Part shown: positions 1 through 64,000 of the stretch, piece by piece | Layout of the letters: every line of letters begins with the position of its first letter | Position numbering within the stretch: position 1 is the stretch's first letter | Assembly: GCA_017403185.1 (NCBI GenBank) | Contig: JAFQON010000011.1 | Span: forward strand, 1-64,000 | Reading direction: 5' to 3' | Source of the DNA: Clostridia bacterium | GTDB taxonomy: Bacteria > Bacillota > Clostridia > Oscillospirales > Acutalibacteraceae | Length of the DNA stretch: 64,000 nucleotides | Notes under the pieces: model-generated | Seen by the model: the letters and a program-made list of their open reading frames with translations, nothing else | Databases searched by the model: none | Told to the model about the DNA's origin: nothing | Translations under genes and position numbers: made by a program

Positions 1-185
1 TCTGCGTTAAAAATCTTCGAAATAGCCCCGTATTCCTTCAGATTTTCGCCTTGCCGTGACGAAAATCTTCTCTTTCAAAACTGCTTTGCATCTGAAATGC
101 AATAGATTGCGTGCAGTCGGGCATTTCTTCGATGCAGGCATTCGCGCGTATGTCAAAGAGAAAAATGTCCGAATGTGCGTGATAT
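1..185. repeat. Candidate interspersed non-coding repeat (partial)
   Basis: No credible gene is seen. The stretch contains a near-perfect stem-loop at 40-68 (9-bp arms separated by 11 nt). The reverse complement reads as a short open frame of the kind often mis-annotated as tiny proteins in Oscillospirales genomes. From memory, similar sequence recurs between genes in such genomes, but this cannot be tested here. The left end is cut by the window edge. Confidence 0.35.
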
Positions 186-524
186 TATTGTATATCAGAC
201 TTATGTGTTGTTGTTAATCAAAGTATAATTTGATTAGCAGCAAATGATTTGTGATAATGAACAAGGCAGTAACAAGTGAACAGTGAAAAATTAAGGGTGT
301 GTAAAGCTCACCCCCGTATTAATATTTATTTCACGGACTGAGAAATAATACAGTGTAGTGCGGGGTCTTGCTGCCGCCGCAAACGAAGATTCTTCACTTT
401 GTTCAGAATGACATAATTTTAATAGTTTACGGTCATAGTCTAATCATATCCGAAATTTTTCGGTGATTCAAAACTCGAATGTATGCCCAAATCGGATATA
501 TTGAAAGATTTGTTTCAGGAAAGC
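186..524. other. Non-coding stretch with small hairpins
   Basis: AT-rich sequence with no ORF that has a ribosome site. It contains a small inverted repeat at 295-313 (GGGTG/CACCC), another at about 326-347 (TATTTC/GAAATA) and, at 384-413, a segment typical of short dispersed repeats in gut Firmicutes (GATTCTTC...TTCAGAATGACA). No tRNA fold is recognisable. Confidence 0.4.
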
Positions 525-562
525 ACAAAAAAATACGAAGCCACTTTTTCGTGACTTCGTAT
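525..562 (-). terminator. Rho-independent terminator of the XRE regulator
   Basis: An 11-bp stem (533-543 with 552-562, one G-U pair on the minus strand) and an 8-nt loop. On the minus strand it is followed by a run of seven T. It lies 17 nt beyond the stop codon of the 579-1658 gene. Confidence 0.8.
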
Positions 563-578
563 GATCAGTGTTTAACGC

Positions 579-1658
579 TTATTTGAGAACAGAAAGAATT
601 TCTTTGAATTCATCTGTTGCTTTGAATTCCTCAGACAGAGGATATTTTTTTGTTAAAAGTTCCTTTACCCTGCTTTTTGCGATAAATGTGCTGCCGAGTG
701 TGTGCTTATCAAATTCTTTGCCTTCAAACATTGTTGAGTGCATGATGGTAATTCTGTCCATACCGTCAAATTTAATTGCAAGTTCGGCAGCCTTTTTGAA
801 GTTATATAGTGCATTTTTATAATCGTTAAGCTTGAAATATTTCACACCCAGATGACCGTAGAGATTCATCATCGTCCGCCACATTTTTCCGTAATTTCCG
901 TCATCATAAGTGAATTCAAGATATTCAATTTCTTTTTGTACGGATTTTATCTGCCATTCATCGGTACATCTGTCGTTGTAGTAATAAAAGTGCGAGTAAA
1001 ATGTTGTGCGGAGTAAAAAGCTCTCTTCAATTGCATTTTGAATTTTGGTATCGTGTTCGGGATGATCTACGGGGTAAAAAGTACAGAACATTTCACGGCT
1101 GTCACGCATATCCGGCATTTCGCAAATAATCTTTTCGCAATTTTGAAACATATTTTCCGAGTTCTCTGAATTTAATTGCGAACGGTAAAATTCAATCATT
1201 GCCCGCTTTGCTTTTATTCTTATTCTGTCATCGGTACAGTTTTGTTGGATGTTATTGTAAATTGCAAAAACTTCTGAAGAAACAGACGACAAATCTTCTG
1301 AAAATCTCACAAGACAGCCGAAGTATCTGATTAACACTCTGAAATCGTTTGGGTACTTTGCTTTTAAATCGATTATCAATGCTTTCATAAGATCGTGGTC
1401 AGTCAGATTATCATATTCAGCAATTTTTGAAATGATTTCGTGCTCGTTTTCCGACTTGTTAACACCGAGCAATTCATCAACGCTCACCTTGAAAAATCCT
1501 GCAATTTCAGGAAGCATAGTGATATCGGGATAGCTTTCGCCACGCTCCCAATTACTTACACTTTGAAAAGTTACTCCCAGAAATTCTGCAAGAGTGTCTT
1601 GGGTAAGTTCTTTTTCCCGTCTTAATCTTTTGATGTTTTCACTTAAATAAATGGTCAT
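579..1658 (-). CDS. XRE-family helix-turn-helix transcriptional regulator
   Basis: A 359-residue DNA-binding protein. Residues about 6-60 form a Cro/CI-type HTH, with LTQDTLAEFLGVTFQSVSNWE as helices 2-3 followed by the usual YPDITMLPEIAGFF helix. The remaining roughly 300 residues are predicted helical with TPR-like spacing, as in many Clostridial one-component XRE regulators that sense a ligand or peptide through a helical C-terminal domain. A longer reading frame starts at 1712, but the ATG at 1658 is preceded by AGAGGAG at the right distance and the protein family starts here. The gene is monocistronic with its own terminator. The target and ligand are unknown. Confidence 0.85.
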   Translation of the reverse strand: MTIYLSENIKRLRREKELTQDTLAEFLGVTFQSVSNWERGESYPDITMLPEIAGFFKVSVDELLGVNKSENEHEIISKIAEYDNLTDHDLMKALIIDLKAKYPNDFRVLIRYFGCLVRFSEDLSSVSSEVFAIYNNIQQNCTDDRIRIKAKRAMIEFYRSQLNSENSENMFQNCEKIICEMPDMRDSREMFCTFYPVDHPEHDTKIQNAIEESFLLRTTFYSHFYYYNDRCTDEWQIKSVQKEIEYLEFTYDDGNYGKMWRTMMNLYGHLGVKYFKLNDYKNALYNFKKAAELAIKFDGMDRITIMHSTMFEGKEFDKHTLGSTFIAKSRVKELLTKKYPLSEEFKATDEFKEILSVLK

Positions 1659-1700
1659 TGTTTTGTCTCCTCTGTTAAATTCATTGACCGGTCTGTTTAT

Positions 1701-1729
1701 ATAATATCGCATCGGAACACAAAAAACAA
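1701..1729 (-). promoter_or_regulatory. Candidate sigma-A promoter of the XRE regulator
   Basis: On the minus strand, -35 TTGTTT (1724-1729), 17-nt spacer, -10 TATTAT (1701-1706), upstream of the ATG at 1658. The match is moderate. Confidence 0.45.
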
Positions 1730-1844
1730 TAAAATATCCTTTGAATGTTTTTCAAGAGATACTTGAATAATTCAATTGAAATCCAAAAGATATAACCGGA
1801 TAAGAATATAACATAATCGGATTTATTCCAATGAGCAAACTTAT

Positions 1845-1878
1845 GTAAAAGAAATCGGCGTGACCGAAGCCACGCCGA
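1845..1878 (-). terminator. Rho-independent terminator of the sialidase-like/membrane-protein run
   Basis: A perfect 8-bp stem TCGGCGTG/CACGCCGA (1855-1862 with 1871-1878). On the minus strand it is followed by TTTCTTTTAC. It sits 75 nt after the stop of the 1953-3389 gene. Confidence 0.75.
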
Positions 1879-1952
1879 ACCTTGAAAATGTTCAATTTTC
1901 AGAGAATAAAAAGCTGTTTTACGAACCCTGCATATAACCGGTGGTTGATTAT

Positions 1953-3389
1953 TTAACGAAAATTGATATAGCCGAAAACAAGAAGACCGACCATAAGAAT
2001 ATGGAAGAACGGAAGAACCGTGATATCTCCTCCGAAGGACACGAGGAAATCTTTGACGGATTTCGAGTTTTTGTAGTTTTCAATTACTCTCTTGGGTCGG
2101 TAGAAATAAACAAGGTCAAAGACAATGTAACCTACACAGTAGAAAATCCATGTTTCCCAAAGTGTATATCCTCTCAATACCTGACCTGCAAGAATAACTG
2201 CACCGAGCAAAATCAGGAAAATGCGTATAAATTTTATGTTTTTGAAATCCCAGTAACGCTCAAGACCGTCATGCTGTGCAATAACATAATACATTGTAAA
2301 GCAGCAGATAATTGATGCCATGGTAGTTGAACCGAGCATAACAAGAGCAAGAGGACCAACCATATAGCAGGGGCGCTCAAGCACCTCAACAATGTTCATA
2401 TCAACCTCACCGAAGGCTCTTGTGATTTTATTGCCGTTTCTGCGGTAAGGAATGATAAACAGGAAAATAGTAAGAATAATCAATGCACAGAATATCCACG
2501 AAAGTGTTATGTCGACCTTTTCGGGGATAGCGTACCAAAGCTTGCCTGCAGCTTCAGCTTGCTCAAGATTCTTTGCCGCAAGAGGCCAGCCAAGCACAAA
2601 GGCTGCACTGATACCAAGGCCGTTAAAACAGCCCTGAGTGAATTCCATGATCTTCCAGCCGTCAACAATTTTAAGCCTTTCCCACTTGCCGAAAAGCCAT
2701 TTTCCGTTTTTAAGCGGGTGCATCTGCATATCGTAGAATTTGATAGCGATAACCCAACCGACCGAGCCGCCGAGTGCGCCGCCAATCCACATAAGAATAC
2801 CGAAAATATCACGGCGGATTGCCATAAGCACCAACAGACCCGCAACAATCACAAGATTGCGGCCCCATTCCTCACGGCTGTCTTTTGAAAAACAAACCTT
2901 CGGCATTTTACCCTTTTCAGGTGCATAGGGTGTGTTGAAAATACGATATCCGATTTCCTGCACCAAAGGTACAAGTGCGAAGAAAATAACGAAATCATAC
3001 CATTTGTAAACAACACCGCTCATTGCAGAGAAGCTTATACCGAGAAAAGCCGAACCGAGACCGCTCCATATTGAACCTTTGAATGCCAAAGCAAGATAAC
3101 CCATAGAAGGGTTGTATCTTTCTCCGTCGTGATGAAGAACAAGACTCATTGTTGAGCCGTAGGGCTCCATGCCGCCGTAAAAATAGCCGAGAGCACAAGC
3201 GGCTGCAAACAGGAACACATTATCCATCAAAAGCTCGGAGCCTGTGTACCATACGCAAAGGATACCCATAAATGCGCCGGGTAGCATTGCACCCTTTTCA
3301 CCGCCGATTGCCGAGCCGCGAATACCCCATGCAAAGCACATGGTGATCATGCTTATTGCCAAAAAACCAAATATGTTCTGAGTTTCCAT
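1953..3389 (-). CDS. Polytopic membrane protein of unknown function
   Basis: 478 residues with about 11-12 hydrophobic segments, so an integral membrane protein. The N-terminus has a Gly-rich stretch between helices 1 and 2 (WGIRGSAIGGEKGAMLPGA). A soluble loop follows helix 6, and there are conserved-looking GGALGGSVGW and NGLGIS motifs. I do not recognise a named transporter family. It follows the sialidase-like gene by 25 nt on the same strand, so it is probably co-transcribed and may import or export the product of that enzyme; this is inference from position. The ATG at 3389 is chosen over TTG at 3395 because AGAAAGGG lies 8 nt upstream. Confidence 0.7.
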   Translation of the reverse strand: METQNIFGFLAISMITMCFAWGIRGSAIGGEKGAMLPGAFMGILCVWYTGSELLMDNVFLFAAACALGYFYGGMEPYGSTMSLVLHHDGERYNPSMGYLALAFKGSIWSGLGSAFLGISFSAMSGVVYKWYDFVIFFALVPLVQEIGYRIFNTPYAPEKGKMPKVCFSKDSREEWGRNLVIVAGLLVLMAIRRDIFGILMWIGGALGGSVGWVIAIKFYDMQMHPLKNGKWLFGKWERLKIVDGWKIMEFTQGCFNGLGISAAFVLGWPLAAKNLEQAEAAGKLWYAIPEKVDITLSWIFCALIILTIFLFIIPYRRNGNKITRAFGEVDMNIVEVLERPCYMVGPLALVMLGSTTMASIICCFTMYYVIAQHDGLERYWDFKNIKFIRIFLILLGAVILAGQVLRGYTLWETWIFYCVGYIVFDLVYFYRPKRVIENYKNSKSVKDFLVSFGGDITVLPFFHILMVGLLVFGYINFR

Positions 3390-3414
3390 ATGCAAAACCC
3401 TTTCTCAATTTTAC

Positions 3415-4431
3415 TTATTTTTCAATGCGAACCAAAGCATAACCGATTTTCTTTCGGCCGCAGGTATAGACCATATGAAGGAGATTACCCTCTGCAACAA
3501 TTGAGGGATATGAAAATTCTACACCGGGCTCTGTTTCAAGCTCAATGCGAACAGGATATGATGCACCGTTATCCTCTGAAAGGAAAAGGCAAAGAGGAGT
3601 GCGATCACCCCAATTTTCGCTTACAGGGTTACAAATAAGACCCAAAACGCCGCAATCTGTCATCGCCGCACCGATACCGCTGTTATTGTTGGGCATATCC
3701 GTGGGGCGTGCCGTTGACCATGTGCGACCGAAATCCGCTGATTCGCTGCGATAAATTTTGTTAAGATTAGTGCGGGCAAGCATATACACTCTGCCGTCAT
3801 GGGATTGATCCTCCCACACTGCGGGCTGAATAAGACCCTCACCTTCCTTGGGAAGCTCTTCCTTTCGGTTGCAGATTGTGCCGTCGGGCAATTCAAAAGC
3901 AACCGGTGCCGAAAGCTTCCATGTTTTGCCGTTATCTTCGCTGTAATCAGTCCAAGACTCCCATCTGTCACATAAATCTTCAGTCGATCCCGGTGCGAGA
4001 AGTGCACCGTTTGAAAGCCTTATCATCTGATTTTTTACCGGTCCCCTTCCGCCGATATCACCGGGAACAAGCTCTTCGGGTGTTGACCAGGTTTTGCCCT
4101 CGTCGGCAGAAACAGTTTTCATCGAGTACCAGTGACCCTCATCGATACCGCTTTTATAAATCATTGTAAGAACACCGTTCTCGGCAAAAAGAGTCGGATT
4201 CCAGTCTGCCTCGCCGTCATCGGGAGTTACGGGAACAGGCGTAGTCCATTCTCCGTCACGCAGTGCAAACCAAATACGGACATTTGGATTTTTTTCTTTA
4301 ATTCCTCCAAACCAAGCAGCCGCAGGCTTGCCGTTGCAGATTGCTACCGTTGCAGCATGGCATTCACCTGTTTCTGCGTTGATTCCTTCTGTTTCAAGAT
4401 ACTCTTTATATAAAAGTTCAGCCTTTATCAT
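3415..4431 (-). CDS. Asp-box (BNR) sialidase-like protein
   Basis: A 338-residue six-bladed beta-propeller of the sialidase superfamily (BNR_2 type). Four Asp-boxes are visible at about residues 108-115 (SADEGKTW), 164-171 (SEDNGKTW), 231-238 (SADFGRTW) and 285-292 (a degenerate SEDNGASY). The AAAWFGG and PNVRIWFA motifs near residues 37-56 are typical of this subgroup. The F/YRIP motif that supplies the first catalytic arginine of true GH33 sialidases is not seen, and there is no signal peptide, so a cytoplasmic enzyme acting on an imported sialoside or other glycoside is as likely as a classical neuraminidase. AAGGAGATG precedes the ATG. It lies downstream of kdsB and directly before a membrane-protein gene. 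Confidence 0.75.
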   Translation of the reverse strand: MIKAELLYKEYLETEGINAETGECHAATVAICNGKPAAAWFGGIKEKNPNVRIWFALRDGEWTTPVPVTPDDGEADWNPTLFAENGVLTMIYKSGIDEGHWYSMKTVSADEGKTWSTPEELVPGDIGGRGPVKNQMIRLSNGALLAPGSTEDLCDRWESWTDYSEDNGKTWKLSAPVAFELPDGTICNRKEELPKEGEGLIQPAVWEDQSHDGRVYMLARTNLNKIYRSESADFGRTWSTARPTDMPNNNSGIGAAMTDCGVLGLICNPVSENWGDRTPLCLFLSEDNGASYPVRIELETEPGVEFSYPSIVAEGNLLHMVYTCGRKKIGYALVRIEK

Positions 4432-4475
4432 TTGTTTTCATCTCCTTATTAAGTAATAATCGGTCTTTTTATGAG

Positions 4476-4513
4476 AAATCCCGCTCAAAACATAAATATT
4501 TCAAGCAGGATTT
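4476..4513 (-). terminator. Hairpin after kdsB, probable weak terminator
   Basis: A long stem of about 15 bp with G-U pairs on the minus strand (4476-4490 with 4499-4513) just past the kdsB stop. The following bases are not a clean T-run, so it may only attenuate transcription into the sialidase-like gene. Confidence 0.45.
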
Positions 4514-4531
4514 ACTCAGCTGACAATCAAA

Positions 4532-5275
4532 TCAGCAACCGTGGAGTTCCTTATAGATGCGGATGACCTCCTGAAGGTCTTCCTCTGTGTCAACGCTGAC
4601 CGCTTCATACTGCGCAGGTGCGGGAACAATTTTGATTTTGTAGCCATGCTCCAGAACCTTAAGCTGTTCAAGTGACTCTGCCTCTGAAAGAGGGGTGGGA
4701 GCAAGCTTTGTGTATGTATTGAGGAACTCGTGTGTATAAGCATAAATTCCTACATGCTCAAAATACTTTGCAGCCTCAGCATGACGGGGATAAGGAATGG
4801 GTGAACGGGAAAAGTATATAGCATTGCCGTTCACATCCGTAACAACCTTAACAACAGTGTTATTGAGAACATAGTCGCCTTCGATAGGAACGCATCCCGT
4901 TGCCATAACGCAGTCAGGGCTGTTAATCAGCGCAGAGCCGATATCGTCAATTATTTCAGCAGGAACAAGAGGTTCATCACCCTGGATATTGATAACATAG
5001 TCGCAGTCATAATTGCTTGCAGCCTCTGCAACACGGTCAGAGCCTGTGGGATGGTTTTCACTTGTCATAACAGCTTCGCCGCCGAATGCGATAACCGCAT
5101 CATAAACGCGCTGATCGTCTGTTGCTACAACAACCTTGTCAAGAACCTTTGATTTGCTTGCGTTTTCATAAACATGCTGAATCATGGGCTTGCCGCAAAT
5201 ATCTTTAAGGGGCTTGCCGGGCAGACGGGATGAACCGTAGCGGGCAGGAATAACGCCTAAAACTTTAGCACTCAT
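4532..5275 (-). CDS. kdsB: 3-deoxy-manno-octulosonate cytidylyltransferase (CMP-KDO synthetase)
   Basis: 247 residues, full length for KdsB, which activates KDO with CTP to give CMP-KDO. The signature is complete: IPARYGSSRLPGKPL at residues 9-23 (CTP-binding loop), VATDD, ENHPTGSDR, NIQGDEPL (metal and CTP site), FSRSPIPYPR, HVGIYAY and the C-terminal LEQLKVLEHG. KDO is best known from Gram-negative lipopolysaccharide, so in a spore-former it more likely feeds a capsule or wall glycan carrying KDO or a related acid. No kdsA, kdsC or kdsD is in the window. GGAG precedes the ATG, and the gene lies 33 nt after the 5309-6520 gene in the same run. Confidence 0.9.
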   Translation of the reverse strand: MSAKVLGVIPARYGSSRLPGKPLKDICGKPMIQHVYENASKSKVLDKVVVATDDQRVYDAVIAFGGEAVMTSENHPTGSDRVAEAASNYDCDYVINIQGDEPLVPAEIIDDIGSALINSPDCVMATGCVPIEGDYVLNNTVVKVVTDVNGNAIYFSRSPIPYPRHAEAAKYFEHVGIYAYTHEFLNTYTKLAPTPLSEAESLEQLKVLEHGYKIKIVPAPAQYEAVSVDTEEDLQEVIRIYKELHGC

Positions 5276-5308
5276 ATTGATAATCTCCTTTTTATAAGTC
5301 TGTCAAAA

Positions 5309-6520
5309 TCAAAAACTGTATTTATCACGCAGGGCATTACGCATTTTTGTGAGCGAGAAAGGCTTGATTTCATCACAAATACGCTCACGCATTGCCTTGC
5401 CTTCATCTGTGTTCTGAGGTGCCGATGTAAAATCAAGAGTTATGCCAAGCTCGTTGCATATACGGTCAACAAAAATCGGCCAGAGTTCACCGATATCACC
5501 GATAACGGGAATGCTGTTTTCGAGGCGTGTAAACGCCGACATTTCCATACGGAACGGAATTTTGGTAAGCTTTGTTTTGGGAAGGCCCTCGTTGATTGCC
5601 TTCTGAATAAGCTCACTCTGCTTATTAAGATCCCATGAGCGCTTGAGGTTTTCATCAAGGTCAAAACGGATAAGTGTTTTATCTTTGAGGCTGTATGTGG
5701 GCAGACCGTTCATTGCTGCCCATATGCCGTGGCCGGTGTAAGTTTCAAAGGGTCCGTCGTGAATTTCCTGCGTAAGTGCAACGGCGGATTCAATGATAAC
5801 ATCTGCTTCAGAAAGCATTTTTGCAATGCGCTTGCAACGCTGACTTACAGGGATACTGTCGGATATACAAAGACCGACCTGACCGCCGCCGATAAGCTGA
5901 GGAACACTTACAAGAACGGGAACACCTTTTATTGCGCCCGCACCGATCATTGTTCTCGGGTCTGAGCCGAGACCTGCAACATATTCAAAGCTTTCGCCGA
6001 GAGTCTGCGCAGCAACCATAACCTCTGTTGCAACGGTTTCATTGAAATAGCCGACAGGGTAAGCCATATTGCCCGCTGCCTTAATAATAACCTTGCCCTC
6101 TGCCTTTTCGCACATTGAAACAAGTTCTTCATCAAGAGGAAGTTCTGAACTGATGCGTGCCCACTCCTCATCAGAAAGCTGAGTAAGCTCATAGATATTA
6201 CCGCGGCAACGAATGTTTTCAGGGCATTTATCGCCGAGAATATCAGCATCAAAACGCTTAACACGGTCAAGAGTACCGCCCATTTCATGCGAAATAACGG
6301 CAGAGCTTGTTGTTACTCCGTCAATTAAACCTGCGTGAATAAGAGTAGCAATCAGAGTTGTTACACCCTCATGAAGATTCGGGCCGCTGCCTATAACGGC
6401 AGCAACCTTGCCGCCTCTTTTTTTTACATCAACAACCTGCTTAATGGCGGTTGCAAGAAATTCTTTTGTTTCATCGGGAAGAGCCTGATAAAGCTGTTCA
6501 ACCAAAGCCGGTGATGCCAT
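5309..6520 (-). CDS. Conserved protein of unknown function, paired with kdsB
   Basis: 403 residues, soluble, with no signal peptide. Visible features are an N-terminal nucleotide-fold-like stretch (VAAVIGSGPNLHEG, residues about 39-52) followed by LIDGVTTSSAVISHEMGG, a GAGAIKGVPVLVSVPQLIGGG motif in the middle, and a charged C-terminus. The first part vaguely recalls the deoxyhypusine-synthase fold (Rossmann-like, VTT motif), but I would not assign that function. AGGAG precedes the ATG. It sits 33 nt upstream of kdsB and 47 nt after the GNAT gene, so it may belong to the same acidic-sugar pathway. Its function is unknown. Confidence 0.65.
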   Translation of the reverse strand: MASPALVEQLYQALPDETKEFLATAIKQVVDVKKRGGKVAAVIGSGPNLHEGVTTLIATLIHAGLIDGVTTSSAVISHEMGGTLDRVKRFDADILGDKCPENIRCRGNIYELTQLSDEEWARISSELPLDEELVSMCEKAEGKVIIKAAGNMAYPVGYFNETVATEVMVAAQTLGESFEYVAGLGSDPRTMIGAGAIKGVPVLVSVPQLIGGGQVGLCISDSIPVSQRCKRIAKMLSEADVIIESAVALTQEIHDGPFETYTGHGIWAAMNGLPTYSLKDKTLIRFDLDENLKRSWDLNKQSELIQKAINEGLPKTKLTKIPFRMEMSAFTRLENSIPVIGDIGELWPIFVDRICNELGITLDFTSAPQNTDEGKAMRERICDEIKPFSLTKMRNALRDKYSF

Positions 6521-6567
6521 AATTATTTCTCCTGTTCATATTTTGGAATTTTGATATAGTTTTCATT

Positions 6568-7128
6568 TCACTTGGTTTTCTTGCCGAAGCAAGCATCGTC
6601 ATGATCAAGCGACAAAAGGGTGAAACCGTATTTTTTGTAGAAGTTCACTGCCCTTTCATTTCTCGGTCCGCAGGTAAGGCATACACCTGATATACCCTTT
6701 TCCGCCAAATGGGAACAAAGAGTATCCACAAGCTTACCGCCCATACCCATTCTCTGATATTCGGGAAGAATGTCAATGTGAAAATGAGCGGGATAATCAT
6801 CTTTAAACTTGCCCTGAGCATTGTATGCGGTTGATGCCCACTCATATCTGTCCTCGCCGTAACTGTCTGAACGGGGAAGGTAATCTCTGTCAAAAATTTC
6901 CTTGAACCTGTCAAAATTCTCCGCACAGATAATGTAACCCACAGCTTTGCCGTTATCATCAACAACGAAACAATTCTCGGGCTCATGGTCAAGATAATAG
7001 TTGCAGAATGTGTTGTGATAGAACTGACCCGTCAAAAAATCAGGCACCTCTTCAGGCCCCTCGCTGTTATGGCAGACAAACTGCACATCAGCACGGTCAG
7101 TTTCATTGTATTTCCTGATAAAAACCAT
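6568..7128 (-). CDS. GNAT-family N-acetyltransferase
   Basis: 186 residues. GNAT motif A is clear (HIDILPEYQRMGMGGKLVD; Q-x-x-G-x-G for acetyl-CoA), followed by motif B (NERAVNFYKKYGF). The long insert before motif A and the SEGPEEVPDF N-terminus resemble the acetyltransferase-like proteins related to the C-terminal domain of O-GlcNAcase. The substrate is unknown. As first gene of the run containing kdsB, it may N-acetylate a sugar precursor. The ATG at 7128 is preferred to TTG at 7131, with GGGTGGTGA upstream. Confidence 0.8.
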   Translation of the reverse strand: MVFIRKYNETDRADVQFVCHNSEGPEEVPDFLTGQFYHNTFCNYYLDHEPENCFVVDDNGKAVGYIICAENFDRFKEIFDRDYLPRSDSYGEDRYEWASTAYNAQGKFKDDYPAHFHIDILPEYQRMGMGGKLVDTLCSHLAEKGISGVCLTCGPRNERAVNFYKKYGFTLLSLDHDDACFGKKTK

Positions 7129-7201
7129 CAAATTTCACCACCCTCAATCCGGTATAAAATAAGATTATCATAAAGATAGAGAAAAAGCAAGAAAATAATA
7201 C

Positions 7202-7229
7202 TTGAAATTTTTAAAATTTGGTGTATAGT
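7202..7229 (+). promoter_or_regulatory. Sigma-A promoter of the ceramidase-like genes
   Basis: -35 TTGAAA (7202-7207), 16-nt spacer, -10 TATAGT (7224-7229), placing the start about 25 nt before the ATG at 7260. Confidence 0.6.
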
Positions 7230-7259
7230 TAAGATATACAGTTTTTGGGAGGGGTGAAT

Positions 7260-8744
7260 ATGAATTTTAAGGACAATTTAACAAAAAAAGCGGTAACAGC
7301 CCTGACAAATCTTCTTATTTCTACAATGCCGAAAAAATGCTTTACAAGCCGGGAACACTCTGACGGATTTATGCTTACGGGTGATAAAAAATTCACCGAC
7401 ACACCCGGCTCAAAATGGACTTGCGGCTTCGGCAAAGCGTCATTCACACCTGCTGATTATAATGATAAAACATACTATATTGCCGGCTATGATTCGAACA
7501 ATCCTGTTAAAGGTGTGCTCGATGATCTGTACGCAAGAGCGATTTATCTTGACGACAACACCGGTAACGGAGGCGTGATTTTCTGCGCAATTGACTGTGT
7601 CGGAATGAGCAGAAGAGATATTAATGATATAAGAAGACTTGTTCTTGAAAGCGGAAGACTCGGCAATGTCAAATCAATAAATATTTCTTCAACCCACACC
7701 CATGCAGGCGTTGACACTCAGGGTCTTTGGGGAGAAAAGATTTACAAATGCGGCAAAAATGAAGAATTTATGGCAAATCTTAAAATTAAAGCTGCGCAGG
7801 CAATTTTTGAAGCGTCTGAAAACCGAAAAGACGGCAAACTTTTTATGGGTTACACCCCTGCCGAAAATATGCAGGCTGATGTCAGGACGCCGGAAACATA
7901 TGACAAAAACCTCACCGTTTTCCGTTTTTCACCTGACGATAAATCAGGAGATATATACACCGTTAATTTTGCTTCACACGCAGAGCTGCTCGGAACAACA
8001 TCTCTTGTAAGTGCTGATTTTCCTGCATATCTTATTAAAGAAATTGAAGAAAGCGTGCCCGGTTCAAACGCCGTTTTCTTTAACGGTGCAATAGGCGGCA
8101 TGATTTCCGCAAAAGAAATAAAAAAAGTTTATCGGGATTCAATAGACTGTGAAGCATATATGAAAGATTTTGGCAGACAGCTCGGCAAGCTTGCTCTTTC
8201 GGTTAAAAACGAAACAGAGCTGTCCCCTCTTATTAATATCAAATCGAAAGGGATTTCGGTGCCCGGCGACAACACGGTGCTTATTCTTGCAAGATATCTC
8301 AATGTGCTTAACAATGATATTATAAGAACCGACAAAAGAAACAAGGTCTGCATTTTATCCGAGGTTGGTTATATGGAGCTCGGCAACAAGGATGCTGCAG
8401 TTTTCCTTGTTCCCGGCGAGCTTTTCCCGGAGCTTTACAACGGCGAATTTCTCACAGAAAAAGACAGCGCAAACCGCACAAAAGCGAGCTATAAAAAAGT
8501 GCTTGCCGACATGACGGATTGCAGACATAAATTTGTTATAGGTCTTTGCAACGATGAGCTCGGTTACATCCTTGCCGATAATGACTTTATGCTGAACGAA
8601 GCACTTCCCTATATAAACAAAGCAACCGATCACATGGACCGAGACCATTATGAAGAAACAAATTCAACAGGCCCCGAAACAGGAAGAATCATCCTTGAAG
8701 AAACTGAAAACCTGATCAGACACGCAAAACAATCCTTAATTTAA
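7260..8744 (+). CDS. Neutral/alkaline ceramidase-family hydrolase (cytoplasmic)
   Basis: 494 residues of the neutral/alkaline non-lysosomal ceramidase N-terminal family (zinc amidases that split ceramide into sphingosine and fatty acid). Seen directly: STHTHAG at residues 144-150, corresponding to the two zinc histidines (H146, H148), a third candidate zinc His in FASHAEL (H240), and SLVSADFP with a Ser (S251) where the catalytic serine lies in known neutral ceramidases. It is shorter than classical enzymes (about 650 residues) and lacks an obvious C-terminal Ig-like domain. There is no signal peptide, so it would act inside the cell. GGGAGGGG precedes the ATG at 7260; the TTG at 7245 is inside that ribosome site. 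It is followed by a secreted paralogue. Ceramide specificity is inferred. Confidence 0.75.
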   Translation: MNFKDNLTKKAVTALTNLLISTMPKKCFTSREHSDGFMLTGDKKFTDTPGSKWTCGFGKASFTPADYNDKTYYIAGYDSNNPVKGVLDDLYARAIYLDDNTGNGGVIFCAIDCVGMSRRDINDIRRLVLESGRLGNVKSINISSTHTHAGVDTQGLWGEKIYKCGKNEEFMANLKIKAAQAIFEASENRKDGKLFMGYTPAENMQADVRTPETYDKNLTVFRFSPDDKSGDIYTVNFASHAELLGTTSLVSADFPAYLIKEIEESVPGSNAVFFNGAIGGMISAKEIKKVYRDSIDCEAYMKDFGRQLGKLALSVKNETELSPLINIKSKGISVPGDNTVLILARYLNVLNNDIIRTDKRNKVCILSEVGYMELGNKDAAVFLVPGELFPELYNGEFLTEKDSANRTKASYKKVLADMTDCRHKFVIGLCNDELGYILADNDFMLNEALPYINKATDHMDRDHYEETNSTGPETGRIILEETENLIRHAKQSLI

Positions 8745-8803
8745 AGAAAGCTTACGGTTTCGCTTCAACCGTGAAAGATTTTATATGTAAGGAGATGCAA
8801 AAA

Positions 8804-10543
8804 ATGAAAAAAAACTTTCGTTCATTCATCGCGCTATTTCTTGTGTTGACAATGATTTTCACGGTAAATGCTTCGGCAGCATTTACTGCTGAGAAACACA
8901 GCAATCCTATTTATACCGTCACAAAAGTTTTAGGCGGTATCATTGACGGTGCCATAGAACTGTTGGGGTTTTTGGCACCTACTCCCGATTATCCCACAGT
9001 TGAAGAATACTTTGCTTCAGGCAGTGAAAATTTCTACGAAGGTACTGACAGTTTTATAGACAGCGCAGCTGACGGAGCAAAGTGGTCACTGGGCTTCGGG
9101 AAAGAAAGCCTTGTCCCTGCAAATCTTATTGACGGAACAAAAGAATATTACACCGGCGGATACTTCACTCAGAAGGTAAACGGCGTTTTTGACGATCAAA
9201 GGGCAAATGCAATCGCTCTTAATGACGGTTCAGGCAGAGGCACAACGGTTTTTGCTGCAATCGACGGTATAGGAGTTACCAACGGTGACATACGGGCAAT
9301 AAGAAGCGCCGTTGAGCAGAAGCTCAAGGAAAAAGGCATAAGCAGCGATATCAATGCCATTAACATTAACGCAACACACTGCCACACCGTTATTGATACA
9401 CAAGGCATAGGCCTCGACCTGCTGCCCAAAATTTTTCTCAGCTTCTTCGGCGGAGCAAAAAGATCGGTTGACACCGAATTCCTTGCAATAATGATTGACC
9501 GCACCTCCGATGCAATAGTTGAAGCTTATATGAATATGGAAAGCGGATCTCTCTTCTATTTTGAAACAACAGGCATGGGTAAAGATGAAGAATATAATCT
9601 TTATACCGAAGATGAATATCCTTATATAATCAACAAGAGATATTATACAGAAGGCTATCAGCACAGCTTTGCCTGCTTCAAATTTGTTCCCGACAACACA
9701 GAATCTGCAGAAACAATTTTTGCAAACATCGGCGCTCACCCCACTGTTGTTGACGAATCAACAAAGCTTCTTTCCGCAGACTTTCCTGCTTTTATGGAAG
9801 AAAAAATCAATGAAGCGGGTATGAATTTTATATTCATACAGGGTGCACAAGCTCCGGTTTCTGTTAATAAATGGGCTGAAATGCCTGAGGAAATCATAAA
9901 CGAGGTTGATGCAAAAATCCAGATTGACCCCACGGCTGAGGACTACAAGACAGCAATACACCTCGGTTATGAATATGCAAGGCTTATTCTCGAAGCTCAG
10001 AATAAAGCAAAAGAAATCGAACCAATACTCAATGTCAAAATGACTGAATATGTTGTCAAGCTTGAAACCGGTCTTTTTGCATACGGTGCTACCGAAGGCT
10101 TTATCGGCACAACAACGGTTAAGGATCCCTCAAGCAAAACCGGCTATTCAATCATTACCGAAGCAGGATATATAGAAATAGGCAGCGATATTGTTTTGCT
10201 TACAGCTCCCGGCGAAATCGTTCCTCAGCTTATTTACGGCAATGTTGTTTCAGCTGAGGACTCATATCACGGCACACCGTGGACTTATGAAGCAACAGCA
10301 AGCCTTGTGCCCGACAACAAAACAGTTCTTGTGATGGGGCTTTGCAACGATGCAATAGGCTACATACTTCCCGATAACGATTACGCACACTTCATCACAG
10401 ATATAATCTGGGATATCGACGGTGCGGATAAAGTCTTCGGCCCTTACCGCAGGCATTATGAAGAGATGCTTTCTCCCGGCAGCACAGCGGGTTCCGCAAC
10501 AATAGCTGTTCTTAACGAGCTCGTTAAGAGCGAAAATCCGTAA
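8804..10543 (+). CDS. Secreted neutral/alkaline ceramidase-family hydrolase
   Basis: 579 residues. A signal peptide (MKKNFRSF then a 15-residue hydrophobic core, VNASA cleavage) marks it as exported. It is a paralogue of the preceding gene: LGFGKESLVPAN, ATHCHTVIDTQG (candidate zinc ligands H192, H194), IGAHPTVV (third His) and LLSADFPAF (catalytic Ser position) align with the family landmarks. A predicted amphipathic stretch at residues 40-60 precedes the catalytic domain. AAGGAGATG gives the start at 8804 rather than 8771. It lies 59 nt after the first ceramidase-like gene, so the pair are probably co-transcribed: one enzyme outside, one inside. Actual substrates could be other N-acyl lipids. 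Confidence 0.75.
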   Translation: MKKNFRSFIALFLVLTMIFTVNASAAFTAEKHSNPIYTVTKVLGGIIDGAIELLGFLAPTPDYPTVEEYFASGSENFYEGTDSFIDSAADGAKWSLGFGKESLVPANLIDGTKEYYTGGYFTQKVNGVFDDQRANAIALNDGSGRGTTVFAAIDGIGVTNGDIRAIRSAVEQKLKEKGISSDINAININATHCHTVIDTQGIGLDLLPKIFLSFFGGAKRSVDTEFLAIMIDRTSDAIVEAYMNMESGSLFYFETTGMGKDEEYNLYTEDEYPYIINKRYYTEGYQHSFACFKFVPDNTESAETIFANIGAHPTVVDESTKLLSADFPAFMEEKINEAGMNFIFIQGAQAPVSVNKWAEMPEEIINEVDAKIQIDPTAEDYKTAIHLGYEYARLILEAQNKAKEIEPILNVKMTEYVVKLETGLFAYGATEGFIGTTTVKDPSSKTGYSIITEAGYIEIGSDIVLLTAPGEIVPQLIYGNVVSAEDSYHGTPWTYEATASLVPDNKTVLVMGLCNDAIGYILPDNDYAHFITDIIWDIDGADKVFGPYRRHYEEMLSPGSTAGSATIAVLNELVKSENP

Positions 10544-10572
10544 TCTTATTAAAATTGTAACGCTCAGCATTA

Positions 10573-10612
10573 AAGGCAGCAGCAGGTTCACTACCTCTGC
10601 TGCCTTGATTTA
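10573..10612 (+). terminator. Rho-independent terminator after the ceramidase-like pair
   Basis: A 10-bp stem AAGGCAGCAG/CTGCTGCCTT (10573-10582 with 10597-10606), strengthened by a GGT/ACC pair in the loop and followed by GATTTATT. It lies 30 nt after the stop codon. Confidence 0.75.
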
Positions 10613-10647
10613 TTAACAGAATATTATTTTAATCCGCAATTCAAATA

Positions 10648-10676
10648 TTGCAAAATACTCTGAAGCAAATTATAAT
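10648..10676 (+). promoter_or_regulatory. Sigma-A promoter of the glycosidase pseudogene
   Basis: -35 TTGCAA (10648-10653), 17-nt spacer, perfect -10 TATAAT (10671-10676), 46 nt before the ATG. The promoter is intact although the gene behind it is broken. Confidence 0.65.
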
Positions 10677-10722
10677 TAGATAAGTACAACGCAAATGTCT
10701 GAATTATAAGAAAGGCTTAACA

Positions 10723-11782
10723 ATGAAAAACAAGTTTGATATTAACAGCTTTATTTCTCCCGATATTTCTTGTGCACCCGTATATGTGTGGGTATGGAAC
10801 GATGCCAGCAGCTTCGAAATTATAGATTCTCAGCTCGCAGAAATGCAAGATCTCGGCATAAGAGCTTTTTATATTCTTCCCGAGCCCAAAAATTTTCGTC
10901 CCGACAGTATGCCCACCAATCTTACCCCTGACTATCTCTCCCCCGAATTCTTTGAGCTGTGTGCATATGCTGTTGAAAGGGCAAATAAACTCGGTATGCG
11001 TTGCTGGCTCTATGATGAAGGCGGCTGGCCTGATAGCAATGCACAGAAAAGCTGAAAATGCCGAGCTTTTCTTTTTGTTCCGTGAATGCGGAGAAAGCGA
11101 AGATTACCTTATTCATCTGCCTTCATCAAACGGTTATCTGCTTGATTTGACAAGCGGAAAGCTGCAACATTTCAAAACCGAAAACGGCATTTTCAAACTT
11201 TCTCTCAGTATAGGCGAAACGGCTGTTATATTGCTGACCAAAGAAGCTCTTGATACTGAAAGAAAAAGAGAATTCAAAAATAAATTAAATATTAAAAACA
11301 AGTTCACCTTCCGCAAAGAGCTTGAACTCATCTGCGACGAAAACGGATTCGAAAATATCAGTCACACCGAAAGGTCTGTTCCCGTCACACTCGGCGATTG
11401 GGCAAAGCTGCTCGGAAGTGCATACTCGGGCAGCGGTGTATATGAAACAAGCTTCACACTCCCCGCTGAAAAAATCGGTAAAGAAGGCGAAATTGATCTC
11501 GGAGTTGTTCATTTTTCGGCTGAGGTTTGCCTCAACGGTCAATCTTTGGGAACAGCTTTGATGCCTCCATACAAATTAAAAATTCCCGTTGATCTGCTTA
11601 AAGAAAGCAACGAGTTGAAAATAACCGTAACCAACACATCGGCGAATTGGTATATTCACACCGATTACTTTGACAAGCAGAAAATCAATGAGTTATCTCC
11701 GTATTTTGAGACAGAGCTTAAATTTGCAAAAGACCTTGTTTCAGGCGGATTGTACGGACCTGTTTCAATACATACCGAATAA
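10723..11782 (+). pseudogene. Glycoside hydrolase (GH106-like) with a large internal deletion
   Basis: Two halves of one enzyme lie in different frames. The first (10723-11055) is the N-terminus of a GH106/alpha-L-rhamnosidase-like TIM-barrel protein (VYVWVWND, QLAEMQDLGIRAFYI, GMRCWLYDEGGWP). After the WP motif it runs within six codons into a stop. The second part, from about 11042 in the +1-shifted frame to 11782, encodes only the C-terminal beta-sandwich (FRECGESEDYLIHLP, DLGVVHFSAEVCLNGQSLG, SGLYGPVSIHTE-like end). Intact relatives are some 800-1000 residues, so several hundred codons including the catalytic core are missing, and the junction near 11030-11060 also shifts the frame. AAAGG precedes the ATG. 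It is not expected to give an active enzyme. Confidence 0.8.
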
Positions 11783-11868
11783 GATTCCTTGTGAAATATT
11801 ATTCTGAAGCTTTCTTCAAACAATTATGAATTCGGGAAACAACAAATATATTAAATTGAGGGGAAATT

Positions 11869-12969
11869 ATGGAATACAGAAAACTGCCTCACGGAGGCGA
11901 AAACGAGAAATTCAGCGTGCTTGGTCTCGGCATGGGAGGGATAGGAAAAACTCCCGCTGAAGAGATTGAAGCAATAATCCGCAAAGCAATAGATAACGGT
12001 ATCAACTTTTTCGACCTTTGCACGGCAGGTGCATCATACGCTCCTATCGGCAGAGCGATTCACGATTGCCGTGAAAAAGTTTTTTTGCAGGTTCATTTCG
12101 GTGCTGTTTACGATGAAAGCGGCGAATACGGTTGGTGCCGTGACTTTGATACAATAAAAAAGACCTTTCTTTGGGAGCTTGATGCCCTTGGAACGGATTA
12201 TGTTGATTTCGGGTTCCTGCACTGTGTTGATGATGACGAAGACTTTGACACTCTTTGCAAAATCGGAGTTCTTGATTATATTAAAGAGCTTAAGGAGCAG
12301 GGCATCGTCAGACATATCGGTTTTTCTTCACACACCCCGAGTGTATCCAACCGTATCATTGATACAGGGCTTGCAGATATGATGATGTTCTCTCTCAACC
12401 CGGCCTATGATTTTGAAAAAGGTGACGAATACGGCATCGGCTCTGTCAGCGAACGGTTTGAGCTTTTCAAACGCTGCGAGCGTGAGGGTGTCGGCATTTC
12501 GGTCATGAAACCCTTTTTCGCAGGTCAGCTTCTCTCTGCGGAGCAATCCCCCTTCGGTGTGGCACTTACGCATAATCAATGCCTGCAATATGCCATTGAC
12601 CGACCGGGTGTGCTGACGGCAGTGCCGGGTGTTCAGACGATGGAACATCTTGATACACTGCTTGCATTTATTACGGCAGATGAAGAAGAAAGGGACTATT
12701 CCGTTATCGGCACATTCACAGCAGACACCGTCACGGGAACTTGTGTATATTGCAACCATTGTCAACCCTGCCCCGCCGGAATTGATATCGGTCTTGTAAA
12801 CAAATACTACGACCTTGCTCTTGCGGGAGATAATATTGCGGCAAATCACTACACCAAACTTTCAGTAAACGCAGAGGCTTGCCTGCACTGCGGGCATTGC
12901 GAAAGCCGCTGCCCCTTCTCGGTAAAACAAGAAAGCAGAATGAACGAGATTGCCAGATACTTCCGTTAA
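11869..12969 (+). CDS. Aldo/keto reductase with C-terminal 4Fe-4S ferredoxin domain
   Basis: 366 residues. The N-terminal 270 residues form an aldo/keto reductase TIM barrel (LGLGMGGIG, FFDLCTAGASY, GTDYVDFGFLH, HIGFSSHTPS, ISVMKPFFAGQL, PGVQTMEHL). The C-terminus carries two Cys clusters, CVYCNHCQPCP (residues about 291-301) and CLHCGHCESRCPF (about 338-350), which fit two 4Fe-4S clusters. This architecture is common in anaerobes, where the enzyme may couple ferredoxin-type electrons to reduction of a carbonyl or alpha-keto compound. GAGGGG precedes the ATG. It is a single gene downstream of the pseudogene; the substrate is unknown. Confidence 0.85.
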   Translation: MEYRKLPHGGENEKFSVLGLGMGGIGKTPAEEIEAIIRKAIDNGINFFDLCTAGASYAPIGRAIHDCREKVFLQVHFGAVYDESGEYGWCRDFDTIKKTFLWELDALGTDYVDFGFLHCVDDDEDFDTLCKIGVLDYIKELKEQGIVRHIGFSSHTPSVSNRIIDTGLADMMMFSLNPAYDFEKGDEYGIGSVSERFELFKRCEREGVGISVMKPFFAGQLLSAEQSPFGVALTHNQCLQYAIDRPGVLTAVPGVQTMEHLDTLLAFITADEEERDYSVIGTFTADTVTGTCVYCNHCQPCPAGIDIGLVNKYYDLALAGDNIAANHYTKLSVNAEACLHCGHCESRCPFSVKQESRMNEIARYFR

Positions 12970-13004
12970 CTTTTTCACTGTTGCAATTCAACTGTTTTGA
13001 CAGC

Positions 13005-13035
13005 AAATAAAAAGAGGCTGAAAAAATCAGCCTCT
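13005..13035 (-). terminator. Rho-independent terminator of the radical SAM gene
   Basis: A perfect 9-bp stem AGAGGCTGA/TCAGCCTCT (13013-13021 with 13027-13035). On the minus strand it is followed by TTTTTATTT. The stop codon of the 13027-14691 gene lies inside the stem, so the gene ends right on its terminator. Confidence 0.9.
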
Positions 13036-14691
13036 CTGTAAAATAAACAATTCATCGATATCATAAAAACTGCCTTCATATCTGTTATGAAGGTTTTTTT
13101 CTTTACCCTGATTAACTGCAAAAACCTGATTACATGAAGGAAGAACGGCAACTTTCATGTGTTTATCCACTTCTTCGGTAAAATATCTTTTCACTTTTCT
13201 GTAGAGCGGATTCTTGGTTTTAAAAAATCCGGGAATTTGTACCGATGCTGAACAGCAGAGCAAATCACACAGAATTTTTTCTTTTAATATTTCACCGTCA
13301 CATTTATTGCTGAAAAAATCATAAAGCTTAACCGCATAATCACAAAGCCGCATTCGGCTGCCGTTTACGCAGTTACCGAAACCGTTGAAAATATCAAACG
13401 GCAAAATACCAACCTCGTCAGTCAGATAATCAAGTGTAAGCAAAAAACGGCCACTGTTATAAAGCCTGTCAACCGCATCCTCACAGTTTTTCAGCATTTT
13501 AATCTCATCGCACGAAAGCCACGGAGTAGATATGACCTCATATGGCGGAGCATCGCTGAATAAACATGGGTATTTTTCAATATTTTCACGCATATCAGCA
13601 CCGTAAAGAAGCTTCAAAAAGCCCATCTGGAGCATATGTGCTTTAAGCGAATAAGCAATGTCAAATCCGTTTCTGAAGCTTTCAAAGTCTTCCCCCGTCA
13701 AGCCTGCAATAAGGTCAATATGGATGTGCATATTGTTAAAGCTTATGAGTTTTCTTATATTTTGGACAAGCTTTTCCGTATTGGTTTTCCGATTGATTCT
13801 TTTCAATGTTTCTTCATTAAAAGACTGCACACCTATTTCAAGCTGCACGGCACCGCAAGGCATGGATGACAAAATTTCAAGAGTACTTTCTTTTAAAATA
13901 TCTCCTGCAATTTCAAAGTGAAAGCACACATTCTCAGGGATTGTTTCACCATAGTTTTCTTTAATAAAAAGAAATATTTCGTTGGCTCTTTCTGCGTTCG
14001 CATTGAATGTGCGATCAACAAATTTAACGGTCTGCGTGCCGCTGTTTGAAAGCCTGATTATATCTTCTTTCACTCTTCGGATATCAAAAAAGCGAAGCGG
14101 TGAGCATCTTCCCGAAAGGCAGAAGGCACAGCTGAACGGACAGCCTCGGGCAGTTTCAATATATGATATTCTGCCGCCCAGTTTCTGAAAAAACTCATCA
14201 CCGTAAGGCGACGGCGGATCATCCTTATATTCACTTTCAGTGACACTTATAATTTCATTGCCTTCTCTGTATGTAAGACCCGCCACGGTGCTCAGATCAC
14301 CATTGATATTATCGAGAAAATCAGGGAAAGCCCACTCCCCTTCACCGGAAAGAACAAAATCCGTGAATTCATATTTCTCAAGAATATCCTTTGGTCTGTA
14401 TGCTGCTTCGGGGCCGCCGAGAACAATTTTGCAAGCGTGATTTTGCTTTATAATACGGCAGATTTCAAGGGTTTTGGTTATGTTCCAGATATAGCATGAA
14501 AAAGCAACAACATCCGGTTTTTCATTTATAATTTCGTTGGCGAAAGCTTCTGCATCACCGTTGATTGTGCTTTCCGTAACAATAATGTCATATGCGTTTT
14601 TTGAGAATTCACGAACCCCCGCAAGCAAGCACCACGGTGAAAGCGAAGCATGAACATATTTTGAATTAAGGCATGAAATGACAACCTTCAT
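13027..14691 (-). CDS. B12-binding-domain radical SAM protein
   Basis: 554 residues. Residues 1-130 form a cobalamin-binding Rossmann domain (LGGPEAAYRP, VLSGEGEWAF). The radical SAM core starts at 180 with ARGCPFSCAFCLSGRC (C184, C188, C191 bind the 4Fe-4S cluster), followed by VKFVDRTFNAN, EIGVQSFNEETLKRINR and HIDLIAGLTGE. The roughly 160-residue C-terminus matches the DUF4080-type tail seen on many Clostridial members. Class B radical SAM enzymes methylate or rearrange unactivated carbons, but this subgroup has no assigned substrate. It lies 69 nt downstream of the beta-helix gene on the same strand. Confidence 0.85.
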   Translation of the reverse strand: MKVVISCLNSKYVHASLSPWCLLAGVREFSKNAYDIIVTESTINGDAEAFANEIINEKPDVVAFSCYIWNITKTLEICRIIKQNHACKIVLGGPEAAYRPKDILEKYEFTDFVLSGEGEWAFPDFLDNINGDLSTVAGLTYREGNEIISVTESEYKDDPPSPYGDEFFQKLGGRISYIETARGCPFSCAFCLSGRCSPLRFFDIRRVKEDIIRLSNSGTQTVKFVDRTFNANAERANEIFLFIKENYGETIPENVCFHFEIAGDILKESTLEILSSMPCGAVQLEIGVQSFNEETLKRINRKTNTEKLVQNIRKLISFNNMHIHIDLIAGLTGEDFESFRNGFDIAYSLKAHMLQMGFLKLLYGADMRENIEKYPCLFSDAPPYEVISTPWLSCDEIKMLKNCEDAVDRLYNSGRFLLTLDYLTDEVGILPFDIFNGFGNCVNGSRMRLCDYAVKLYDFFSNKCDGEILKEKILCDLLCCSASVQIPGFFKTKNPLYRKVKRYFTEEVDKHMKVAVLPSCNQVFAVNQGKEKNLHNRYEGSFYDIDELFILQRG

Positions 14692-14760
14692 ATCGGCTCC
14701 TTTTGGTAATAAACAGAGAATTCATATAAATTCAAATGCAGATTTTATTTATTCAAGCAA

Positions 14761-16398
14761 TTATGCTTCGCTTACATCACAATACTTACCGATATCAAAC
14801 AACATTTTGGTAAATGACGACTTTTTGCCGCAAACGGTAATATTATCAAGCTCAACCTGCACGGTGTTGGTGTTGCTGTCCGTGCCGGCTATCTTGGGCT
14901 TCATATATGAAGTATATGATATGTTTTTAAAAACAACATTTTTAATTTCGAAATTCTCCGCTTCCTCGTCATAAATCTTAACAAGAATCGGTCTGCCTTC
15001 ATCTCGGAATATTTCAATGTTTTCAAAAAGAATACCGTCTATGCTGCCTTCAGTCTGCTCTGCCACTACAACAAGCGAACCTATTCTGTCGTTATCCCAG
15101 ATGCCGTCACGGTAAATCACGGCACAGTCACGGAAGGTAACATCAGATATCTTTTTTTTGACTTCTCCCGTTATTCCGAAGCATCTCGCATAACCGCCCC
15201 ATGCAATACAATTTGTGAATGCGATATTTTTGCTGTCCATTGTACCGCCGAGAGCTTTCACCTCAAATGTGTCGTCTGCAACTCTTGCGAAGCAGTTGTT
15301 CACCGTTACATTATGGCTGTTGCAGATTGCAAAGCCGTCACAATTTCCTCGGTTGCCTATTATATCAACATCATCAACTCTTACATCGGTGCAGCAATAA
15401 GAAATAAACGACCACTCCGGTGAATTGATGATTTTGATTCCGCTGATGTTGATATTATTGCAGCTTGTGAAAACAACTCCCCTGCGCTCCCGTCTGTCAA
15501 GTCGGGTAAGATCAATAACGCCCCTGCCGGTGAGGGTTAAATTGTTGCAATTATTAAAATTCAGGAACGGATAGCGTGTAAGACCGATTGAATTATGATA
15601 AGGCGCACTTTCTTCAAAATACTTGTTTTCATCTTCTGCGCAGTCAATATCATAAAGGTGGTTTGCGATAACATATGCACCTTCACGCAGATAGATTACC
15701 TGATTGTTCATTGCGTAAAAATTGACATAGTCATATTCGTATACACCCTTATCAAGAACAGTCACATTATCCTCACCGTATTCTTCAATATATTCTGCTA
15801 TTTCGGCATCCTCGTCAATTTTTTCGCGAACCATAAGAGTATAGCCGTAATATTGATTTGCTCCGTTGAAAAGAAAGGTGTAAATACCTGTTTTGCTTAT
15901 CGATGCGGTCACTGTGTTATTTTTGCATTGTGCTTCAACACCGTGCGATTCCGGCAAAACAACAGCATTATTAAGTGACACATCGGCACCTGTTATTTCA
16001 ATATTAAACGAAAAATCTTTACCCGCATCAACATATATTTCAGAAAATGAGTGAAGAGTACCCGTATCATCAGCACGGATAAATACCACCGAAGCATAAA
16101 CCGGTATTTCCTCTCCGCTTACCTTTGCAGTGTAGTAAGGCGATACTGTTATGCCGTTTATATCATCGTATCCGCCCGACTGAACATACTCGGGCAATTC
16201 CGCCGAAGCACGCCCAACAAGCTCCTGCTCGGTGAGCTTTGCTTCTTCAAGAGTAACAATTGCGTTCTCGGGATATTCGAGAAATGAAAAATCAAAGCCC
16301 TCACTCTCAGGATAAATTGTCGCAGGGCAAAACAAATTTGAGCAAAAGACTGAAGCTGTTGTTAAAACCGTGAATACAAATTTAATAAAAGCCTGCAT
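14761..16398 (-). CDS. Secreted right-handed beta-helix glycosidase (GH28-like)
   Basis: 545 residues with a signal peptide (MQAFIKFVFTVLTTASVFC). After a beta-sandwich N-terminus (to about 230) comes a parallel beta-helix with repeated coils of the NNLTLTGRGVIDL / NNINISGIKIINSPEWS / HNVTVNNCFARVADDTFEVK type. The GNCDGFAI and VADDTFEVK segments correspond to the catalytic Asp and Asp-Asp of GH28 polygalacturonases; the usual Gly-His and Arg-Ile-Lys motifs are replaced by CFGITGE and less clear residues. The overall layout also recalls GH49-type dextranases. It is predicted to cut a polysaccharide outside the cell; the exact linkage is not predictable. AAGGAGATG decides the start at 16398 over the longer frame at 16440. 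Confidence 0.75.
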   Translation of the reverse strand: MQAFIKFVFTVLTTASVFCSNLFCPATIYPESEGFDFSFLEYPENAIVTLEEAKLTEQELVGRASAELPEYVQSGGYDDINGITVSPYYTAKVSGEEIPVYASVVFIRADDTGTLHSFSEIYVDAGKDFSFNIEITGADVSLNNAVVLPESHGVEAQCKNNTVTASISKTGIYTFLFNGANQYYGYTLMVREKIDEDAEIAEYIEEYGEDNVTVLDKGVYEYDYVNFYAMNNQVIYLREGAYVIANHLYDIDCAEDENKYFEESAPYHNSIGLTRYPFLNFNNCNNLTLTGRGVIDLTRLDRRERRGVVFTSCNNINISGIKIINSPEWSFISYCCTDVRVDDVDIIGNRGNCDGFAICNSHNVTVNNCFARVADDTFEVKALGGTMDSKNIAFTNCIAWGGYARCFGITGEVKKKISDVTFRDCAVIYRDGIWDNDRIGSLVVVAEQTEGSIDGILFENIEIFRDEGRPILVKIYDEEAENFEIKNVVFKNISYTSYMKPKIAGTDSNTNTVQVELDNITVCGKKSSFTKMLFDIGKYCDVSEA

Positions 16399-16441
16399 TG
16401 AAACATCTCCTTGAAAACACTTCAAATTTAATCTTAACAAT

Positions 16442-16470
16442 AATTATAAAGCCGTATGTATAATATGTCA
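16442..16470 (-). promoter_or_regulatory. Consensus sigma-A promoter of the beta-helix gene
   Basis: On the minus strand, perfect -35 TTGACA (16465-16470), 17-nt spacer and perfect -10 TATAAT (16442-16447), 44 nt upstream of the ATG at 16398. Confidence 0.8.
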
Positions 16471-16489
16471 AATATACATTTTATTTTTA

Positions 16490-16518
16490 GTGGAAATTTT
16501 TAATCATATATGATATAA
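16490..16518 (+). promoter_or_regulatory. Sigma-A promoter of the CrtI-like/ferredoxin reductase pair
   Basis: -35 TGGAAA (16490-16495), 17-nt spacer, -10 TATAAT (16513-16518). It leaves an unusually long leader of about 110 nt before the ATG at 16633, and is arranged back to back with the promoter at 16442-16470. Confidence 0.5.
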
Positions 16519-16632
16519 TTACTATAATAAGCAAAAAGTTCCGAAGTCATTGCAGTATGTTCTATTGAATACTTCCGAAAATCTTTTTGTTCGAATACAC
16601 AAATTTACTATTTTTATGAAAGAAGTGAAAAT

Positions 16633-18177
16633 ATGGTAAAAAACTATGATGCAGTCGTTATAGGCGCAGGTAACGGCGGACTTGTTGCATCGGCACGCCT
16701 TGCCAAAGAGGGTAAAAAAACGCTGCTTATTGAGCGCCATAATTTGCCCGGCGGTTTTGCCACAAGCTTTGTAAGAGGCAGATTTGAATTTGAAGCATCG
16801 CTTCATGAGCTCTGCGGTATCGGCTCCATCACAGGCAAATCACCGCTGCAGAAAATTTTTCAGGAGGTTGGAGCTGCCGATAAAATAGAATGGATTGCGC
16901 TTGATGAAGCATACAGGCTTATCACTCTGGACAAAAACGAAAAATGTGATTATTCAATGCCTTTGGGCAAGGATGCTTTTATTGCCAAGCTTGAGGAATA
17001 TGATCCGGGCTCAGCACCTGTGGTTACAAAGATTTTTGACCTTATTGAAAGCATTGAAAAAACACTGGATTTTGTAAGCAACATTGAAGATTTCAAGCCC
17101 TCAATGATAAAAGAAATTTTTTCTGAACACACAGAGTTTCTTAAGGTTGCAAACTATTCTGTTGATGAGGTGCTGAAGGCTTTTGGCACAAGCCAAAAGA
17201 CAAGAGATATTCTTAACGGATACTGGTGCTATCTCGGTCAGCCCACAGATGAGCTCAATGCAATCCACTATTTCACAATGCTTCACTCATATTTAATTGA
17301 CGGCGCTGTTATCCCCAAAGGCAGAAGTCACCAGATAAGCACAGCCTTGCTTGAAGCTTTTACCGAAAACGGCGGTGAGGCATGGTTTAACACAAGTGTT
17401 AAGAAAATAATTATCAAAAACGGTTCGGCAACAGGCGTTATACTTGATGACGGCACACAAATTAACGCCAAAGCAGTTATCTGCAACGCTTCACCGTATA
17501 ACGCCTACACAAAGCTTATTGATGAAAATGCCGTTCCCGATAAGCTCAAAAAAGAAGTTAACGCCAAAACATTGGGCGCAAAAGGCTTTGCTGTATTTCT
17601 TGGCCTAAACCGTTCCGCAGAGGAATTGGGACTTGACAACCATACATATTTTATTTACCCGACCAACGATAACAGAAAATGCTATGAACTGAGCAAAAAA
17701 ATTGAAACAAATGATGTTCAGGCAACGGTTTGCCTTAACAAAGCCTTTGATGACTGCTCTCCCGAAGGCACAAGCATTCTTTATATGACCTCCATTTTTG
17801 CAGGAGATGAATGGAGCAAGGTTTCAGTTAAGGATTATTATAAGACAAAGCTTGCTTTTGCAGAAAAAATGATAAATAATTTTGAAAAAGCAACGGGTAT
17901 ATCAATCAGAGATTACATCGAAGAAATTGAAATCTCAACGCCGATGACCTATGCCCGATATACAGACGCTCCTGCAGGAACCATTTACGGATACGAAGCA
18001 AGCAAGGAAGACGGAATTGTCAAAAGAATTGTTTTTGATATGATAGACAAAGGAATACCCGGTCTTTATTTTGCCGGCGGCTACACAACAAGGCATATGG
18101 GCTATTCACCCAGCTACACAACCGGTGATATGGCAGCAAAGGCCGCAATACTCGCTATGGAAAAGGAGGCAAAATAA
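16633..18177 (+). CDS. Phytoene-desaturase/CrtI-like FAD-dependent oxidoreductase
   Basis: 514 residues. The N-terminal dinucleotide fold (VVIGAGNGGLVASARLAKEG, then LLIERHNLPGG) and the C-terminal PGLYFAGGYTTRHMGYSPSYTTGDMAAKA are hallmarks of the phytoene dehydrogenase/carotenoid isomerase/retinol saturase superfamily (FAD flavoproteins acting on polyenes or related lipids). It is not a typical CrtI: there is no phytoene synthase nearby, and it is directly followed, with no gap (TAA then ATG), by a 2Fe-2S reductase that could feed it electrons. A reductase role (saturation of double bonds) therefore seems at least as likely as desaturation. The ribosome site (AAGAAGTG) is modest. Confidence 0.75.
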   Translation: MVKNYDAVVIGAGNGGLVASARLAKEGKKTLLIERHNLPGGFATSFVRGRFEFEASLHELCGIGSITGKSPLQKIFQEVGAADKIEWIALDEAYRLITLDKNEKCDYSMPLGKDAFIAKLEEYDPGSAPVVTKIFDLIESIEKTLDFVSNIEDFKPSMIKEIFSEHTEFLKVANYSVDEVLKAFGTSQKTRDILNGYWCYLGQPTDELNAIHYFTMLHSYLIDGAVIPKGRSHQISTALLEAFTENGGEAWFNTSVKKIIIKNGSATGVILDDGTQINAKAVICNASPYNAYTKLIDENAVPDKLKKEVNAKTLGAKGFAVFLGLNRSAEELGLDNHTYFIYPTNDNRKCYELSKKIETNDVQATVCLNKAFDDCSPEGTSILYMTSIFAGDEWSKVSVKDYYKTKLAFAEKMINNFEKATGISIRDYIEEIEISTPMTYARYTDAPAGTIYGYEASKEDGIVKRIVFDMIDKGIPGLYFAGGYTTRHMGYSPSYTTGDMAAKAAILAMEKEAK

Positions 18178-19347
18178 ATGAGCAAGAAAAAGTTTTCTGT
18201 GAACGGCAACCTCAAAGACAGCCTGAACACTGTTAAATTTTTAACAGAGAGAAAACATTTTATAAACAGTGCTGCAGCTGCTTTGCCAACCCGAACCGAC
18301 GATTTCGGCGTAAACAGGGTTGCCAAAAGCATTCACCCGAAAGAGCAAAAACTTGTTATCAGCAGAATTGAAGAGCATTCAGACATTGCAAAAAGTTACT
18401 TTTTCAAAAGCGAAACAGCTCTTGCTTATTTTAAAGCCGGTCAGTACCTCACCTTCAGGTTTGAGATAGGCAACGCTGTTGTTACCCGTTCATATTCAAT
18501 TGCATCCTCACCTGCAAGTGCATTAAACGGTGAATATCAGATTACCGTCAAGCGCATTAATGACGGCTTTGTTTCAGATTATATTCTTCACAATTGGACG
18601 GTCGGTAATGAGGTGACTGCATATGCTCCTGAGGGCAATATGACATACTGCCCGCTGAGAGATGCAGAAAATATTGTTGCTGTTGCAGGCGGAAGCGGCA
18701 TCACTCCCTTCCTTTCACTTGCAAGGGCGATAGATCAGGGCGATGAGGATTGCACGCTTACTTTGCTTTACGGCTGCAGAACATCAGATGAGATACTTTT
18801 CAAATCAGAGCTTGACAGCCTTTCTGCCAATAACAGCAAAATCAATGTGGTTTATGTTCTCAGCCACAGCGACGAGGAAGGCTATGAAAAAGGATTTGTG
18901 GGTGCAGATATCATCAAAAAATATGCTCCCGAAGGAAATTACAGCATTTTTGTCTGCGGACCCGGCGGATTATATAAATATCTTGAATCAGAGCTTCCCA
19001 AGCTTCAAAAAGAAAAGAAATATATTCGTTTCGAAGTCTTTTCTTCAGGCAAAAAGTCAGATGAAGAGCCTACAGAATACAGCATCACGGTTATCAACCG
19101 CGGAGTTGAATCGGTAATCAAAGCAAGCAGCAGCGAAACCGTGCTTTGTGCGTTTGAAAGAGCCGGTATAGAAGTTCCCGCAAGATGTCACACAGGTGAG
19201 TGCGGTTTCTGCAGAAGCAAGCTTGTAAGCGGCAAGGTTTATATTCCCGAAGGTGAAGACAGACGCCGTATTGCAGATATGCAATTTAATTTTATTCACC
19301 CTTGCTGCTGCTACCCTGAAAGCGACCTTGTTGTAAGAATAAACTAA
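18178..19347 (+). CDS. FAD/NAD(P)H-dependent 2Fe-2S ferredoxin reductase
   Basis: 389 residues. After a 50-residue N-terminal extension come an FAD domain with RSYSIASSP (residues 104-112), an NAD(P) domain with GGSGITPFLS (171-180) and FVCGPGGLY, and a C-terminal plant-type 2Fe-2S ferredoxin domain with Cys at 337, 342, 345 and near 376 (CHTGECGFC ... HPCCC). This is the FNR-2Fe-2S architecture of phthalate dioxygenase reductase/Hmp-like proteins that pass electrons from NAD(P)H to a partner. AAAAGGAGG of the ribosome site lies within the end of the preceding CrtI-like gene and start and stop touch, so the two are translationally coupled and probably form a two-component redox system. Confidence 0.85.
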   Translation: MSKKKFSVNGNLKDSLNTVKFLTERKHFINSAAAALPTRTDDFGVNRVAKSIHPKEQKLVISRIEEHSDIAKSYFFKSETALAYFKAGQYLTFRFEIGNAVVTRSYSIASSPASALNGEYQITVKRINDGFVSDYILHNWTVGNEVTAYAPEGNMTYCPLRDAENIVAVAGGSGITPFLSLARAIDQGDEDCTLTLLYGCRTSDEILFKSELDSLSANNSKINVVYVLSHSDEEGYEKGFVGADIIKKYAPEGNYSIFVCGPGGLYKYLESELPKLQKEKKYIRFEVFSSGKKSDEEPTEYSITVINRGVESVIKASSSETVLCAFERAGIEVPARCHTGECGFCRSKLVSGKVYIPEGEDRRRIADMQFNFIHPCCCYPESDLVVRIN

Positions 19348-19433
19348 ACGAAACAATTGAAATCTGAAAAAACAGATTCAATGTACGGAAATTTAATTAT
19401 CACAAATTTTTTTCGCATTCATTATAATATTTT

Positions 19434-19491
19434 AAAGATAAAATCAAGCGCACCGGGCTCTAACTCCCGTTGCACTTGATTTTATCTTTTT
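19434..19491 (+). terminator. Strong rho-independent terminator of the redox pair
   Basis: A stem of about 19 bp, AAAGATAAAATCAAG...CTTGATTTTATCTTT (19434-19452 with 19471-19489, one interruption), followed by TTTTTATA. It is placed between convergent genes. Confidence 0.85.
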
Positions 19492-19514
19492 ATACTATGT
19501 TTTTCTGTGAGATA

Positions 19515-20741
19515 TCAGGAATAATTGCCGTCAGAGTCACAAAGCAGAAGAATATCGGGGTCTGTCGGCAAGGCAAAAATATTATCACCTCGGCAAGGCA
19601 GTTCCATATCCGTTTCGCTGACCTGCTTGATTTCACCGTCTTTAAGACTGAATACGCACATAGTCATTTGTGTGTCTGCTCCGTCGCTTATTTCGCTGAA
19701 AACACAGAGGAAGCTGTCACCGTCTGCGGTTTTGGCATAATACGGACTCATGGTATAGGCAAACCAGTCAGCCTCAAAGCTTGAACTTTGGGAAGAAACA
19801 GCAAGCGTGTAATAATATCCTCCGTCATAGTCATAGTTACCTGAAACGGTAAGCTCATCTGCACGCTTGTCACCCGTGATGTCGGTAAAGAACGGTGACG
19901 ATAAGGGCAGGCTTACAACATAAGCATCAGGTACGGCAGTGTATTTTTCTTTGAACAAATCGGGATATTCCGCAAAGGTCACGGTTGCTGTCTGAATACC
20001 GAAATTTGTGGGGGCAATGATGCCCTGTTCAAAATAAAAAGTTATGCCGTTATAATCAAGCACCCATGTCACATCATCTTCAGGGGTGTTTTTGAAATAA
20101 TCAGGAATGGCAGTTTTTCCGAAGGGTTCTTCTTCACCTATACGGCTCATAATAACTCTTTCGACAATCTCGGGAATATTTGAAATATCCGTTACAACAT
20201 CAGAAAGAGCAAGCAATTTTCCGCTTTCCGTGTCGTAATTAAGACCGTTGAAGGAGCGTGAATTCTCGGTGCCGTAATCTTCAAGAACACTTACAGCAAC
20301 ACTGTCGGCACGGCGTACCTGAACATCAAGAGTTGATACATAGGTTGAAAAGGCATCGCTGTCATTCAAAAATTCTTCGGTAGCAGTAACGATGAGATTA
20401 TCCTTTTCTTCTTCCATAGCTCTTTTTCTCATCTCAGAAGTTTCAGCGAGGGCTTTAGCAAGATGCGGATATTTTTTCTCCATTGATTTATCAAGGATAA
20501 CATCCGTATATTCGCTTCTCACAAGCATTTCGGGATAATCCTCATACCGTTCATAATGAGTGATATATTCTTTATTAAGTGAAAGAACGGTTATTTCTTT
20601 GTCCGCTTCATTTACAGCAGTTTGTGTTGTTTCATTTGGAGCAACCTCCTGCGGAGACTCTTCTCCGCAAGAGGTAAAAGCAACCATAAAACACAGAACT
20701 AATAAAATGCTGACAATATTTTTAATTTTACTCATTAACAT
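19515..20741 (-). CDS. Lipoprotein with RsiV-like DUF3298 domain
   Basis: 408 residues. A lipoprotein signal ends at AFTSC (Cys25), so the protein is anchored on the outer face of the membrane. Residues about 50-280 match the PdaC/RsiV-like DUF4163-DUF3298 arrangement (SFNGLNYDTESGKLLALSDVV, ITFYFEQGIIAP), found in anti-sigma factor RsiV and deacetylase-associated proteins; the C-terminus is an extra beta-rich domain. There is no anti-sigma N-terminus, so it is probably an envelope sensor or wall-associated protein. Its ATG overlaps the previous gene's TGA by one base (TGATG), so it is translationally coupled as the last gene of the eight-gene operon that starts at 26300. Confidence 0.75.
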   Translation of the reverse strand: MLMSKIKNIVSILLVLCFMVAFTSCGEESPQEVAPNETTQTAVNEADKEITVLSLNKEYITHYERYEDYPEMLVRSEYTDVILDKSMEKKYPHLAKALAETSEMRKRAMEEEKDNLIVTATEEFLNDSDAFSTYVSTLDVQVRRADSVAVSVLEDYGTENSRSFNGLNYDTESGKLLALSDVVTDISNIPEIVERVIMSRIGEEEPFGKTAIPDYFKNTPEDDVTWVLDYNGITFYFEQGIIAPTNFGIQTATVTFAEYPDLFKEKYTAVPDAYVVSLPLSSPFFTDITGDKRADELTVSGNYDYDGGYYYTLAVSSQSSSFEADWFAYTMSPYYAKTADGDSFLCVFSEISDGADTQMTMCVFSLKDGEIKQVSETDMELPCRGDNIFALPTDPDILLLCDSDGNYS

Positions 20742-22171
20742 CAAAACCCTTTGACGATAAACGCAACAACCTCTGTTGCCGAACGGTCTTCACGCTCATC
20801 TGTCATAATTGTAATTATGCTTCCGTCATCAAGAACTGCAGAATCACAGAACCACGGATAATTAGTGCTGAACAGCTCGCTGTCGGATATTTCGGAAATA
20901 AATGTACCGTTGTTATCCCAAAGAAGAACATCTCTCATATTTCCGTCAAAGGCTATATATCCGTTTGCGGTCTGAGTTACAAAAGTAACGCTTCCGAGCC
21001 CCTCCCCTTCAGCATCGCAAAGGGCTTTTTGAAGAACTCCGTCTTTGTTATAAACGAACACCTTGTGACCACTGTCATCTGCGGCATTTGCACAGACATA
21101 AACATTATTTTCATCAACGCAGAGCTGCATTATTGTATCCGCTTCTTTGAAAGTTACGGGAACAGAGGTGTATGTATTGCCGTTGAAGGTAACAATCGCA
21201 CATTCGTTGGAAGTGAAGAAGTTAACGCCCCATGCACCTGACGGATGAATTGCAAGGTTATCAATGTCTTCGTATGTTGCAATTACATTGCCGTCTCTGA
21301 TGCAGAGGATATCATTCATTGAGCCGCTGACCCAGAGAGTGCCGTCTGCAGTTGCTTCAATTCTGTCATAATCATCTTCGGGAAGCTCAATTTTATTAAC
21401 AAAGGCAAGAGTTGTGCCGTCATAGTGACATTCGCTGAGTTCGCCGTCAACAAGAACATATACTCTGTCACCGATTGCGGCAACGGAATGGTCGAAGGTT
21501 TCAAATGTTGTAACAGCTGCTTCAAAGGGAACAAATGTTGATGTAACGGTAAACGAACCCGCATTCACGCTTGCAGAATCCACCGAGAATCTTTCGCCTT
21601 CCCACTCCCACGGGCCGTCAACATTGCCGATATCCTCAAGATTGAAGGTTATACCGTCAAGAAGAGCTTGGATACGGCTGTCTTTGGTGTCGGTTGTGTC
21701 AAATTTGACATAAACAGATGCGTTTGCCCCTTCAACACGGTTGAAATAAACGAGAGTATCATCACCGTCGTCATACTTAAGAAGGTCAACGCCGCCGACT
21801 TTTACGGTTTCATAAGCGTTATTTTCTTTGTACTCATACTGATTGAAGCCGTAATACACAAGGTCTTCACGGAAATCGTACGGTTCGTCAATTTCAACAC
21901 TGATTGTTGCTTCAACCAAGTAATATTCGTTGTCCTCAGGATCGAGAATCTGAAGAACAGCTTTTGAATATCCTTCTTCATTTTTGAAGTCATCTTCAAT
22001 GTTTATCCAATCGCTGTCAAAATCAACTGTAAAAAGCGATGCTTCAACATCTGCATCGGAATTGGCCGACGGTGCTTTTGTGTTATCGGGTTTTTCGGGA
22101 GTATCATCGCCGCAGGCGGCAAAGGAAAACAACATTGCAAGTGTGAGAAGAACTGCAAGTAATTTTTTCAT
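20741..22171 (-). CDS. Lipoprotein with C-terminal beta-propeller-like domain
   Basis: 476 residues. The lipobox FAAC (Cys20) is followed by an Asp/Asn-rich linker, a beta-sandwich region (residues about 45-185) and a C-terminal series of short strands with repeats such as GTLWVSGSMNDILCIRDG, NVYVCANAAD and GYIAFDGNMRDVLLWDNNG that look like propeller blades. No enzymatic motif is seen. It is predicted to be surface-exposed and to bind a ligand or protein. It lies 22 nt after the DUF6935 gene and overlaps the next lipoprotein gene by one base. Confidence 0.7.
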   Translation of the reverse strand: MKKLLAVLLTLAMLFSFAACGDDTPEKPDNTKAPSANSDADVEASLFTVDFDSDWINIEDDFKNEEGYSKAVLQILDPEDNEYYLVEATISVEIDEPYDFREDLVYYGFNQYEYKENNAYETVKVGGVDLLKYDDGDDTLVYFNRVEGANASVYVKFDTTDTKDSRIQALLDGITFNLEDIGNVDGPWEWEGERFSVDSASVNAGSFTVTSTFVPFEAAVTTFETFDHSVAAIGDRVYVLVDGELSECHYDGTTLAFVNKIELPEDDYDRIEATADGTLWVSGSMNDILCIRDGNVIATYEDIDNLAIHPSGAWGVNFFTSNECAIVTFNGNTYTSVPVTFKEADTIMQLCVDENNVYVCANAADDSGHKVFVYNKDGVLQKALCDAEGEGLGSVTFVTQTANGYIAFDGNMRDVLLWDNNGTFISEISDSELFSTNYPWFCDSAVLDDGSIITIMTDEREDRSATEVVAFIVKGF

Positions 22172-22193
22172 AGTAATATCTCCTTTACTTTAT

Positions 22194-22805
22194 TTATGCC
22201 CAAGGATCTTCCTCTACGGGCACACGGATATCCGAAAGACATTGGATTTCAACAAGGAACCACTGACCTGTTGAAGGCTTTCTGCGAAGCTTCATCGGTC
22301 TCGGGTTATCTGCGCCTCCGCTTTTGACATAGAGCGTTGCCCAATCTTCATTATCGAAGGAATATGGGTTTTCGATAACGGTAATTCTATAGGGCACATC
22401 AGGCTTATAGCTGTTCTGAGGAGTTGCGCCCTCAAAATATGAGCGCGCTTTGTAGCCTTCAGAGCCGAGATGCTCTTTGATAAACTGTTTTTCAAAGCCA
22501 CTGACATCTGCAGGACCTTTTAAAAAATTAAGCATTTCAATTGTTGCATCGGGATTGTGCTCGTAATTGCACAAAGCGGCAAGGGTGAGTGCCGTTGTTT
22601 TAAAGGCGGAATCAAGGCTTGCTTCAGGCAGAGCCTGAAGCTCTGCAACATTTGTCGGAAGTGAAGCAAAGGTAAAGGTTTCGCTGTGGTTTTTGCCTTT
22701 GCCTGCTGACTGCACGGCATTGTTCACCGCTTTGTTAATTCCCTGTGAAACCTCTCTTTTAAGCGCTGATTCTGCCTGCCTTTTGAGTGAATCAAATAAT
22801 CCCAT
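22194..22805 (-). CDS. DUF6935-family protein
   Basis: 203 residues. The N-terminus MGLFDSLKRQAESALKREV is an amphipathic helix; the core (TFASLPTNVAELQALPEASLDS...DNPRPMKLRRK...DIRVPVEEDPWA) matches a Clostridial family catalogued as DUF6935, with no known activity. There is no signal peptide or membrane helix, so it is cytoplasmic and possibly membrane-associated through the N-terminal helix. The MGLFD start resembles that of the operon's first gene product, and SPFH proteins in the same functional group begin MGLI, hinting at a shared membrane-targeting helix. It lies 12 nt after the 22818-23273 gene. Confidence 0.7.
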   Translation of the reverse strand: MGLFDSLKRQAESALKREVSQGINKAVNNAVQSAGKGKNHSETFTFASLPTNVAELQALPEASLDSAFKTTALTLAALCNYEHNPDATIEMLNFLKGPADVSGFEKQFIKEHLGSEGYKARSYFEGATPQNSYKPDVPYRITVIENPYSFDNEDWATLYVKSGGADNPRPMKLRRKPSTGQWFLVEIQCLSDIRVPVEEDPWA

Positions 22806-22817
22806 TGGTAATACCTC

Positions 22818-23273
22818 CTAATCTTTGATAAATCTGTAATTCATAAAGGTAAAATATCCGCTTTCGTCAAGCGGCCTTACCCATGCTTGAGCTTCTTCGT
22901 CAAAAACCTCGCCTTTAATTCCTGTATCATACCACAGCTCACCGTCACGCAATTCCCACTGCATTGGCGAATCGGCAATCATACCGTCAACAAGAGTGAA
23001 ATATCCCGCTGCAACCGCTTTGTCAACCTCAGCCTGCGATACGCCCTCGGGCAGAGGCATCAGCATATACAGCTTGCCGTCATCACATATTTTAATCTGC
23101 ATGCCGATAATCTTCTTGCGTTCTTTCATTTCTTCGGCAACGGCATCCTCATCTGTTTCATCTATGTAAAACATAGGTGAAGCAAGATACTCTTCTGCCG
23201 TCAAATAAACAAGTTCGTCATTATCGCTGAATACTCCTATTGAGTGAAATTTCCATTTGCCGATAAAATCCAT
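22818..23273 (-). CDS. Small conserved protein of unknown function
   Basis: 151 residues, acidic and soluble, beginning MDFIGKWKFHSIGVF. Alternating short strands (KWKFHSIGVF, GKLYMLMPL, GYFTLVDG, MQWELRDGELWYD, GYFTFMNYRFI) suggest a small lipocalin-like or immunoglobulin-like barrel; no family is recognised. GGGAGGAAA in front of the ATG at 23273 decides the start; the frame extends upstream to 23363 only by running into the TPM gene. It is the fifth gene of the 26300-19515 operon. Confidence 0.65.
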   Translation of the reverse strand: MDFIGKWKFHSIGVFSDNDELVYLTAEEYLASPMFYIDETDEDAVAEEMKERKKIIGMQIKICDDGKLYMLMPLPEGVSQAEVDKAVAAGYFTLVDGMIADSPMQWELRDGELWYDTGIKGEVFDEEAQAWVRPLDESGYFTFMNYRFIKD

Positions 23274-23289
23274 ATACTTTCCTCCCGAG

Positions 23290-24045
23290 TTAATTATTCT
23301 TATTCTCTGTAGGCTTCGGCTTTTCTCTGCGTTCAATGTTATTATAAAGAAAATTGTCCGCACTGCCCGTTATAACCATACTGCCCGGTCGGGTATATAC
23401 AGTTGCATTTTCCTGCATTTTTACTGATTTGTTTTTTGAAGCAATGCCGTTAATTATGAGGAAACCGATAAGCAGGCCTATCAGAAGCGAAACGGGCAGC
23501 CAGATGATTGAAACGCCGTCTTTTTCTTCGCTTGCGCCTGTTGTATCGGTATCGTTATTCAAAGGCTCTCCGTCATAAACATATCCGCCTGAATAACCGT
23601 TCTCAAGATATTCTTCTGCAAGCTCATAGCAGGCATAAATTCCTCCGTAGTAGCTGTCATTGCTGTCATACGCATCAATCATACTGTCAACAGCGGCATC
23701 TGTCAGAATTTCTTCTGCACTGCCCGAAGTGAACACAGAATATGATTTGTTCCAATCGTCATTAACAAAGATTATGCCGTTTTCGTTATCGGTGTGATCG
23801 CTATATGTTCCCGAAGAAAATTCATCGGCAGTTACATCGCCCGTACCTTCGGTTATGCAGAAAAGCACGGTAACGCCGTAAGCTGACTCGAGCTTTTCAG
23901 CAAACAAATCAAGCTCTTCAATTTCACCCTGAGAGAGCTTATCGGCGTAGTCTATTACATACTGCTGAGTGTAAGCAGATGCAGAGAATACGAACGAAAC
24001 ACAAATAAGAGCTGCAATAATTATTGCAAAAATCTTTTTAGTCAT
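23290..24045 (-). CDS. TPM-domain membrane protein (YdjH-like)
   Basis: 251 residues. A signal peptide (TKKIFAIIIAALICVSFVFSASA) is followed by an extracytoplasmic TPM domain (residues about 25-150: VIDYADKLSQGEIEELDLFAEKLESAYGVTVLFCI, then NENGIIFVNDD), a Ser/Asp linker, a transmembrane helix (IIWLPVSLLIGLLIGFLII) and a basic cytoplasmic tail. B. subtilis YdjH has the same plan and works with YdjG and YdjI in recruiting PspA to the membrane; that role is inferred here. AAGGAGGTG decides the ATG at 24045. It lies 13 nt after the YdjG-like gene, the same pairing as in B. subtilis. Confidence 0.8.
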   Translation of the reverse strand: MTKKIFAIIIAALICVSFVFSASAYTQQYVIDYADKLSQGEIEELDLFAEKLESAYGVTVLFCITEGTGDVTADEFSSGTYSDHTDNENGIIFVNDDWNKSYSVFTSGSAEEILTDAAVDSMIDAYDSNDSYYGGIYACYELAEEYLENGYSGGYVYDGEPLNNDTDTTGASEEKDGVSIIWLPVSLLIGLLIGFLIINGIASKNKSVKMQENATVYTRPGSMVITGSADNFLYNNIERREKPKPTENKNN

Positions 24046-24058
24046 TTTCCGCACCTCC

Positions 24059-25129
24059 TTAAAGCAGCTCAATCAGCCACATAAGGCCGTAAATTACTGC
24101 GCCTATGCCTGCACCGAGTAAAAGTGAAGCCTTTGTGACAGCTTTTTTATCGGTCGGAATATTACCGACGAATTTGCCTGTCTGTCCGTTCATTGCAAAG
24201 GTGAAGTTTTCGCCGTTCCACTTTGTGTTGAGAAGCCACACGGGGTAGAGTGCATACTTATAAATGCCGTTTGCAACGTTCATATTTGCACCCTGATTTT
24301 CAACCTCGTCATATCCCTTTACGGTTTCCCTGAACGAATCAATAATGCTCTGCCTGATTCTTTCATTGGCTCTGGGCATACTTTCTTCGGCTGTAACGTC
24401 ATATTTGTCCGCAAGATAGCCTGCAAGATAAGCGGTATTGAAATCGACGGCCTGCGACAAATCAAAGGGTTCAACGGATTCCATAAGATCGTCGGGCATT
24501 TTGGTTGAGCCGTCAACGGGAATGTTGTCAAAGCCTATATTGCCGCTTCTGTAAATGTCAAAATATGAGGTTTCGGTGTATTCGTAATTTTCGTCAGACC
24601 ACTTCTTTACCTTTGTAGCTTTATAGTTTGCGTTACCGATTGCATCACAGGAAAAGAGCCAATGCGGCACATATACGCCCTTGATTTCTTCAAGACGGTT
24701 GTCAGCAAGGAACGATTTCGGCACGAATTTTTTTGATGAAATATGTTTTTTCAGCGCTTCTTTTGCCGCTTTTTTATCAAGCTTGAAAGGAATAACCAAA
24801 TCAGGCTTCAACGCACCCGAAAACTGCCCCTTCATAACAACTTGATTACCGCAGTACGGGCAGGTTGTTGCACCTGTTGTGCTATCGGCAACAATTTCAC
24901 CGCCACAGGAATTGCAGGCATAAACGCTCATGCCGTATGTTTCGCCTGCGCCCCACTGTGCGCCCTGCGAATTCCAGTTGATTTGCTCAACCTGATTTGC
25001 CGTTTCTTCGGGCATCGCAGTAATATCAAACTCAGTGTCACAGTAAGGGCATTTCAGCTTTTGTGCACCTGTATTGAACTCAACAGCGCCGCCGCAGCAC
25101 GGACATTTCTGTTCAAGAATTGTTGACAA
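24059..25129 (-). CDS. TFIIB-type zinc-ribbon membrane protein (YdjG-like)
   Basis: 356 residues. Two zinc ribbons open the protein: CPCCGG...CPYC (residues 9-30) and CNSCGG...CPYCGN (73-94). A conserved alpha/beta region follows (IPFKLDKKAAKEALKKHI, KGVYVPHWLFSCD, YALYPVWLLNTKWNG), ending in a C-terminal hydrophobic helix (LLLGAGIGAVIYGLMWLI). This is the YdjG/PriA-like zinc-ribbon family; in B. subtilis YdjG is a membrane partner of the TPM protein YdjH. The protein is predicted to be cytoplasmic and tail-anchored. The adjacent TPM gene supports the assignment. The start codon overlaps no neighbour; the stop of the small TM gene is 2 nt away. Confidence 0.8.
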   Translation of the reverse strand: MSTILEQKCPCCGGAVEFNTGAQKLKCPYCDTEFDITAMPEETANQVEQINWNSQGAQWGAGETYGMSVYACNSCGGEIVADSTTGATTCPYCGNQVVMKGQFSGALKPDLVIPFKLDKKAAKEALKKHISSKKFVPKSFLADNRLEEIKGVYVPHWLFSCDAIGNANYKATKVKKWSDENYEYTETSYFDIYRSGNIGFDNIPVDGSTKMPDDLMESVEPFDLSQAVDFNTAYLAGYLADKYDVTAEESMPRANERIRQSIIDSFRETVKGYDEVENQGANMNVANGIYKYALYPVWLLNTKWNGENFTFAMNGQTGKFVGNIPTDKKAVTKASLLLGAGIGAVIYGLMWLIELL

Positions 25130-25131
25130 GG

Positions 25132-25290
25132 TTAATCATCTCCTTGCTTATTTATATCTGCATCATAATAAACCATACCGTTTTTATCGGGCACATAGAA
25201 TTTTGTTTTGTAATACCACACGCCTGCTGCAATGGCGACAACCAATGCAGCAATCACAATAATAACGACTGCGGTTTTCATTCTGCTCAT
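25132..25290 (-). CDS. Small single-pass membrane protein
   Basis: 52 residues starting MSRMKTAVV: one transmembrane helix (VVIIVIAALVVAIAAGVWYY) and a polar Asp-rich tail. The ATG at 25290 overlaps the TGA of the preceding gene in an ATGA arrangement, so translation is coupled to it, and only 2 nt separate it from the YdjG-like gene. A longer frame from 25314 is less likely. No family is recognised; it could act as a membrane adaptor in the operon. Confidence 0.7.
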   Translation of the reverse strand: MSRMKTAVVIIVIAALVVAIAAGVWYYKTKFYVPDKNGMVYYDADINKQGDD

Positions 25291-26300
25291 CTCTGTCGGG
25301 ATGTTCCGCAGCAAGCGCAGAATGCACCGCTTTCGTTTGTTGCGTTACAAGCGGGACATACCCAAGCCTGTGATACGGGCTGCTGACCGTAAGCAGGCTG
25401 CTGATTGTAGCCCTGATTCATAGGCTGATTATAGCCATTATTCATCGGTTGATTATACTGATTCTGCTGAGCATAGGGATTAGGCTGTTGCTGTGCATAA
25501 GCATTCTGCTGAGCGTAAGAATTCTGCTGAACATAATTATTCTGCTGTGCATACGGATTAGGCTGTGCCTGCGGATTCTGATACATTCCGCCTGCCATAC
25601 CGAAAGCAGGGTTAACAGGATTGGGATTCTGATAAGGCACTGCATTTGCGGGTGCATAACCGCCCATACCCATTGCACCGTTGTTCATCGGCATACCAGC
25701 ATTGCCGTTTTGTGTAAGGTTATTGATAACCTGCTGTGCCATCTGCTGATAGCGGTTATATTCCATTGTACCCATACCCTCAACATCGTTGTCATTGAGT
25801 CTGACGGTAATTTCATCAAAATAGGGATTGTTTACATTAATATCAATGTAAAAATCGTATGTAAACTTGTATCTCGGAGGATTGTAGCTTACCTCCTCGC
25901 CGTCCTTGCCCTGTGTATAAATTTCCTCGCGGTCTTCATCAACCCTGAGGTTGCAGCCCGTAACGCTTGAAAGAGGAATAACATCGGGGTTTTCATCGCT
26001 CCAGCTTCCCGGATTGCGGCGTGAAACAACAAAGCTCTGCTTCATAGGGTCAATATAAATCTTGTCGTCTTCACCGAAGGTGAACATAGCGGAAAAGCCG
26101 GCAAGAATCTGCTTGTTCTGCTCTCTGTAGGCAAGCTGCTGTTTGATTTCTGCAACAGTCGAGCTTCTTCTGTCGCTGAAAAACGGTGAAAGCTTCTTTG
26201 CGCATTCTTTGCACATATTGCCGTCCTCAAGTTTTCTGTTGCCCAAAATTCCGATCTTGTCGCCGCAGATGTCACAATATTTTTTGTCAAAAAGTCCCAT
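25287..26300 (-). CDS. DUF4428/zinc-ribbon protein with Gln-rich repeats
   Basis: 337 residues. The N-terminal DUF4428 zinc-binding motif (CDICGDKIG...GNMCKECA, residues 9-37) is followed by a beta-rich PH-like region (IYIDPMKQSFVVSRR, YDFYIDINVNNPYFDEITVRL), a long Gln/Asn/Pro/Tyr-rich disordered segment (about 205-310, hexads of the AQQNxY type) and a C-terminal zinc ribbon (CPACNATNESGAFCACCG). The same final ribbon style occurs in the SPFH protein at 52369-53721. It is cytoplasmic and probably an interaction hub. AAAGGAG precedes the ATG. As first gene of the operon it lies opposite the LuxR-type regulator. Confidence 0.75.
   Translation of the reverse strand: MGLFDKKYCDICGDKIGILGNRKLEDGNMCKECAKKLSPFFSDRRSSTVAEIKQQLAYREQNKQILAGFSAMFTFGEDDKIYIDPMKQSFVVSRRNPGSWSDENPDVIPLSSVTGCNLRVDEDREEIYTQGKDGEEVSYNPPRYKFTYDFYIDINVNNPYFDEITVRLNDNDVEGMGTMEYNRYQQMAQQVINNLTQNGNAGMPMNNGAMGMGGYAPANAVPYQNPNPVNPAFGMAGGMYQNPQAQPNPYAQQNNYVQQNSYAQQNAYAQQQPNPYAQQNQYNQPMNNGYNQPMNQGYNQQPAYGQQPVSQAWVCPACNATNESGAFCACCGTSRQR
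25461..25580. repeat. 18-bp tandem coding repeats (Gln-rich hexads)
   Basis: About six degenerate copies of an 18-bp unit starting ATTCTGCTG on the plus strand, encoding the AQQNxY hexads of the 25287-26300 protein on the minus strand. Copy number could vary between strains by slippage. Confidence 0.7.
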
Positions 26301-26343
26301 GTCATATTTCTCCTTTCGGTTTTAAATATAATTATGTAATTCT

Positions 26344-26372
26344 ATTTTATTAATTTGTATACATAAAAATAA
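26344..26372 (-). promoter_or_regulatory. Candidate activator-dependent promoter of the envelope operon
   Basis: On the minus strand, -10 TAAAAT (26344-26349), 17-nt spacer and a poor -35 TTATTT (26367-26372). The palindrome at 26372-26390 abuts the -35, the position expected of an activator that contacts sigma. No better promoter is seen before the ATG at 26300. Confidence 0.45.
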
Positions 26373-26422
26373 GTAGCCCTTAAGGCTACTTCCATCAAAA
26401 GAGGGCTACCTTTAGGGCTACC
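26372..26422. promoter_or_regulatory. Operator-like repeats between the envelope operon and the LuxR gene
   Basis: A perfect 19-bp palindrome (AGTAGCC-CTTAA-GGCTACT, 26372-26390) is followed by two direct copies of GGGCTACC at 26403-26410 and 26415-26422. All share the half-site GGGCTAC/GTAGCC(C). The palindrome centre is about 44 nt upstream of the predicted transcript start of the minus-strand operon. The most likely binder is the LuxR-type protein encoded next door. Confidence 0.65.
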
Positions 26423-26483
26423 GTGTCAAAAATCTCCGTTTGAATTTGTGCAAAACCACAAAACCGGTGTTATATTCCGTTGT

Positions 26484-26512
26484 TTGACACTGTGAACAAA
26501 ATATGATAGAAT
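26484..26512 (+). promoter_or_regulatory. Sigma-A promoter of the LuxR-type regulator
   Basis: -35 TTGACA (perfect, 26484-26489), 17-nt spacer, -10 TAGAAT (26507-26512), 29 nt before the ATG. Confidence 0.75.
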
Positions 26513-26541
26513 AATAGAAAATCAAAAAAAGGAGGGATAAT

Positions 26542-27513
26542 ATGTCAACCATATACGGAATTGCGTTTTCTGTTTCTTTGCTTATGATTGGTGTTTACTT
26601 TTTTGTTGACAGCAAGCATGACAAATGGTTATTGTCGCTGTTTATCTCCGTTGCGGTATGTGACTTTGGCTATTTTTTGTTATCCCTTTCAAAAACACTT
26701 GATGCTGCGCTTTGGTCAAACAGAATAGCATATCTCGGAAATGTCTTTCTTCCGTTTTCGCTTCTGATGATGATAATGAGTCTGTCACGCTTTAATTACC
26801 CCAAATGGTTACCGAAAATTCTTGTTGCAGTAAACACGGTTATGCTTTTGATTGCCGCAAGCGGAGGATTTTTGCCGATTTATTATAAGGAAGTTTCACT
26901 CGGATTTGACAACGGATATCCCGTGCTTATCAAAGAATACGGTCCGCTTCACCCTGTTTATAAGGTTTTTCTTTTTGCGTATTTTACCGCAATGGTGGCG
27001 GTTATTGCATATACCGCAGTTAAGAAAACTGTTGTTTCAAGCAAGCACACAGCTTTCCTCGCCTTCGTTGTTATCGGAAATATCGCAATATGGCTTGTTG
27101 AAAATATGATTCATTCAAGCTTTGAGTTCCTTTCAATTTCATATATTGTAACCGAAGGGATGATACTTTTCCTTTATTCGATACTTCAGGACTACGGAAT
27201 AACCGACACACCAAAGGAAATTGTTACGGTAACCGAGCAGCACACAGAAACAGTCGAAGTATTAAAAGCTTTCAGCGATGAACAGATTGAAAGTATTATG
27301 AAAAATTGGGATGCAACAGAAACGCTTTCTCAAAGAGAAAAAGAAGTTTTGCACTTCCTGCTTGAAAACAAGAAACGGAAGGTTATTGCAGAAACGCTGT
27401 TCGTAACCGAAAGCACAATCAAAAAACATACCGCTGCAATATACCGCAAGCTCGAAACAGCAAACAGAGCAGAGCTTTTTGAAAAAGCAAAAGAGTATTC
27501 CGCACAAATTTAA
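26542..27513 (+). CDS. Membrane-anchored LuxR-family transcriptional regulator
   Basis: 323 residues. The N-terminal 215 residues contain seven hydrophobic helices resembling the 7TM region of some histidine kinases. After a short linker, a LuxR-type HTH occupies residues about 258-320 (LSQREKEVLHFLLENKKRKVIAE and TESTIKKHTAAIYRKLETANR). It would be a one-component sensor that binds DNA while staying in the membrane, suited to sensing envelope state or a lipid-like ligand. It is divergent from the eight-gene envelope operon with repeated sites between them, so it is the probable regulator of that operon. AAAGGAGG precedes the ATG. Confidence 0.85.
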   Translation: MSTIYGIAFSVSLLMIGVYFFVDSKHDKWLLSLFISVAVCDFGYFLLSLSKTLDAALWSNRIAYLGNVFLPFSLLMMIMSLSRFNYPKWLPKILVAVNTVMLLIAASGGFLPIYYKEVSLGFDNGYPVLIKEYGPLHPVYKVFLFAYFTAMVAVIAYTAVKKTVVSSKHTAFLAFVVIGNIAIWLVENMIHSSFEFLSISYIVTEGMILFLYSILQDYGITDTPKEIVTVTEQHTETVEVLKAFSDEQIESIMKNWDATETLSQREKEVLHFLLENKKRKVIAETLFVTESTIKKHTAAIYRKLETANRAELFEKAKEYSAQI

Positions 27514-27550
27514 TGTAAGATTTTTATACGCTTTAAATATCATATAATCA

Positions 27551-27585
27551 TCACAAAAAGCCGACGGATTAAACTCCGTCGGCTT
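27551..27585 (-). terminator. Rho-independent terminator of the GH5 gene
   Basis: A perfect 11-bp stem AAGCCGACGGA/TCCGTCGGCTT (27558-27568 with 27575-27585). On the minus strand it is followed by TTTGTGA. It lies 28 nt beyond the stop of the 27614-29104 gene, and may also stop the convergent LuxR transcript. Confidence 0.8.
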
Positions 27586-27613
27586 CAGACTGTTTATACA
27601 GCCTCCTTATGTT

Positions 27614-29104
27614 TTATTTGAATTTTACAGTGACCCTATGTTTTCCGATGCCTGTTTTTATTTCAAGCCTGCTGTACGGCGTATTTTCAACCGGAATGAT
27701 TCTATGCTCACCATCAGTTTCGACACATTCTATTTCTTTATGAACAAAAATTTCCGTCGGAGCATCAAAAGAATTTTTCTGATTAAATTCCAGAACAAAC
27801 AAACCGTTTTCTCTGTCGGTATAATATCTTTCAATTGTTCCGCATACGGCAACAGGCACGGTTCTGATAAGACTTTTTGAAATAGGGCTGTCAAACATTT
27901 CACGGTAAAAAGACCAATAGGTGTGGCTCCACTGATTTTCGTCAAACTTATCAAGAAGAAAATCTATATGCGACAGCCATTCCGTTCCGTCGGAATGGCC
28001 GCCCCATTCCCCTACCATCAGCGGCACAGCCAGCCTTTCGGCACTCTTTTTCTGCTCTTCAAATATTGACCACACTCTTGTATCACTTGCATATTTATAT
28101 GCGGGAGTATCAACCATGAGGTCATAAGCATGAGGGGTATAGCAAAGATTTTTTTCACGCACGCCGTCATAATTAACGGCATGAGCACAATAAGGTATAC
28201 CAAGATTGGAATAATAGCTGTTCTCCATAATGATTATTCCGTTCTCAGTTATGTTCCTGACTGTTTTTGCAGCCCTGCTGATAAAATCGGAATAAACCTC
28301 TTCATCAAATTTTCTCACAAGACTATCGCCTGCGCTTGTGACCTTGCGAAACAAATCGGGGTCATTGAACGGTTCAAGCACACGCACCGCATTGCCGGAA
28401 AGAAGCTGTTTTATCATCCACAGCTTTTTGCATCGTTTGTCAGTGATGACCGTTTTGGCAAGATTAAATATCAGTTTTCTGAACACTCTGCCACCGCTTT
28501 TGCCGAGGAAGGGTTCATTAAACAAGTCAAAGCCGAAAAGTGCAGGATGGTCCTTGAATCTTTCGGCAATGTGAGCCCACATATTAAGGAAGCGGGTCTG
28601 AATTCCGACACCGTCATATTCCTTGTTTGCCCAGAAATTGTCAAAGCAGTTGTGAACGGCTTTTCTGAAAAAATAGCCCTCCGCCCAGACAAATTTAACG
28701 GGCTTGAATTTTGCACCGTCCGTCATGCACGCCCATACGGGTGCACCGTCACCGGCATCACTCGGGCCGCCGTATAAATCCTGGTGCATATCAAGATAGA
28801 AATATACACCGTATTTTTCGCAAAGATTTGCAAAAGCTTCAATTTTATCAATGTATTCTTCATTATACCTGCCGGGCTCGGGTTCAATTGCAGCCCATGT
28901 AACGCCGAGACGGATAATGTTGAATCCGCTTTCGCTGAGCCTGCGCACCGCCTTTTCGGATTCCTCGTCACCGTTCAGATAAAAGGTTCTCGGCTCGCCC
29001 CAGCCGTTGTACCCGCCCTTATCACAGTAGTTAACACCGTTAAAAATTCTTTGTCTGCCGAAATTATCAACAAATCTTCTGCCTTCAACACGAATCCTGT
29101 CCAT
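27614..29104 (-). CDS. GH5 glycoside hydrolase, endoglycoceramidase-like
   Basis: 496 residues. A TIM barrel with FNIIRLGVTWAAIEPEPGRY, YFYLDMHQDLYGG, GFDLFNEP (acid/base E197), CYTPHAYDL and LMVGEWGG (nucleophile E366), then a C-terminal beta-sandwich (RTVPVAVCGTIERYYTD onward). The HQD, DLFNEP and TPHAYD motifs together with the C-terminal domain are those of endoglycoceramidases and related glucocerebrosidases (GH5 lipid-glycan hydrolases) rather than cellulases. There is no signal peptide, so it would act on internalised glycolipid. GGGAGG sets the start at 29104. It is divergent from the GH43 gene. Glycosphingolipid specificity is inferred. Confidence 0.75.
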   Translation of the reverse strand: MDRIRVEGRRFVDNFGRQRIFNGVNYCDKGGYNGWGEPRTFYLNGDEESEKAVRRLSESGFNIIRLGVTWAAIEPEPGRYNEEYIDKIEAFANLCEKYGVYFYLDMHQDLYGGPSDAGDGAPVWACMTDGAKFKPVKFVWAEGYFFRKAVHNCFDNFWANKEYDGVGIQTRFLNMWAHIAERFKDHPALFGFDLFNEPFLGKSGGRVFRKLIFNLAKTVITDKRCKKLWMIKQLLSGNAVRVLEPFNDPDLFRKVTSAGDSLVRKFDEEVYSDFISRAAKTVRNITENGIIIMENSYYSNLGIPYCAHAVNYDGVREKNLCYTPHAYDLMVDTPAYKYASDTRVWSIFEEQKKSAERLAVPLMVGEWGGHSDGTEWLSHIDFLLDKFDENQWSHTYWSFYREMFDSPISKSLIRTVPVAVCGTIERYYTDRENGLFVLEFNQKNSFDAPTEIFVHKEIECVETDGEHRIIPVENTPYSRLEIKTGIGKHRVTVKFK

Positions 29105-29126
29105 AAGACACCTCCCATACAATTAA

Positions 29127-29154
29127 ATTATAAATGACTAAACAGAATTGTCAA
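29127..29154 (-). promoter_or_regulatory. Consensus sigma-A promoter of the GH5 gene
   Basis: On the minus strand, perfect -35 TTGACA (29149-29154), 16-nt spacer, perfect -10 TATAAT (29127-29132), 23 nt before the ATG at 29104. Confidence 0.75.
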
Positions 29155-29208
29155 TACAACAAATCCGCACTGATTATACTTTTCCTGCATATTATCATCT
29201 GATTACAA

Positions 29209-29237
29209 TTGAAATAACACGATATATGTGATAGAAT
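29209..29237 (+). promoter_or_regulatory. Sigma-A promoter of the GH43/EEP pair
   Basis: -35 TTGAAA (29209-29214), 17-nt spacer, -10 TAGAAT (29232-29237), 33 nt before the ATG at 29270. Confidence 0.65.
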
Positions 29238-29269
29238 TCAATAAAGTAAACTTTTTTCGGGAGGATGCC

Positions 29270-30250
29270 ATGAGCGTAAAAACAGATATATTCATCAAAG
29301 ACCGTGCAGACCCGTTTGTCACCAAAGGCAGCGACGGATATTACTATTTCACGGCATCGTATCCAATGTATGGCAAAGATGACAGCGAGGGTTATGACAG
29401 AATAATTCTTCGCAGGGCAAAAAGCATTGAAGATCTGGCAGATGCAGAAGAAAAAGTCATATGGGATGAAAAGGAATCACAGACTGCTTTCAGATTTATT
29501 TGGGCACCCGAGATTCACGAAATCAGCGGGAAGTGGTATGTTCTTTTTGCTGCAAGCGGAAGCGAAAAAAATGTGTGGGACATCAACTGTCATATCATAA
29601 TGTGCGAAGGAAATGACCCTTATAATGACATATGGGTTGATAAGGGTAAATTTGAAGCCTGCGACGGCGACGATTTCTCATTCAGAGGTTTTTCACTTGA
29701 TATGACACACTTTGAGTGCAACGGCAAACACTATGTTGCATGGGCACAAAACGGCGGAAATTCAAATGTTTATCTCGCAACGATTAATCCTGATATGCCG
29801 CACCGGACAACCTGCCCCGCAACTCTGCTGACCAAGCCTGAATACGATTGGGAAAGGGTGAATATTCCCGTTAACGAAGGCCCTGCCGCAATGATACATA
29901 ACGGCAGAATTTTTCTTGCATTCTCGGCGTCGGCAACGGGTCCTGAATACTGCATCGGGCTTATGTACGCAGATGAAAAAGCAGATTTGACCGATATCTC
30001 AAGCTGGACAAAGCTCAGCACTCCCCTGCTCACTTCCGATGACCTTGACGGTGAATACGGACCCGGTCATAATTCATTTGTAAAGGATGAAAACGGAGAT
30101 TGGATTTTTGTTTATCATTCAAGAGATGAAAAATGCTTCAAGGGCGAGTGCGGTTATTCGCACCATGACCCGCTTTATGATCCATGCAGAAGTGCAAGAA
30201 AAAGAAAAGTTTTGTGGGATGAAAACGGTTTTCCCATTCTTAACGGGTGA
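29270..30250 (+). CDS. GH43-family glycoside hydrolase
   Basis: 326 residues of a five-bladed beta-propeller. The three GH43 acidic residues are visible: Asp14 in DRADPF (base), Asp144 in FSLDMTHF (pKa modulator) and Glu203 in PVNEGPA (acid). FIWAPEIHEISGKWYVLFAAS and GPGHNSFVKDENGDWIFVYHS are typical family strands. It is expected to release arabinose, xylose or galactose from side chains; the exact activity is unclear. There is no signal peptide. GGGAGGATG fixes the ATG at 29270, not the frame start at 29228. Its TGA is 5 nt before the ATG of the EEP gene. Confidence 0.85.
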   Translation: MSVKTDIFIKDRADPFVTKGSDGYYYFTASYPMYGKDDSEGYDRIILRRAKSIEDLADAEEKVIWDEKESQTAFRFIWAPEIHEISGKWYVLFAASGSEKNVWDINCHIIMCEGNDPYNDIWVDKGKFEACDGDDFSFRGFSLDMTHFECNGKHYVAWAQNGGNSNVYLATINPDMPHRTTCPATLLTKPEYDWERVNIPVNEGPAAMIHNGRIFLAFSASATGPEYCIGLMYADEKADLTDISSWTKLSTPLLTSDDLDGEYGPGHNSFVKDENGDWIFVYHSRDEKCFKGECGYSHHDPLYDPCRSARKRKVLWDENGFPILNG

Positions 30251-30255
30251 TTGAA

Positions 30256-30969
30256 ATGAAGGTTATGACATTCAATATTCAGCACGCACTGGATTTTAAA
30301 AGAAAAGTTATTGACACCGATTTATTTGCAGATGCAATCGCAAAGCACAACGCTGATTTCTGCGGTCTCAATGAGGTCAGAGGCGAAGGTCCGATTGAAA
30401 ACTACACGGATCAGACAAATGCCATAGGTGACAAGCTCGGATATTACAGATATTTCGGCGAAGCAATCAAAGTCAGAGGCACAAGCCCTTACGGTAATGC
30501 GCTTGTGAGCAGATATCCGTTAAAATCGGTTGAAACAATAAGAATCCCCGACCCCGAAGCCAAAGATGAGCTTGACAGAGACGGCGACCCCGTGCACTAT
30601 GAATCACGGTGCATCATAAAGTCGGTTATTGAGAAAAACAAAAAAGATATCTGCATTCTTGTAACCCATTTCGGGCTTGCGGAGAGTGAAAGAATAAGTG
30701 CAGTGAATAAGCTTTGCGAAATTATCGACAGAACTGATTTACCGCTGATTCTTATGGGCGATTTCAACACAGAGCCCGATGAAGAATTGCTTGCGCCTCT
30801 GTTTGGCAGACTGAAAAGCATTGATACATATGAGAATACCTTTCCGTCGGACAAGCCGCAAATAAAAATTGATTATATTTTATATAAGGGATTGGAATGC
30901 AAATATTCTGAAACAATCAACGAAGTTTATGCAGACCATTTGCCGCTTGTTGCTGAATTTGATATATAA
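30256..30969 (+). CDS. Endonuclease/exonuclease/phosphatase-family metal hydrolase
   Basis: 237 residues with the EEP fold: MKVMTFNIQH (residues 1-10, metal Asn), GLNEVRGEG (metal Glu), SPYGNALVSRYPL, LVTHFGLAESER, LPLILMGDFNTEP (Asp/Asn) and DHLPLVAEF (catalytic Asp-His). The superfamily includes phosphodiesterases, inositol phosphatases and neutral sphingomyelinases. This protein is cytoplasmic and short, so a sugar-phosphate or phosphodiester substrate is likely. A GTG at 30247 overlaps the GH43 stop; the ATG at 30256 fits the family start better. It is co-transcribed with the GH43 gene. Confidence 0.8.
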   Translation: MKVMTFNIQHALDFKRKVIDTDLFADAIAKHNADFCGLNEVRGEGPIENYTDQTNAIGDKLGYYRYFGEAIKVRGTSPYGNALVSRYPLKSVETIRIPDPEAKDELDRDGDPVHYESRCIIKSVIEKNKKDICILVTHFGLAESERISAVNKLCEIIDRTDLPLILMGDFNTEPDEELLAPLFGRLKSIDTYENTFPSDKPQIKIDYILYKGLECKYSETINEVYADHLPLVAEFDI

Positions 30970-30977
30970 TATACAAA

Positions 30978-31007
30978 AAAGACCTCATTGCTGAGGTCTT
31001 TCTTTTT
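30978..31007. terminator. Bidirectional rho-independent terminator
   Basis: A perfect 10-bp stem AAAGACCTCA/TGAGGTCTTT (30978-30987 with 30992-31001) and a 4-nt loop, with CTTTTT on the plus side and TTTTTTG-like sequence on the minus side. It serves both the EEP gene and the convergent GH3 gene. Confidence 0.85.
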
Positions 31008-33375
31008 ATGCAAATCTCATTGTCATTTCAAGAATGCGTTTTACGCAAACCTCAAGGTCTGCTCTTGTGAGCTCGCCTTTATCATAGGCGGTTTTGAGGT
31101 CTTCGGGGTAGCCGACAGGCATTTTCATATCATTGCCCGCCTTAACCTCCTTAACAGGGTCATTCTTAACACCCCAATCGGTTTCAACCATGCCCTTGAA
31201 GCCCCATTCACCTCTGAGAATACCCATAATAAGCTCGTAGCTTTCAGAGGTATGCTGACCGTTGATTCTGTTGTATGATGTCATTACAGTCCACGGGTCT
31301 GACTCTTTAACAACAATTTCAAAGCCCTTAAGATAAACCTCACGCAATGCTCTTTCAGAAATGCGTGCGTCAATATCATATCTGTTTGCTTCCTTGTTGT
31401 TGCAAGCAAAATGTTTGATTGAAACTGCCGTTTTTGAAGCCTGAACGCCCCTTGTGAGTGCTGCAGCGCATTTGCCCGATACAACGGGATCTTCGGAATA
31501 ATATTCAAAGTTTCTGCCGCAGAGAGGGTCTCTGTGAATATTAAGTGCAGGTGCAAGCCATATTCCTATGTTATTCTCTCTGATTTCGTTACCTGCCGCT
31601 GCACCGACTTCATAGATAAGCTCGGGATTCCATGAGCAGGCAAGAAGTGTTGCACAGGGCCATGCTGTGGTCGGAATACCCGTTGCAGGCTCAAGACGCA
31701 AGCCTGCAGGACCGTCTGCAGTGGGCACGGGCGGAATATCAAGTCTTTCCAATCCGCCGAAGCAGCCTGTATTTGCAACGCCTGTGGGTGCGTGACCGCC
31801 GACAAAATCCATAAGCTCCTCAACGGTAAACTGAGCTACAAATTCGTCAAGAGTTATTGTTTCTCCGAATCTGTCAAACTTAACGATTTCGTCGGGTGCT
31901 TTTGCGCCCGAAGGCTCATTGGGTGCATAAAAATATTCTTCTTCACCCTGAGGAAGAGCTTCAAAGCTGCCGTCTGCAAGCATACGCTTTGCAAGCTTGA
32001 AGGGTTTGCACCAATTTTTAAGCTGCTCAACAACGGTATCTTCTTCAACCGAATATTCATAACCGAGTTTTACGGCATCTCTGACCGATGTGCCGAGATA
32101 AAATTCATAATTACCCTTTTCAAGCACATAAGCCGATTTTGCAATTTTGCCGAGGTCATCAAAGCTCGCCATATCTTTAGCATCAAAGCTCACAACAACG
32201 GTTTCGCTTTCATCGGGAGCAAGAAGCTTTGTTTTTTTGAAGGCTGCAAGCTCTCTTGAAGGCTTGCCAAGCTTGCCCTGAGGAGCTGAATAATAAAGCT
32301 GAACAACCTCTCTGCCCGCCACATCGCCCGTGTTCTTTACTGTTGCAACGGCAACTATTTTGCCCTCGCTTTCGCAGCATACTTTACCGCTGATTTCAAA
32401 TGTTGTATACGAAAGACCGAAGCCGAAGGGATAGCGCACACTTTCCCTAGCCATCGTTTCAAAATAACGGTAGCCTACATAGATATCATCGGAATAATCA
32501 ATATACTGAAAGCTCTCCCAGAATTCTTCCTTACAAGGGTAGCAATCATAGGATTTTGCGATTGTATCAGCCATTTTGCCCGAGGGGTTAACATCTCCGC
32601 AAAGAATATCTGCAATTGCAGTGCCGCCTTCCATACCGCCTTGCCATGAGAAAAGAACTGCCTGAACATCTTCTCTCTCTGCAAAAAATTCGCAGTCGAT
32701 TGTTGCACCCGAATTAATAACAATAACAACCTTTTTGAAAAGCTCACAGCATTTATCAATAAGTTCTTTTTCAATATCGGAGAGATAATAGTCACCGCCC
32801 TGAGGTCTGCGGTCAACACCCTCTGCAGAGAAACGGCTGAGAGTAATAACAGCGGTTTCAGCCCATTCGGATGCAGATTTAATAAGATTTTCGGGCACAG
32901 CAGGCTCTTTAACGTGCATGCTTGCGAAAGTGTCATAGGTCATATCGTCACGCTTTGTGCAGAATTCCATTGCGTTAACAATATCCCAGGTTGCGTTAAT
33001 CTGCTCCTGAGTGGGAATATGAACGCTTTCTTTTTCAACATATTCCTTATAAAAATCAACAAGAGGCATATAAACAGCGGCCTTGCCGTCTTTTTCTTTC
33101 TCTTTGAAGCCTTCAAATATATTGCGGATATATTTTGTGTGAACATCGCCGCTACCGCCGCCGCCTTTTATGTATTCAATAGTTGCCTTGCCGAAAAGCG
33201 CAACCTTTTCGCCTTTTTTAAGAGGCAAAGCATTGTTTTCGTTTTTGAGAAGCACCATACCCTCTGTTGCAGCTTTTCTTGAAAGCTGAGCGTGCTTTTT
33301 TGAGGCGGTGCAGCATCTGCCGTCTTCGCCCAGAGGAATACAGGGCTGATATCTGAATCTTGCGTATTTATTCAT
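31006..33375 (-). CDS. GH3 beta-glycosidase with circularly permuted domains
   Basis: 789 residues. The usual order is reversed: the alpha/beta-sandwich (GMVLLKNENNALPLKKGEKVA at the start; SWQGGMEGGTAIADILCGDVNPSGK) and the fibronectin-III-like domain come first (residues 30-470). The TIM barrel comes last (FTVEELMDFVGGHA, TADGPAGLRL, GRNFEYYSEDP, SIKHFACNN, MVETDWG with nucleophile Asp733). This permuted layout is known from Ruminococcus and Butyrivibrio beta-glucosidases. There is no signal peptide; it is cytoplasmic and probably hydrolyses short beta-glucosides. It starts with ATG at 33375 after GGCAGGAA and has its own promoter and terminator. Confidence 0.9.
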   Translation of the reverse strand: MNKYARFRYQPCIPLGEDGRCCTASKKHAQLSRKAATEGMVLLKNENNALPLKKGEKVALFGKATIEYIKGGGGSGDVHTKYIRNIFEGFKEKEKDGKAAVYMPLVDFYKEYVEKESVHIPTQEQINATWDIVNAMEFCTKRDDMTYDTFASMHVKEPAVPENLIKSASEWAETAVITLSRFSAEGVDRRPQGGDYYLSDIEKELIDKCCELFKKVVIVINSGATIDCEFFAEREDVQAVLFSWQGGMEGGTAIADILCGDVNPSGKMADTIAKSYDCYPCKEEFWESFQYIDYSDDIYVGYRYFETMARESVRYPFGFGLSYTTFEISGKVCCESEGKIVAVATVKNTGDVAGREVVQLYYSAPQGKLGKPSRELAAFKKTKLLAPDESETVVVSFDAKDMASFDDLGKIAKSAYVLEKGNYEFYLGTSVRDAVKLGYEYSVEEDTVVEQLKNWCKPFKLAKRMLADGSFEALPQGEEEYFYAPNEPSGAKAPDEIVKFDRFGETITLDEFVAQFTVEELMDFVGGHAPTGVANTGCFGGLERLDIPPVPTADGPAGLRLEPATGIPTTAWPCATLLACSWNPELIYEVGAAAGNEIRENNIGIWLAPALNIHRDPLCGRNFEYYSEDPVVSGKCAAALTRGVQASKTAVSIKHFACNNKEANRYDIDARISERALREVYLKGFEIVVKESDPWTVMTSYNRINGQHTSESYELIMGILRGEWGFKGMVETDWGVKNDPVKEVKAGNDMKMPVGYPEDLKTAYDKGELTRADLEVCVKRILEMTMRFA

Positions 33376-33408
33376 TGAACATTCCTGCCTTTATTTTAAA
33401 GTTAATTA

Positions 33409-33436
33409 ATTATAGCATAACTCCTGCAATTATCAA
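33409..33436 (-). promoter_or_regulatory. Sigma-A promoter of the GH3 gene
   Basis: On the minus strand, -35 TTGATA (33431-33436), 16-nt spacer, perfect -10 TATAAT (33409-33414), 34 nt before the ATG. Confidence 0.7.
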
Positions 33437-33441
33437 GCTGT

Positions 33442-34518
33442 TTATCTTATTTCGTCATACATTACTTTAATTATTTTACAGGAGTTAAGCGGTGCTTCGC
33501 AATTATTGGAATGATAATAAGAAACAAGAAAATAATCTTCGCCTTCAATAATTGCAGGGTAGCAATAGCCGTTATTCGGGTCATCTTCAAGCGCATAGAT
33601 ACGGCTGAAGGTTTTGCCGTCATCCTCGCTTACGGCGCACACAAGCGGAGTTCTGCCCCACACGCTGCCGTCTGCGTTGGGTCTTGTTGTATAATTGGGA
33701 ATCGGATTGAACACGGCAAGAGTGAACTCCCCTGCCTTTTTCATAAGAAGCGGTGAATCGGGCGATGAGAAAAATCTGTTTGGCGAAGGCTCAGTCCATG
33801 TTTCGCCGTTATCATAAGAAAAGCATTCAAACTGAAATCCCAAATCGGTGCGTGAAAAAGCATGAAGAACACCGTCGGAATGCTGATAAACCATAGTTTC
33901 CTGCAAACCTGTTTCGCTTTTATCTGAGAACGGTATATCCTGCCTTTCGGCTATTTCATGCCATATTTTCCCGTCATCATCGGATGCAAAAATACATTTT
34001 AATCCATGACCGATATATTTCATTTCACCGTTAATTTTCTTTGAGTGAATATTTGCAGGCAGAATAATTCTGCCGTTTTGAAGTCTTACCGCATGGTCAT
34101 TTTCAATTACAAAATAGTTTTCGTTATCATCAACAAACTTTTCGGGAGTTGAAAATGTTTTGCCTTCATCTGCAGAGTGTGAAAAATAAGGAATTCCGCT
34201 TTCGTTTTCCTTGGCTTTTCGCAGATATATGATGCCTACATCACCGTTATTCATTCTCACAAGCGAAGGACACATATAATTCCTCGAATTTTCGTCATGG
34301 GCAAATAGAATCCGTTCATCAACCCATGTTTCGCCCTCATCATATGAGGTGAAAGCGGCGATATCGGCGGAGCATTCATCGTGCCAATCATTACCCGTAA
34401 ATCTTGAATAAACAAAAAGAATTGAATTATCTTTTAATCGCAGAAAAGTACCCTCGCCGTTGCGGGGATTGCCGTCTTTTGCCGTTAAAAATAAAACTTC
34501 ACGCCCGATTTTTTCCAT
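33442..34518 (-). CDS. Asp-box (BNR) sialidase-like protein
   Basis: A 358-residue beta-propeller with five Asp-box-like repeats: SYDEGETW, SADEGKTF, SDDDGKIW, SYDNGETW and SEDDGKTF. PRNGEGTFLRLKDNSILFVYSRF at the N-terminus and NDHAVRLQNGRIILPANIH in the middle are typical of BNR_2 proteins; as with the protein at 3415, no FRIP catalytic-arginine motif is seen and there is no signal peptide. The substrate is unknown; possibilities include sialosides or other charged glycosides. It is last in a run with sdaAB-sdaAA and a CrtO-like gene, 9 nt after the latter. A weak GATAC-like ribosome site precedes the ATG. Confidence 0.75.
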   Translation of the reverse strand: MEKIGREVLFLTAKDGNPRNGEGTFLRLKDNSILFVYSRFTGNDWHDECSADIAAFTSYDEGETWVDERILFAHDENSRNYMCPSLVRMNNGDVGIIYLRKAKENESGIPYFSHSADEGKTFSTPEKFVDDNENYFVIENDHAVRLQNGRIILPANIHSKKINGEMKYIGHGLKCIFASDDDGKIWHEIAERQDIPFSDKSETGLQETMVYQHSDGVLHAFSRTDLGFQFECFSYDNGETWTEPSPNRFFSSPDSPLLMKKAGEFTLAVFNPIPNYTTRPNADGSVWGRTPLVCAVSEDDGKTFSRIYALEDDPNNGYCYPAIIEGEDYFLVSYYHSNNCEAPLNSCKIIKVMYDEIR

Positions 34519-34527
34519 AGTATCACC

Positions 34528-35064
34528 TTAATCTTTTTTCAGTTTCATCAATTTCAATATTCTCGGTCTGTTATATCGCTGAACAATTATAAAAACAGAA
34601 TCAACTGCAGCCGCAAAAAACGAAGTTAACACAAAGACCAACGGCACTCCGAATTCCAGCGAGAAAAAAATCGGAATAAAGCTTAAAACAAAGATTATTT
34701 CATGCGTCAGTTCCGCACCGCACATTGTTTTTGATATTTCCTCAAGACTGTGTTTTTCAACAGAAAAAGCCTCCGGAAAATATGCAGGAACATGCCCCTT
34801 CCATTTCTTAACATTAAGAAACTTATATATTTTTCTCTCAAATTTTTTGGGTGAAAACCACCTGTTATCGGGAACCGTAAGCTTTTCAGGAAAAGCCCTT
34901 GAGATAAGACCGACTGCGAGTCTCATAACAAAATGATATGAAATCGTTAAAAATGTCACAAAAAGAGAGTAAAAAACAACGCTTTTTGTGAAATGATAAA
35001 AAGCATAAAAAGATACCGTTAAAAATAAAAATAACGGGGTTGAAATAAGCATTGCTTTTCTCAT
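34528..35064 (-). CDS. CrtO-like membrane acyltransferase
   Basis: 178 residues with four hydrophobic segments. The C-terminal VDSVFIIVQRYNRPRILKLMKLKK closely parallels the end of staphylococcal CrtO (glycosyl-4,4'-diaponeurosporenoate acyltransferase). KIYKFLNVKKWKGHVP and CGAELTHEIIFVLSFIPIFF match its conserved central motifs. CrtO acylates a glycosylated carotenoid, but homologues occur widely in Clostridia without carotenoid genes, so here it more likely modifies another lipid. GGAGTGG precedes the ATG. It lies 16 nt after sdaAA and before a sialidase-like gene; the grouping looks incidental. Confidence 0.7.
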   Translation of the reverse strand: MRKAMLISTPLFLFLTVSFYAFYHFTKSVVFYSLFVTFLTISYHFVMRLAVGLISRAFPEKLTVPDNRWFSPKKFERKIYKFLNVKKWKGHVPAYFPEAFSVEKHSLEEISKTMCGAELTHEIIFVLSFIPIFFSLEFGVPLVFVLTSFFAAAVDSVFIIVQRYNRPRILKLMKLKKD

Positions 35065-35080
35065 TTTACCACTCCTGATG

Positions 35081-35953
35081 TTATCCGAAAATTTTACATT
35101 TCAATGCACAGCCTGTAGGCGTTGCGGCACAGCCGCCCAAAGCTGTTTCACGAAGCTCTGCAGGCAAACCTTTGCCGACACGGTACATGGTATCGCTCAT
35201 TTCGCTGAAGGGTACGGCAGCTTTGATGCCGGCAAGAGCCATTTCGGCGCTTGTGAGCGCATTTGATGCACCTGCCGCATTTCTGCTCTGGCAAGGCATT
35301 TCAACGAGCCCCGCAATCGGGTCGCAGACAAGACCGAGCATATTGCTGATTGTTATTGATGCCGCATCAAGGCATTGCTCGGGAGTGCCGCCCATCATTT
35401 CAACCGCCGCAGCCGATGCCATTGCGGCAGCAGAGCCGATTTCAGCCTGACAGCCTGCTTCTGCACCCGAAACCGATGCGTTTTTCATAAGCAGACAGCC
35501 GATAGCGCCCGCCGTGAAAAGCCCTTTGAGAAGTGTTTCATCGTCAAGATTGAATTCCTCTTCAAGAGCAAAAAGCACAGCCGGGAGCACACCTGCCGAG
35601 CCGGCAGTAGGTGCAGCAACAATAACACCCATTGAAGCGTTGACCTCAAGCACAGCCTGCGAATAAATGAGGGCTTTCGTGAGCACATTGCCGCAGATTG
35701 ATTTGCCCTCCGTGCGTCTTTTTTCAAGCTTTTCAGCTTCGCCGCCAATCATTCCGCCGATTGAGCGAACAACATCTTTAAGCGGCTTATGGGCTGAATT
35801 GCGCATTATCTCAAGCGATTTTTTCATTCTTGCATCAACTTCATCGGCGTTTGATTCGCCGTAAATTATCTCCCTCAGACGCATTATCTCCGATATGGGT
35901 TTATTCTCTTTTTTGCATATTTCAAGCAGTTCTTCCGCAGTATTAAAATCCAT
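35081..35953 (-). CDS. sdaAA: L-serine dehydratase, iron-sulfur-dependent, alpha subunit
   Basis: 290 residues. It deaminates L-serine to pyruvate and ammonia with a 4Fe-4S cluster. Family signatures are visible: VIVAAPTAGSAGVLPAVL, GAEAGCQAEIGSA, CDPIAGLVEMPCQSRN and the C-terminal GCAATPTGCALKCKIFG. The cysteines in these segments are candidate cluster ligands. This is the two-subunit form found in Clostridia and B. subtilis. GGAGATAG precedes the ATG, 2 nt after the beta-subunit stop. Confidence 0.95.
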   Translation of the reverse strand: MDFNTAEELLEICKKENKPISEIMRLREIIYGESNADEVDARMKKSLEIMRNSAHKPLKDVVRSIGGMIGGEAEKLEKRRTEGKSICGNVLTKALIYSQAVLEVNASMGVIVAAPTAGSAGVLPAVLFALEEEFNLDDETLLKGLFTAGAIGCLLMKNASVSGAEAGCQAEIGSAAAMASAAAVEMMGGTPEQCLDAASITISNMLGLVCDPIAGLVEMPCQSRNAAGASNALTSAEMALAGIKAAVPFSEMSDTMYRVGKGLPAELRETALGGCAATPTGCALKCKIFG

Positions 35954-35955
35954 AG

Positions 35956-36624
35956 CTATCTCCTTATGAGCATTGTGTCTTTTACAAATCCGTTTTTCTC
36001 AATTTCTTCAACGGTGTTCGGCGTTATTTCTTCATCGGATTCAATAATCATATATGCGATACCGCCCTTATTTTCACGGTAAACACGCAGATATGCAATG
36101 TTTACCTTGCATTTGCTCAGAACGGTTGTGACATTGGCGATAACACCCGGATGGTCCTTGTGAACAACGATAAGCGAATGATATTCACCCGTAAACAGCA
36201 CCTTAACACCGTTGATGCGGGTAAGCCTTACCTTTCCGCCGCCTATGGATTCTCCTCTTACGGTAAGCTTCCTGCCCGTAATATCCTCAATCTCCATATC
36301 AACCGTGTTGGGGTGAACATCGGTTTCAATTGTGTTGGCGCTAAAAGAAAATTCAATCCCCTCTTTTTCGGCAATTTCAAACGAATCACGGATTCGAACA
36401 TCATCCGTTTTAAAGCCCATCATGCCGCCGAGAAGTGCACGGTCGGTGCCGTGACCCTGATATGTTCTTGCAAACGAGCCGTAAAGCGTGAAATGAACGC
36501 TTTTCACTTTGTTATGCAGCATTCTCCACGCAAGGCGGGCAATCGAAGCTGCACCCGCTGTATGTGAGCTTGAAGGGCCGACCATATTGGGGCCGATAAC
36601 CTCAAAAACACTGATAAAAGCCAT
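35956..36624 (-). CDS. sdaAB: L-serine dehydratase, iron-sulfur-dependent, beta subunit
   Basis: 222 residues. The N-terminal beta-type domain (VIGPNMVGPSSSHTAGA, FTLYGSFARTYQGHGTDRALLGG) partners the alpha subunit, and a C-terminal ACT domain (residues about 148-220, YHSLIVVHKDHPGVIANVTTVL) probably senses serine or another amino acid. It is first gene of the sda pair with its own consensus promoter; GGAG precedes the ATG. Confidence 0.95.
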   Translation of the reverse strand: MAFISVFEVIGPNMVGPSSSHTAGAASIARLAWRMLHNKVKSVHFTLYGSFARTYQGHGTDRALLGGMMGFKTDDVRIRDSFEIAEKEGIEFSFSANTIETDVHPNTVDMEIEDITGRKLTVRGESIGGGKVRLTRINGVKVLFTGEYHSLIVVHKDHPGVIANVTTVLSKCKVNIAYLRVYRENKGGIAYMIIESDEEITPNTVEEIEKNGFVKDTMLIRR

Positions 36625-36656
36625 AATAATCTCCTTAGATTGTTTATTACTGTTTT

Positions 36657-36685
36657 ATTATATTTTATTACCGCCATAAAGTCAA
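36657..36685 (-). promoter_or_regulatory. Sigma-A promoter of the sda operon
   Basis: On the minus strand, -35 TTGACT (36680-36685), 17-nt spacer, perfect -10 TATAAT (36657-36662), 33 nt before the sdaAB ATG. Confidence 0.75.
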
Positions 36686-36745
36686 CCGAGGTGTTTAACG
36701 GATTTCAAATTATTTGCATATACTGATTTGAAAGAAGGTGACATT

Positions 36746-37483
36746 ATGCCAAAGGTTTATCTGAGCCCGTCAACACAGGAATTCAATATTGCGCTGTCGG
36801 GTTTGTCGGAAGAATATTATGCCAATCTTATCGCAAATGCGATGATACCTTATCTTGAAGCAAGCGGAATAGAATACGGCAGAAATATGCCAAGCATGAC
36901 CGCTCTTTCCTCTGCTCAGCAGGCCAACGCTGGCGACTATGATTTTTACCTTGCAATTCACTCAAATGCAGCGGGAGAACAGAACCCCGGCTCAGAAAGA
37001 GGAGCGGAAATTTATTATTATCCCACAAGCACCCAAGGCAGAAGAGCGGCAGAAATTTTTGCAAACAATTACAGAGAAATTTATCCCTTGCCCGACGAGG
37101 TAAGAATTATTCCGCTTGCAACACTTATTGAACTCAACAAAACACGAATGCCTGCAATTCTTTTTGAAACGGCTTATCATGATAATCAGCAGGACCTTGA
37201 GTGGCTTTCTGCAAATATAAATAATATCGGCAGAAATCTTGCCCTTTCGGTTGCTGATTATTTCGGAGTGGAATTTGTTGAACCTTTTGCAAGAGGAGTT
37301 GTAACACTCAGTTCGGGCAGCCTTAATATCAGAAACAGACCGAACACAAGAGGCGACATTACAGGTATATTAAGCAACGGAGATATCGTAAACATCATTG
37401 AATCTGAAAACGGTTGGTACAGAATCCACTACGGCGACACAACGGGTTATGTTAATTCAAGATACATCAGACCGATGAGATGA
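36746..37483 (+). CDS. Amidase_3-type wall amidase with C-terminal SH3b domain
   Basis: 245 residues. Residues 1-175 form an N-acetylmuramoyl-L-alanine amidase (Amidase_3) domain and residues about 185-245 an SH3b wall-binding domain (SGSLNIRNRPNTRGDITGIL, NGWYRIHYGDTTGYVNSRYI). It retains AIHSNA (zinc His) and ILFETAYHDN (catalytic Glu), but the first zinc motif, normally DPGHGG, reads YLSPSTQEFN, so the first His is absent. This variant subclass is common in Clostridia and may be an altered or non-canonical amidase. There is no signal peptide. AAGGTGA places the start at 36746. It lies directly upstream of spoIIID, so a sporulation role in cortex or coat is possible. Confidence 0.75.
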   Translation: MPKVYLSPSTQEFNIALSGLSEEYYANLIANAMIPYLEASGIEYGRNMPSMTALSSAQQANAGDYDFYLAIHSNAAGEQNPGSERGAEIYYYPTSTQGRRAAEIFANNYREIYPLPDEVRIIPLATLIELNKTRMPAILFETAYHDNQQDLEWLSANINNIGRNLALSVADYFGVEFVEPFARGVVTLSSGSLNIRNRPNTRGDITGILSNGDIVNIIESENGWYRIHYGDTTGYVNSRYIRPMR

Positions 37484-37488
37484 TAAAG

Positions 37489-37539
37489 TAATATTCCTCC
37501 CGTGTATTTCATAACATTTAATGATAAGTATACGGGAGG
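37489..37539 (+). promoter_or_regulatory. Sigma-E-like promoter nested in a hairpin covering the spoIIID ribosome site
   Basis: An 11-bp inverted repeat pairs 37496-37506 (CCTCCCGTGTA) with 37529-37539 (TATACGGGAGG); the right arm contains the spoIIID Shine-Dalgarno. A sigma-E-like promoter overlaps it: -35 TAATATT (37489-37495), 14-nt spacer, -10 CATAACAT (37510-37517). A transcript started there would lack the left arm. Followed by TCTTTATTTTG, the hairpin may also terminate readthrough from the amidase gene. Confidence 0.55.
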
Positions 37540-37547
37540 TCTTTATT

Positions 37548-37793
37548 TTGAAAGGCATTGTTGAGCAAAGAGCCGTTGAGCTTGCGGAATATATTGTTGA
37601 AAACAAAGCTACCGTAAGAGATGCGGCAAAGAAATTCGGAATCTCCAAGAGCACGGTACATATTGATGTTTCACAAAGACTCAGAAAGTTAAATCCTTCG
37701 CTTTACAACGATGTGAGAAAAATTCTTGATATCAACAAAGCAGAAAGGCATATAAGGGGCGGCATGGCAACAAAACAAAAGTTTTCCAAATAA
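37548..37793 (+). CDS. spoIIID: Stage III sporulation transcriptional regulator SpoIIID
   Basis: 81 residues if translation starts at the TTG at 37548, 8 nt after GGGAGG; the frame's upstream ATG is inside the promoter hairpin. SpoIIID is a mother-cell DNA-binding protein that switches gene expression between the sigma-E and sigma-K regulons. The HTH is clear (VRDAAKKFGISKSTVHIDVSQRL), as are the C-terminal DINKAERHIRGGMATKQKF residues matching B. subtilis SpoIIID. The TTG start and a sequestered ribosome site suggest low, tightly gated translation. Confidence 0.93.
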   Translation: MKGIVEQRAVELAEYIVENKATVRDAAKKFGISKSTVHIDVSQRLRKLNPSLYNDVRKILDINKAERHIRGGMATKQKFSK

Positions 37794-37807
37794 AATTTAA
37801 AGAAATA

Positions 37808-37836
37808 TTGAATTCATAAAAAAACTGTGATAGAAT
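37808..37836 (+). promoter_or_regulatory. Sigma-A promoter of the Gfo/Idh dehydrogenase
   Basis: -35 TTGAAT (37808-37813), 17-nt spacer, -10 TAGAAT (37831-37836), 51 nt before the ATG at 37887. Confidence 0.65.
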
Positions 37837-37886
37837 TTATAAGATAAATGGGCAGAGCCCAAGTTTTCACAGAAAGGACCGTTAAT

Positions 37887-38900
37887 ATGAAGCAGCTTAA
37901 AATCGGCATCATCGGTGCCGGAAGAATCGGCTCTCTTCATGCAAAGTCAATAACATACAATGTGCCCACCGCAACAGTTGTGGGTATTACGGATGTTTTT
38001 GCGGCTAATGCAGAAAAGGTTGCGGCCGAGCTCAACATTCCCAAAATTTACAAAGATTACAAGGAGATGCTTGCAGACCCCGAGGTTGAAGCAGTTCTTG
38101 TTTGTTCATCAACAGATACCCACGCCGATATCGCTATCGAAGCGGCTCAGGCAGGCAAACACATCTTCTGCGAAAAGCCCGTTGACCTCACCCCCGAAAA
38201 GGTTAACGCAGTTATAGACGCAGTTGCAAAAGCAGGCGTTAAGCTTCAGGTTGGCTTCAACCGCCGCTTCGACCATAACTTTGCAAATGTAAGAGCAATG
38301 GTTAACGACGGCAAAATCGGCGATGTTCACATTGTTAAAATCACATCAAGAGACCCCGCTCCCCCTCCGGCAGAATATTCGGCAGTAAGCGGCGGAATGT
38401 TCCTTGACATGACAATTCACGATTTTGATATGGCACGCTTCCTTGCAGGCAGCGAGGTTACAGAGGTTTATGCAAACGCAACCTGCCTTGTTGACCCCGC
38501 AATAGGCGAAGCAGGTGATGTTGACACGGCAGTTATCAGCCTCAAGTTTGCAAACGGTGCTGTGGGCGTTATTGACAACAGCAGAAGAGCTGCTTACGGC
38601 TACGACCAGAGAATAGAAGTATTCGGCAGCAAGGGCGCTGCAGTTGCATCGAATGACACACCCACAAATGTTGTATTTATGGGCGATGAAGGCGTAGTTG
38701 CCGATAAACCCCTTTATTTCTTCCTTGAGAGATATATGCAGTCCTTCAGAGATGAAATGCTTCAGTTTGTTGAAGCTGTAATCGAAGATAAGGAAACTCC
38801 CACCACAGGTGCAGACGGTCTTAACTCAATCCTTGTTGCACTTGCAGCAAAGAAGTCAGTTGCAGAAGGAAGACCCGTTCAGCTTTCGGAAATGATGTAA
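37887..38900 (+). CDS. Inositol 2-dehydrogenase-like Gfo/Idh/MocA oxidoreductase
   Basis: 337 residues. The N-terminal Rossmann fold binds NAD(H) (KIGIIGAGRIGSLHAKSI; VLVCSSTDTHADI; FCEKPVDLTPEKV), and the C-terminal domain carries the catalytic Lys region (EKP) and the GGMFLDMTIHDFDMARFL motif of inositol/sugar dehydrogenases. The sequence resembles IolG, which oxidises myo-inositol to scyllo-inosose, but no other iol genes are present, so another cyclitol or sugar is possible. AAAGGA sets the start at 37887. It is a single gene with its own promoter and terminator. Confidence 0.85.
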   Translation: MKQLKIGIIGAGRIGSLHAKSITYNVPTATVVGITDVFAANAEKVAAELNIPKIYKDYKEMLADPEVEAVLVCSSTDTHADIAIEAAQAGKHIFCEKPVDLTPEKVNAVIDAVAKAGVKLQVGFNRRFDHNFANVRAMVNDGKIGDVHIVKITSRDPAPPPAEYSAVSGGMFLDMTIHDFDMARFLAGSEVTEVYANATCLVDPAIGEAGDVDTAVISLKFANGAVGVIDNSRRAAYGYDQRIEVFGSKGAAVASNDTPTNVVFMGDEGVVADKPLYFFLERYMQSFRDEMLQFVEAVIEDKETPTTGADGLNSILVALAAKKSVAEGRPVQLSEMM

Positions 38901-38910
38901 ACAAAACTTT

Positions 38911-38938
38911 GCTCCGCTTTTTTGGCGGAGCATTTTTT
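38911..38938 (+). terminator. Rho-independent terminator after the dehydrogenase
   Basis: A perfect 7-bp stem GCTCCGC/GCGGAGC (38911-38917 with 38925-38931) followed by ATTTTTT. The convergent lipoprotein gene ends within it, so it may work in both directions. Confidence 0.8.
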
Positions 38939-39458
38939 AATATTCAACGATATCGTTTTGTTTTAAACTGAATTCAACCTCGGTCTGCGGAACGAGCTTT
39001 TTACTTTCAACTGAAAAATACAGACCGTTTTCGGATAATACAGCGGCATATGAACGCCACTGAGTTTCATAATATCTGCATTCATCGCTCAGTTCTTTTG
39101 TGCCGAACAATTCTTTTGCCACGTTATCCGAATCATCTTCGGTTGAATAAACAGAAGCTATGCTCTTTGCACACAAAACAAAATCTGCTGCCTTGTCTGT
39201 CTGAACGCAGGCAAGGCTTATTTTATCTGAATTACCGTGCTCATCGGTTGAAATTTCAAATACAAGTTTTGTTTTATCTGCATAAACAGCATAACAGACC
39301 ATCTTTTCATTTTCAAAAAAAGAGTTTTCAGTGTCAATGACCAAATTTTTATCTGTTTGCCGCATTCTTTCAACAAAAATCCACGGGCTCATTTTCTCCT
39401 GAACCGAACAGGCGGTCAGGGTTACAAAAACAAGCAGAAGAGCTGCAATTCTTTTCAT
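38937..39458 (-). CDS. Small lipoprotein of unknown function
   Basis: 173 residues. The lipoprotein signal MKRIAALLLVFVTLTAC (lipobox Cys17) is followed by a mixed alpha/beta domain with no recognised family. The ATG at 39458 is chosen; a TTG at 39473 overlaps the previous stop. The gene follows the TIGR04086-type gene with 11 nt between and is the last of the queA-tgt-yajC run. It is extracytoplasmic and membrane-attached. Confidence 0.65.
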   Translation of the reverse strand: MKRIAALLLVFVTLTACSVQEKMSPWIFVERMRQTDKNLVIDTENSFFENEKMVCYAVYADKTKLVFEISTDEHGNSDKISLACVQTDKAADFVLCAKSIASVYSTEDDSDNVAKELFGTKELSDECRYYETQWRSYAAVLSENGLYFSVESKKLVPQTEVEFSLKQNDIVEY

Positions 39459-39469
39459 ATTCACCGCCG

Positions 39470-39886
39470 TCAATACTTCTTCTTTATTTTCAGATTAACC
39501 GCTGAAATTCCGCCGAAAACAGAAAAAAGCAAAATCAACGCACCGAGGACAAAAATTCCGTTGCCCGCCGACATACCGTTAACTGCAAACAAAACAACAG
39601 AACAAATCAACGCTTGCACCGCACCCGAAATCAACCCGTAAAGTATTCCTTTTTCTTTTATCGGTCTGACAGCAATAAAACCGCCTGCAAAGCCCGTAAC
39701 CGCACCCGCCGCCATACCTGCAGGCATATAGCTTGATGCCGAAATGCCCGAGTTAATAGCCACCGCCGAAAATACGGCAAGAATAATGAAATACAAAACA
39801 GATGAAGCAACCGCTCCGATTATTATTTTGGCAAACGGTGCCGAAGCTTTCTCCTCCCTGCGGGATGATTTTGACCTTCCGCCCAT
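39470..39886 (-). CDS. TIGR04086-family membrane protein (YrzE-like)
   Basis: 138 residues with four transmembrane helices after a basic N-terminus (MGGRSKSSRREEK). The Gly/Ala-rich helices (AAGAVTGFAGGFIAV, GLISGAVQALICSVVLF) fit the small TIGR04086 family found beside yajC in spore-forming Firmicutes; B. subtilis has yrzE at the same place. Its function is unknown. It lies 66 nt downstream of yajC. Confidence 0.8.
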   Translation of the reverse strand: MGGRSKSSRREEKASAPFAKIIIGAVASSVLYFIILAVFSAVAINSGISASSYMPAGMAAGAVTGFAGGFIAVRPIKEKGILYGLISGAVQALICSVVLFAVNGMSAGNGIFVLGALILLFSVFGGISAVNLKIKKKY

Positions 39887-39952
39887 AAAAAAACTCCTCT
39901 CATACTATTACTAATCAATAATATGAAAGGAGTAAGTAAATTATTCGGTTAA

Positions 39953-40405
39953 TCAGCTGTCAAAGGTGTCGTCCTTTTTCTTGGACTTCTTTCTCTTAGC
40001 CTTGCTCTTATCGGCAGCTTCTTCCATCTTCTTCTGTTTCTCAGCTTCAGCAGCTTCCTTAGCAGCCTGTCTCTCAGCCTCAGCCTTTTCGTTTGCGGTG
40101 TTGTTGGTTGAAATTGCCCACTTCGCAATCTTCATCTTATTTCTGTCTGCGCCTGTTTCGATGATAAGGGTATCTTCCTTAACGGTTACAACACGGCCGA
40201 TAATTCCGCCGATGGTTGTAATTTCATCGCCGATCTGAACGCTGTCACGCTTTTCCTGCTCTTCCTTCTGCTTTTTCTTCTGTGAACGGTTCATAAAGAA
40301 CATCATACCAACAATAAGAATAAGAGGAAGCATCATTGTAAGCATATTTCCGTTGCCGCCTTCAGCACCGGCGCCTGCGGGTGCCATCAAAGTAATAAAA
40401 TCCAT
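39953..40405 (-). CDS. yajC: Preprotein translocase subunit YajC
   Basis: 150 residues. One transmembrane helix (MLPLILIVGMMFFMNRSQKKKQKE) followed by the conserved VQIGDEITTIGGIIGRVVTVKEDTLIIET core define YajC, an accessory of the SecYEG-SecDF translocase. The Lys/Ala/Glu-rich C-terminal extension (residues about 110-150) is longer than usual. GGAGGTTAA upstream fixes the ATG at 40405. It lies between tgt and the TIGR04086 gene, matching the Firmicutes queA-tgt-yajC order. Confidence 0.93.
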   Translation of the reverse strand: MDFITLMAPAGAGAEGGNGNMLTMMLPLILIVGMMFFMNRSQKKKQKEEQEKRDSVQIGDEITTIGGIIGRVVTVKEDTLIIETGADRNKMKIAKWAISTNNTANEKAEAERQAAKEAAEAEKQKKMEEAADKSKAKRKKSKKKDDTFDS

Positions 40406-40491
40406 TCGAGTTAACCTCCAAAACATAATGCAAATATTATACAATATGAAATCAAATTATGCAATAGCAAAATTAAATATTTACAAAAAAG

Positions 40492-41622
40492 TTAAATCCT
40501 TGTATCAAGCAAATCAACATATTTGTTTCTGTACTCTTCAAAAGTTCCGTTATCAAGGCTGTCACGGATTTCCTGCATAAGCATATTATAGAAATGCAGA
40601 TTGTGCATAACACAAAGGCGCATTGCAAGCATCTCCTTTGCCTTGAAGAGATGACGGATATATGCTCTTGAGAATTTTGAGCACACGGGGCAGCTGCATT
40701 CGGGGTCAATGGGCTGAGCATCACGCTCATACTTTTTATTATTAAGGTTGATAATACCTTTTTTGGTGAAAAGATGACCGTGCCTTGCGTTTCTGCTGGG
40801 CATAACACAGTCAAACAAATCAACGCCTCTGTAAACCGCCTCAATGATATTCCCCGGCGTGCCGACACCCATAAGATAACGGATTTTATCGGCAGGCATA
40901 TACGGTTCAACCGATGAAATAATGCGGTACATATCCTCCTTCGGCTCACCAACCGCAAGGCCGCCTATAGCATATCCGTCAAGGTCAAGTTTTGCGATTT
41001 CTTTCATATGATTTATGCGCAAATCATCATAGGTACAGCCCTGATTTATGCCGAAAAGGAGCTGATTTTTGTTAACGGTATCGGGCAGTGAATTCAACCT
41101 CTGCATCTCAGCCTTGCAGCGTTCAAGCCAACGGGTTGTTCTTTCACAGGATTGCTTTGCATAGTTGTATTCAGCGGGATTTTCTACACATTCATCAAAA
41201 GCCATGGCAATAGTTGAACCGAGGTTGGACTGAATTCTCATGCTCTCTTCGGGACCCATAAAAATATGTCTGCCGTCAACATGGGACTGAAAGTATACGC
41301 CCTCCTCCTGAATTTTTCTCAATGAAGCAAGAGAAAAAACCTGAAATCCGCCGCTGTCGGTAAGAATCGGTCCGTCCCATCCCGAAAATTCATGGAGTCC
41401 GCCCATATCACGCACAAGGTCATCGCCCGGTCTGACATGAAGATGATAGGTGTTTGAAAGCATTACCTGACAGCCGATTTCTTTTAAATCAACCGCAGAA
41501 AGCGCACCTTTAATTGCAGCGCAGGTTGCAACATTCATAAATGCAGGGGTCTGAACGGTGCCGTGAACGGTCACAAACTCTCCCCTTCTTGCATTTCCTT
41601 CTTTTTTAATCAGTTTATACAT
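40492..41622 (-). CDS. tgt: tRNA-guanine transglycosylase (queuine tRNA-ribosyltransferase)
   Basis: 376 residues, full length. It exchanges guanine-34 for preQ1 in tRNAs for Asp, Asn, His and Tyr. Landmarks: LSNTYHLHVRPG, ILTDSGGFQVFSL (catalytic Asp in DSGG), GINQGCTYDDLR, GGLAVGEPKEDMYR, YLMGVGTPGNI, DCVMPSRNARHG and the zinc site CSCPVCSKFSRAYIRHLF. It is separated from queA by 3 nt and from yajC by 86 nt. Confidence 0.97.
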   Translation of the reverse strand: MYKLIKKEGNARRGEFVTVHGTVQTPAFMNVATCAAIKGALSAVDLKEIGCQVMLSNTYHLHVRPGDDLVRDMGGLHEFSGWDGPILTDSGGFQVFSLASLRKIQEEGVYFQSHVDGRHIFMGPEESMRIQSNLGSTIAMAFDECVENPAEYNYAKQSCERTTRWLERCKAEMQRLNSLPDTVNKNQLLFGINQGCTYDDLRINHMKEIAKLDLDGYAIGGLAVGEPKEDMYRIISSVEPYMPADKIRYLMGVGTPGNIIEAVYRGVDLFDCVMPSRNARHGHLFTKKGIINLNNKKYERDAQPIDPECSCPVCSKFSRAYIRHLFKAKEMLAMRLCVMHNLHFYNMLMQEIRDSLDNGTFEEYRNKYVDLLDTRI

Positions 41623-41625
41623 AGC

Positions 41626-42657
41626 TTATTCTCCGTAAAATACGCAGGCATCGCCGAAAGAAAAGAATCTGTATTTTTCTTCAACGGCAATTTTGTATGC
41701 GTTCATTGTGTTTTCATAGCCGCAGAATGCACTCACAAGCATTATGAGCGTGCTCTCAGGCAAATGGAAATTGGTAATCAGGCAGTCAATGCACTTGAAT
41801 TCATAACCCGGATAGATAAAAATATTTGTCCAGCCGTCATCCTCGCAGATTTCGCCCTTGAACGAAGCGACAGATTCAAGAGTTCTGCAGCAGGTTGTGC
41901 CGACAGCAAAAACCCTCCCTCCGTTTGCCTTTGTGCGATTTATGATATCCGCCGTTTCAGCGGGCAGATGATAATGCTCCGAGTGCATATGATGCTCTTC
42001 GATATTATCAGCCTTAACGGGTCTGAAGGTGCCGAGACCCACATGAAGAGTAACAAAACCGATTTCAACACCCTTGGCTTTGATTTTATCCATGAGTTCA
42101 GGTGTAAAATGAAGCCCTGCAGTGGGCGCCGCAGCACTGCCCTCTTCCTTTGCATACACGGTTTGGTATCTGTCCTTATCCTCAAGTCTTTCGGTTATGT
42201 AATGCGGAAGCGGCATTTCTCCGACCTTATCAATAACTTCAAAAAAATTGCCCTCAAAGCCGAATTTCGCAATACGGTTGCCGTCAGGCAAAACCTCAAT
42301 CACCTCTGCGGTGAGAATTCCTCCGCCAAATGTGAATTTATGGCCAACTCTCGCCTTTTTGCCGGGGCCTGTAATAACTTCCCATGTATCAAAGCTTTTC
42401 TGATTGAGAAGCAGGAATTCAACGACTGAACCGGTGTCAACTCTTTCGCCGTACATTCTTGCAGGCAAAACCTTTGTGTTGTTCAAAATAAGGCAGTCGC
42501 CGGGATTGATGTAGTCAATAATATCGCTGAAAACCCTGTGAGAATATTCACCCGTATTTTTATTGACGGCAAGCATTCTTGAGCTGTCACGGGGCTCAAC
42601 GGGAGTCTGCGCAATCAACTCCTGCGGTAAATCATAGTAAAAATCGCTTCTTTTCAT
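41626..42657 (-). CDS. queA: S-adenosylmethionine:tRNA ribosyltransferase-isomerase
   Basis: 343 residues. It transfers and rearranges the ribosyl moiety of SAM onto preQ1-tRNA to make epoxyqueuosine. Family motifs are present: [25 protein letters not shown] at the N-terminus, [50 protein letters not shown] and [19 protein letters not shown]. The ATG at 42657 with TTGAGG upstream is preferred to TTG at 42669. It is first of the queA-tgt pair. Confidence 0.97.
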
Positions 42658-42710
42658 TAAAAACCTCAAAATTCTTTCAAAAATTCCAATATATTTGTAT
42701 AAATAATCAT

Positions 42711-42740
42711 TTGACTTGATACTGCGTTTTGTGCTATCAT
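42711..42740 (+). promoter_or_regulatory. Sigma-A promoter of the asd-dapA-dapB operon
   Basis: -35 TTGACT (42711-42716), 18-nt spacer, -10 TATCAT (42735-42740). The leader of about 65 nt before the asd ATG is too short for a lysine riboswitch. Confidence 0.55.
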
Positions 42741-42812
42741 CATAATATTATTATATAGGTTTTTTGTCAAGGTTCATATTTCACAAAAATTATCCGAAAA
42801 GAGGTTAAACTT

Positions 42813-43904
42813 ATGAAGAATTACAAAGTAGGCATCGTAGGTGCAACTGGTATGGTAGGTCAGCGTTTTGCAACTCTGCTTGATAATCACCCCTGGTTTG
42901 AGGTTACCGTTCTCGCCGCAAGCCCCCGCTCGGCAGGCAAAACATATAAAGAGGCTGTAGGCAGCAAATGGTGCATGGCAACCGATATCCCCGAAAAGCT
43001 TGCCGATATCGTTGTTATGGATGCAACTGCAGATATCGACAAAATCGCAGCATCGGTTGACTTCATCTTCTGCGCAGTTGACATGAAGAAGGATGAAATC
43101 AAGGCTCTTGAAGAAGCATATGCCAAGGCAGAATGCCCCGTTGTTTCAAACAACAGTGCTCACAGAATGACTCCCGACGTTCCCATGATTGTTCCCGAGC
43201 TCAACACAAACCATGCAGAAATCATCAATTCGCAGAAAAAGCGTCTCGGAACTGAAAGAGGCTTTATCTCGGTTAAGTCAAACTGCTCACTCCAGAGCTA
43301 TGTTCCCGCTCTCTATCCCCTTGATAAATTCGGCGTTAAGGATGTGCTTGTTTGCACATATCAGGCAATTTCGGGCGCAGGCAAAACATTCGACACATGG
43401 CCCGAAATGGTGGATAATGTTATCCCCTACATCGGCGGAGAAGAAGAAAAATCAGAAAAAGAGCCCCTTAAGATCTGGGGTAAAATCGTTGGCGACGAAA
43501 TCGTTCCCGCAACCTCGCCCAACTTCACTGCACAGTGCCTCAGAGTTCCCGCATCAGACGGTCATATGGCAGCTGTGTTCGTAAGATTCGAAAACAAGCC
43601 TTCAATTGAAGAGATGAAGGAAATCTGGAAAAACTTCAAGGGCTATCCTCAGGAGGCAGAGCTTCCCAGTGCGCCCAAGCAGTTCCTCAATTATTTCGAA
43701 GAGGATAATCTTCCTCAGACAAAGCTTCAGAGAAATCTTGAAAACGGCATGGCAGTTTCAATCGGCCGCCTGAGAGAAGATACACAGTATGATTATAAAT
43801 TCGTTTGCCTTTCACATAATACATTGAGAGGCGCAGCAGGCGGTGCTGTTCTTATGGCTGAGCAGCTTTGCGCTCAGGGCTACATCACACCCAAGTTCAA
43901 CTGA
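42813..43904 (+). CDS. asd: Aspartate-semialdehyde dehydrogenase
   Basis: 363 residues. It reduces beta-aspartyl phosphate to aspartate semialdehyde with NADPH, the branch precursor for lysine, threonine and methionine. NADP-binding VGIVGATGMVGQRF (residues 6-19), catalytic Cys in VKSNCSLQSYV and GAGKTFDTWPE are visible. The sequence is of the archaeal/fungal type rather than the E. coli type, as in many Clostridia. It is first gene of asd-dapA-dapB-ACT; GAGG precedes the ATG. Confidence 0.93.
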   Translation: MKNYKVGIVGATGMVGQRFATLLDNHPWFEVTVLAASPRSAGKTYKEAVGSKWCMATDIPEKLADIVVMDATADIDKIAASVDFIFCAVDMKKDEIKALEEAYAKAECPVVSNNSAHRMTPDVPMIVPELNTNHAEIINSQKKRLGTERGFISVKSNCSLQSYVPALYPLDKFGVKDVLVCTYQAISGAGKTFDTWPEMVDNVIPYIGGEEEKSEKEPLKIWGKIVGDEIVPATSPNFTAQCLRVPASDGHMAAVFVRFENKPSIEEMKEIWKNFKGYPQEAELPSAPKQFLNYFEEDNLPQTKLQRNLENGMAVSIGRLREDTQYDYKFVCLSHNTLRGAAGGAVLMAEQLCAQGYITPKFN

Positions 43905-43920
43905 CGAAAGGAGTCTACCA

Positions 43921-44808
43921 ATGAAGCAGACTGTTTTTACCGGAGCAGGTGTTGCAATTGTTACACCTTTTACAAGTGACAATAAAATCAACTATGATAA
44001 GCTTGCAGAGCTGCTTGAATTCCAGATTGCAAACAAAACTGATGCAATAATCATCTGCGGTACAACGGGTGAAGGCTCAACCCTTGACCACGACGAGCAT
44101 TCAAATGCAATCAAGTTCACCGTTGATGTTGTAAACAAGAGAATTCCCGTTATTGCAGGCACAGGCAGCAACGACTCAAACTACGCCGTAAAGCTTTCAA
44201 ACGAAGCTGAAAAGGCAGGCGTTGACGCCCTTCTTTCAGTTACACCTTATTATAACAAAACCTCTCAGAGAGGCCTTGTTCAGCATTTCAACTATATCGC
44301 AGACAGAGTAAGCGTTCCTATCATTCTCTACAATGTTCCTTCGAGAACAGGCGTTAATATTTTACCCGAAACCTACCTTGAGCTTTCAAAGCACGAAAGA
44401 ATCGTAGGAACAAAGGAAGCTAACGGTGATATTTCATCCGTTGCAAGAACAATTGCTCTTTGCGGCGATGATTTCTCGGTTTATTCAGGTAATGATGATC
44501 AGGTTACTGCTCTTATGTCGCTCGGCGGCAAGGGCTCAATCTCTGTTCTTTCAAACATCTGCCCCGAAGTTGCACACAATATCCCCGCAAAATTCCTTGA
44601 AGGCGATTACATCGGCAGCCGAAAGCTTCAGCTTGAATATATGGATCTTTGCCACGACCTTTTCATGGATGTTAACCCCATCCCCGTTAAGGAAGCAATG
44701 AACATGATGGGCATGGATGTCGGAGACTGCAGACTTCCCCTTTACAGAATGACAGATGCGGCAAGAGAAGCTCTCAGATGCACTCTTGTAAAGCACGGTC
44801 TTGTATAA
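43921..44808 (+). CDS. dapA: 4-hydroxy-tetrahydrodipicolinate synthase
   Basis: 295 residues. It condenses pyruvate with aspartate semialdehyde. The start at 43921 follows AAAGGAG; the frame's upstream ATG at 43843 lies inside asd. GTTGEGSTL (substrate loop), YYNKTSQRGLVQHF (Tyr), ILYNVPSRTG and the Schiff-base Lys in IVGTKEANGD are all present. It lies 16 nt downstream of asd. Confidence 0.97.
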   Translation: MKQTVFTGAGVAIVTPFTSDNKINYDKLAELLEFQIANKTDAIIICGTTGEGSTLDHDEHSNAIKFTVDVVNKRIPVIAGTGSNDSNYAVKLSNEAEKAGVDALLSVTPYYNKTSQRGLVQHFNYIADRVSVPIILYNVPSRTGVNILPETYLELSKHERIVGTKEANGDISSVARTIALCGDDFSVYSGNDDQVTALMSLGGKGSISVLSNICPEVAHNIPAKFLEGDYIGSRKLQLEYMDLCHDLFMDVNPIPVKEAMNMMGMDVGDCRLPLYRMTDAAREALRCTLVKHGLV

Positions 44809-44827
44809 ATAATTTGGAGTAATAAAA

Positions 44828-45589
44828 ATGACAGGAATTATATTAAGCGGCTGTAACGGAAAAATGGGCAAGGCTGTTACAAAAAGCGTTGCCGAAAACG
44901 AAGGCTGCGAGATCGTTGGCGGCATTGATATTTTTGCAGAAAGCCTGAGCGGCTACCCCGTTTTTTCATCACCCTCAACAGTTTCGGATGATATAACAAA
45001 AAAAGCAGATGTTATAATTGATTTTTCAAATCCCAGTGCACTCGCAGGTCTGCTTGAATATGCCGTTAAAAATTCAATCCCTGCTGTAATCTCAACAACA
45101 GGCCTTAACGAAGCACAGATAAATCTTATCAATGATGCGGCAAAAAAAATCCCCGTTTTCTTCAGCGCAAATATGTCGCTCGGAGTTAATCTTGTTTGCG
45201 AGCTTGCAAAAAAGGCGGCTGCCGTGCTTGGGGATTCATTCGATATCGAAATAATCGAGATGCACCACAATCAAAAAATTGACGCTCCCAGCGGCACAGC
45301 TCTTATGATAGCGGATTCAATCAGGGAAGAGCTTGACGAAGGCGTTAAATATGAATATGACCGCCATTCAAAGCGTGAAAAGAGAAGCAAAAATGAAATC
45401 GGAATTCACGCAGTCAGAGGCGGCACAATCACGGGTGAGCATCAGGTTATTTTTGCGGGACTTGATGAAATAATCACCATCTCCCACTCGGCAAGAAGCA
45501 AGGAGCTTTTTGCAACAGGAGCAATCAGCGCTGCAAAATTTATTTGCGGCAAGCCTGCAGGACTTTATAAAATGTCAGATATGATTTAA
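44828..45589 (+). CDS. dapB: 4-hydroxy-tetrahydrodipicolinate reductase
   Basis: 253 residues. It reduces the DapA product toward diaminopimelate for the wall and for spore dipicolinate. GCNGKMGKAV (NAD(P) binding), IIEMHHNQKIDAPSGTAL (catalytic His/Lys) and HAVRGGTITGEHQVIFAG are diagnostic. It lies 19 nt after dapA; GGAG precedes the ATG. Confidence 0.97.
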   Translation: MTGIILSGCNGKMGKAVTKSVAENEGCEIVGGIDIFAESLSGYPVFSSPSTVSDDITKKADVIIDFSNPSALAGLLEYAVKNSIPAVISTTGLNEAQINLINDAAKKIPVFFSANMSLGVNLVCELAKKAAAVLGDSFDIEIIEMHHNQKIDAPSGTALMIADSIREELDEGVKYEYDRHSKREKRSKNEIGIHAVRGGTITGEHQVIFAGLDEIITISHSARSKELFATGAISAAKFICGKPAGLYKMSDMI

Positions 45590-45607
45590 AAATGCGGAGG
45601 AATACAA

Positions 45608-46069
45608 ATGAAGCTTGTTGATAATATTTTTGTAACCGAGGATGTAACTCTTTTTTCACTTTGCGACTCACCTGCCGATATATCGCATATGGCAGAGGTT
45701 TTCAAAATGATTGCAGATGCAGGAATTGATGTTGATATGATCTCACAGTTCCCGCTCAGCGGTTCAAGCTCAGGCTTCTCATTCACCGTAAGCGATAAGG
45801 ACTTCGTTCCCGTTCTCTCCATTGCATCGGAGCTTCGCAGCAGATCACCGAAAACAAAAATCAGCGTAAGCAGCGGCAACAGCAAAATCACCGTCAGCGG
45901 TGAAGCAATGCGAGGCACCCCCGGCGTTTCCGCAGGAATTTTTAAAGCTGCGGCAAGCGTTGACGCCGATGTGAGAATGATTACAACATCAGAAATCGAA
46001 ATTGCAATGCTTGTTGTTAATTCGGATGTTGACGATGTTGTTGAAGCAATAAAAAAAGAATTCTGTTAA
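45608..46069 (+). CDS. Stand-alone ACT-domain protein (aspartokinase regulatory-type)
   Basis: 153 residues made of two ACT-type repeats (FVTEDVTLFSLCDSPADISHMAEVF and KITVSGEAMRGTPGVSAGIF...DVRMITTSEIEIAMLVVNSDV). The second resembles the regulatory end of aspartokinase, including the ITTSE motif, but no kinase domain is attached. As last gene of the lysine-branch operon it may be a separate lysine or threonine sensor subunit for an aspartokinase encoded elsewhere; this is inference. GCGGAGGAA precedes the ATG. Confidence 0.8.
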   Translation: MKLVDNIFVTEDVTLFSLCDSPADISHMAEVFKMIADAGIDVDMISQFPLSGSSSGFSFTVSDKDFVPVLSIASELRSRSPKTKISVSSGNSKITVSGEAMRGTPGVSAGIFKAAASVDADVRMITTSEIEIAMLVVNSDVDDVVEAIKKEFC

Positions 46070-46071
46070 CA

Positions 46072-46103
46072 AAAAGCTCCGACACGAGGTCGGAGCTTTT
46101 TTA
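46072..46103. terminator. Bidirectional rho-independent terminator
   Basis: A 12-bp stem AAAAGCTCCGAC/GTCGGAGCTTTT (46072-46083 with 46089-46100) with T-rich flanks on both sides, between the convergent ACT gene and the zinc-finger gene. Confidence 0.85.
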
Positions 46104-46105
46104 TA

Positions 46106-46321
46106 TTACATATCAATATCTTCAAAAAAATCCAAATCGGTTTTTGGGGTGAGCATACCCGTAAGAGAATCGCTCACAGTCTGAAACGCCTTAACCTTTT
46201 CACGGCATTTATCGCACACAAGAATATGACCGTTTACGGCAGCTGCAAGCTCAAGATTTTCTTTTGATATGCTGTCAATAGTCACAAAATTAATAATCTC
46301 ATCAATTGTAAGGTGTTTCAT
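46106..46321 (-). CDS. Small zinc-finger protein, putative anti-sigma partner
   Basis: 71 residues starting at the ATG at 46321, just after the sigma-factor stop (TAACA then ATG). It contains H-I-L-V-C-D-K-C (His-x3-Cys-x2-Cys, residues about 47-54), the zinc motif of ZAS-type anti-sigma domains, with no transmembrane helix. The position behind a sigma-70-like gene suggests it binds and restrains that sigma factor in a zinc- or redox-dependent way; this is inferred. The longer frame to 46444 overlaps the sigma gene and is not used. Confidence 0.65.
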   Translation of the reverse strand: MKHLTIDEIINFVTIDSISKENLELAAAVNGHILVCDKCREKVKAFQTVSDSLTGMLTPKTDLDFFEDIDM

Positions 46322-46323
46322 TG

Positions 46324-47115
46324 TTATCCGACTTCTTTTTCGATTCGGCTGTTCATTCTGTTTACCCAATCGCTTACCGAAGCCTTCGCCCCCTTTTTCA
46401 TATAAAAATCGCTGTACTTTTTGTCGCCTGTTCTCACTCCGCACGAATCCTTCTCATCAAGCTTTTTGCGAACATCATCAAGCTGACATTGATTTAGATT
46501 GAGCCATATTATAGTCTCTGACTGTTTCGTTATAAAATCAAGCATCTGATCAAGATTCATGCCGTCGCAAATATTTACCACGGATTCGGTCGCTTCAATT
46601 CTGGTGAGCCCGCCCTTTGCGATAACAAGCATCATTGTAACCCATGTCAAAGGAATATGTACCTTTGAATCGGAATTAAGAACAATGCAAAAACATCTGT
46701 TGAGCAAATCATAGTCATAATCGTTTTCAGCAGTATCAACACACACGCCTTCGGGAAGCTCGCCATCAGGTGTATTCGGTTCATATAACTCCTTGGCTCC
46801 CATTTTTTTCGCAAAATCGTTTCTGATATTTTTTGCAACGGTGAAAAGCCAGTTTTTAAAGCCTTCGGGATCATCGTTAATCACACCGTCACGCATAATG
46901 AATCCCGTTACACATTTTTTTATGAGCCTTATGTAAATTTCCTGCATCAGATCTTCCTCACAGTTTTTTAAAACAGGAGTCTGATTGCACCAGCCGCAAA
47001 CGGATTTATAAAGCGTTTTTTCAGCAATATTTATAAGAGTATTATAGCAAACAGCATCACTCTGAGTAAGCTCAAAGAGCATCTTATGAAACTCCTGCTG
47101 AGTAAAAAATGCCAC
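46324..47115 (-). CDS. Atypical sigma-70-family RNA polymerase sigma factor
   Basis: 263 residues. Region 2 is recognisable (NCEEDLMQEIYIRLIKK; FKNWLFTVAKNIRNDFAKKMGA, residues about 50-115). The C-terminal half, where sigma region 4 should supply the -35-binding HTH, has no typical SYxEIAxxL/TVKSRL pattern, and the protein is longer than common ECF sigmas (about 160-200 residues). It could have a divergent DNA-recognition domain or work with a partner. The small zinc-finger gene follows with a 2-nt gap. GGGGAGGA precedes the ATG at 47115. Confidence 0.7.
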   Translation of the reverse strand: MAFFTQQEFHKMLFELTQSDAVCYNTLINIAEKTLYKSVCGWCNQTPVLKNCEEDLMQEIYIRLIKKCVTGFIMRDGVINDDPEGFKNWLFTVAKNIRNDFAKKMGAKELYEPNTPDGELPEGVCVDTAENDYDYDLLNRCFCIVLNSDSKVHIPLTWVTMMLVIAKGGLTRIEATESVVNICDGMNLDQMLDFITKQSETIIWLNLNQCQLDDVRKKLDEKDSCGVRTGDKKYSDFYMKKGAKASVSDWVNRMNSRIEKEVG

Positions 47116-47146
47116 AAAAATCCTCCCCTCTCAATAATTGATACAG

Positions 47147-47175
47147 AGTATATCACATAATTCAAAAAAATACAA
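47147..47175 (-). promoter_or_regulatory. Candidate sigma-A promoter of the atypical sigma gene
   Basis: On the minus strand, -35 TTGTAT (47170-47175), 17-nt spacer, -10 TATACT (47147-47152), 32 nt before the ATG. The -35 overlaps the tail of the upstream terminator. Confidence 0.5.
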
Positions 47176-47210
47176 GAAAAAACGGCACAGCCGTCAAGCT
47201 GCACCGTTTT
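47174..47210 (-). terminator. Rho-independent terminator of the 45-residue peptide gene
   Basis: A stem of about 13 bp with two G-U pairs (47179-47192 with 47198-47210 on the plus strand). On the minus strand it is followed by TTTTTTC. It sits 12 nt after the small gene's stop. Confidence 0.85.
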
Positions 47211-47221
47211 GTGAGTAAAAA

Positions 47222-47359
47222 TTAAAGGGGCATGGGGATGAAAGAAAGAATTGAAGCAAGAGCGTTCTTTACAATTTCAACAATACCTGCTGCTTCTGCT
47301 TCGTTAACATAAGCAAGAATTTCTTCAACCATAGCAAGAATTTCAGTAATAAATGACAT
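47222..47359 (-). CDS. Highly expressed-looking 45-residue hydrophobic/amphipathic peptide
   Basis: A gene of 45 codons beginning MSFITEILAMVEEILAYV and ending SILSFIPMPL, too short for ordinary ORF lists. AAGGAGGATAAAAAG is an optimal ribosome site before the ATG. A consensus promoter (47405-47433) precedes it and a strong terminator (47174-47210) follows. The sequence contains a near repeat, EILAMVE/EILAYVN, and alternates hydrophobic with acidic residues (Glu at i, i+4 spacing), so it should form one or two amphipathic helices. There is no export signal or Cys. It could be a membrane-active peptide, a small regulator or a signal. No family is recognised. Confidence 0.75.
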   Translation of the reverse strand: MSFITEILAMVEEILAYVNEAEAAGIVEIVKNALASILSFIPMPL

Positions 47360-47404
47360 CTTTTTATCCTCCTTAAATTTTATAAGGCTTTATAGCCTGA
47401 ATAA

Positions 47405-47433
47405 ATTTTAAAATAAATGGGCAATAATGTCAA
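47405..47433 (-). promoter_or_regulatory. Consensus sigma-A promoter of the 45-residue peptide gene
   Basis: On the minus strand, perfect -35 TTGACA (47428-47433), 17-nt spacer, -10 TAAAAT (47405-47410), 46 nt before the ATG. Confidence 0.75.
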
Positions 47434-47454
47434 TTATACAGATTTAAAATTTGT

Positions 47455-47488
47455 CTAAAAACGCACAAAACCGCCTCTGCCTGTGCAT
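47455..47488 (-). terminator. Probable terminator of the SPOCS/LysM gene
   Basis: A 7-bp stem (47461-47467 with 47482-47488, one G-U pair) and a 14-nt loop, followed on the minus strand by TTTTTAG. It is 23 nt beyond the stop of the 47511-49040 gene. Confidence 0.55.
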
Positions 47489-47510
47489 AGGTGCTTTTTA
47501 AGTGAAAACT

Positions 47511-49040
47511 TTATACCCCCGGAATAAGCAACATTCCGTTGCGGTCAACAAGGCTGTCTGCCAAATCATTTTCAGCCATTATCGCATCAACGGTTGTGTT
47601 GTATCTGCGGGCAATATCCCAGACTGCCTCTCCTTTATCGCAAAAATAGATTGTGAGAGCGCAGGCTTTATCCCGTTTAACGGCATCCTCGGACACCTCA
47701 ATTGAGCTGATATATTTTTTGTTGCAAGCTGAGAGAACGATTCCCGAAACATCAATTTCTGTTTTAAGCTCAAGACGGCTGTCACCTGTAACGGCACAGG
47801 AGCAGGCCGTGATTGATGCCGAGCCGTAGCACACAATTCTTTCAGGCTTTTTACTCAGTTTTGCAGAATACTCAAAATCCACAGGCTTTTGCACTGTTCC
47901 GAAGCTGTTTTCAGAGTCCTTATAGATTACCGTTGCCTGATATGTTCCGCTGATAACACACTTATCGTCTTTTGATGTGAAATTATATTTTATATCCGAA
48001 CACCATACCGCTACAACACAATCAACACTGACACCGATGCTTTCAAGGATTACCTTGTTTGTAAAGGTCGAATTGAATTTGTCACAATATTCGAGCAGTT
48101 CAATGTTTTTCGATGTGTTTTTTACCTCATAATCCGTTGAATATGAATCGGTAATAACCGTAAGAGGAGTTTCCTCAAAAGAAATCATAAATGCGCTTAT
48201 TCGGGCACTCAGGTCAATCAGGCACATATTACCCGATGAATCTGCCTTTGCAACCGCTTCGCATGAGGTCACGCTCATCTTAAGGCTGCTCAGGCTGTTT
48301 TCATTCAGCCCTTCAAGCTCAACAATCTGACTAATCGGCATTGAATGCTCTGCCCTCTCAAGCGTGCCGTCCTCGGCGGAATAATAAATTCTTACAGTGC
48401 AATCCCCTTTTATCAAAGCCTTGTTGTTGATTATCTTTATTTCAGAAGCAACTGCGCACGGAGATACATTAATGATTTGTGCAACAGGCTTTTTATCGCT
48501 TTCAAGCTCAACAACCTCACTCATCAGGAACGCTTTTTCACACACACCTGTAACACTCGCAAAAGCAAAATCCTCACTCAGCAGCTGTATTCCCGCACCT
48601 TCTGCATGGCAAAGCATATCTTCGTTTCTTTTGTTTAAAGCTTTAAAAATAAAGGTGAGCATAGCTCTGACATCTATCCGTCTCGGATTAACAGCTCTGC
48701 AGTTAACATAATCCGTATTAACGGTCACACTCACCGAAGACTCGGATGAAATTCGGTTTGATTCAATAAATTTTTGTATCGGATAGCTTTGCTCGTAGCC
48801 GGCAATTTTTCCGTTTTCGCCAACATAAAGCAGTCTGACAACAGCATTGCCGTCTGCAGTTACCCTGCCCGATGAATTCTGAACGGAATTGATGTTTGTA
48901 ATAACGTTGCAGCGCAAAATCCGCTGTATTTCAGGGCAATAATCGGGCAATGAGATGTCGGCATCAACAGACTGCTCTGCAGTTGTTTCAAAAACAGTTT
49001 CGCAAAAGCCGAGCTTTTGTGTTTCACAGTTAAAATTCAT
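47511..49040 (-). CDS. SPOCS (DUF3794) and LysM domain protein, spore-coat type
   Basis: 509 residues. Several SPOCS/DUF3794 repeats occupy residues 1-440 (QSVDADISLPDYCPEIQRILRC; KALIKGDCTVRIYYSAEDG; CVISGTYQATVIYKDSE), and a LysM domain closes the protein (DKGEAVWDIARRYNTTVDAIMAENDL...LLIPGV). This architecture, related to SipL of Clostridioides difficile, localises coat proteins to the spore surface. There is no signal peptide, as expected for a mother-cell coat protein. GGGAGGAACC precedes the ATG at 49040. Confidence 0.88.
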   Translation of the reverse strand: MNFNCETQKLGFCETVFETTAEQSVDADISLPDYCPEIQRILRCNVITNINSVQNSSGRVTADGNAVVRLLYVGENGKIAGYEQSYPIQKFIESNRISSESSVSVTVNTDYVNCRAVNPRRIDVRAMLTFIFKALNKRNEDMLCHAEGAGIQLLSEDFAFASVTGVCEKAFLMSEVVELESDKKPVAQIINVSPCAVASEIKIINNKALIKGDCTVRIYYSAEDGTLERAEHSMPISQIVELEGLNENSLSSLKMSVTSCEAVAKADSSGNMCLIDLSARISAFMISFEETPLTVITDSYSTDYEVKNTSKNIELLEYCDKFNSTFTNKVILESIGVSVDCVVAVWCSDIKYNFTSKDDKCVISGTYQATVIYKDSENSFGTVQKPVDFEYSAKLSKKPERIVCYGSASITACSCAVTGDSRLELKTEIDVSGIVLSACNKKYISSIEVSEDAVKRDKACALTIYFCDKGEAVWDIARRYNTTVDAIMAENDLADSLVDRNGMLLIPGV

Positions 49041-49166
49041 GGCGGTTCCTCCCGTTTACTTTATCACCACAATATATTCACATCATGTCCAAAATATGAC
49101 GGTGAAGTTTTTTTGCAAAAACCCACTAATTTCAGTATATATTTTTAAAATTTTTAAAAATATATA

Positions 49167-49195
49167 TTTACATTCTAAGAATTATATATTATAAT
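49167..49195 (+). promoter_or_regulatory. Sigma-A promoter of the PC4-like gene
   Basis: -35 TTTACA (49167-49172), 17-nt spacer, perfect -10 TATAAT (49190-49195), 34 nt before the ATG at 49230. Confidence 0.7.
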
Positions 49196-49229
49196 GTCAT
49201 TGTATAATTGAATGAAAGGAGCAACCAAC

Positions 49230-49445
49230 ATGCCCGAATTTACTTATGAAATCGTTGAATCAGTAGCAGTTCTCTCAGAGAATCCCAAGGGATGGACCAA
49301 AGAGCTTAACCTTATCAGCTGGAACGGAAGAGATCCCAAGTATGATATCCGTGAGTGGGCACCCGACCATGAAAAAATGGGCAAGGGCGTAACACTCAGC
49401 AAAGATGAAATGGCAGCTCTCAAAGAAGCTGTTAAAGGTCTTTAA
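49230..49445 (+). CDS. YdbC/PC4-like single-strand nucleic acid-binding protein
   Basis: 71 residues (MPEFTYEIVESVAVLSENPKGWTK onward). The GWTKELNLISWNGRDPKYDIREW stretch and the C-terminal helix are the compact PC4/p15 fold of YdbC-type proteins, which bind single-stranded DNA or RNA as dimers and may act in transcription or repair. AAAGGAG fixes the ATG at 49230. It is monocistronic with its own promoter and terminator. Confidence 0.85.
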   Translation: MPEFTYEIVESVAVLSENPKGWTKELNLISWNGRDPKYDIREWAPDHEKMGKGVTLSKDEMAALKEAVKGL

Positions 49446-49466
49446 TTTAATCCTTAACTCAGGCGG

Positions 49467-49499
49467 GCGTTGCGGAATATACCGCAACGCTTTTCTTTC
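49467..49499 (+). terminator. Rho-independent terminator of the PC4-like gene
   Basis: A perfect 9-bp stem GCGTTGCGG/CCGCAACGC (49467-49475 with 49482-49490), 6-nt loop, then TTTTCTTTC. Confidence 0.9.
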
Positions 49500-49532
49500 A
49501 TCCTGTTTTAACTTCGGGAGGCTTTGTTAATC

Positions 49533-51029
49533 ATGAGCAATAATGAAACCAACCGCAAAATTTCCGAATTTAAAGTGTATGACAGGCGCTATGTGGGCGC
49601 AAAGGAAACCTTCGCCTATCTTCTCAATGACTTTTCAAACGCATTTAACATCAACGGATACACAGATCGCTTCCTGTGGGATGTTGTAAAAATTGATTTC
49701 AAAACGAACGCATTTGTCAATCTTTTTACAGGCGCATGGGATATTATAAATGACCCGATTATCGCCGCTATCGTTGACAAAACAAGAACACGATGGGGGA
49801 AGTTCAGACCGTACCTTGTTGCTTTTCAGATTCCGATGACGCTTCTGGGCGCATTGTATTGGTTTATCCCCTTTTTCTTTCCCGGCACCTCGGGCACACA
49901 TCTGCCAAAGCTGATTTACTACTTTGCATTCAATGTTATCAATGAAACGGCAGGCACCTTCACAAGCATTGCCAAATCAGGATACATGACCACCGTGACT
50001 CCGCACCCTAATGACAGGGCAAGGCTTATAACCCTTGCGGAGCTTTTGACGGGGTTTATGGGCGAGGATATGCCGAACTACATAATGGGCATTCTGATTG
50101 ACCTGATAAACAACAACATTTTAAAATGGAAGCTTCAGAATGTTTTTCTTGCCATGGGCTTGGGAACAAGCATCATCTCATCGGCATTCACCTTGTATTT
50201 CTTTATTGTATCGAGAGAAAGAGTTATGCAATCCGTTGAGGCTCCAAGTGTTAAACAAGGATTAAAAGCCGTTATAAACAATTACCCTGTTTTGCTGATA
50301 ACTCTCTCGGATTTTCTCGGAGGTTTCAGTGTAGGCTCAAGCAGCACAAACTACTTCATTGATGTTCTTGGCTCAGCTTCTTTGCAGACCATACTGAACC
50401 TGCCGTCAGGCATCAACGGAACGCTCAGCTACGGCTTTGTCAAGCCAATCAGAGAGAGATTTTCAACGAAAGCAATATGGGTTTTTGAGGATTTATACAC
50501 AAGGTTCTGGATAATCCTGCTGTTTATAGTCGGCTCGATCAACAAAAACTACAAAAAGAGGCTGCTGATGTGCATTGCCTTCGGCGTTCAGGCGTGGTTT
50601 GACAAATGGGCCTTCGGTATCAGGAAGGTTGTTAAGGCAGAACTGTATAATGAAGCAATGGACTATTGCGAATGGAAAAACGGCTACCGTGTTGAGGCTA
50701 CAATCGGCGTTGCAAGAAACCTTATATCCAAGGTGCAGAATATTGTTATGACATCGGTTAAAAGCCTTATTCTCAGTGCCATAGGCTATGAGCAGGGAAT
50801 TGCAATCGGAACACAGACCGATAAAACAAAGTGGTGGCTTTTTGCTCTTTGCACAGGCATACCGCAATTAACGGGAATCCTTGCTGTCATACCCAAATTC
50901 CTCTATCCCCTCTCAGGCAATCTGAGAAATCAGATGTATGATGAGCTTATGAGAAGGCGACACGAAATAAACGAAAAAATGACTGATCAGAATAATGACA
51001 TTACAATACGAATTGAAGAAAGCGTTTAA
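49533..51029 (+). CDS. MFS (GPH-like) transporter
   Basis: 498 residues with about 11-12 transmembrane segments. GAWDIINDPIIAAIVDKTRTRWGKFRPYL is the conserved loop of the glycoside-pentoside-hexuronide cation symporter family (MFS_2), so it probably imports a glycoside with Na+ or H+. GGGAGG precedes; the ATG at 49533 is preferred to TTG at 49524. It lies 5 nt upstream of a Gfo/Idh oxidoreductase, so the two likely handle the same sugar. Confidence 0.8.
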   Translation: MSNNETNRKISEFKVYDRRYVGAKETFAYLLNDFSNAFNINGYTDRFLWDVVKIDFKTNAFVNLFTGAWDIINDPIIAAIVDKTRTRWGKFRPYLVAFQIPMTLLGALYWFIPFFFPGTSGTHLPKLIYYFAFNVINETAGTFTSIAKSGYMTTVTPHPNDRARLITLAELLTGFMGEDMPNYIMGILIDLINNNILKWKLQNVFLAMGLGTSIISSAFTLYFFIVSRERVMQSVEAPSVKQGLKAVINNYPVLLITLSDFLGGFSVGSSSTNYFIDVLGSASLQTILNLPSGINGTLSYGFVKPIRERFSTKAIWVFEDLYTRFWIILLFIVGSINKNYKKRLLMCIAFGVQAWFDKWAFGIRKVVKAELYNEAMDYCEWKNGYRVEATIGVARNLISKVQNIVMTSVKSLILSAIGYEQGIAIGTQTDKTKWWLFALCTGIPQLTGILAVIPKFLYPLSGNLRNQMYDELMRRRHEINEKMTDQNNDITIRIEESV

Positions 51030-51034
51030 TACCT

Positions 51035-52315
51035 ATGGAAACTAAACCCCTGAAAACAATTATTGTAGGCGGCGGTCACAGAAGCCTTACCTACGCACAG
51101 CTTGCCGAAATCGAAAAAGACAAAATGGAGATTGTCGGCGTTGCTGACCCTGACGAAAACAGAAGAAGCTCCATTGCAAAACAGTTCAATATCCCCCCTG
51201 AAAGATGCTTCAAAACCGCACAGGAGCTTGCACTTGCACCAAAATTCGCCGATGCCGTTATCAACGGCACAATGGACCATATCCATGTTGAAACAACAAT
51301 TCCGCTGCTCAAAGCGGGCTATGATGTTCTTCTTGAAAAACCGTTCTCGGTTAACGAAGAGCAGGCGAGATCGCTTGTTGATGCTGCCAATAAATACGGC
51401 AGGAAGATAATGGTGTGCTTCGTTCTGAGATATGCCCCCTTTTACAGAAAAATCAAGGATATAATTCTTTCAGGCGAAATCGGCAGGATAATAAGCATTC
51501 AGACAAACGAATATGTGAGCTACCATCATATGTCTACAAGCCATGTAAGAGGTAAATGGAACAACTTCGAAAAATGCCACAGCTCAATGCTGCTTGCAAA
51601 ATGCTGCCACGACCTTGACATAATGATGTGGCTTATGAGCGAAACAAAGCCCTCTCTTGTGTCAAGCTTCGGTTGCAATATGCAGTTCAGACCCGAAAAT
51701 GCTCCCAAAAAATCGGGCACACGCTGCCTTATTGACTGCCCCCTATCGGAAGAATGCCTTTATTCAGCAAAAAGGCTTTATATCGACCACCCCGACAGAT
51801 GGTCATTCTATGTGTGGGATGCTCTTGAAAGCATTGAAAATCCAACCATTGAAGATAAAATTGAGCTTCTTAAGACAAGCCCTTACGGCGTTTGCGCATA
51901 TAAAAGCGACAACAATGTTGTTGACCACCAAACGGTTAATGTGCTTTTTGAAAGCGGCGCAACGGGCACTCACAATATGATAGGCGGAACAAGCAGAGGC
52001 ACACGCACCATATTTATAACCGGCACAAAAGGCACAATTGAAGGTGACTTTGAAGAGGGAAAATTCACACTCTCAAAAATCGATCCCCGACCCGACTGTG
52101 AGCATGAGGACACAGTATTCGATTTAAAAATCGATAACGACACACACGGTGGCGGAGACCTTGACCTTGTAAGAGATTTTGTTGCCTATGCAAGAGGCGA
52201 AGAAACATCGGTATCCTGCACAAGCATCAACGATTCCCTTCTCGGCCATCTTGTTGTATTTCTTGCCGACAAATCAAGAGAAAACGACGGTATTCCCGAA
52301 AAAGTTATAATCTGA
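51035..52315 (+). CDS. Gfo/Idh/MocA-family oxidoreductase
   Basis: 426 residues. NAD(P)-binding TIIVGGGHRSLTYAQL and the EKPFSVNEEQARSLV motif (EKP Lys) identify the family; KCCHDLDIMMWLM is the active-site His/Asp region. A Cys-rich insert (CLIDCPLSEEC, residues about 229-239) is typical of a subgroup acting on glycosides and may bind metal. It is co-transcribed with the MFS transporter and convergent with the SPFH gene. The substrate is a sugar or sugar acid, not further defined. Confidence 0.85.
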   Translation: METKPLKTIIVGGGHRSLTYAQLAEIEKDKMEIVGVADPDENRRSSIAKQFNIPPERCFKTAQELALAPKFADAVINGTMDHIHVETTIPLLKAGYDVLLEKPFSVNEEQARSLVDAANKYGRKIMVCFVLRYAPFYRKIKDIILSGEIGRIISIQTNEYVSYHHMSTSHVRGKWNNFEKCHSSMLLAKCCHDLDIMMWLMSETKPSLVSSFGCNMQFRPENAPKKSGTRCLIDCPLSEECLYSAKRLYIDHPDRWSFYVWDALESIENPTIEDKIELLKTSPYGVCAYKSDNNVVDHQTVNVLFESGATGTHNMIGGTSRGTRTIFITGTKGTIEGDFEEGKFTLSKIDPRPDCEHEDTVFDLKIDNDTHGGGDLDLVRDFVAYARGEETSVSCTSINDSLLGHLVVFLADKSRENDGIPEKVII

Positions 52316-52327
52316 TACATACAACAG

Positions 52328-52364
52328 CCCCCCGAAGAAATGAATCTTCGGGGGGCAAATATTT
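52328..52364. terminator. GC-rich hairpin terminator between convergent genes
   Basis: A perfect 11-bp stem CCCCCCGAAGA/TCTTCGGGGGG (52328-52338 with 52345-52355), followed on the plus strand by an imperfect T tract (CAAATATTTTC). It serves the Gfo/Idh gene and possibly the SPFH gene. Confidence 0.7.
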
Positions 52365-52368
52365 TCAC

Positions 52369-53721
52369 TTATTTTGCATCATTTACATCAAATCTGTCGC
52401 CGCATTCGGGGCAGAACTTGGGAGGATTCTTGGGGTCTTCGGGCTTCCAACCGCATTTATCGCACTGATAAAGAGGTGCTGCCTCGGGCTTTTTAGCGCC
52501 GCAGTTGGGGCAGAATTTGCCTTTGTTCACTGCACCGCAGGAACAGGTCCAGCCTTCTTCGGCAGGTTTCTTTGCTCCGCATTCCGTGCAGAAGTTACCG
52601 CTTACGGTTGCTCCGCAAGCACATTTCCAGCCGTTTGCGGGTGCTGCAGGAGCTGCCTGTGCGGGTGCCGCTGCTGCCTGCTGCTGTGCCATCTGCTGCT
52701 GTTGCTGCTGAACGCCCGCATTATACATCTGTGCCGCATTGAAGCCGCCGTTTGCATTCATTGCCATACCCATACCCATGAAGCCCGTGAAGGCGCCTGC
52801 TTCGTTGTTGGCGGCCGCTTCCATTGCATTTGCCTGAGCATCAGTCATTCTGCCTGCCATCATAAACGGATTTGAGCCCATTGTTGCGGCATCTTCCATC
52901 TGATTAATCTTCTGCATATCTTCGGGAGTGAGTGTAATCGGATTAAGTGCAATTGATTCAACGGAAATACCTCTGCGCTCTGTCCATTCAACCTTAAGGG
53001 CAGAATTCATTGCATCCTTAAGCTCTGTTGTATGAGCAGGAATCTGTGCAGGTCTGAGTTCAAGCTCTGTCAACCTTGCAAATGCAGGCTGAAGAGCAGA
53101 GATAAACTCGGTTTTGAGCTGCATATCAATTTCTTCTCTTCTGTATTCATCGCTTACATTGCCTGCAATCTTTGTGTAGAAAAGAAGAGGGTCTGTGATT
53201 TTGTAGGAATAAACACCGTTGCATCTTACCTGCACGGTTCTTGCCATGCCGAGACGCTTGTTCACGACCTCAAACATAAAGGGATTTGCGGTGCCGAACT
53301 TGTTATCAAGAATTTCTTTTGTGTTGAAATAATAAACTCTCTGGTCTTTGCCGGTATCGCCGCCGTATGTAAATCTTTTGCCGATAAGCTTAAAGGTTTC
53401 CTTAATGCTGTCACCGAGTTTGCCCGAGAAAATTGAAGGCTCTGTTGAAGAATCATAGGTGAATTCACCGGGCTCTGCGCAAACCTCAACAATCTTGCCC
53501 TGCTCAACGATAATCATGCACTGACCGTCAGCAACGGCAATACCCGAGCCGTTTGAAATGATGTTGTCGCTGCCCTTGGTGTTGGAGCTTCTGCCGCTGA
53601 TGCGCTTCTGACCTTTCACCATAAGCACATCGTTTTCAAGTGAATCACAGTAGAAAAATTCCTTCCACTGGTCTGCCAATACTCCGCCGAGTGCTCCTAC
53701 TCCTGCTTTAATAAGTCCCAT
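52369..53721 (-). CDS. SPFH-domain protein with C-terminal zinc ribbons (YdjI-like)
   Basis: 450 residues. An N-terminal SPFH-like domain (residues about 20-260, annotated in relatives as virion core protein) is followed by a Met/Gln/Ala-rich linker and three zinc ribbons: CACG...CTECG, CSCG...CPNCG and CDKC...CPECG. This is the plan of B. subtilis YdjI, which interacts with PspA and works with YdjG/YdjH; homologues of the latter two are in the operon at 19515-26300. There is no transmembrane helix, so it is peripheral to the membrane. AAAGGAG precedes the ATG; it lies 15 nt after a sialidase-like gene. Confidence 0.85.
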   Translation of the reverse strand: MGLIKAGVGALGGVLADQWKEFFYCDSLENDVLMVKGQKRISGRSSNTKGSDNIISNGSGIAVADGQCMIIVEQGKIVEVCAEPGEFTYDSSTEPSIFSGKLGDSIKETFKLIGKRFTYGGDTGKDQRVYYFNTKEILDNKFGTANPFMFEVVNKRLGMARTVQVRCNGVYSYKITDPLLFYTKIAGNVSDEYRREEIDMQLKTEFISALQPAFARLTELELRPAQIPAHTTELKDAMNSALKVEWTERRGISVESIALNPITLTPEDMQKINQMEDAATMGSNPFMMAGRMTDAQANAMEAAANNEAGAFTGFMGMGMAMNANGGFNAAQMYNAGVQQQQQQMAQQQAAAAPAQAAPAAPANGWKCACGATVSGNFCTECGAKKPAEEGWTCSCGAVNKGKFCPNCGAKKPEAAPLYQCDKCGWKPEDPKNPPKFCPECGDRFDVNDAK

Positions 53722-53736
53722 AATATAACTCCTTTC

Positions 53737-54996
53737 TTATTTTACAAGTTTATCAACATCGGATAATTTAATTCTCTTTGATACAACATATGTTTTATAT
53801 TTGCCGTCGCTGAGTTTTTCACCGAAGCAGCCGTATGTTGAGGTGACAACCGTATCATCATCAAGCACAACATTGCCGCAATAGCCTGTATCCGCATTTG
53901 CAGAAAGGACAGGCTCTTTCTGGTCAGCAAGATATGTATGAGCAAGCTTTATTCTGTACTGACCCTCTCTGCCGTTTTTGAGATCATCATAGGTGCCAAC
54001 CCATGCAATCCAGCCCTCGCTGAACCAATTATTTTTACCCTTATAATTCTTTTCTGTTTTTTCTTTATCTCTTTCGATTGAACGGAAGGTTATGAACAGC
54101 CTGCCGTCTTTTGTGTAATCCGCCTTATGCCTTTCGCCGTTAAGCGCAGACGGCGCAAAAACGGGCTCTGACCAGGTTTTTCCCTCATCGCTTGAGAATG
54201 AAAGCAGCGAGTTATAATTTTTATTGTTGCTTCTTGCAATAAGGCAGAGCTCATCACCTTTGCCGCAATCAGAACGGACAACCTCGACCTCACACATATT
54301 TGCCTTTTTCTCCATCGCACGGTGCTCGGCAAAATAAGGCTCAGGCTTGCTCCATACGGGCTTGCCGTTTTCAAACGAAAGAATGGTTTTGTAATTCACG
54401 AAATCGGATTCATGAAAAAACGCCATCCATTTATCAACAAATTTCCCGTTTTCCTTAAGCCTTGTGAGAGAAGCCATTGAAACAACGGGTATAACCGTGA
54501 AATCATCCTTTTTGGAGAAACAAAGCTCAAATTCAGACCAGGTTTTTCCTTCATCGTCAGAAAGAGAAAAATTGAAGCCTCCTATTGTCCCCTTGCCGTC
54601 ATGCCAATTCGGATTACCCGATATAAGAAGAATTTTGTCGGGAGTTCCGTCTGCAAATTCAAGGCGGTAAACGGTTGGTGTTTCTCTTGAGGTTTCCCAT
54701 GACTTGGGCATATTTTCAATCTGCGAATCGTATGTTATGCCGCCGTCACGGCTTATGCTGCTTCTTATAGCACCCTTGCCGTGACCCGACGGATATACAT
54801 CAAGAATGCTGCCGTCCTTGAGAAGAATGGCATCGGGATGGCCGAGATAATCAAGACCGTTATCAACAACCGAAAACTCATAAAGATACCTGAGCTCTTC
54901 CGGAGTGTTCTCCGGCATTACATCGAGCCTAACAAGCGGAATGGTGTAATCTCCCGCTCCGTTACGGTATTTTTTTTCAAATATTTTCAGGCACAT
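53737..54996 (-). CDS. Asp-box (BNR) sialidase-like protein
   Basis: A 419-residue beta-propeller with Asp-boxes SRDGGITY, SDDEGKTW and SSDEGKTW. GHPDAILLKDGSILDVYPSGHGKGA near residue 52 and the C-terminal TGYCGNVVLDDDTVVTSTYG are characteristic of a sialidase-superfamily subgroup found with sugar-utilisation genes. No signal peptide, and no FRIP motif. It lies 56 nt downstream of a solute-binding lipoprotein gene and 15 nt before the SPFH gene. It is likely to be a glycosidase; sialic acid specificity is unproven. Confidence 0.72.
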   Translation of the reverse strand: MCLKIFEKKYRNGAGDYTIPLVRLDVMPENTPEELRYLYEFSVVDNGLDYLGHPDAILLKDGSILDVYPSGHGKGAIRSSISRDGGITYDSQIENMPKSWETSRETPTVYRLEFADGTPDKILLISGNPNWHDGKGTIGGFNFSLSDDEGKTWSEFELCFSKKDDFTVIPVVSMASLTRLKENGKFVDKWMAFFHESDFVNYKTILSFENGKPVWSKPEPYFAEHRAMEKKANMCEVEVVRSDCGKGDELCLIARSNNKNYNSLLSFSSDEGKTWSEPVFAPSALNGERHKADYTKDGRLFITFRSIERDKEKTEKNYKGKNNWFSEGWIAWVGTYDDLKNGREGQYRIKLAHTYLADQKEPVLSANADTGYCGNVVLDDDTVVTSTYGCFGEKLSDGKYKTYVVSKRIKLSDVDKLVK

Positions 54997-55052
54997 ATTT
55001 CTTTTCCTTTCACCTTAATAAATTATATTCATTATGCAGATACAGCCGTGAA

Positions 55053-56999
55053 TCATCCGTTCTGATTCCTTTTAAGCAGAGGAATCATATAGGTATATCC
55101 GTCTGCATTGATGTTTCTTGAAAAAGACTCGGGGGCAACTGCAGATGTATTATAAACCGTAACGGTCTGAAGCTGATAAAGCGGGCATTCTATTGCCTGC
55201 TCCATAACAAGCTCCATGAGCTGAGAAGTCAATTTAACCTTGTTTGAGTAGCCTGCCGCACTGCGGATAAGAGAAGTAAGATTATCAATTTCAGGACTGC
55301 TCATACCGGTTTTGTTCAGCTTTCCGTTGCTGTTATAATACTCATATTTATCACACGAATTGCCGTCATACACATTTTCGAGCCACAAATCCGCCTTGCC
55401 CGAAGCAATTGCATTATCAACGCTCTGCTCATCGGCAGCAACAGCATTCAGAACTATTCCTTTTTCGGCAAGAATATTCTTATAAGCTTCAATAACTGTA
55501 TCCGTAAGCTCATCGCCGTTTTTGCAATAATACAGTGACACTTCACTTATCGGCGTGCCGCTGCCCATGCTGTAAACCTTAAAAGCACTGCCGCTGTAAA
55601 ACGGCTCCGTTACATCTGACGGATATTCCTCAAATCTTATGCTCAAGGGTCTCATAAGCCTTGTATAATAAGAACCGATTTGTGTTTCAAGCGCACCGCT
55701 GATATCACACAGCCCCATAAGAGCCTTTCTTTCGGACAAACTAAGAGTTTTGGTGTTAAAAAAGAGCGAGGAATAGTAATTGCAGTCATCAACAAAATAC
55801 CGAACATCTTCACCGTCAAGCCTGCTTACGGTGTCTGCCGTTGCAAGTGTTCTTACAATATCAACATCGCCTGACAACACCTGCTCAATCGGGTCATCGT
55901 CCTCAGAAAGCTCAATAAATTTCAAATAAGAGAATTCGCTTGCTGCCTCGGAATAGTAGCGGTTTGAAGCCATTGAAACGACGCCGTCGGCATAATCTGT
56001 AACGATATAAGCACCCGAACATACTCCGTAACCCTCGGACTCTTTGATTTTTTCGGCTGAGCCCTTGACATATTCCGCACTAAGATATGCTTTTGATACA
56101 AGCAGGGCATTCAACTCGGCTATGGCATTTATATTTTTGGAATTAAAAAGCACGGTACAGGTATAATCATTTACTTTTTTTATTCCTTCAATACCTGCTA
56201 CATCTATGCCGTCAGAGTAGTTTTCATCAATGTATTCTGAATACAGACGGTCTCTGTACCAATTCTCGGGATTATATTCAAGCGGATTGCTTTCTGCCTC
56301 TGCAAGAGCAACAAGCCTGATAACTCTTTTCTCCGAAGGACTGCTTCCGAGGTCTGAAATCGCCTCTTCATAGCCGTTTTTTATCAAGCGCTCTCTCCAT
56401 GATAAACCTGAAGGTGATGCGGAATCAAGGTTGCCGTCAAACCTGCCCTCAAGCATCGTTTCGGCAAGATAATCGGTATAATCATCCGCTGAAATTGATG
56501 AAACTGTGTATTCTTCTTTAACCGTTTGCTCAATCTCATCAACAGATGAGCGATAGTTTTCATCATCAAAATAGTATTCCTTAAGCCCGACGATATCGTT
56601 CAGATACCAGTCGGAATAAGTTCCGTCATAGGTTGCATCGGCTATAAAATGATAGAAAAATATAACATCGTCAATTGTTATGTTTGTGCCGTCTGAAAAA
56701 TACAGGTTTTCATTAATGGAAACAGTATATTTAACCTGATTTTCTCCATGAAACTCATACGATATTCCGCCGCTGTGATTGACAAGCTTGTTGTCGCCGT
56801 CTTTTCGCTGAATGCTTCTGAACATCTGCGACACAACCTCACGGTCCGCATTGCTTTGAGCATAAAATGGGTTAAACACTCCGCCAAGACCGCTGACACC
56901 CACCTTGAGCGTGGATGAGCCCTCCGCACCTTTGCAGCAAGGCAATATAACAATCAAAAAACAGCATATCAATGCCGTGAATGCCTTCAATTTTTTCAT
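55053..56999 (-). CDS. ABC-transporter substrate-binding lipoprotein (family 5)
   Basis: 648 residues. The lipoprotein-type signal ends near VILPCC (Cys21/22). The SBP_bac_5 domain is clear (VFNPFYAQSNADREVVSQMF; VKYTVSINENLYFSDGTNITIDDVIFFYHF), a family that captures oligopeptides, nickel or some glycans. No permease or ATPase genes are adjacent, so it either uses a complex encoded elsewhere or acts as a sensor. An insert at residues 130-260 makes it longer than typical members (about 500-550). GAGGATG precedes the ATG. It is in line with the sialidase-like gene downstream. Confidence 0.85.
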   Translation of the reverse strand: MKKLKAFTALICCFLIVILPCCKGAEGSSTLKVGVSGLGGVFNPFYAQSNADREVVSQMFRSIQRKDGDNKLVNHSGGISYEFHGENQVKYTVSINENLYFSDGTNITIDDVIFFYHFIADATYDGTYSDWYLNDIVGLKEYYFDDENYRSSVDEIEQTVKEEYTVSSISADDYTDYLAETMLEGRFDGNLDSASPSGLSWRERLIKNGYEEAISDLGSSPSEKRVIRLVALAEAESNPLEYNPENWYRDRLYSEYIDENYSDGIDVAGIEGIKKVNDYTCTVLFNSKNINAIAELNALLVSKAYLSAEYVKGSAEKIKESEGYGVCSGAYIVTDYADGVVSMASNRYYSEAASEFSYLKFIELSEDDDPIEQVLSGDVDIVRTLATADTVSRLDGEDVRYFVDDCNYYSSLFFNTKTLSLSERKALMGLCDISGALETQIGSYYTRLMRPLSIRFEEYPSDVTEPFYSGSAFKVYSMGSGTPISEVSLYYCKNGDELTDTVIEAYKNILAEKGIVLNAVAADEQSVDNAIASGKADLWLENVYDGNSCDKYEYYNSNGKLNKTGMSSPEIDNLTSLIRSAAGYSNKVKLTSQLMELVMEQAIECPLYQLQTVTVYNTSAVAPESFSRNINADGYTYMIPLLKRNQNG

Positions 57000-57034
57000 A
57001 AGGTAAATACATCCTCATTGTATTTTATAATGAT

Positions 57035-57063
57035 ATTTTACCACATTGAATGTTCAGATACAA
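57035..57063 (-). promoter_or_regulatory. Sigma-A promoter of the substrate-binding protein gene
   Basis: On the minus strand, -35 TTGTAT (57058-57063), 17-nt spacer, -10 TAAAAT (57035-57040), 36 nt before the ATG. Confidence 0.6.
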
Positions 57064-57084
57064 TAACAATTTATTAATTTTATA

Positions 57085-57122
57085 GTATAAAAAAGCGCCT
57101 TTCTGTTGTGAAAGGCGCTTTT
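57085..57122 (-). terminator. Rho-independent terminator of the SDR gene
   Basis: A perfect 13-bp stem AAAAGCGCCTTTC/GAAAGGCGCTTTT (57091-57103 with 57110-57122). On the minus strand it is followed by TTATACTA. It lies 10 nt after the SDR stop. Confidence 0.9.
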
Positions 57123-57131
57123 GCATTATGT

Positions 57132-58679
57132 TTAGTTCTTATATTCCTTGAAATCCTTGTAGATTTCTTCAGTGTAAACATTGTTTTCGCTCTTGTCATG
57201 AAGAGGATACCAAACCTGAGCAAAGAAGGGGTTAACCTTTGCTTCATCGTCATATGCCCAGCGGAACTTCTTCTGCTCAGCCTTTTCAAGGCTTGAGGGA
57301 AGCTCTTCGGGGCACCAGTGACCGCCGCGAAGAACAAGGTTGGGTGACATCATGAACTCGTGACCGTGTGCACACTTCCAAAGAACGGGAGTATACATAT
57401 CAACAATTTCTGTTGCAAGGCATTCGCCGCCTCTGAAAGCAGCAGCCTTTTTGAGGTCTTCAATTGTGAGTGAATTGAAATCTTTGCTCTCATCGTAGCC
57501 GTGGTCAAGCACACGAGCTTCTGCAGGATTGTCATTGGGACGGTAAACATTAACCTTGCTCCAATCGCTGCCGATAGCATCCCATTTCTCCTTTGAACCA
57601 ACATAAGCGTTGATTCTGGGAGTAACATTGTTTTCTCTCCACCAAAGAGTACCGTAAACGGGAGTTTTTGCAATCTTCTTCATTACAGGCTTAACTGCGA
57701 ATGAGAAGGGCTTTGCAAGAAAAGCAAGCTTATAGAACCATTCAACCTTATCCATCATGCTCTTGAAATACTGCTGAATGGGAACATTGGCACGGAAATG
57801 GAGGTAGTTCTCAAGAACATCTGAGTCAAGATACCACTGACCGTGGAAATTACGGGTGATGAACCAATCGGGGTCAAAGAGCTTTTTGGGATCGCCGATA
57901 CCAAGACCGTACTTGCCGAGAAGAAGCTCTTCAAATTCCATATTTGTGATTCTGTATTCGGCGCCTGAACCGATGTTATAGAATCTTCTCCAGAACTCTT
58001 CGGGAACATCGTCACCGCAAACATTCACGAGAAGACGGCCTGAATCTTCAACTGTTGCCCACTCAAGAACACCGTTGATAACAACATGGTACATAATAGG
58101 CTCCATGTTCTTGAGGATTTCAGGGTAAAGGATACCTGACTGACGGAGTGAAACCCAATGCTTAAGACCTGACTCTGCAAAAACAGATTCAGCAATAACC
58201 TTTGATGTTGCGTAGTGGTCATAAACGCTGATTTTGATGGGGTCGCCTGTACGAGCCCAGTGGATGGGGTCATCTCTTTCGCCTGTTTCTGCAACAGTGC
58301 CGATGTAAACAACCTTGATATCGTCAGCGTTGGGCTGAGCCTTGACTGCATTAACAATATTCTTTGCTGCGCCTACATTGGTCTTGATTGTGCCGATGGG
58401 ATAATAGTCGGCTGAAGGTGAAACCATACCGCCTACATGAAGAACATAGTCTGCACCGGTTACGCATTCAAGAACGCTGTCATAATTTTTAAGGTCGCCC
58501 CAAACGATCTTAACTGAAGGATCGTTCATATAAGGAGCAAACTGCTTTCTGTTCTTTTCGCTGTCACGAAGAAGAACAACAATGTTGAACTTATCCTTTT
58601 TAGCGTAGAACTGGTTAAAGCCTTCCCAACCCATTGTACCCGAAGCACCGGTCAGGAACACGGTCTTTTTCTGTGCCAT
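57132..58679 (-). CDS. Extended SDR (epimerase/dehydratase type) with C-terminal treble-clef-like domain
   Basis: 515 residues. Residues 1-330 are an NAD-dependent extended SDR (VFLTGASGTMGWEGF for NAD; YDHYATSKVIAE as the catalytic Tyr-x3-Lys). A C-terminal segment (about 420-470) reads GGECLATEIVD...LWKCAHGHEF...GGHWCPEE. This looks like the zinc-knuckle (treble-clef) repeat found beside some DNA-modifying enzymes, but the last Cys of the usual WCPxC is replaced by Glu, so the zinc site is probably lost. It is likely a sugar-nucleotide or sugar-acid enzyme with a structural tail. GGAGGAAA fixes the ATG at 58679. Confidence 0.8.
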   Translation of the reverse strand: MAQKKTVFLTGASGTMGWEGFNQFYAKKDKFNIVVLLRDSEKNRKQFAPYMNDPSVKIVWGDLKNYDSVLECVTGADYVLHVGGMVSPSADYYPIGTIKTNVGAAKNIVNAVKAQPNADDIKVVYIGTVAETGERDDPIHWARTGDPIKISVYDHYATSKVIAESVFAESGLKHWVSLRQSGILYPEILKNMEPIMYHVVINGVLEWATVEDSGRLLVNVCGDDVPEEFWRRFYNIGSGAEYRITNMEFEELLLGKYGLGIGDPKKLFDPDWFITRNFHGQWYLDSDVLENYLHFRANVPIQQYFKSMMDKVEWFYKLAFLAKPFSFAVKPVMKKIAKTPVYGTLWWRENNVTPRINAYVGSKEKWDAIGSDWSKVNVYRPNDNPAEARVLDHGYDESKDFNSLTIEDLKKAAAFRGGECLATEIVDMYTPVLWKCAHGHEFMMSPNLVLRGGHWCPEELPSSLEKAEQKKFRWAYDDEAKVNPFFAQVWYPLHDKSENNVYTEEIYKDFKEYKN

Positions 58680-58727
58680 TTCGATTTCCTCCAAAAAATT
58701 TATTTTTCGCCAAAATGTAACAATATG

Positions 58728-58756
58728 ATTTTATCACAAAAAAACATATAAATCAA
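58728..58756 (-). promoter_or_regulatory. Sigma-A promoter of the SDR gene
   Basis: On the minus strand, -35 TTGATT (58751-58756), 17-nt spacer, -10 TAAAAT (58728-58733), 49 nt before the ATG. Confidence 0.6.
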
Positions 58757-58793
58757 TATCGTTTTTAGAGTTATATGTTCATTTTTGTAACAA

Positions 58794-59717
58794 TCAGCCT
58801 ACATTTAACATCTCTTTAACCATATTTTCAAGCATATACATTTCTTCTATCTCTCTTTTGTTTGCTTCGGTGAAGAGAGAAGCATCCTTGACACGGCACT
58901 TATAACCGATGTCAACGCCGCAAAGGCCAAGGTGGTACTTTGCATTCACGGGATACATCTGGCATTCAGCAAGAGATGCGAAACCGAGGAAAGCCTGCAT
59001 TTTCTCAGCCTTTTCGGGTTCAGCTTCAAAGTTTTTGCAAAGCCACGAATAAAGCTCGGGGTGGAAGTTGCCCATAACACCTGAGAAGCCTGCACAGCCT
59101 GCCTTGAGCGACTCAAGAAGAATCGCTGAGTTTGCATTATAAATCTTAAGACCGAGACCCTCGACAGCCTTGAGCTTTTCTTTGATTTCGCCGATGCGGC
59201 AGCAGGTATCCTTAAGGAATTTGAGCCTGCCGTCAAGAGCGCATTCCCTGAGAGTTTCGGGAGCCATAAGACGCTTGTAAGGATAAGGACATTCATAAAT
59301 GCCGAGACCGATTTCGGGGATTGAGGAAACCATTTTGTGATAGTTTTTAAGGAAAACGGTGTCATCCTCATCCTGCTTTGCAAAACGGTTGGCAATAAAT
59401 ACATATGCGTCAATGCCCTCTGCTATAAACGCATTTGCTTCATATATCTGCCTGTCAAGCTCGTCTGCCGTGTGACCCGATGCAACAACGCTCATATCGG
59501 CAGGCTTGTTTTTCATAATGAATTTAAGAAGCTCAAGTCTCTCCTCAAAAGAAAGGAAGAAAATTTCGCTTGACTGACAAATTGCAAAAATGCCGTCAAC
59601 TCCCTTGTCATGATACCACTCAAGCATTTTGAGAACGCCGTTATAATCGATTCTGTTATCTTCCGTAAAAGGGGTTACCATTGTCGGGTAAACACCATCG
59701 GGAATATTCTTTATCAT
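58794..59717 (-). CDS. DapA/NanA-superfamily lyase (N-acetylneuraminate-lyase-like)
   Basis: 307 residues of the Schiff-base aldolase family: GVYPTMVTPFTEDNRIDYNG at the start, Tyr141 in GIYECPYP and the Schiff-base Lys169 in LKFLKDTC. The substrate loop that reads GTTGE in DapA is CQSSE here (residues 47-51), which argues against lysine synthesis; a true dapA exists at 43921. With three sialidase-like genes in the window, cleavage of a sialic-acid-like keto sugar acid is plausible but unproven. GGAGTGACTG precedes the ATG. Confidence 0.82.
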   Translation of the reverse strand: MIKNIPDGVYPTMVTPFTEDNRIDYNGVLKMLEWYHDKGVDGIFAICQSSEIFFLSFEERLELLKFIMKNKPADMSVVASGHTADELDRQIYEANAFIAEGIDAYVFIANRFAKQDEDDTVFLKNYHKMVSSIPEIGLGIYECPYPYKRLMAPETLRECALDGRLKFLKDTCCRIGEIKEKLKAVEGLGLKIYNANSAILLESLKAGCAGFSGVMGNFHPELYSWLCKNFEAEPEKAEKMQAFLGFASLAECQMYPVNAKYHLGLCGVDIGYKCRVKDASLFTEANKREIEEMYMLENMVKEMLNVG

Positions 59718-59739
59718 TTCTTTCAGTCACTCCAAAAAT

Positions 59740-59769
59740 TAAAATAATGCGGCAGATATCTACCGCATT
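59740..59769 (-). terminator. Rho-independent terminator of the spoIIA operon
   Basis: A perfect 7-bp stem AATGCGG/CCGCATT (59746-59752 with 59763-59769). On the minus strand it is followed by ATTTTAATTTTT. It overlaps the presumed start region of the next gene. Confidence 0.7.
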
Positions 59770-59771
59770 TA

Positions 59772-59800
59772 AGTTTAATATTTATGCACTGATTTGTCAA
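59772..59800 (-). promoter_or_regulatory. Candidate sigma-A promoter of the DapA/NanA-like gene
   Basis: On the minus strand, perfect -35 TTGACA (59795-59800), 17-nt spacer, -10 TAAACT (59772-59777). The predicted start falls on the sigF terminator stem. Confidence 0.5.
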
Positions 59801-59802
59801 TG

Positions 59803-60468
59803 CTATGTGGTCAATTTTTTTCTTATTTGTTCAAGAATAACCTTTTCCCGCCTTGAAACCTGCACCTGAGTCATACCGAGCCTGACTGCGGTTTTGGATT
59901 GAGTAAGTCCGCCGTAATACCTCAGCTCAATCATCTCTCTGTCCCGCCCGTCAAGAGATTCAAGCACCTGCCTGAGTGCAAGAAAATCTGATATCTCATC
60001 TTCGGGCGAATTAACCGGAATATCGAGCTGCCCCTCTCCGTCCTCGGAAGCGGTAAGCGAAACGGCAGGCATGGATGCGTTAAGCAGCATCGCCGCCTCG
60101 GCAGCCTCTATGCCAAGGCTTTCGGCAAGTTCGCTTATCGTGGGCTCTCTGCCAAGCTCAACAGCAATTTCTTCCTTTCTTTTAACAGCGACTCTTGATT
60201 TTTCTTTGACAGCCCGTCCGACCTTGACCGTTCCACCGTCACGGAAAATCCGCTTGATTTCTCCGAGAATCACAGGCACAGCGTAGGTTGAAAAAGAAAA
60301 ACCTCTTGACGCATCAAAATTGTCAGCCGCCTTTATAAGACCCACGCAGCCTGCCTGAAACATATCATCGTATTCCGCTCCCCTGCCCTTAAAACGGTTT
60401 GCGCAGGCATAAACAAGGCCGAGATTATCTTCAACAAGCTTGTTTCTCTCAACCTTGGATTCAATCAT
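59803..60468 (-). CDS. sigF: Sporulation sigma factor SigF (SpoIIAC)
   Basis: 221 residues from the ATG at 60468, which overlaps the spoIIAB stop by 8 nt. Sigma-F drives early forespore transcription. Region 2 (LVEDNLGLVYACANRFKGRGAEYDDMFQAGCVGLIKAADNF...FSTYAVPVILGEIKR), region 3 (RVAVKRKEEIAVELGREPTISELAESLG) and region 4 (LDGRDREMIELRYYGGLTQSKTAVRLGMTQVQVSRREK) are all present. It is last gene of spoIIAA-AB-AC. The longer frame to 60573 lies in spoIIAB. Confidence 0.96.
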   Translation of the reverse strand: MIESKVERNKLVEDNLGLVYACANRFKGRGAEYDDMFQAGCVGLIKAADNFDASRGFSFSTYAVPVILGEIKRIFRDGGTVKVGRAVKEKSRVAVKRKEEIAVELGREPTISELAESLGIEAAEAAMLLNASMPAVSLTASEDGEGQLDIPVNSPEDEISDFLALRQVLESLDGRDREMIELRYYGGLTQSKTAVRLGMTQVQVSRREKVILEQIRKKLTT

Positions 60469-60904
60469 TTTCCGCACCGCGTGAGCTGAACTTTTTTTCA
60501 AGAACAACCGTTGTTCCTTTACCCGGCTTTGACAAAACTCTGATTTTGTCGCAGAAGCTTTCCATAACAGCAAAGCCGAGACCCGCTCTTTCTCCGCCGG
60601 AAGTGGTAAAAAGCGGCTCCATTGCCTGCTTAATATTTTCGATTCCGCAGCCCTTGTCTTTTATTCTGACTCTGAACAATCTGTTTTCATAAATCGTTGC
60701 GGTTATATGGATTTTGCCCACATTTTCGGGATATGCGTGAACAATGCAGTTTGTAACCGCTTCGCTGACTGCTGTTTTTATATCTGAAATTTCTTCAATA
60801 TTCGGGTCAAGCTGAGCTGCAAAGGCTGCAACCGCCGCTCTTGCAAACGCTTCATTTACCGAGCGGCTTTCAATCTGCAGTTTCATTTCATTAATGGGTT
60901 TCAT
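60461..60904 (-). CDS. spoIIAB: Anti-sigma-F factor / serine kinase SpoIIAB
   Basis: 147 residues. A GHKL-type ATPase with N-box EAVTNCIVHAYPEN, G1 KDKGCGIEN and G2 GGERAGLGFAVM. It binds and inhibits sigma-F and phosphorylates SpoIIAA. It overlaps sigF by 8 nt and starts 4 nt after spoIIAA, a coupled arrangement that fixes subunit ratios. Confidence 0.97.
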   Translation of the reverse strand: MKPINEMKLQIESRSVNEAFARAAVAAFAAQLDPNIEEISDIKTAVSEAVTNCIVHAYPENVGKIHITATIYENRLFRVRIKDKGCGIENIKQAMEPLFTTSGGERAGLGFAVMESFCDKIRVLSKPGKGTTVVLEKKFSSRGAEND

Positions 60905-60908
60905 TATT

Positions 60909-61226
60909 TCACTTCCTTTTTCTTTTTAAAGTTACAAGCTTTTCGAGCCCTGCAAGCTGCATCATGGAATAAAGCCTGCCCGAGAGATTGATTACCTCAA
61001 CATTTCCGCCGTAGCTTTCAACTATTTTGTATCTTCCGAGAACAAAGCCGATTCCCGAGCTGTCCATAAAAGTGACATCACCGAAATCGAGGCGTACAGT
61101 CGGCGTTAAAGATGACTGAATCGCTTCATCCGCCTCAAGCCTGAAAACTGCGGCATTATGATGGTCAATTTCTCCCGTAAGCTCAATTGTCAACCGCATT
61201 GGTTCCGCTGTAATTCTGATTGCCAT
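60909..61226 (-). CDS. spoIIAA: Anti-anti-sigma factor SpoIIAA
   Basis: 105 residues, STAS domain. VTFMDSSGIGFVLGRYK contains the Ser phosphorylated by SpoIIAB; when unphosphorylated it frees sigma-F. AAGGAGTGA precedes the ATG. It is first gene of the operon; a hairpin at 61250-61277 lies just upstream. Confidence 0.97.
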   Translation of the reverse strand: MAIRITAEPMRLTIELTGEIDHHNAAVFRLEADEAIQSSLTPTVRLDFGDVTFMDSSGIGFVLGRYKIVESYGGNVEVINLSGRLYSMMQLAGLEKLVTLKRKRK

Positions 61227-61243
61227 TTTTTCACTCCTTAAAA

Positions 61244-61277
61244 TTTAAAAATCCCTTATCAACAAGGATAAGGGATT
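61244..61277 (-). terminator. Rho-independent terminator of folC, overlapping the spoIIA promoter region
   Basis: A perfect 11-bp stem AATCCCTTATC/GATAAGGGATT (61250-61260 with 61267-61277). On the minus strand it is followed by TTTAAATTTT. It lies only 18 nt before the spoIIAA ribosome region. Confidence 0.75.
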
Positions 61278-61278
61278 G

Positions 61279-61284
61279 ATTATA
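61279..61284 (-). promoter_or_regulatory. Candidate -10 element for spoIIA
   Basis: A perfect TATAAT on the minus strand. No good -35 at 17 nt is seen (TTACAA is only 14 nt away), so a sigma-H or activated promoter is possible. Transcription from here would begin inside the folC terminator stem, which would then not form in the spoIIA mRNA. Confidence 0.35.
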
Positions 61285-61311
61285 AAAAAATTGTTGAATT
61301 GTAATACTGAT

Positions 61312-62589
61312 TTAAAAATTAATAAGAATGTCTCTGACTTCGCCCGCAAGGTAAAATGAGCCGCACACAATCAGCGCATCGTCCGACTGCAGAATATTGT
61401 GAGCCGCCGTTATCGCCTTTGAAGGCTCAGGAATATCATAGCAGTTTCTGCAATATGCTTTTGCGTTTTCGGAAAGTTCAGCACTGCTCATTGCTCTGGG
61501 CACATCTGCCTTTGTTGCAATAAATGTATCTGCATAGCGGGCAACCATTGAAAGATATGCCGAAAAATCCTTATCAGCCATCATTGAGCTGACCATAATA
61601 ATCCTTTTGCCGCAAAGATGCTTTTCAATAAAACCAGAGAGCACGGCGGCACAGCCTTCGTTATGACCACCGTCAAGAATCACAACAGGCTTTTTCTTTA
61701 TAAGCTCTGTTCTTGCAGGCATGGCAGATGCCTCAATACCCGTTGCAACTGCTTCATCAGAAATATGAATTCCGAGCCTTGAAAGAGAACGCACAGCCTC
61801 GATTGCGGTGCACGCATTATAAACCATATGCTCACCTGCAAGAGGAAGGGTAAACTCAACACCGTCATACACGGCAACGGTGCCTTCAAGACGCTCTTCA
61901 ACTGTTTTCAAACGGCTCACATCGGGAATTCGCAGCGAATTGCATTTTTCATCGCAGGTTTTTTTGATTATTTCCATTGCATTTTCATCCTGAAAAGGAT
62001 AAGCCACTGTTTCCGCCCCGAACTTGATTATGCCGCATTTTTCTGCTGCGATTTCTTCAATGGTATCGCCGAGAATTGCCGTGTGGTCAAGCGATATGCT
62101 TGTTATAACGCTTACAAAGGGAGCAAGAATTACATTTGTTGAATCAAGCCTTCCGCCAAGGCCGACCTCAAGCACGACAAAATCACACTTTTTCTTTTCA
62201 AAATACAAAAATGCAGCAGCGGTGACAGCCTCAAATTCCGTTGGCTGAATACCCTGAACCGACAGATTATCAATGGCATTCTTCACTTTTTCAACACATT
62301 CGGCAAGCTCGTTCTTTTCAATCATGTTGCCGTTATACTGAATGCGCTCTCTGAAATCGGTTACATACGGTGAAATAAACAGACCGGTATCATACCCGCT
62401 CTTACGAAGAATGTTGGATATCATCGTTGAGGTTGAGCCCTTGCCGTTTGTGCCTGCAACATGAATAACCTTAAGCTTATCCTGAGGGTTGCCGAGCTCA
62501 CGGCAGAGCGCCCGTATGCGCTCCATGCCGGGCTTTATACCGAATTTTTCAAGAGAATGGATATATTCTATTGCTTCGTTACAATTCAT
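61312..62589 (-). CDS. folC: Bifunctional folylpolyglutamate synthase/dihydrofolate synthase
   Basis: 425 residues. It adds glutamate to dihydropteroate and to folates. KVIHVAGTNGKGSTSTMISNIL (P-loop), GLFISPYVTDFRERIQYNG, VLEVGLGGRLDSTNV, SITSISLDHTAILGDTIEEIAAEKCGIIK and ILDGGHNEG are the family signatures. AGGTGG precedes the ATG. It lies 48 nt downstream of valS, the common Clostridial order valS-folC. Confidence 0.95.
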   Translation of the reverse strand: MNCNEAIEYIHSLEKFGIKPGMERIRALCRELGNPQDKLKVIHVAGTNGKGSTSTMISNILRKSGYDTGLFISPYVTDFRERIQYNGNMIEKNELAECVEKVKNAIDNLSVQGIQPTEFEAVTAAAFLYFEKKKCDFVVLEVGLGGRLDSTNVILAPFVSVITSISLDHTAILGDTIEEIAAEKCGIIKFGAETVAYPFQDENAMEIIKKTCDEKCNSLRIPDVSRLKTVEERLEGTVAVYDGVEFTLPLAGEHMVYNACTAIEAVRSLSRLGIHISDEAVATGIEASAMPARTELIKKKPVVILDGGHNEGCAAVLSGFIEKHLCGKRIIMVSSMMADKDFSAYLSMVARYADTFIATKADVPRAMSSAELSENAKAYCRNCYDIPEPSKAITAAHNILQSDDALIVCGSFYLAGEVRDILINF

Positions 62590-62601
62590 TTTTCCACCTG
62601 C

Positions 62602-62630
62602 TAAAAAGACGGCGGGAGCAAGCCCCCGCC
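62602..62630 (-). terminator. Rho-independent terminator of valS
   Basis: A GC-rich stem GGCGGG/CCCGCC (62611-62616 with 62625-62630). On the minus strand it is followed by GTCTTTTTAG. It lies 7 nt beyond the valS stop. Confidence 0.75.
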
Positions 62631-62637
62631 TGATTTA

Positions 62638-64000
62638 TTAACCTAATTTTGCGATGCTTTCTTTAAGCATTGCAATCTTTTCCGAATATTTTGCTGCCTG
62701 CTCACGCTGTGCCGCAACAACATTCGCGGGAGCCTTTGCAACAAAGTTTTCGTTCGAAAGCTTGTTGTTTACAAAGTCAAGATCCTTCTGCACTGCTGCA
62801 AGTTCCTTGTTGAGCCTTGCTTTTTCAGCCTCAAAGTCAACAAGCTCGCCCATGGGAATATAAATCTTTGCGTCCTGAGTAACAATGCAAACCGCACCGT
62901 CAAGCTCAAAAGCATCAGCAACCTCAACCTCGGAAGCACTTGCAAGCTTCTGCATGAATACTCCGCCCTGCTCAAAGGTTGACTTGTGAACGGTTGCAAT
63001 GTAAACCTTTGCCTTCTTTGAAGGAGGAACATTCATTTCAGCTCTGCGGTTACGGATTGCACGAACGGCAGTCATAATTCTTTCCATTTCAGCTTCCTCT
63101 GCTGCAAACGAAAGTGCCTCATCATATTCGGGCCATGCCGAAATCATGATTGATTCGCCGTCATGAGGAATTGTCTGCCAGATTTCTTCTGTGATGAAGG
63201 GCATGAAGGGATGAAGAAGCTTGAGAATCTTATCCATTACCCAAACAAGAACCTGCTTTGCGGTCTGCGCCTCATCGCCGCCCTTCTGAAGACGGATTTT
63301 CGCAATTTCAATATACCAATCGCAGAATACATCCCAGATGAAATCATAAAGCTTTGCGATTGCAACGCCGAGCTCAAACTTATCAAGGTTATCGGTTACT
63401 TCCTTTGCAAGCTTATTTACAAGGCTGATAACCCACTTATCTTCAAGTGCAAGATTTGCGGGAAGCTCGCAGGGAATTTCATCATCACCGATATTCATAA
63501 GAATAAATCTTGACGCATTCCAGAGCTTGTTTGCGAAGTTACGGCTTGCACTTACCTTTTCATCGGAGAAACGCATATCGTTACCGGGGCTGTTACCCGT
63601 TGCAAGAGTAAGTCTGAGAGCATCAGCACCGTACTGATCAATAATTTCAAGCGGATCAATGCCGTTGCCGAGTGACTTTGACATTTTTCTGCCGAGAGCA
63701 TCTCTCACAAGACCGTGGATAAGAACGGTGTTGAAGGGAACCTGACCTGTGTATTCAAGAGCAGAGAATATCATACGGCTTACCCAGAAACCGATGATAT
63801 CATAGCCTGTAACAAGTGTGCTTGTGGGATAATAGTGCTTGAGGTCCTCTGTTTCATCGGGCCAGCCGAGAGTTGAGAACGGCCAGAGAGCGGATGAGAA
63901 CCATGTATCAAGAGTGTCGCCGTCCTGCTCAATATTCTTACTCGAGCAGTGCGGGCAGCAATCAATATCTGTCTTTGAAACGGTAGTCATGCCGCAATCG
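62638..64000 (-). CDS. valS: Valyl-tRNA synthetase, C-terminal part (cut by window edge)
   Basis: At least 454 residues visible; the N-terminal half lies beyond the window. It charges tRNA-Val. The class I KMSKS loop (GRKMSKSLGNGIDPLEII), DTWFSSALWPFSTLGWP, the anticodon-binding helical domain (NFANKLWNASRFIL, FCDWYIEIAK, LLHPFMPFITEEIWQ) and the C-terminal coiled coil (AEKARLNKELAAVQKDLDFVNNKL) identify ValRS. The reading frame is still open at base 64000, so no start is reported. Confidence 0.97.
   Translation of the reverse strand, partial: DCGMTTVSKTDIDCCPHCSSKNIEQDGDTLDTWFSSALWPFSTLGWPDETEDLKHYYPTSTLVTGYDIIGFWVSRMIFSALEYTGQVPFNTVLIHGLVRDALGRKMSKSLGNGIDPLEIIDQYGADALRLTLATGNSPGNDMRFSDEKVSASRNFANKLWNASRFILMNIGDDEIPCELPANLALEDKWVISLVNKLAKEVTDNLDKFELGVAIAKLYDFIWDVFCDWYIEIAKIRLQKGGDEAQTAKQVLVWVMDKILKLLHPFMPFITEEIWQTIPHDGESIMISAWPEYDEALSFAAEEAEMERIMTAVRAIRNRRAEMNVPPSKKAKVYIATVHKSTFEQGGVFMQKLASASEVEVADAFELDGAVCIVTQDAKIYIPMGELVDFEAEKARLNKELAAVQKDLDFVNNKLSNENFVAKAPANVVAAQREQAAKYSEKIAMLKESIAKLG

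Follow-up and report, generated by a model that had tools for sequence, protein, structure and literature searches.

In Bacillus subtilis, PspA depends on YdjI, YdjG and YdjH to reach the membrane (PMC8581546), and the SPFH, TPM and zinc-ribbon proteins of this species have been described as parts serving that end. The Bacillus operon, pspA-ydjGHI (ydjFGHL in PMC11237479), is presented as a coupling with pspA (PMC11237479); the available portion of the same source also notes that other band-7 operons without pspA exist and might work with PspA encoded elsewhere. No account of a PspA-less form of YdjGHI was found in the literature searched, which excludes most subscription papers. The locus described here lies in a stretch of 64,000 nucleotides (the window) from a Clostridia bacterium, in an assembly (G000) of 2.4 Mb, 50 contigs and 80% completeness. 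As far as the available text of PMC8581546 and PMC11237479 goes, it shares with pspA-ydjGHI a YdjG-type protein encoded beside a YdjH-type TPM protein, plus a YdjI-type SPFH protein. The B. subtilis operon contains PspA, whereas the operon g1-g8 does not; the SPFH gene stands first in the relatives' operons here and is absent from the window's; and genes for DUF4428, DUF6935 and lipoproteins are added, along with an adjoining divergent 7TM-LuxR gene. The features are as follows.

25287 to 26300, minus strand: g1, DUF4428 zinc-ribbon protein (Pfam E 4e-17)
25132 to 25290, minus strand: g2, 52 aa, single TM
24059 to 25129, minus strand: g3, YdjG-type, two zinc ribbons and a C-terminal TM
23290 to 24045, minus strand: g4, YdjH-type, signal peptide, TPM domain (PF04536 E 3e-11), TM and conserved C-terminal tail
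22818 to 23273, minus strand: g5, small accessory protein, matched to no family
22194 to 22805, minus strand: g6, DUF6935 (E 1e-53)
20741 to 22171, minus strand: g7, predicted lipoprotein, no known fold assigned
19515 to 20741, minus strand: g8, predicted lipoprotein, RsiV-like domain (DUF3298 E 2e-5) and a C-terminal domain weakly PliI/Tsi1-like
19442 to 19481, minus strand: terminator-like hairpin 3' of g8 (folding -22.1 kcal/mol, z -4.7)
26371 to 26422, minus strand: repeat element GGTAGCCCTAAAGGTAGCC, then a GTAGCC-n5-GGCTAC dyad; predicted operator
26484 to 26512, plus strand: putative promoter of the LuxR gene, TTGACA-17-TAGAAT, matching the consensus at 11 of 12 bases (prediction only)
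26542 to 27513, plus strand: divergent 7TM-LuxR gene (HisKA_7TM PF16927 E 1e-14; LuxR-type HTH PF00196 E 7e-14)
52369 to 53721, minus strand: stand-alone YdjI-type SPFH gene with C-terminal zinc ribbons (PF13421 E 3e-19)

An earlier note on this DNA had described eight tightly packed minus-strand genes with three junctions overlapping or within 2 nt. Read from the window sequence, g1-g8 indeed run on one strand from 26300 to 19515, with a 4-nt overlap at g1/g2, a 2-nt gap at g2/g3 and a 1-nt overlap at g7/g8; the remaining junctions are gaps of 12-22 nt. Pfam confirms the DUF4428, TPM and DUF6935 families named there, and g7 and g8 have the lipoprotein-type N-termini claimed, with a Cys that is invariant in each alignment. 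The eight genes of that description are all present; it had overlooked a 7TM-LuxR gene running divergently and the element that goes with it. The hairpin beyond g8 is missing from the pattern-scan listing and was seen by folding.

The earlier comparison depended on the zinc-ribbon and TPM proteins aligning with YdjG and YdjH, and both do. Across the phylum, the g3 profile matched in 30 of 299 genomes searched and yielded 25 g3 loci besides the window above 150 bits. PspA beside g3 was confirmed by Pfam in five of the 25 (L138, L139, L140, L147 and L148); the other 20 were judged by eye from ORFs of at least 150 aa within about 1.5 kb. L138, L139 and L140 have the Bacillus order pspA, ydjG, ydjH, SPFH, the SPFH gene being cut by the locus end and read whole for L139 alone (as L155), and in L147 and L148 pspA and g3 are accompanied by a weak SPFH hit. 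The L139 protein encoded directly downstream of pspA was named YdjG-type from that position and from its start, MIISYKCPNC, as encoded by the ydjG primer printed in PMC8581546. Protein g3 aligns with it end to end (35% identity over 353 columns, E 8e-74; 301 bits by profile). The g4 family profile covers positions 4-266 of the 269 in the neighbouring YdjH-type protein (107 bits), to which the single g4 sequence gives a weak match in the TPM part (E 2e-4), and the window's SPFH protein matches the YdjI-type protein of L155 at E 2e-13. By sequence, g3, with its two zinc ribbons, a conserved middle and a TM at the C-terminus, is assigned as a YdjG homologue; g4, with a TPM domain, a TM and a conserved tail, as a YdjH homologue; and the protein of 52369-53721, with an SPFH domain and a zinc ribbon at its C-terminal end, as a YdjI homologue. 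Of the TPM frames collected, 101 carry the g4 tail; as the locus sets share members, these do not stand for 101 independent genes. In L102 and L113, where g4 is undetected, this tail is fused to the C-terminus of g3, and the fusion suggests joint action of g3 and that tail.

Conservation of gene order in relatives was the other point on which the earlier note rested. Relatives of g3 occupy 291 stretches across genome contigs; the best 80 gave 79 loci (L035-L113), all from other assemblies and all entered in the counts. Many of the 79 end at contig ends, so the counts of order are lower bounds. Among these loci from the best 80 of 291, g1, g2, g3, g4, g6, g7 and g8 follow one another on one strand in at least 28 of 79. 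At least 21 remain when g7 must exceed 300 bits, the other seven having a weak g7 signal. The seven-gene order is more than chance. All eight genes occur together in at least 6 of 79 loci, or in 5 of 79 under the stricter g7 rule. Because g5 is present in only 6 of the 30 loci with strong g7, it is accessory and the operon is not truly one of eight genes; what survives of the proposed eight-gene module is seven genes kept in order. In relatives the operon usually begins with an SPFH gene: SPFH, g3 and g4 stand in order in at least 67 of the 79 loci (best 80 of 291), and SPFH heads 19 of the 21 strict seven-gene loci, the exceptions being L043 and L053. By g3, the closest loci among the best 80 of 291 (94-97% identity) belong to Clostridia/Oscillospiraceae assemblies. 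Most of these assemblies are titled as goat, sheep or deer gut samples.

Against this common arrangement, the window's operon has no SPFH gene. The earlier note had tied SPFH to the operon, and that link does not hold; the gene lies 26 kb off, at 52369-53721. L040 and L047 have an SPFH gene between the divergent LuxR gene and g1; in the window, as in L043 and L053, the LuxR gene and g1 adjoin. A genome of the same genus (G145) has both an in-operon SPFH gene and a second one flanked by the window's SPFH neighbours. In a tree of 50 of the 87 SPFH hits (those long and strong enough) and two more, the stand-alone copies of the window and G145 are nearest each other, with modest support (84/84). 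Relocation of the operon's own copy to 52 kb was considered and rejected, given the two copies in G145 and the pairing of the stand-alone genes. Because of the same two observations, the window's SPFH gene is most likely a separate stand-alone paralogue, the in-operon gene having been lost here; the direction of this change is read from the distribution, not from a dated tree. All eight genomes behind eight chosen loci, including those of L043 and L053, hold an SPFH gene, and the stand-alone protein is a possible partner in trans of the g3/g4 module. A further SPFH gene lies on contig C48 in a sister operon, which reads 5'-nucleotidase, lipoprotein, SPFH, g1, a 177-residue g2 and a g3 cut by the contig end.

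The claim that the module is PspA-less is supported in the assemblies searched. No PspA/IM30 (PF04012) match was found in the window's assembly, which is 80% complete. Among 150 same-family genomes, PF04012 matches in 8 and exceeds the cut-off in 5, and none of these five is among the 64 genomes that carry g3; one g3 genome (G136) has a single sub-threshold hit, in a 725-residue frame. In a search of the same 150 genomes with PF13421 (E up to 0.001), SPFH is found in 86, namely 63 of the 64 with g3 and 23 of the 86 without it (Fisher p 2e-21, in a test that ignores relatedness). SPFH lies within 5 kb of g3 at 58 of 77 g3 places, a count from which three weak g3 fragments (at most 38 bits) were dropped and weak SPFH places (below 38 bits), none on a g3-bearing contig, were left out. 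YdjG-, YdjH- and YdjI-type parts are thus kept, nearly always with SPFH, in a gut family where PspA is rare. In the genomes searched, the module is homologous to YdjG, YdjH and YdjI but not a member of the PspA-based Psp system. If this holds in closed genomes, the basic job of YdjG, YdjH and YdjI needs no PspA, and their function could be tested on its own, apart from PspA. An anti-phage role for the operon has a very slight chance of being right: phage SPP1 infection activates B. subtilis pspA-ydjGHI, according to the available text of PMC11153139, and against this stand the broad, not patchy-looking presence of g3 in 64 of the 150 genomes and the lack of any PADLOC match at E 0.01 for seven operon proteins (g2 left out) and the SPFH protein.

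These data allow us to propose a mechanism, toward which we lean with somewhat better than even confidence: the PspA-less YdjGHI-type module would be a membrane-anchored scaffold that responds to envelope damage and has surface lipoproteins and its own regulator. In this scheme, g3 and g4 would form a membrane anchor and recruit an oligomer of the YdjI-type SPFH protein, encoded outside the operon in this genome. The extra zinc-ribbon protein g1 would join at the inner face, while the lipoproteins g7 and g8 would sample the cell exterior, with peptidoglycan or one of its hydrolases as the probable ligand of g8. The disturbance would be sensed by the 7TM-LuxR protein, which would turn the operon on via the single-copy repeat element. 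Anchoring and recruitment by g3 and g4 are carried over from B. subtilis, as reported in the available text of PMC8581546; the role of g8, control by LuxR, SPFH in trans and independence from PspA are inferred in the present analysis.

Of the 15 strong-g7 loci that extend over 2.5 kb upstream, 13 have a divergent 7TM-LuxR gene (the exceptions are L065 and L102); among the other loci, 3 of the 24 with over 4.5 kb contain one. No second match to the LuxR protein was found in the window's assembly at E 0.001. Between the LuxR gene and the operon lies the element GGTAGCCCTAAAGGTAGCC, with the GTAGCC-n5-GGCTAC dyad next to it in the window. With up to two mismatches allowed, every LuxR-bearing locus but L061 (18 of 19) has the 19-mer upstream of that gene, 8 of those 18 with the exact dyad; the 19-mer also turns up once without a LuxR hit (L068). 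Under the same rule it occurs once each in G000, G145, G076 and G018 (there with 2 mismatches) and was not found in G015 or G148; with at most one mismatch, it occurs once in seven of eight further genomes and not in the eighth. As an RNA hairpin the element folds well (z -3.4 and -4.3). The best Rfam score in the LuxR-g1 intergenic region is 24.6 bits, below the gathering score of 60, and a single pair shows change on both sides, a number reached by 406 of 500 shuffles. Because covariation does not exceed that of the shuffles, a DNA operator is the preferred reading over an RNA. Promoter-pattern sites number 24 in the region versus 17.4 in shuffles, and the TTGACA-17-TAGAAT site is not evidence by itself.

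The simplest reading is one regulator, one predicted site and one operon. According to the available text of PMC9734109, membrane LuxR regulators of Eggerthella activate nearby genes. The window's protein shares with those of Eggerthella lenta, such as DadR, an N-terminal TM domain joined to a LuxR HTH and a gene near those controlled; it differs in having 7TM (HisKA_7TM) instead of 10-12 TM, and in adjoining an envelope module where the E. lenta regulators adjoin metabolic enzymes. A one-component membrane regulator of an envelope response may be encoded at this locus. The dedicated divergent regulator and single-copy element point to conditional expression and weigh against a constitutive module, in which platforms of g3, g4, SPFH and g1 would always position cell-wall synthesis with no stress sensing, and the lipoproteins would be passive wall-binding parts. 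We consider this alternative unlikely. It draws on the available text of PMC8581546, where B. subtilis lacking ydjG or ydjH places cell-wall synthesis wrongly and YdjI has an effect on membrane fluidity, and on the fact that a sensor domain is not proven among the window's proteins; the B. subtilis shape defect, however, is seen under alkali stress only (PMC8581546).

Returning to the favoured scaffold, its outward-facing part would be served by g8, which carries a DUF3298 domain and a predicted RsiV-like fold. An outward binding role for g8 is plausible because of that predicted fold. With a one-residue numbering offset assumed, the position of RsiV lysozyme-contact P259 is kept in 16 of 16 close g8 homologues, and Tyr261 is not retained, being N in all 16; S169 could not be placed, and by these three contact residues g8 does not pass as an RsiV-type lysozyme receptor. 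Compared with RsiV/DUF3298 proteins as covered in the available text of PMC5014341, g8 (408 aa, lipoprotein-type start, last operon gene) is a predicted lipoprotein that lacks the anti-sigma part, has no sigma gene among its neighbours, does not keep Tyr261 and has an added C-terminal domain. That domain gives a weak to moderate match to the PliI/Tsi1 fold, and no PliI/Tsi1 sequence match to g8 was found. Relative to the PliI/Tsi1 peptidoglycan-hydrolase inhibitors (available text of PMC10933484), the g8 version would be a fused domain, not a separate protein, with a match that is moderate only. For gut bacteria facing lysozyme from the host, g8 is a candidate surface protein with peptidoglycan hydrolases as ligands. 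A peptidoglycan-hydrolase shield, in which g8 (perhaps also g7) neutralises lysozyme-like enzymes of host or rivals outside, with the YdjGHI-type part as a second arm that repairs the membrane, seems to us quite improbable. More speculatively, and with doubtful prospects, the locus might be a PspA-independent envelope guard: g8, which has two domains akin to proteins that bind lysozyme, would trap peptidoglycan hydrolases from the host or from rivals outside the cell, the membrane would be stabilised from within by the YdjG/YdjH anchor and an SPFH layer, and the 7TM-LuxR protein would switch the operon on directly via one dedicated operator, without sigma factor, two-component pair or PspA.

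The putative inner-face component g1 comprises a DUF4428 zinc ribbon, a weakly PH-like middle domain, a Q/N-rich linker and a C-terminal zinc ribbon. The alignments show no variation at the zinc-ribbon cysteines of g1 and g3, as a zinc or metal homeostasis module with many zinc ribbons would have it; YdjG and YdjI from the pspA operon carry these ribbons too, and no transporter or metal-regulator family is among the eight operon proteins, which leaves that reading highly improbable. The small protein g2, of 52 residues in the window, has a 171-179-residue form in many relatives.

A second, sister operon occupies positions 1-6699 of locus L114 (contig C48) in the same genome, with the gene order 5'-nucleotidase, lipoprotein, SPFH, g1 (DUF4428), a longer form of g2 (the small single-TM protein) and g3 (the YdjG-type zinc-ribbon/TM protein), the last of which is cut by the contig end. 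A protein of 530 residues resembling g8, the predicted DUF3298 lipoprotein, is encoded in L158 on contig C19, and may represent the continuation of the C48 sister operon. A third YdjG/YdjH-like gene pair is found on contig C47 (L115, 6371-8301), without an SPFH gene nearby; its TPM protein terminates in a Gly/Ser-rich tail, as is typical of YdjH.

The YdjG-type proteins of L102 (10001-11284) and L113 (1281-2576) carry the C-terminal tail of the TPM protein as a fusion at their own C-terminus, and no TPM gene was detected at either locus.

The interval between the LuxR and SPFH genes in relatives was judged by eye. In L039, L042, L046, L049 and other loci, it contains an Xre-type HTH gene that immediately precedes the LuxR gene, and SPFH is immediately preceded there by a gene encoding a small zinc-ribbon protein.

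Three sialidase/BNR-like genes were noted in the window, the first of them upstream of the stand-alone SPFH gene at a distance of 16 nt:

53737-54996, weak BNR_2 match
3415-4431, by eye
33442-34518, by eye

Further genes were likened by eye to known enzymes:

4532-5275, KdsB/CMP-sugar synthetase-like protein
7245-8744, neutral ceramidase-like protein, adjoining the next
8771-10543, neutral ceramidase-like protein
L115 2125-3930 (contig C47), further neutral ceramidase-like protein

The KdsB/CMP-sugar synthetase-like protein is unusual in a Clostridia genome.
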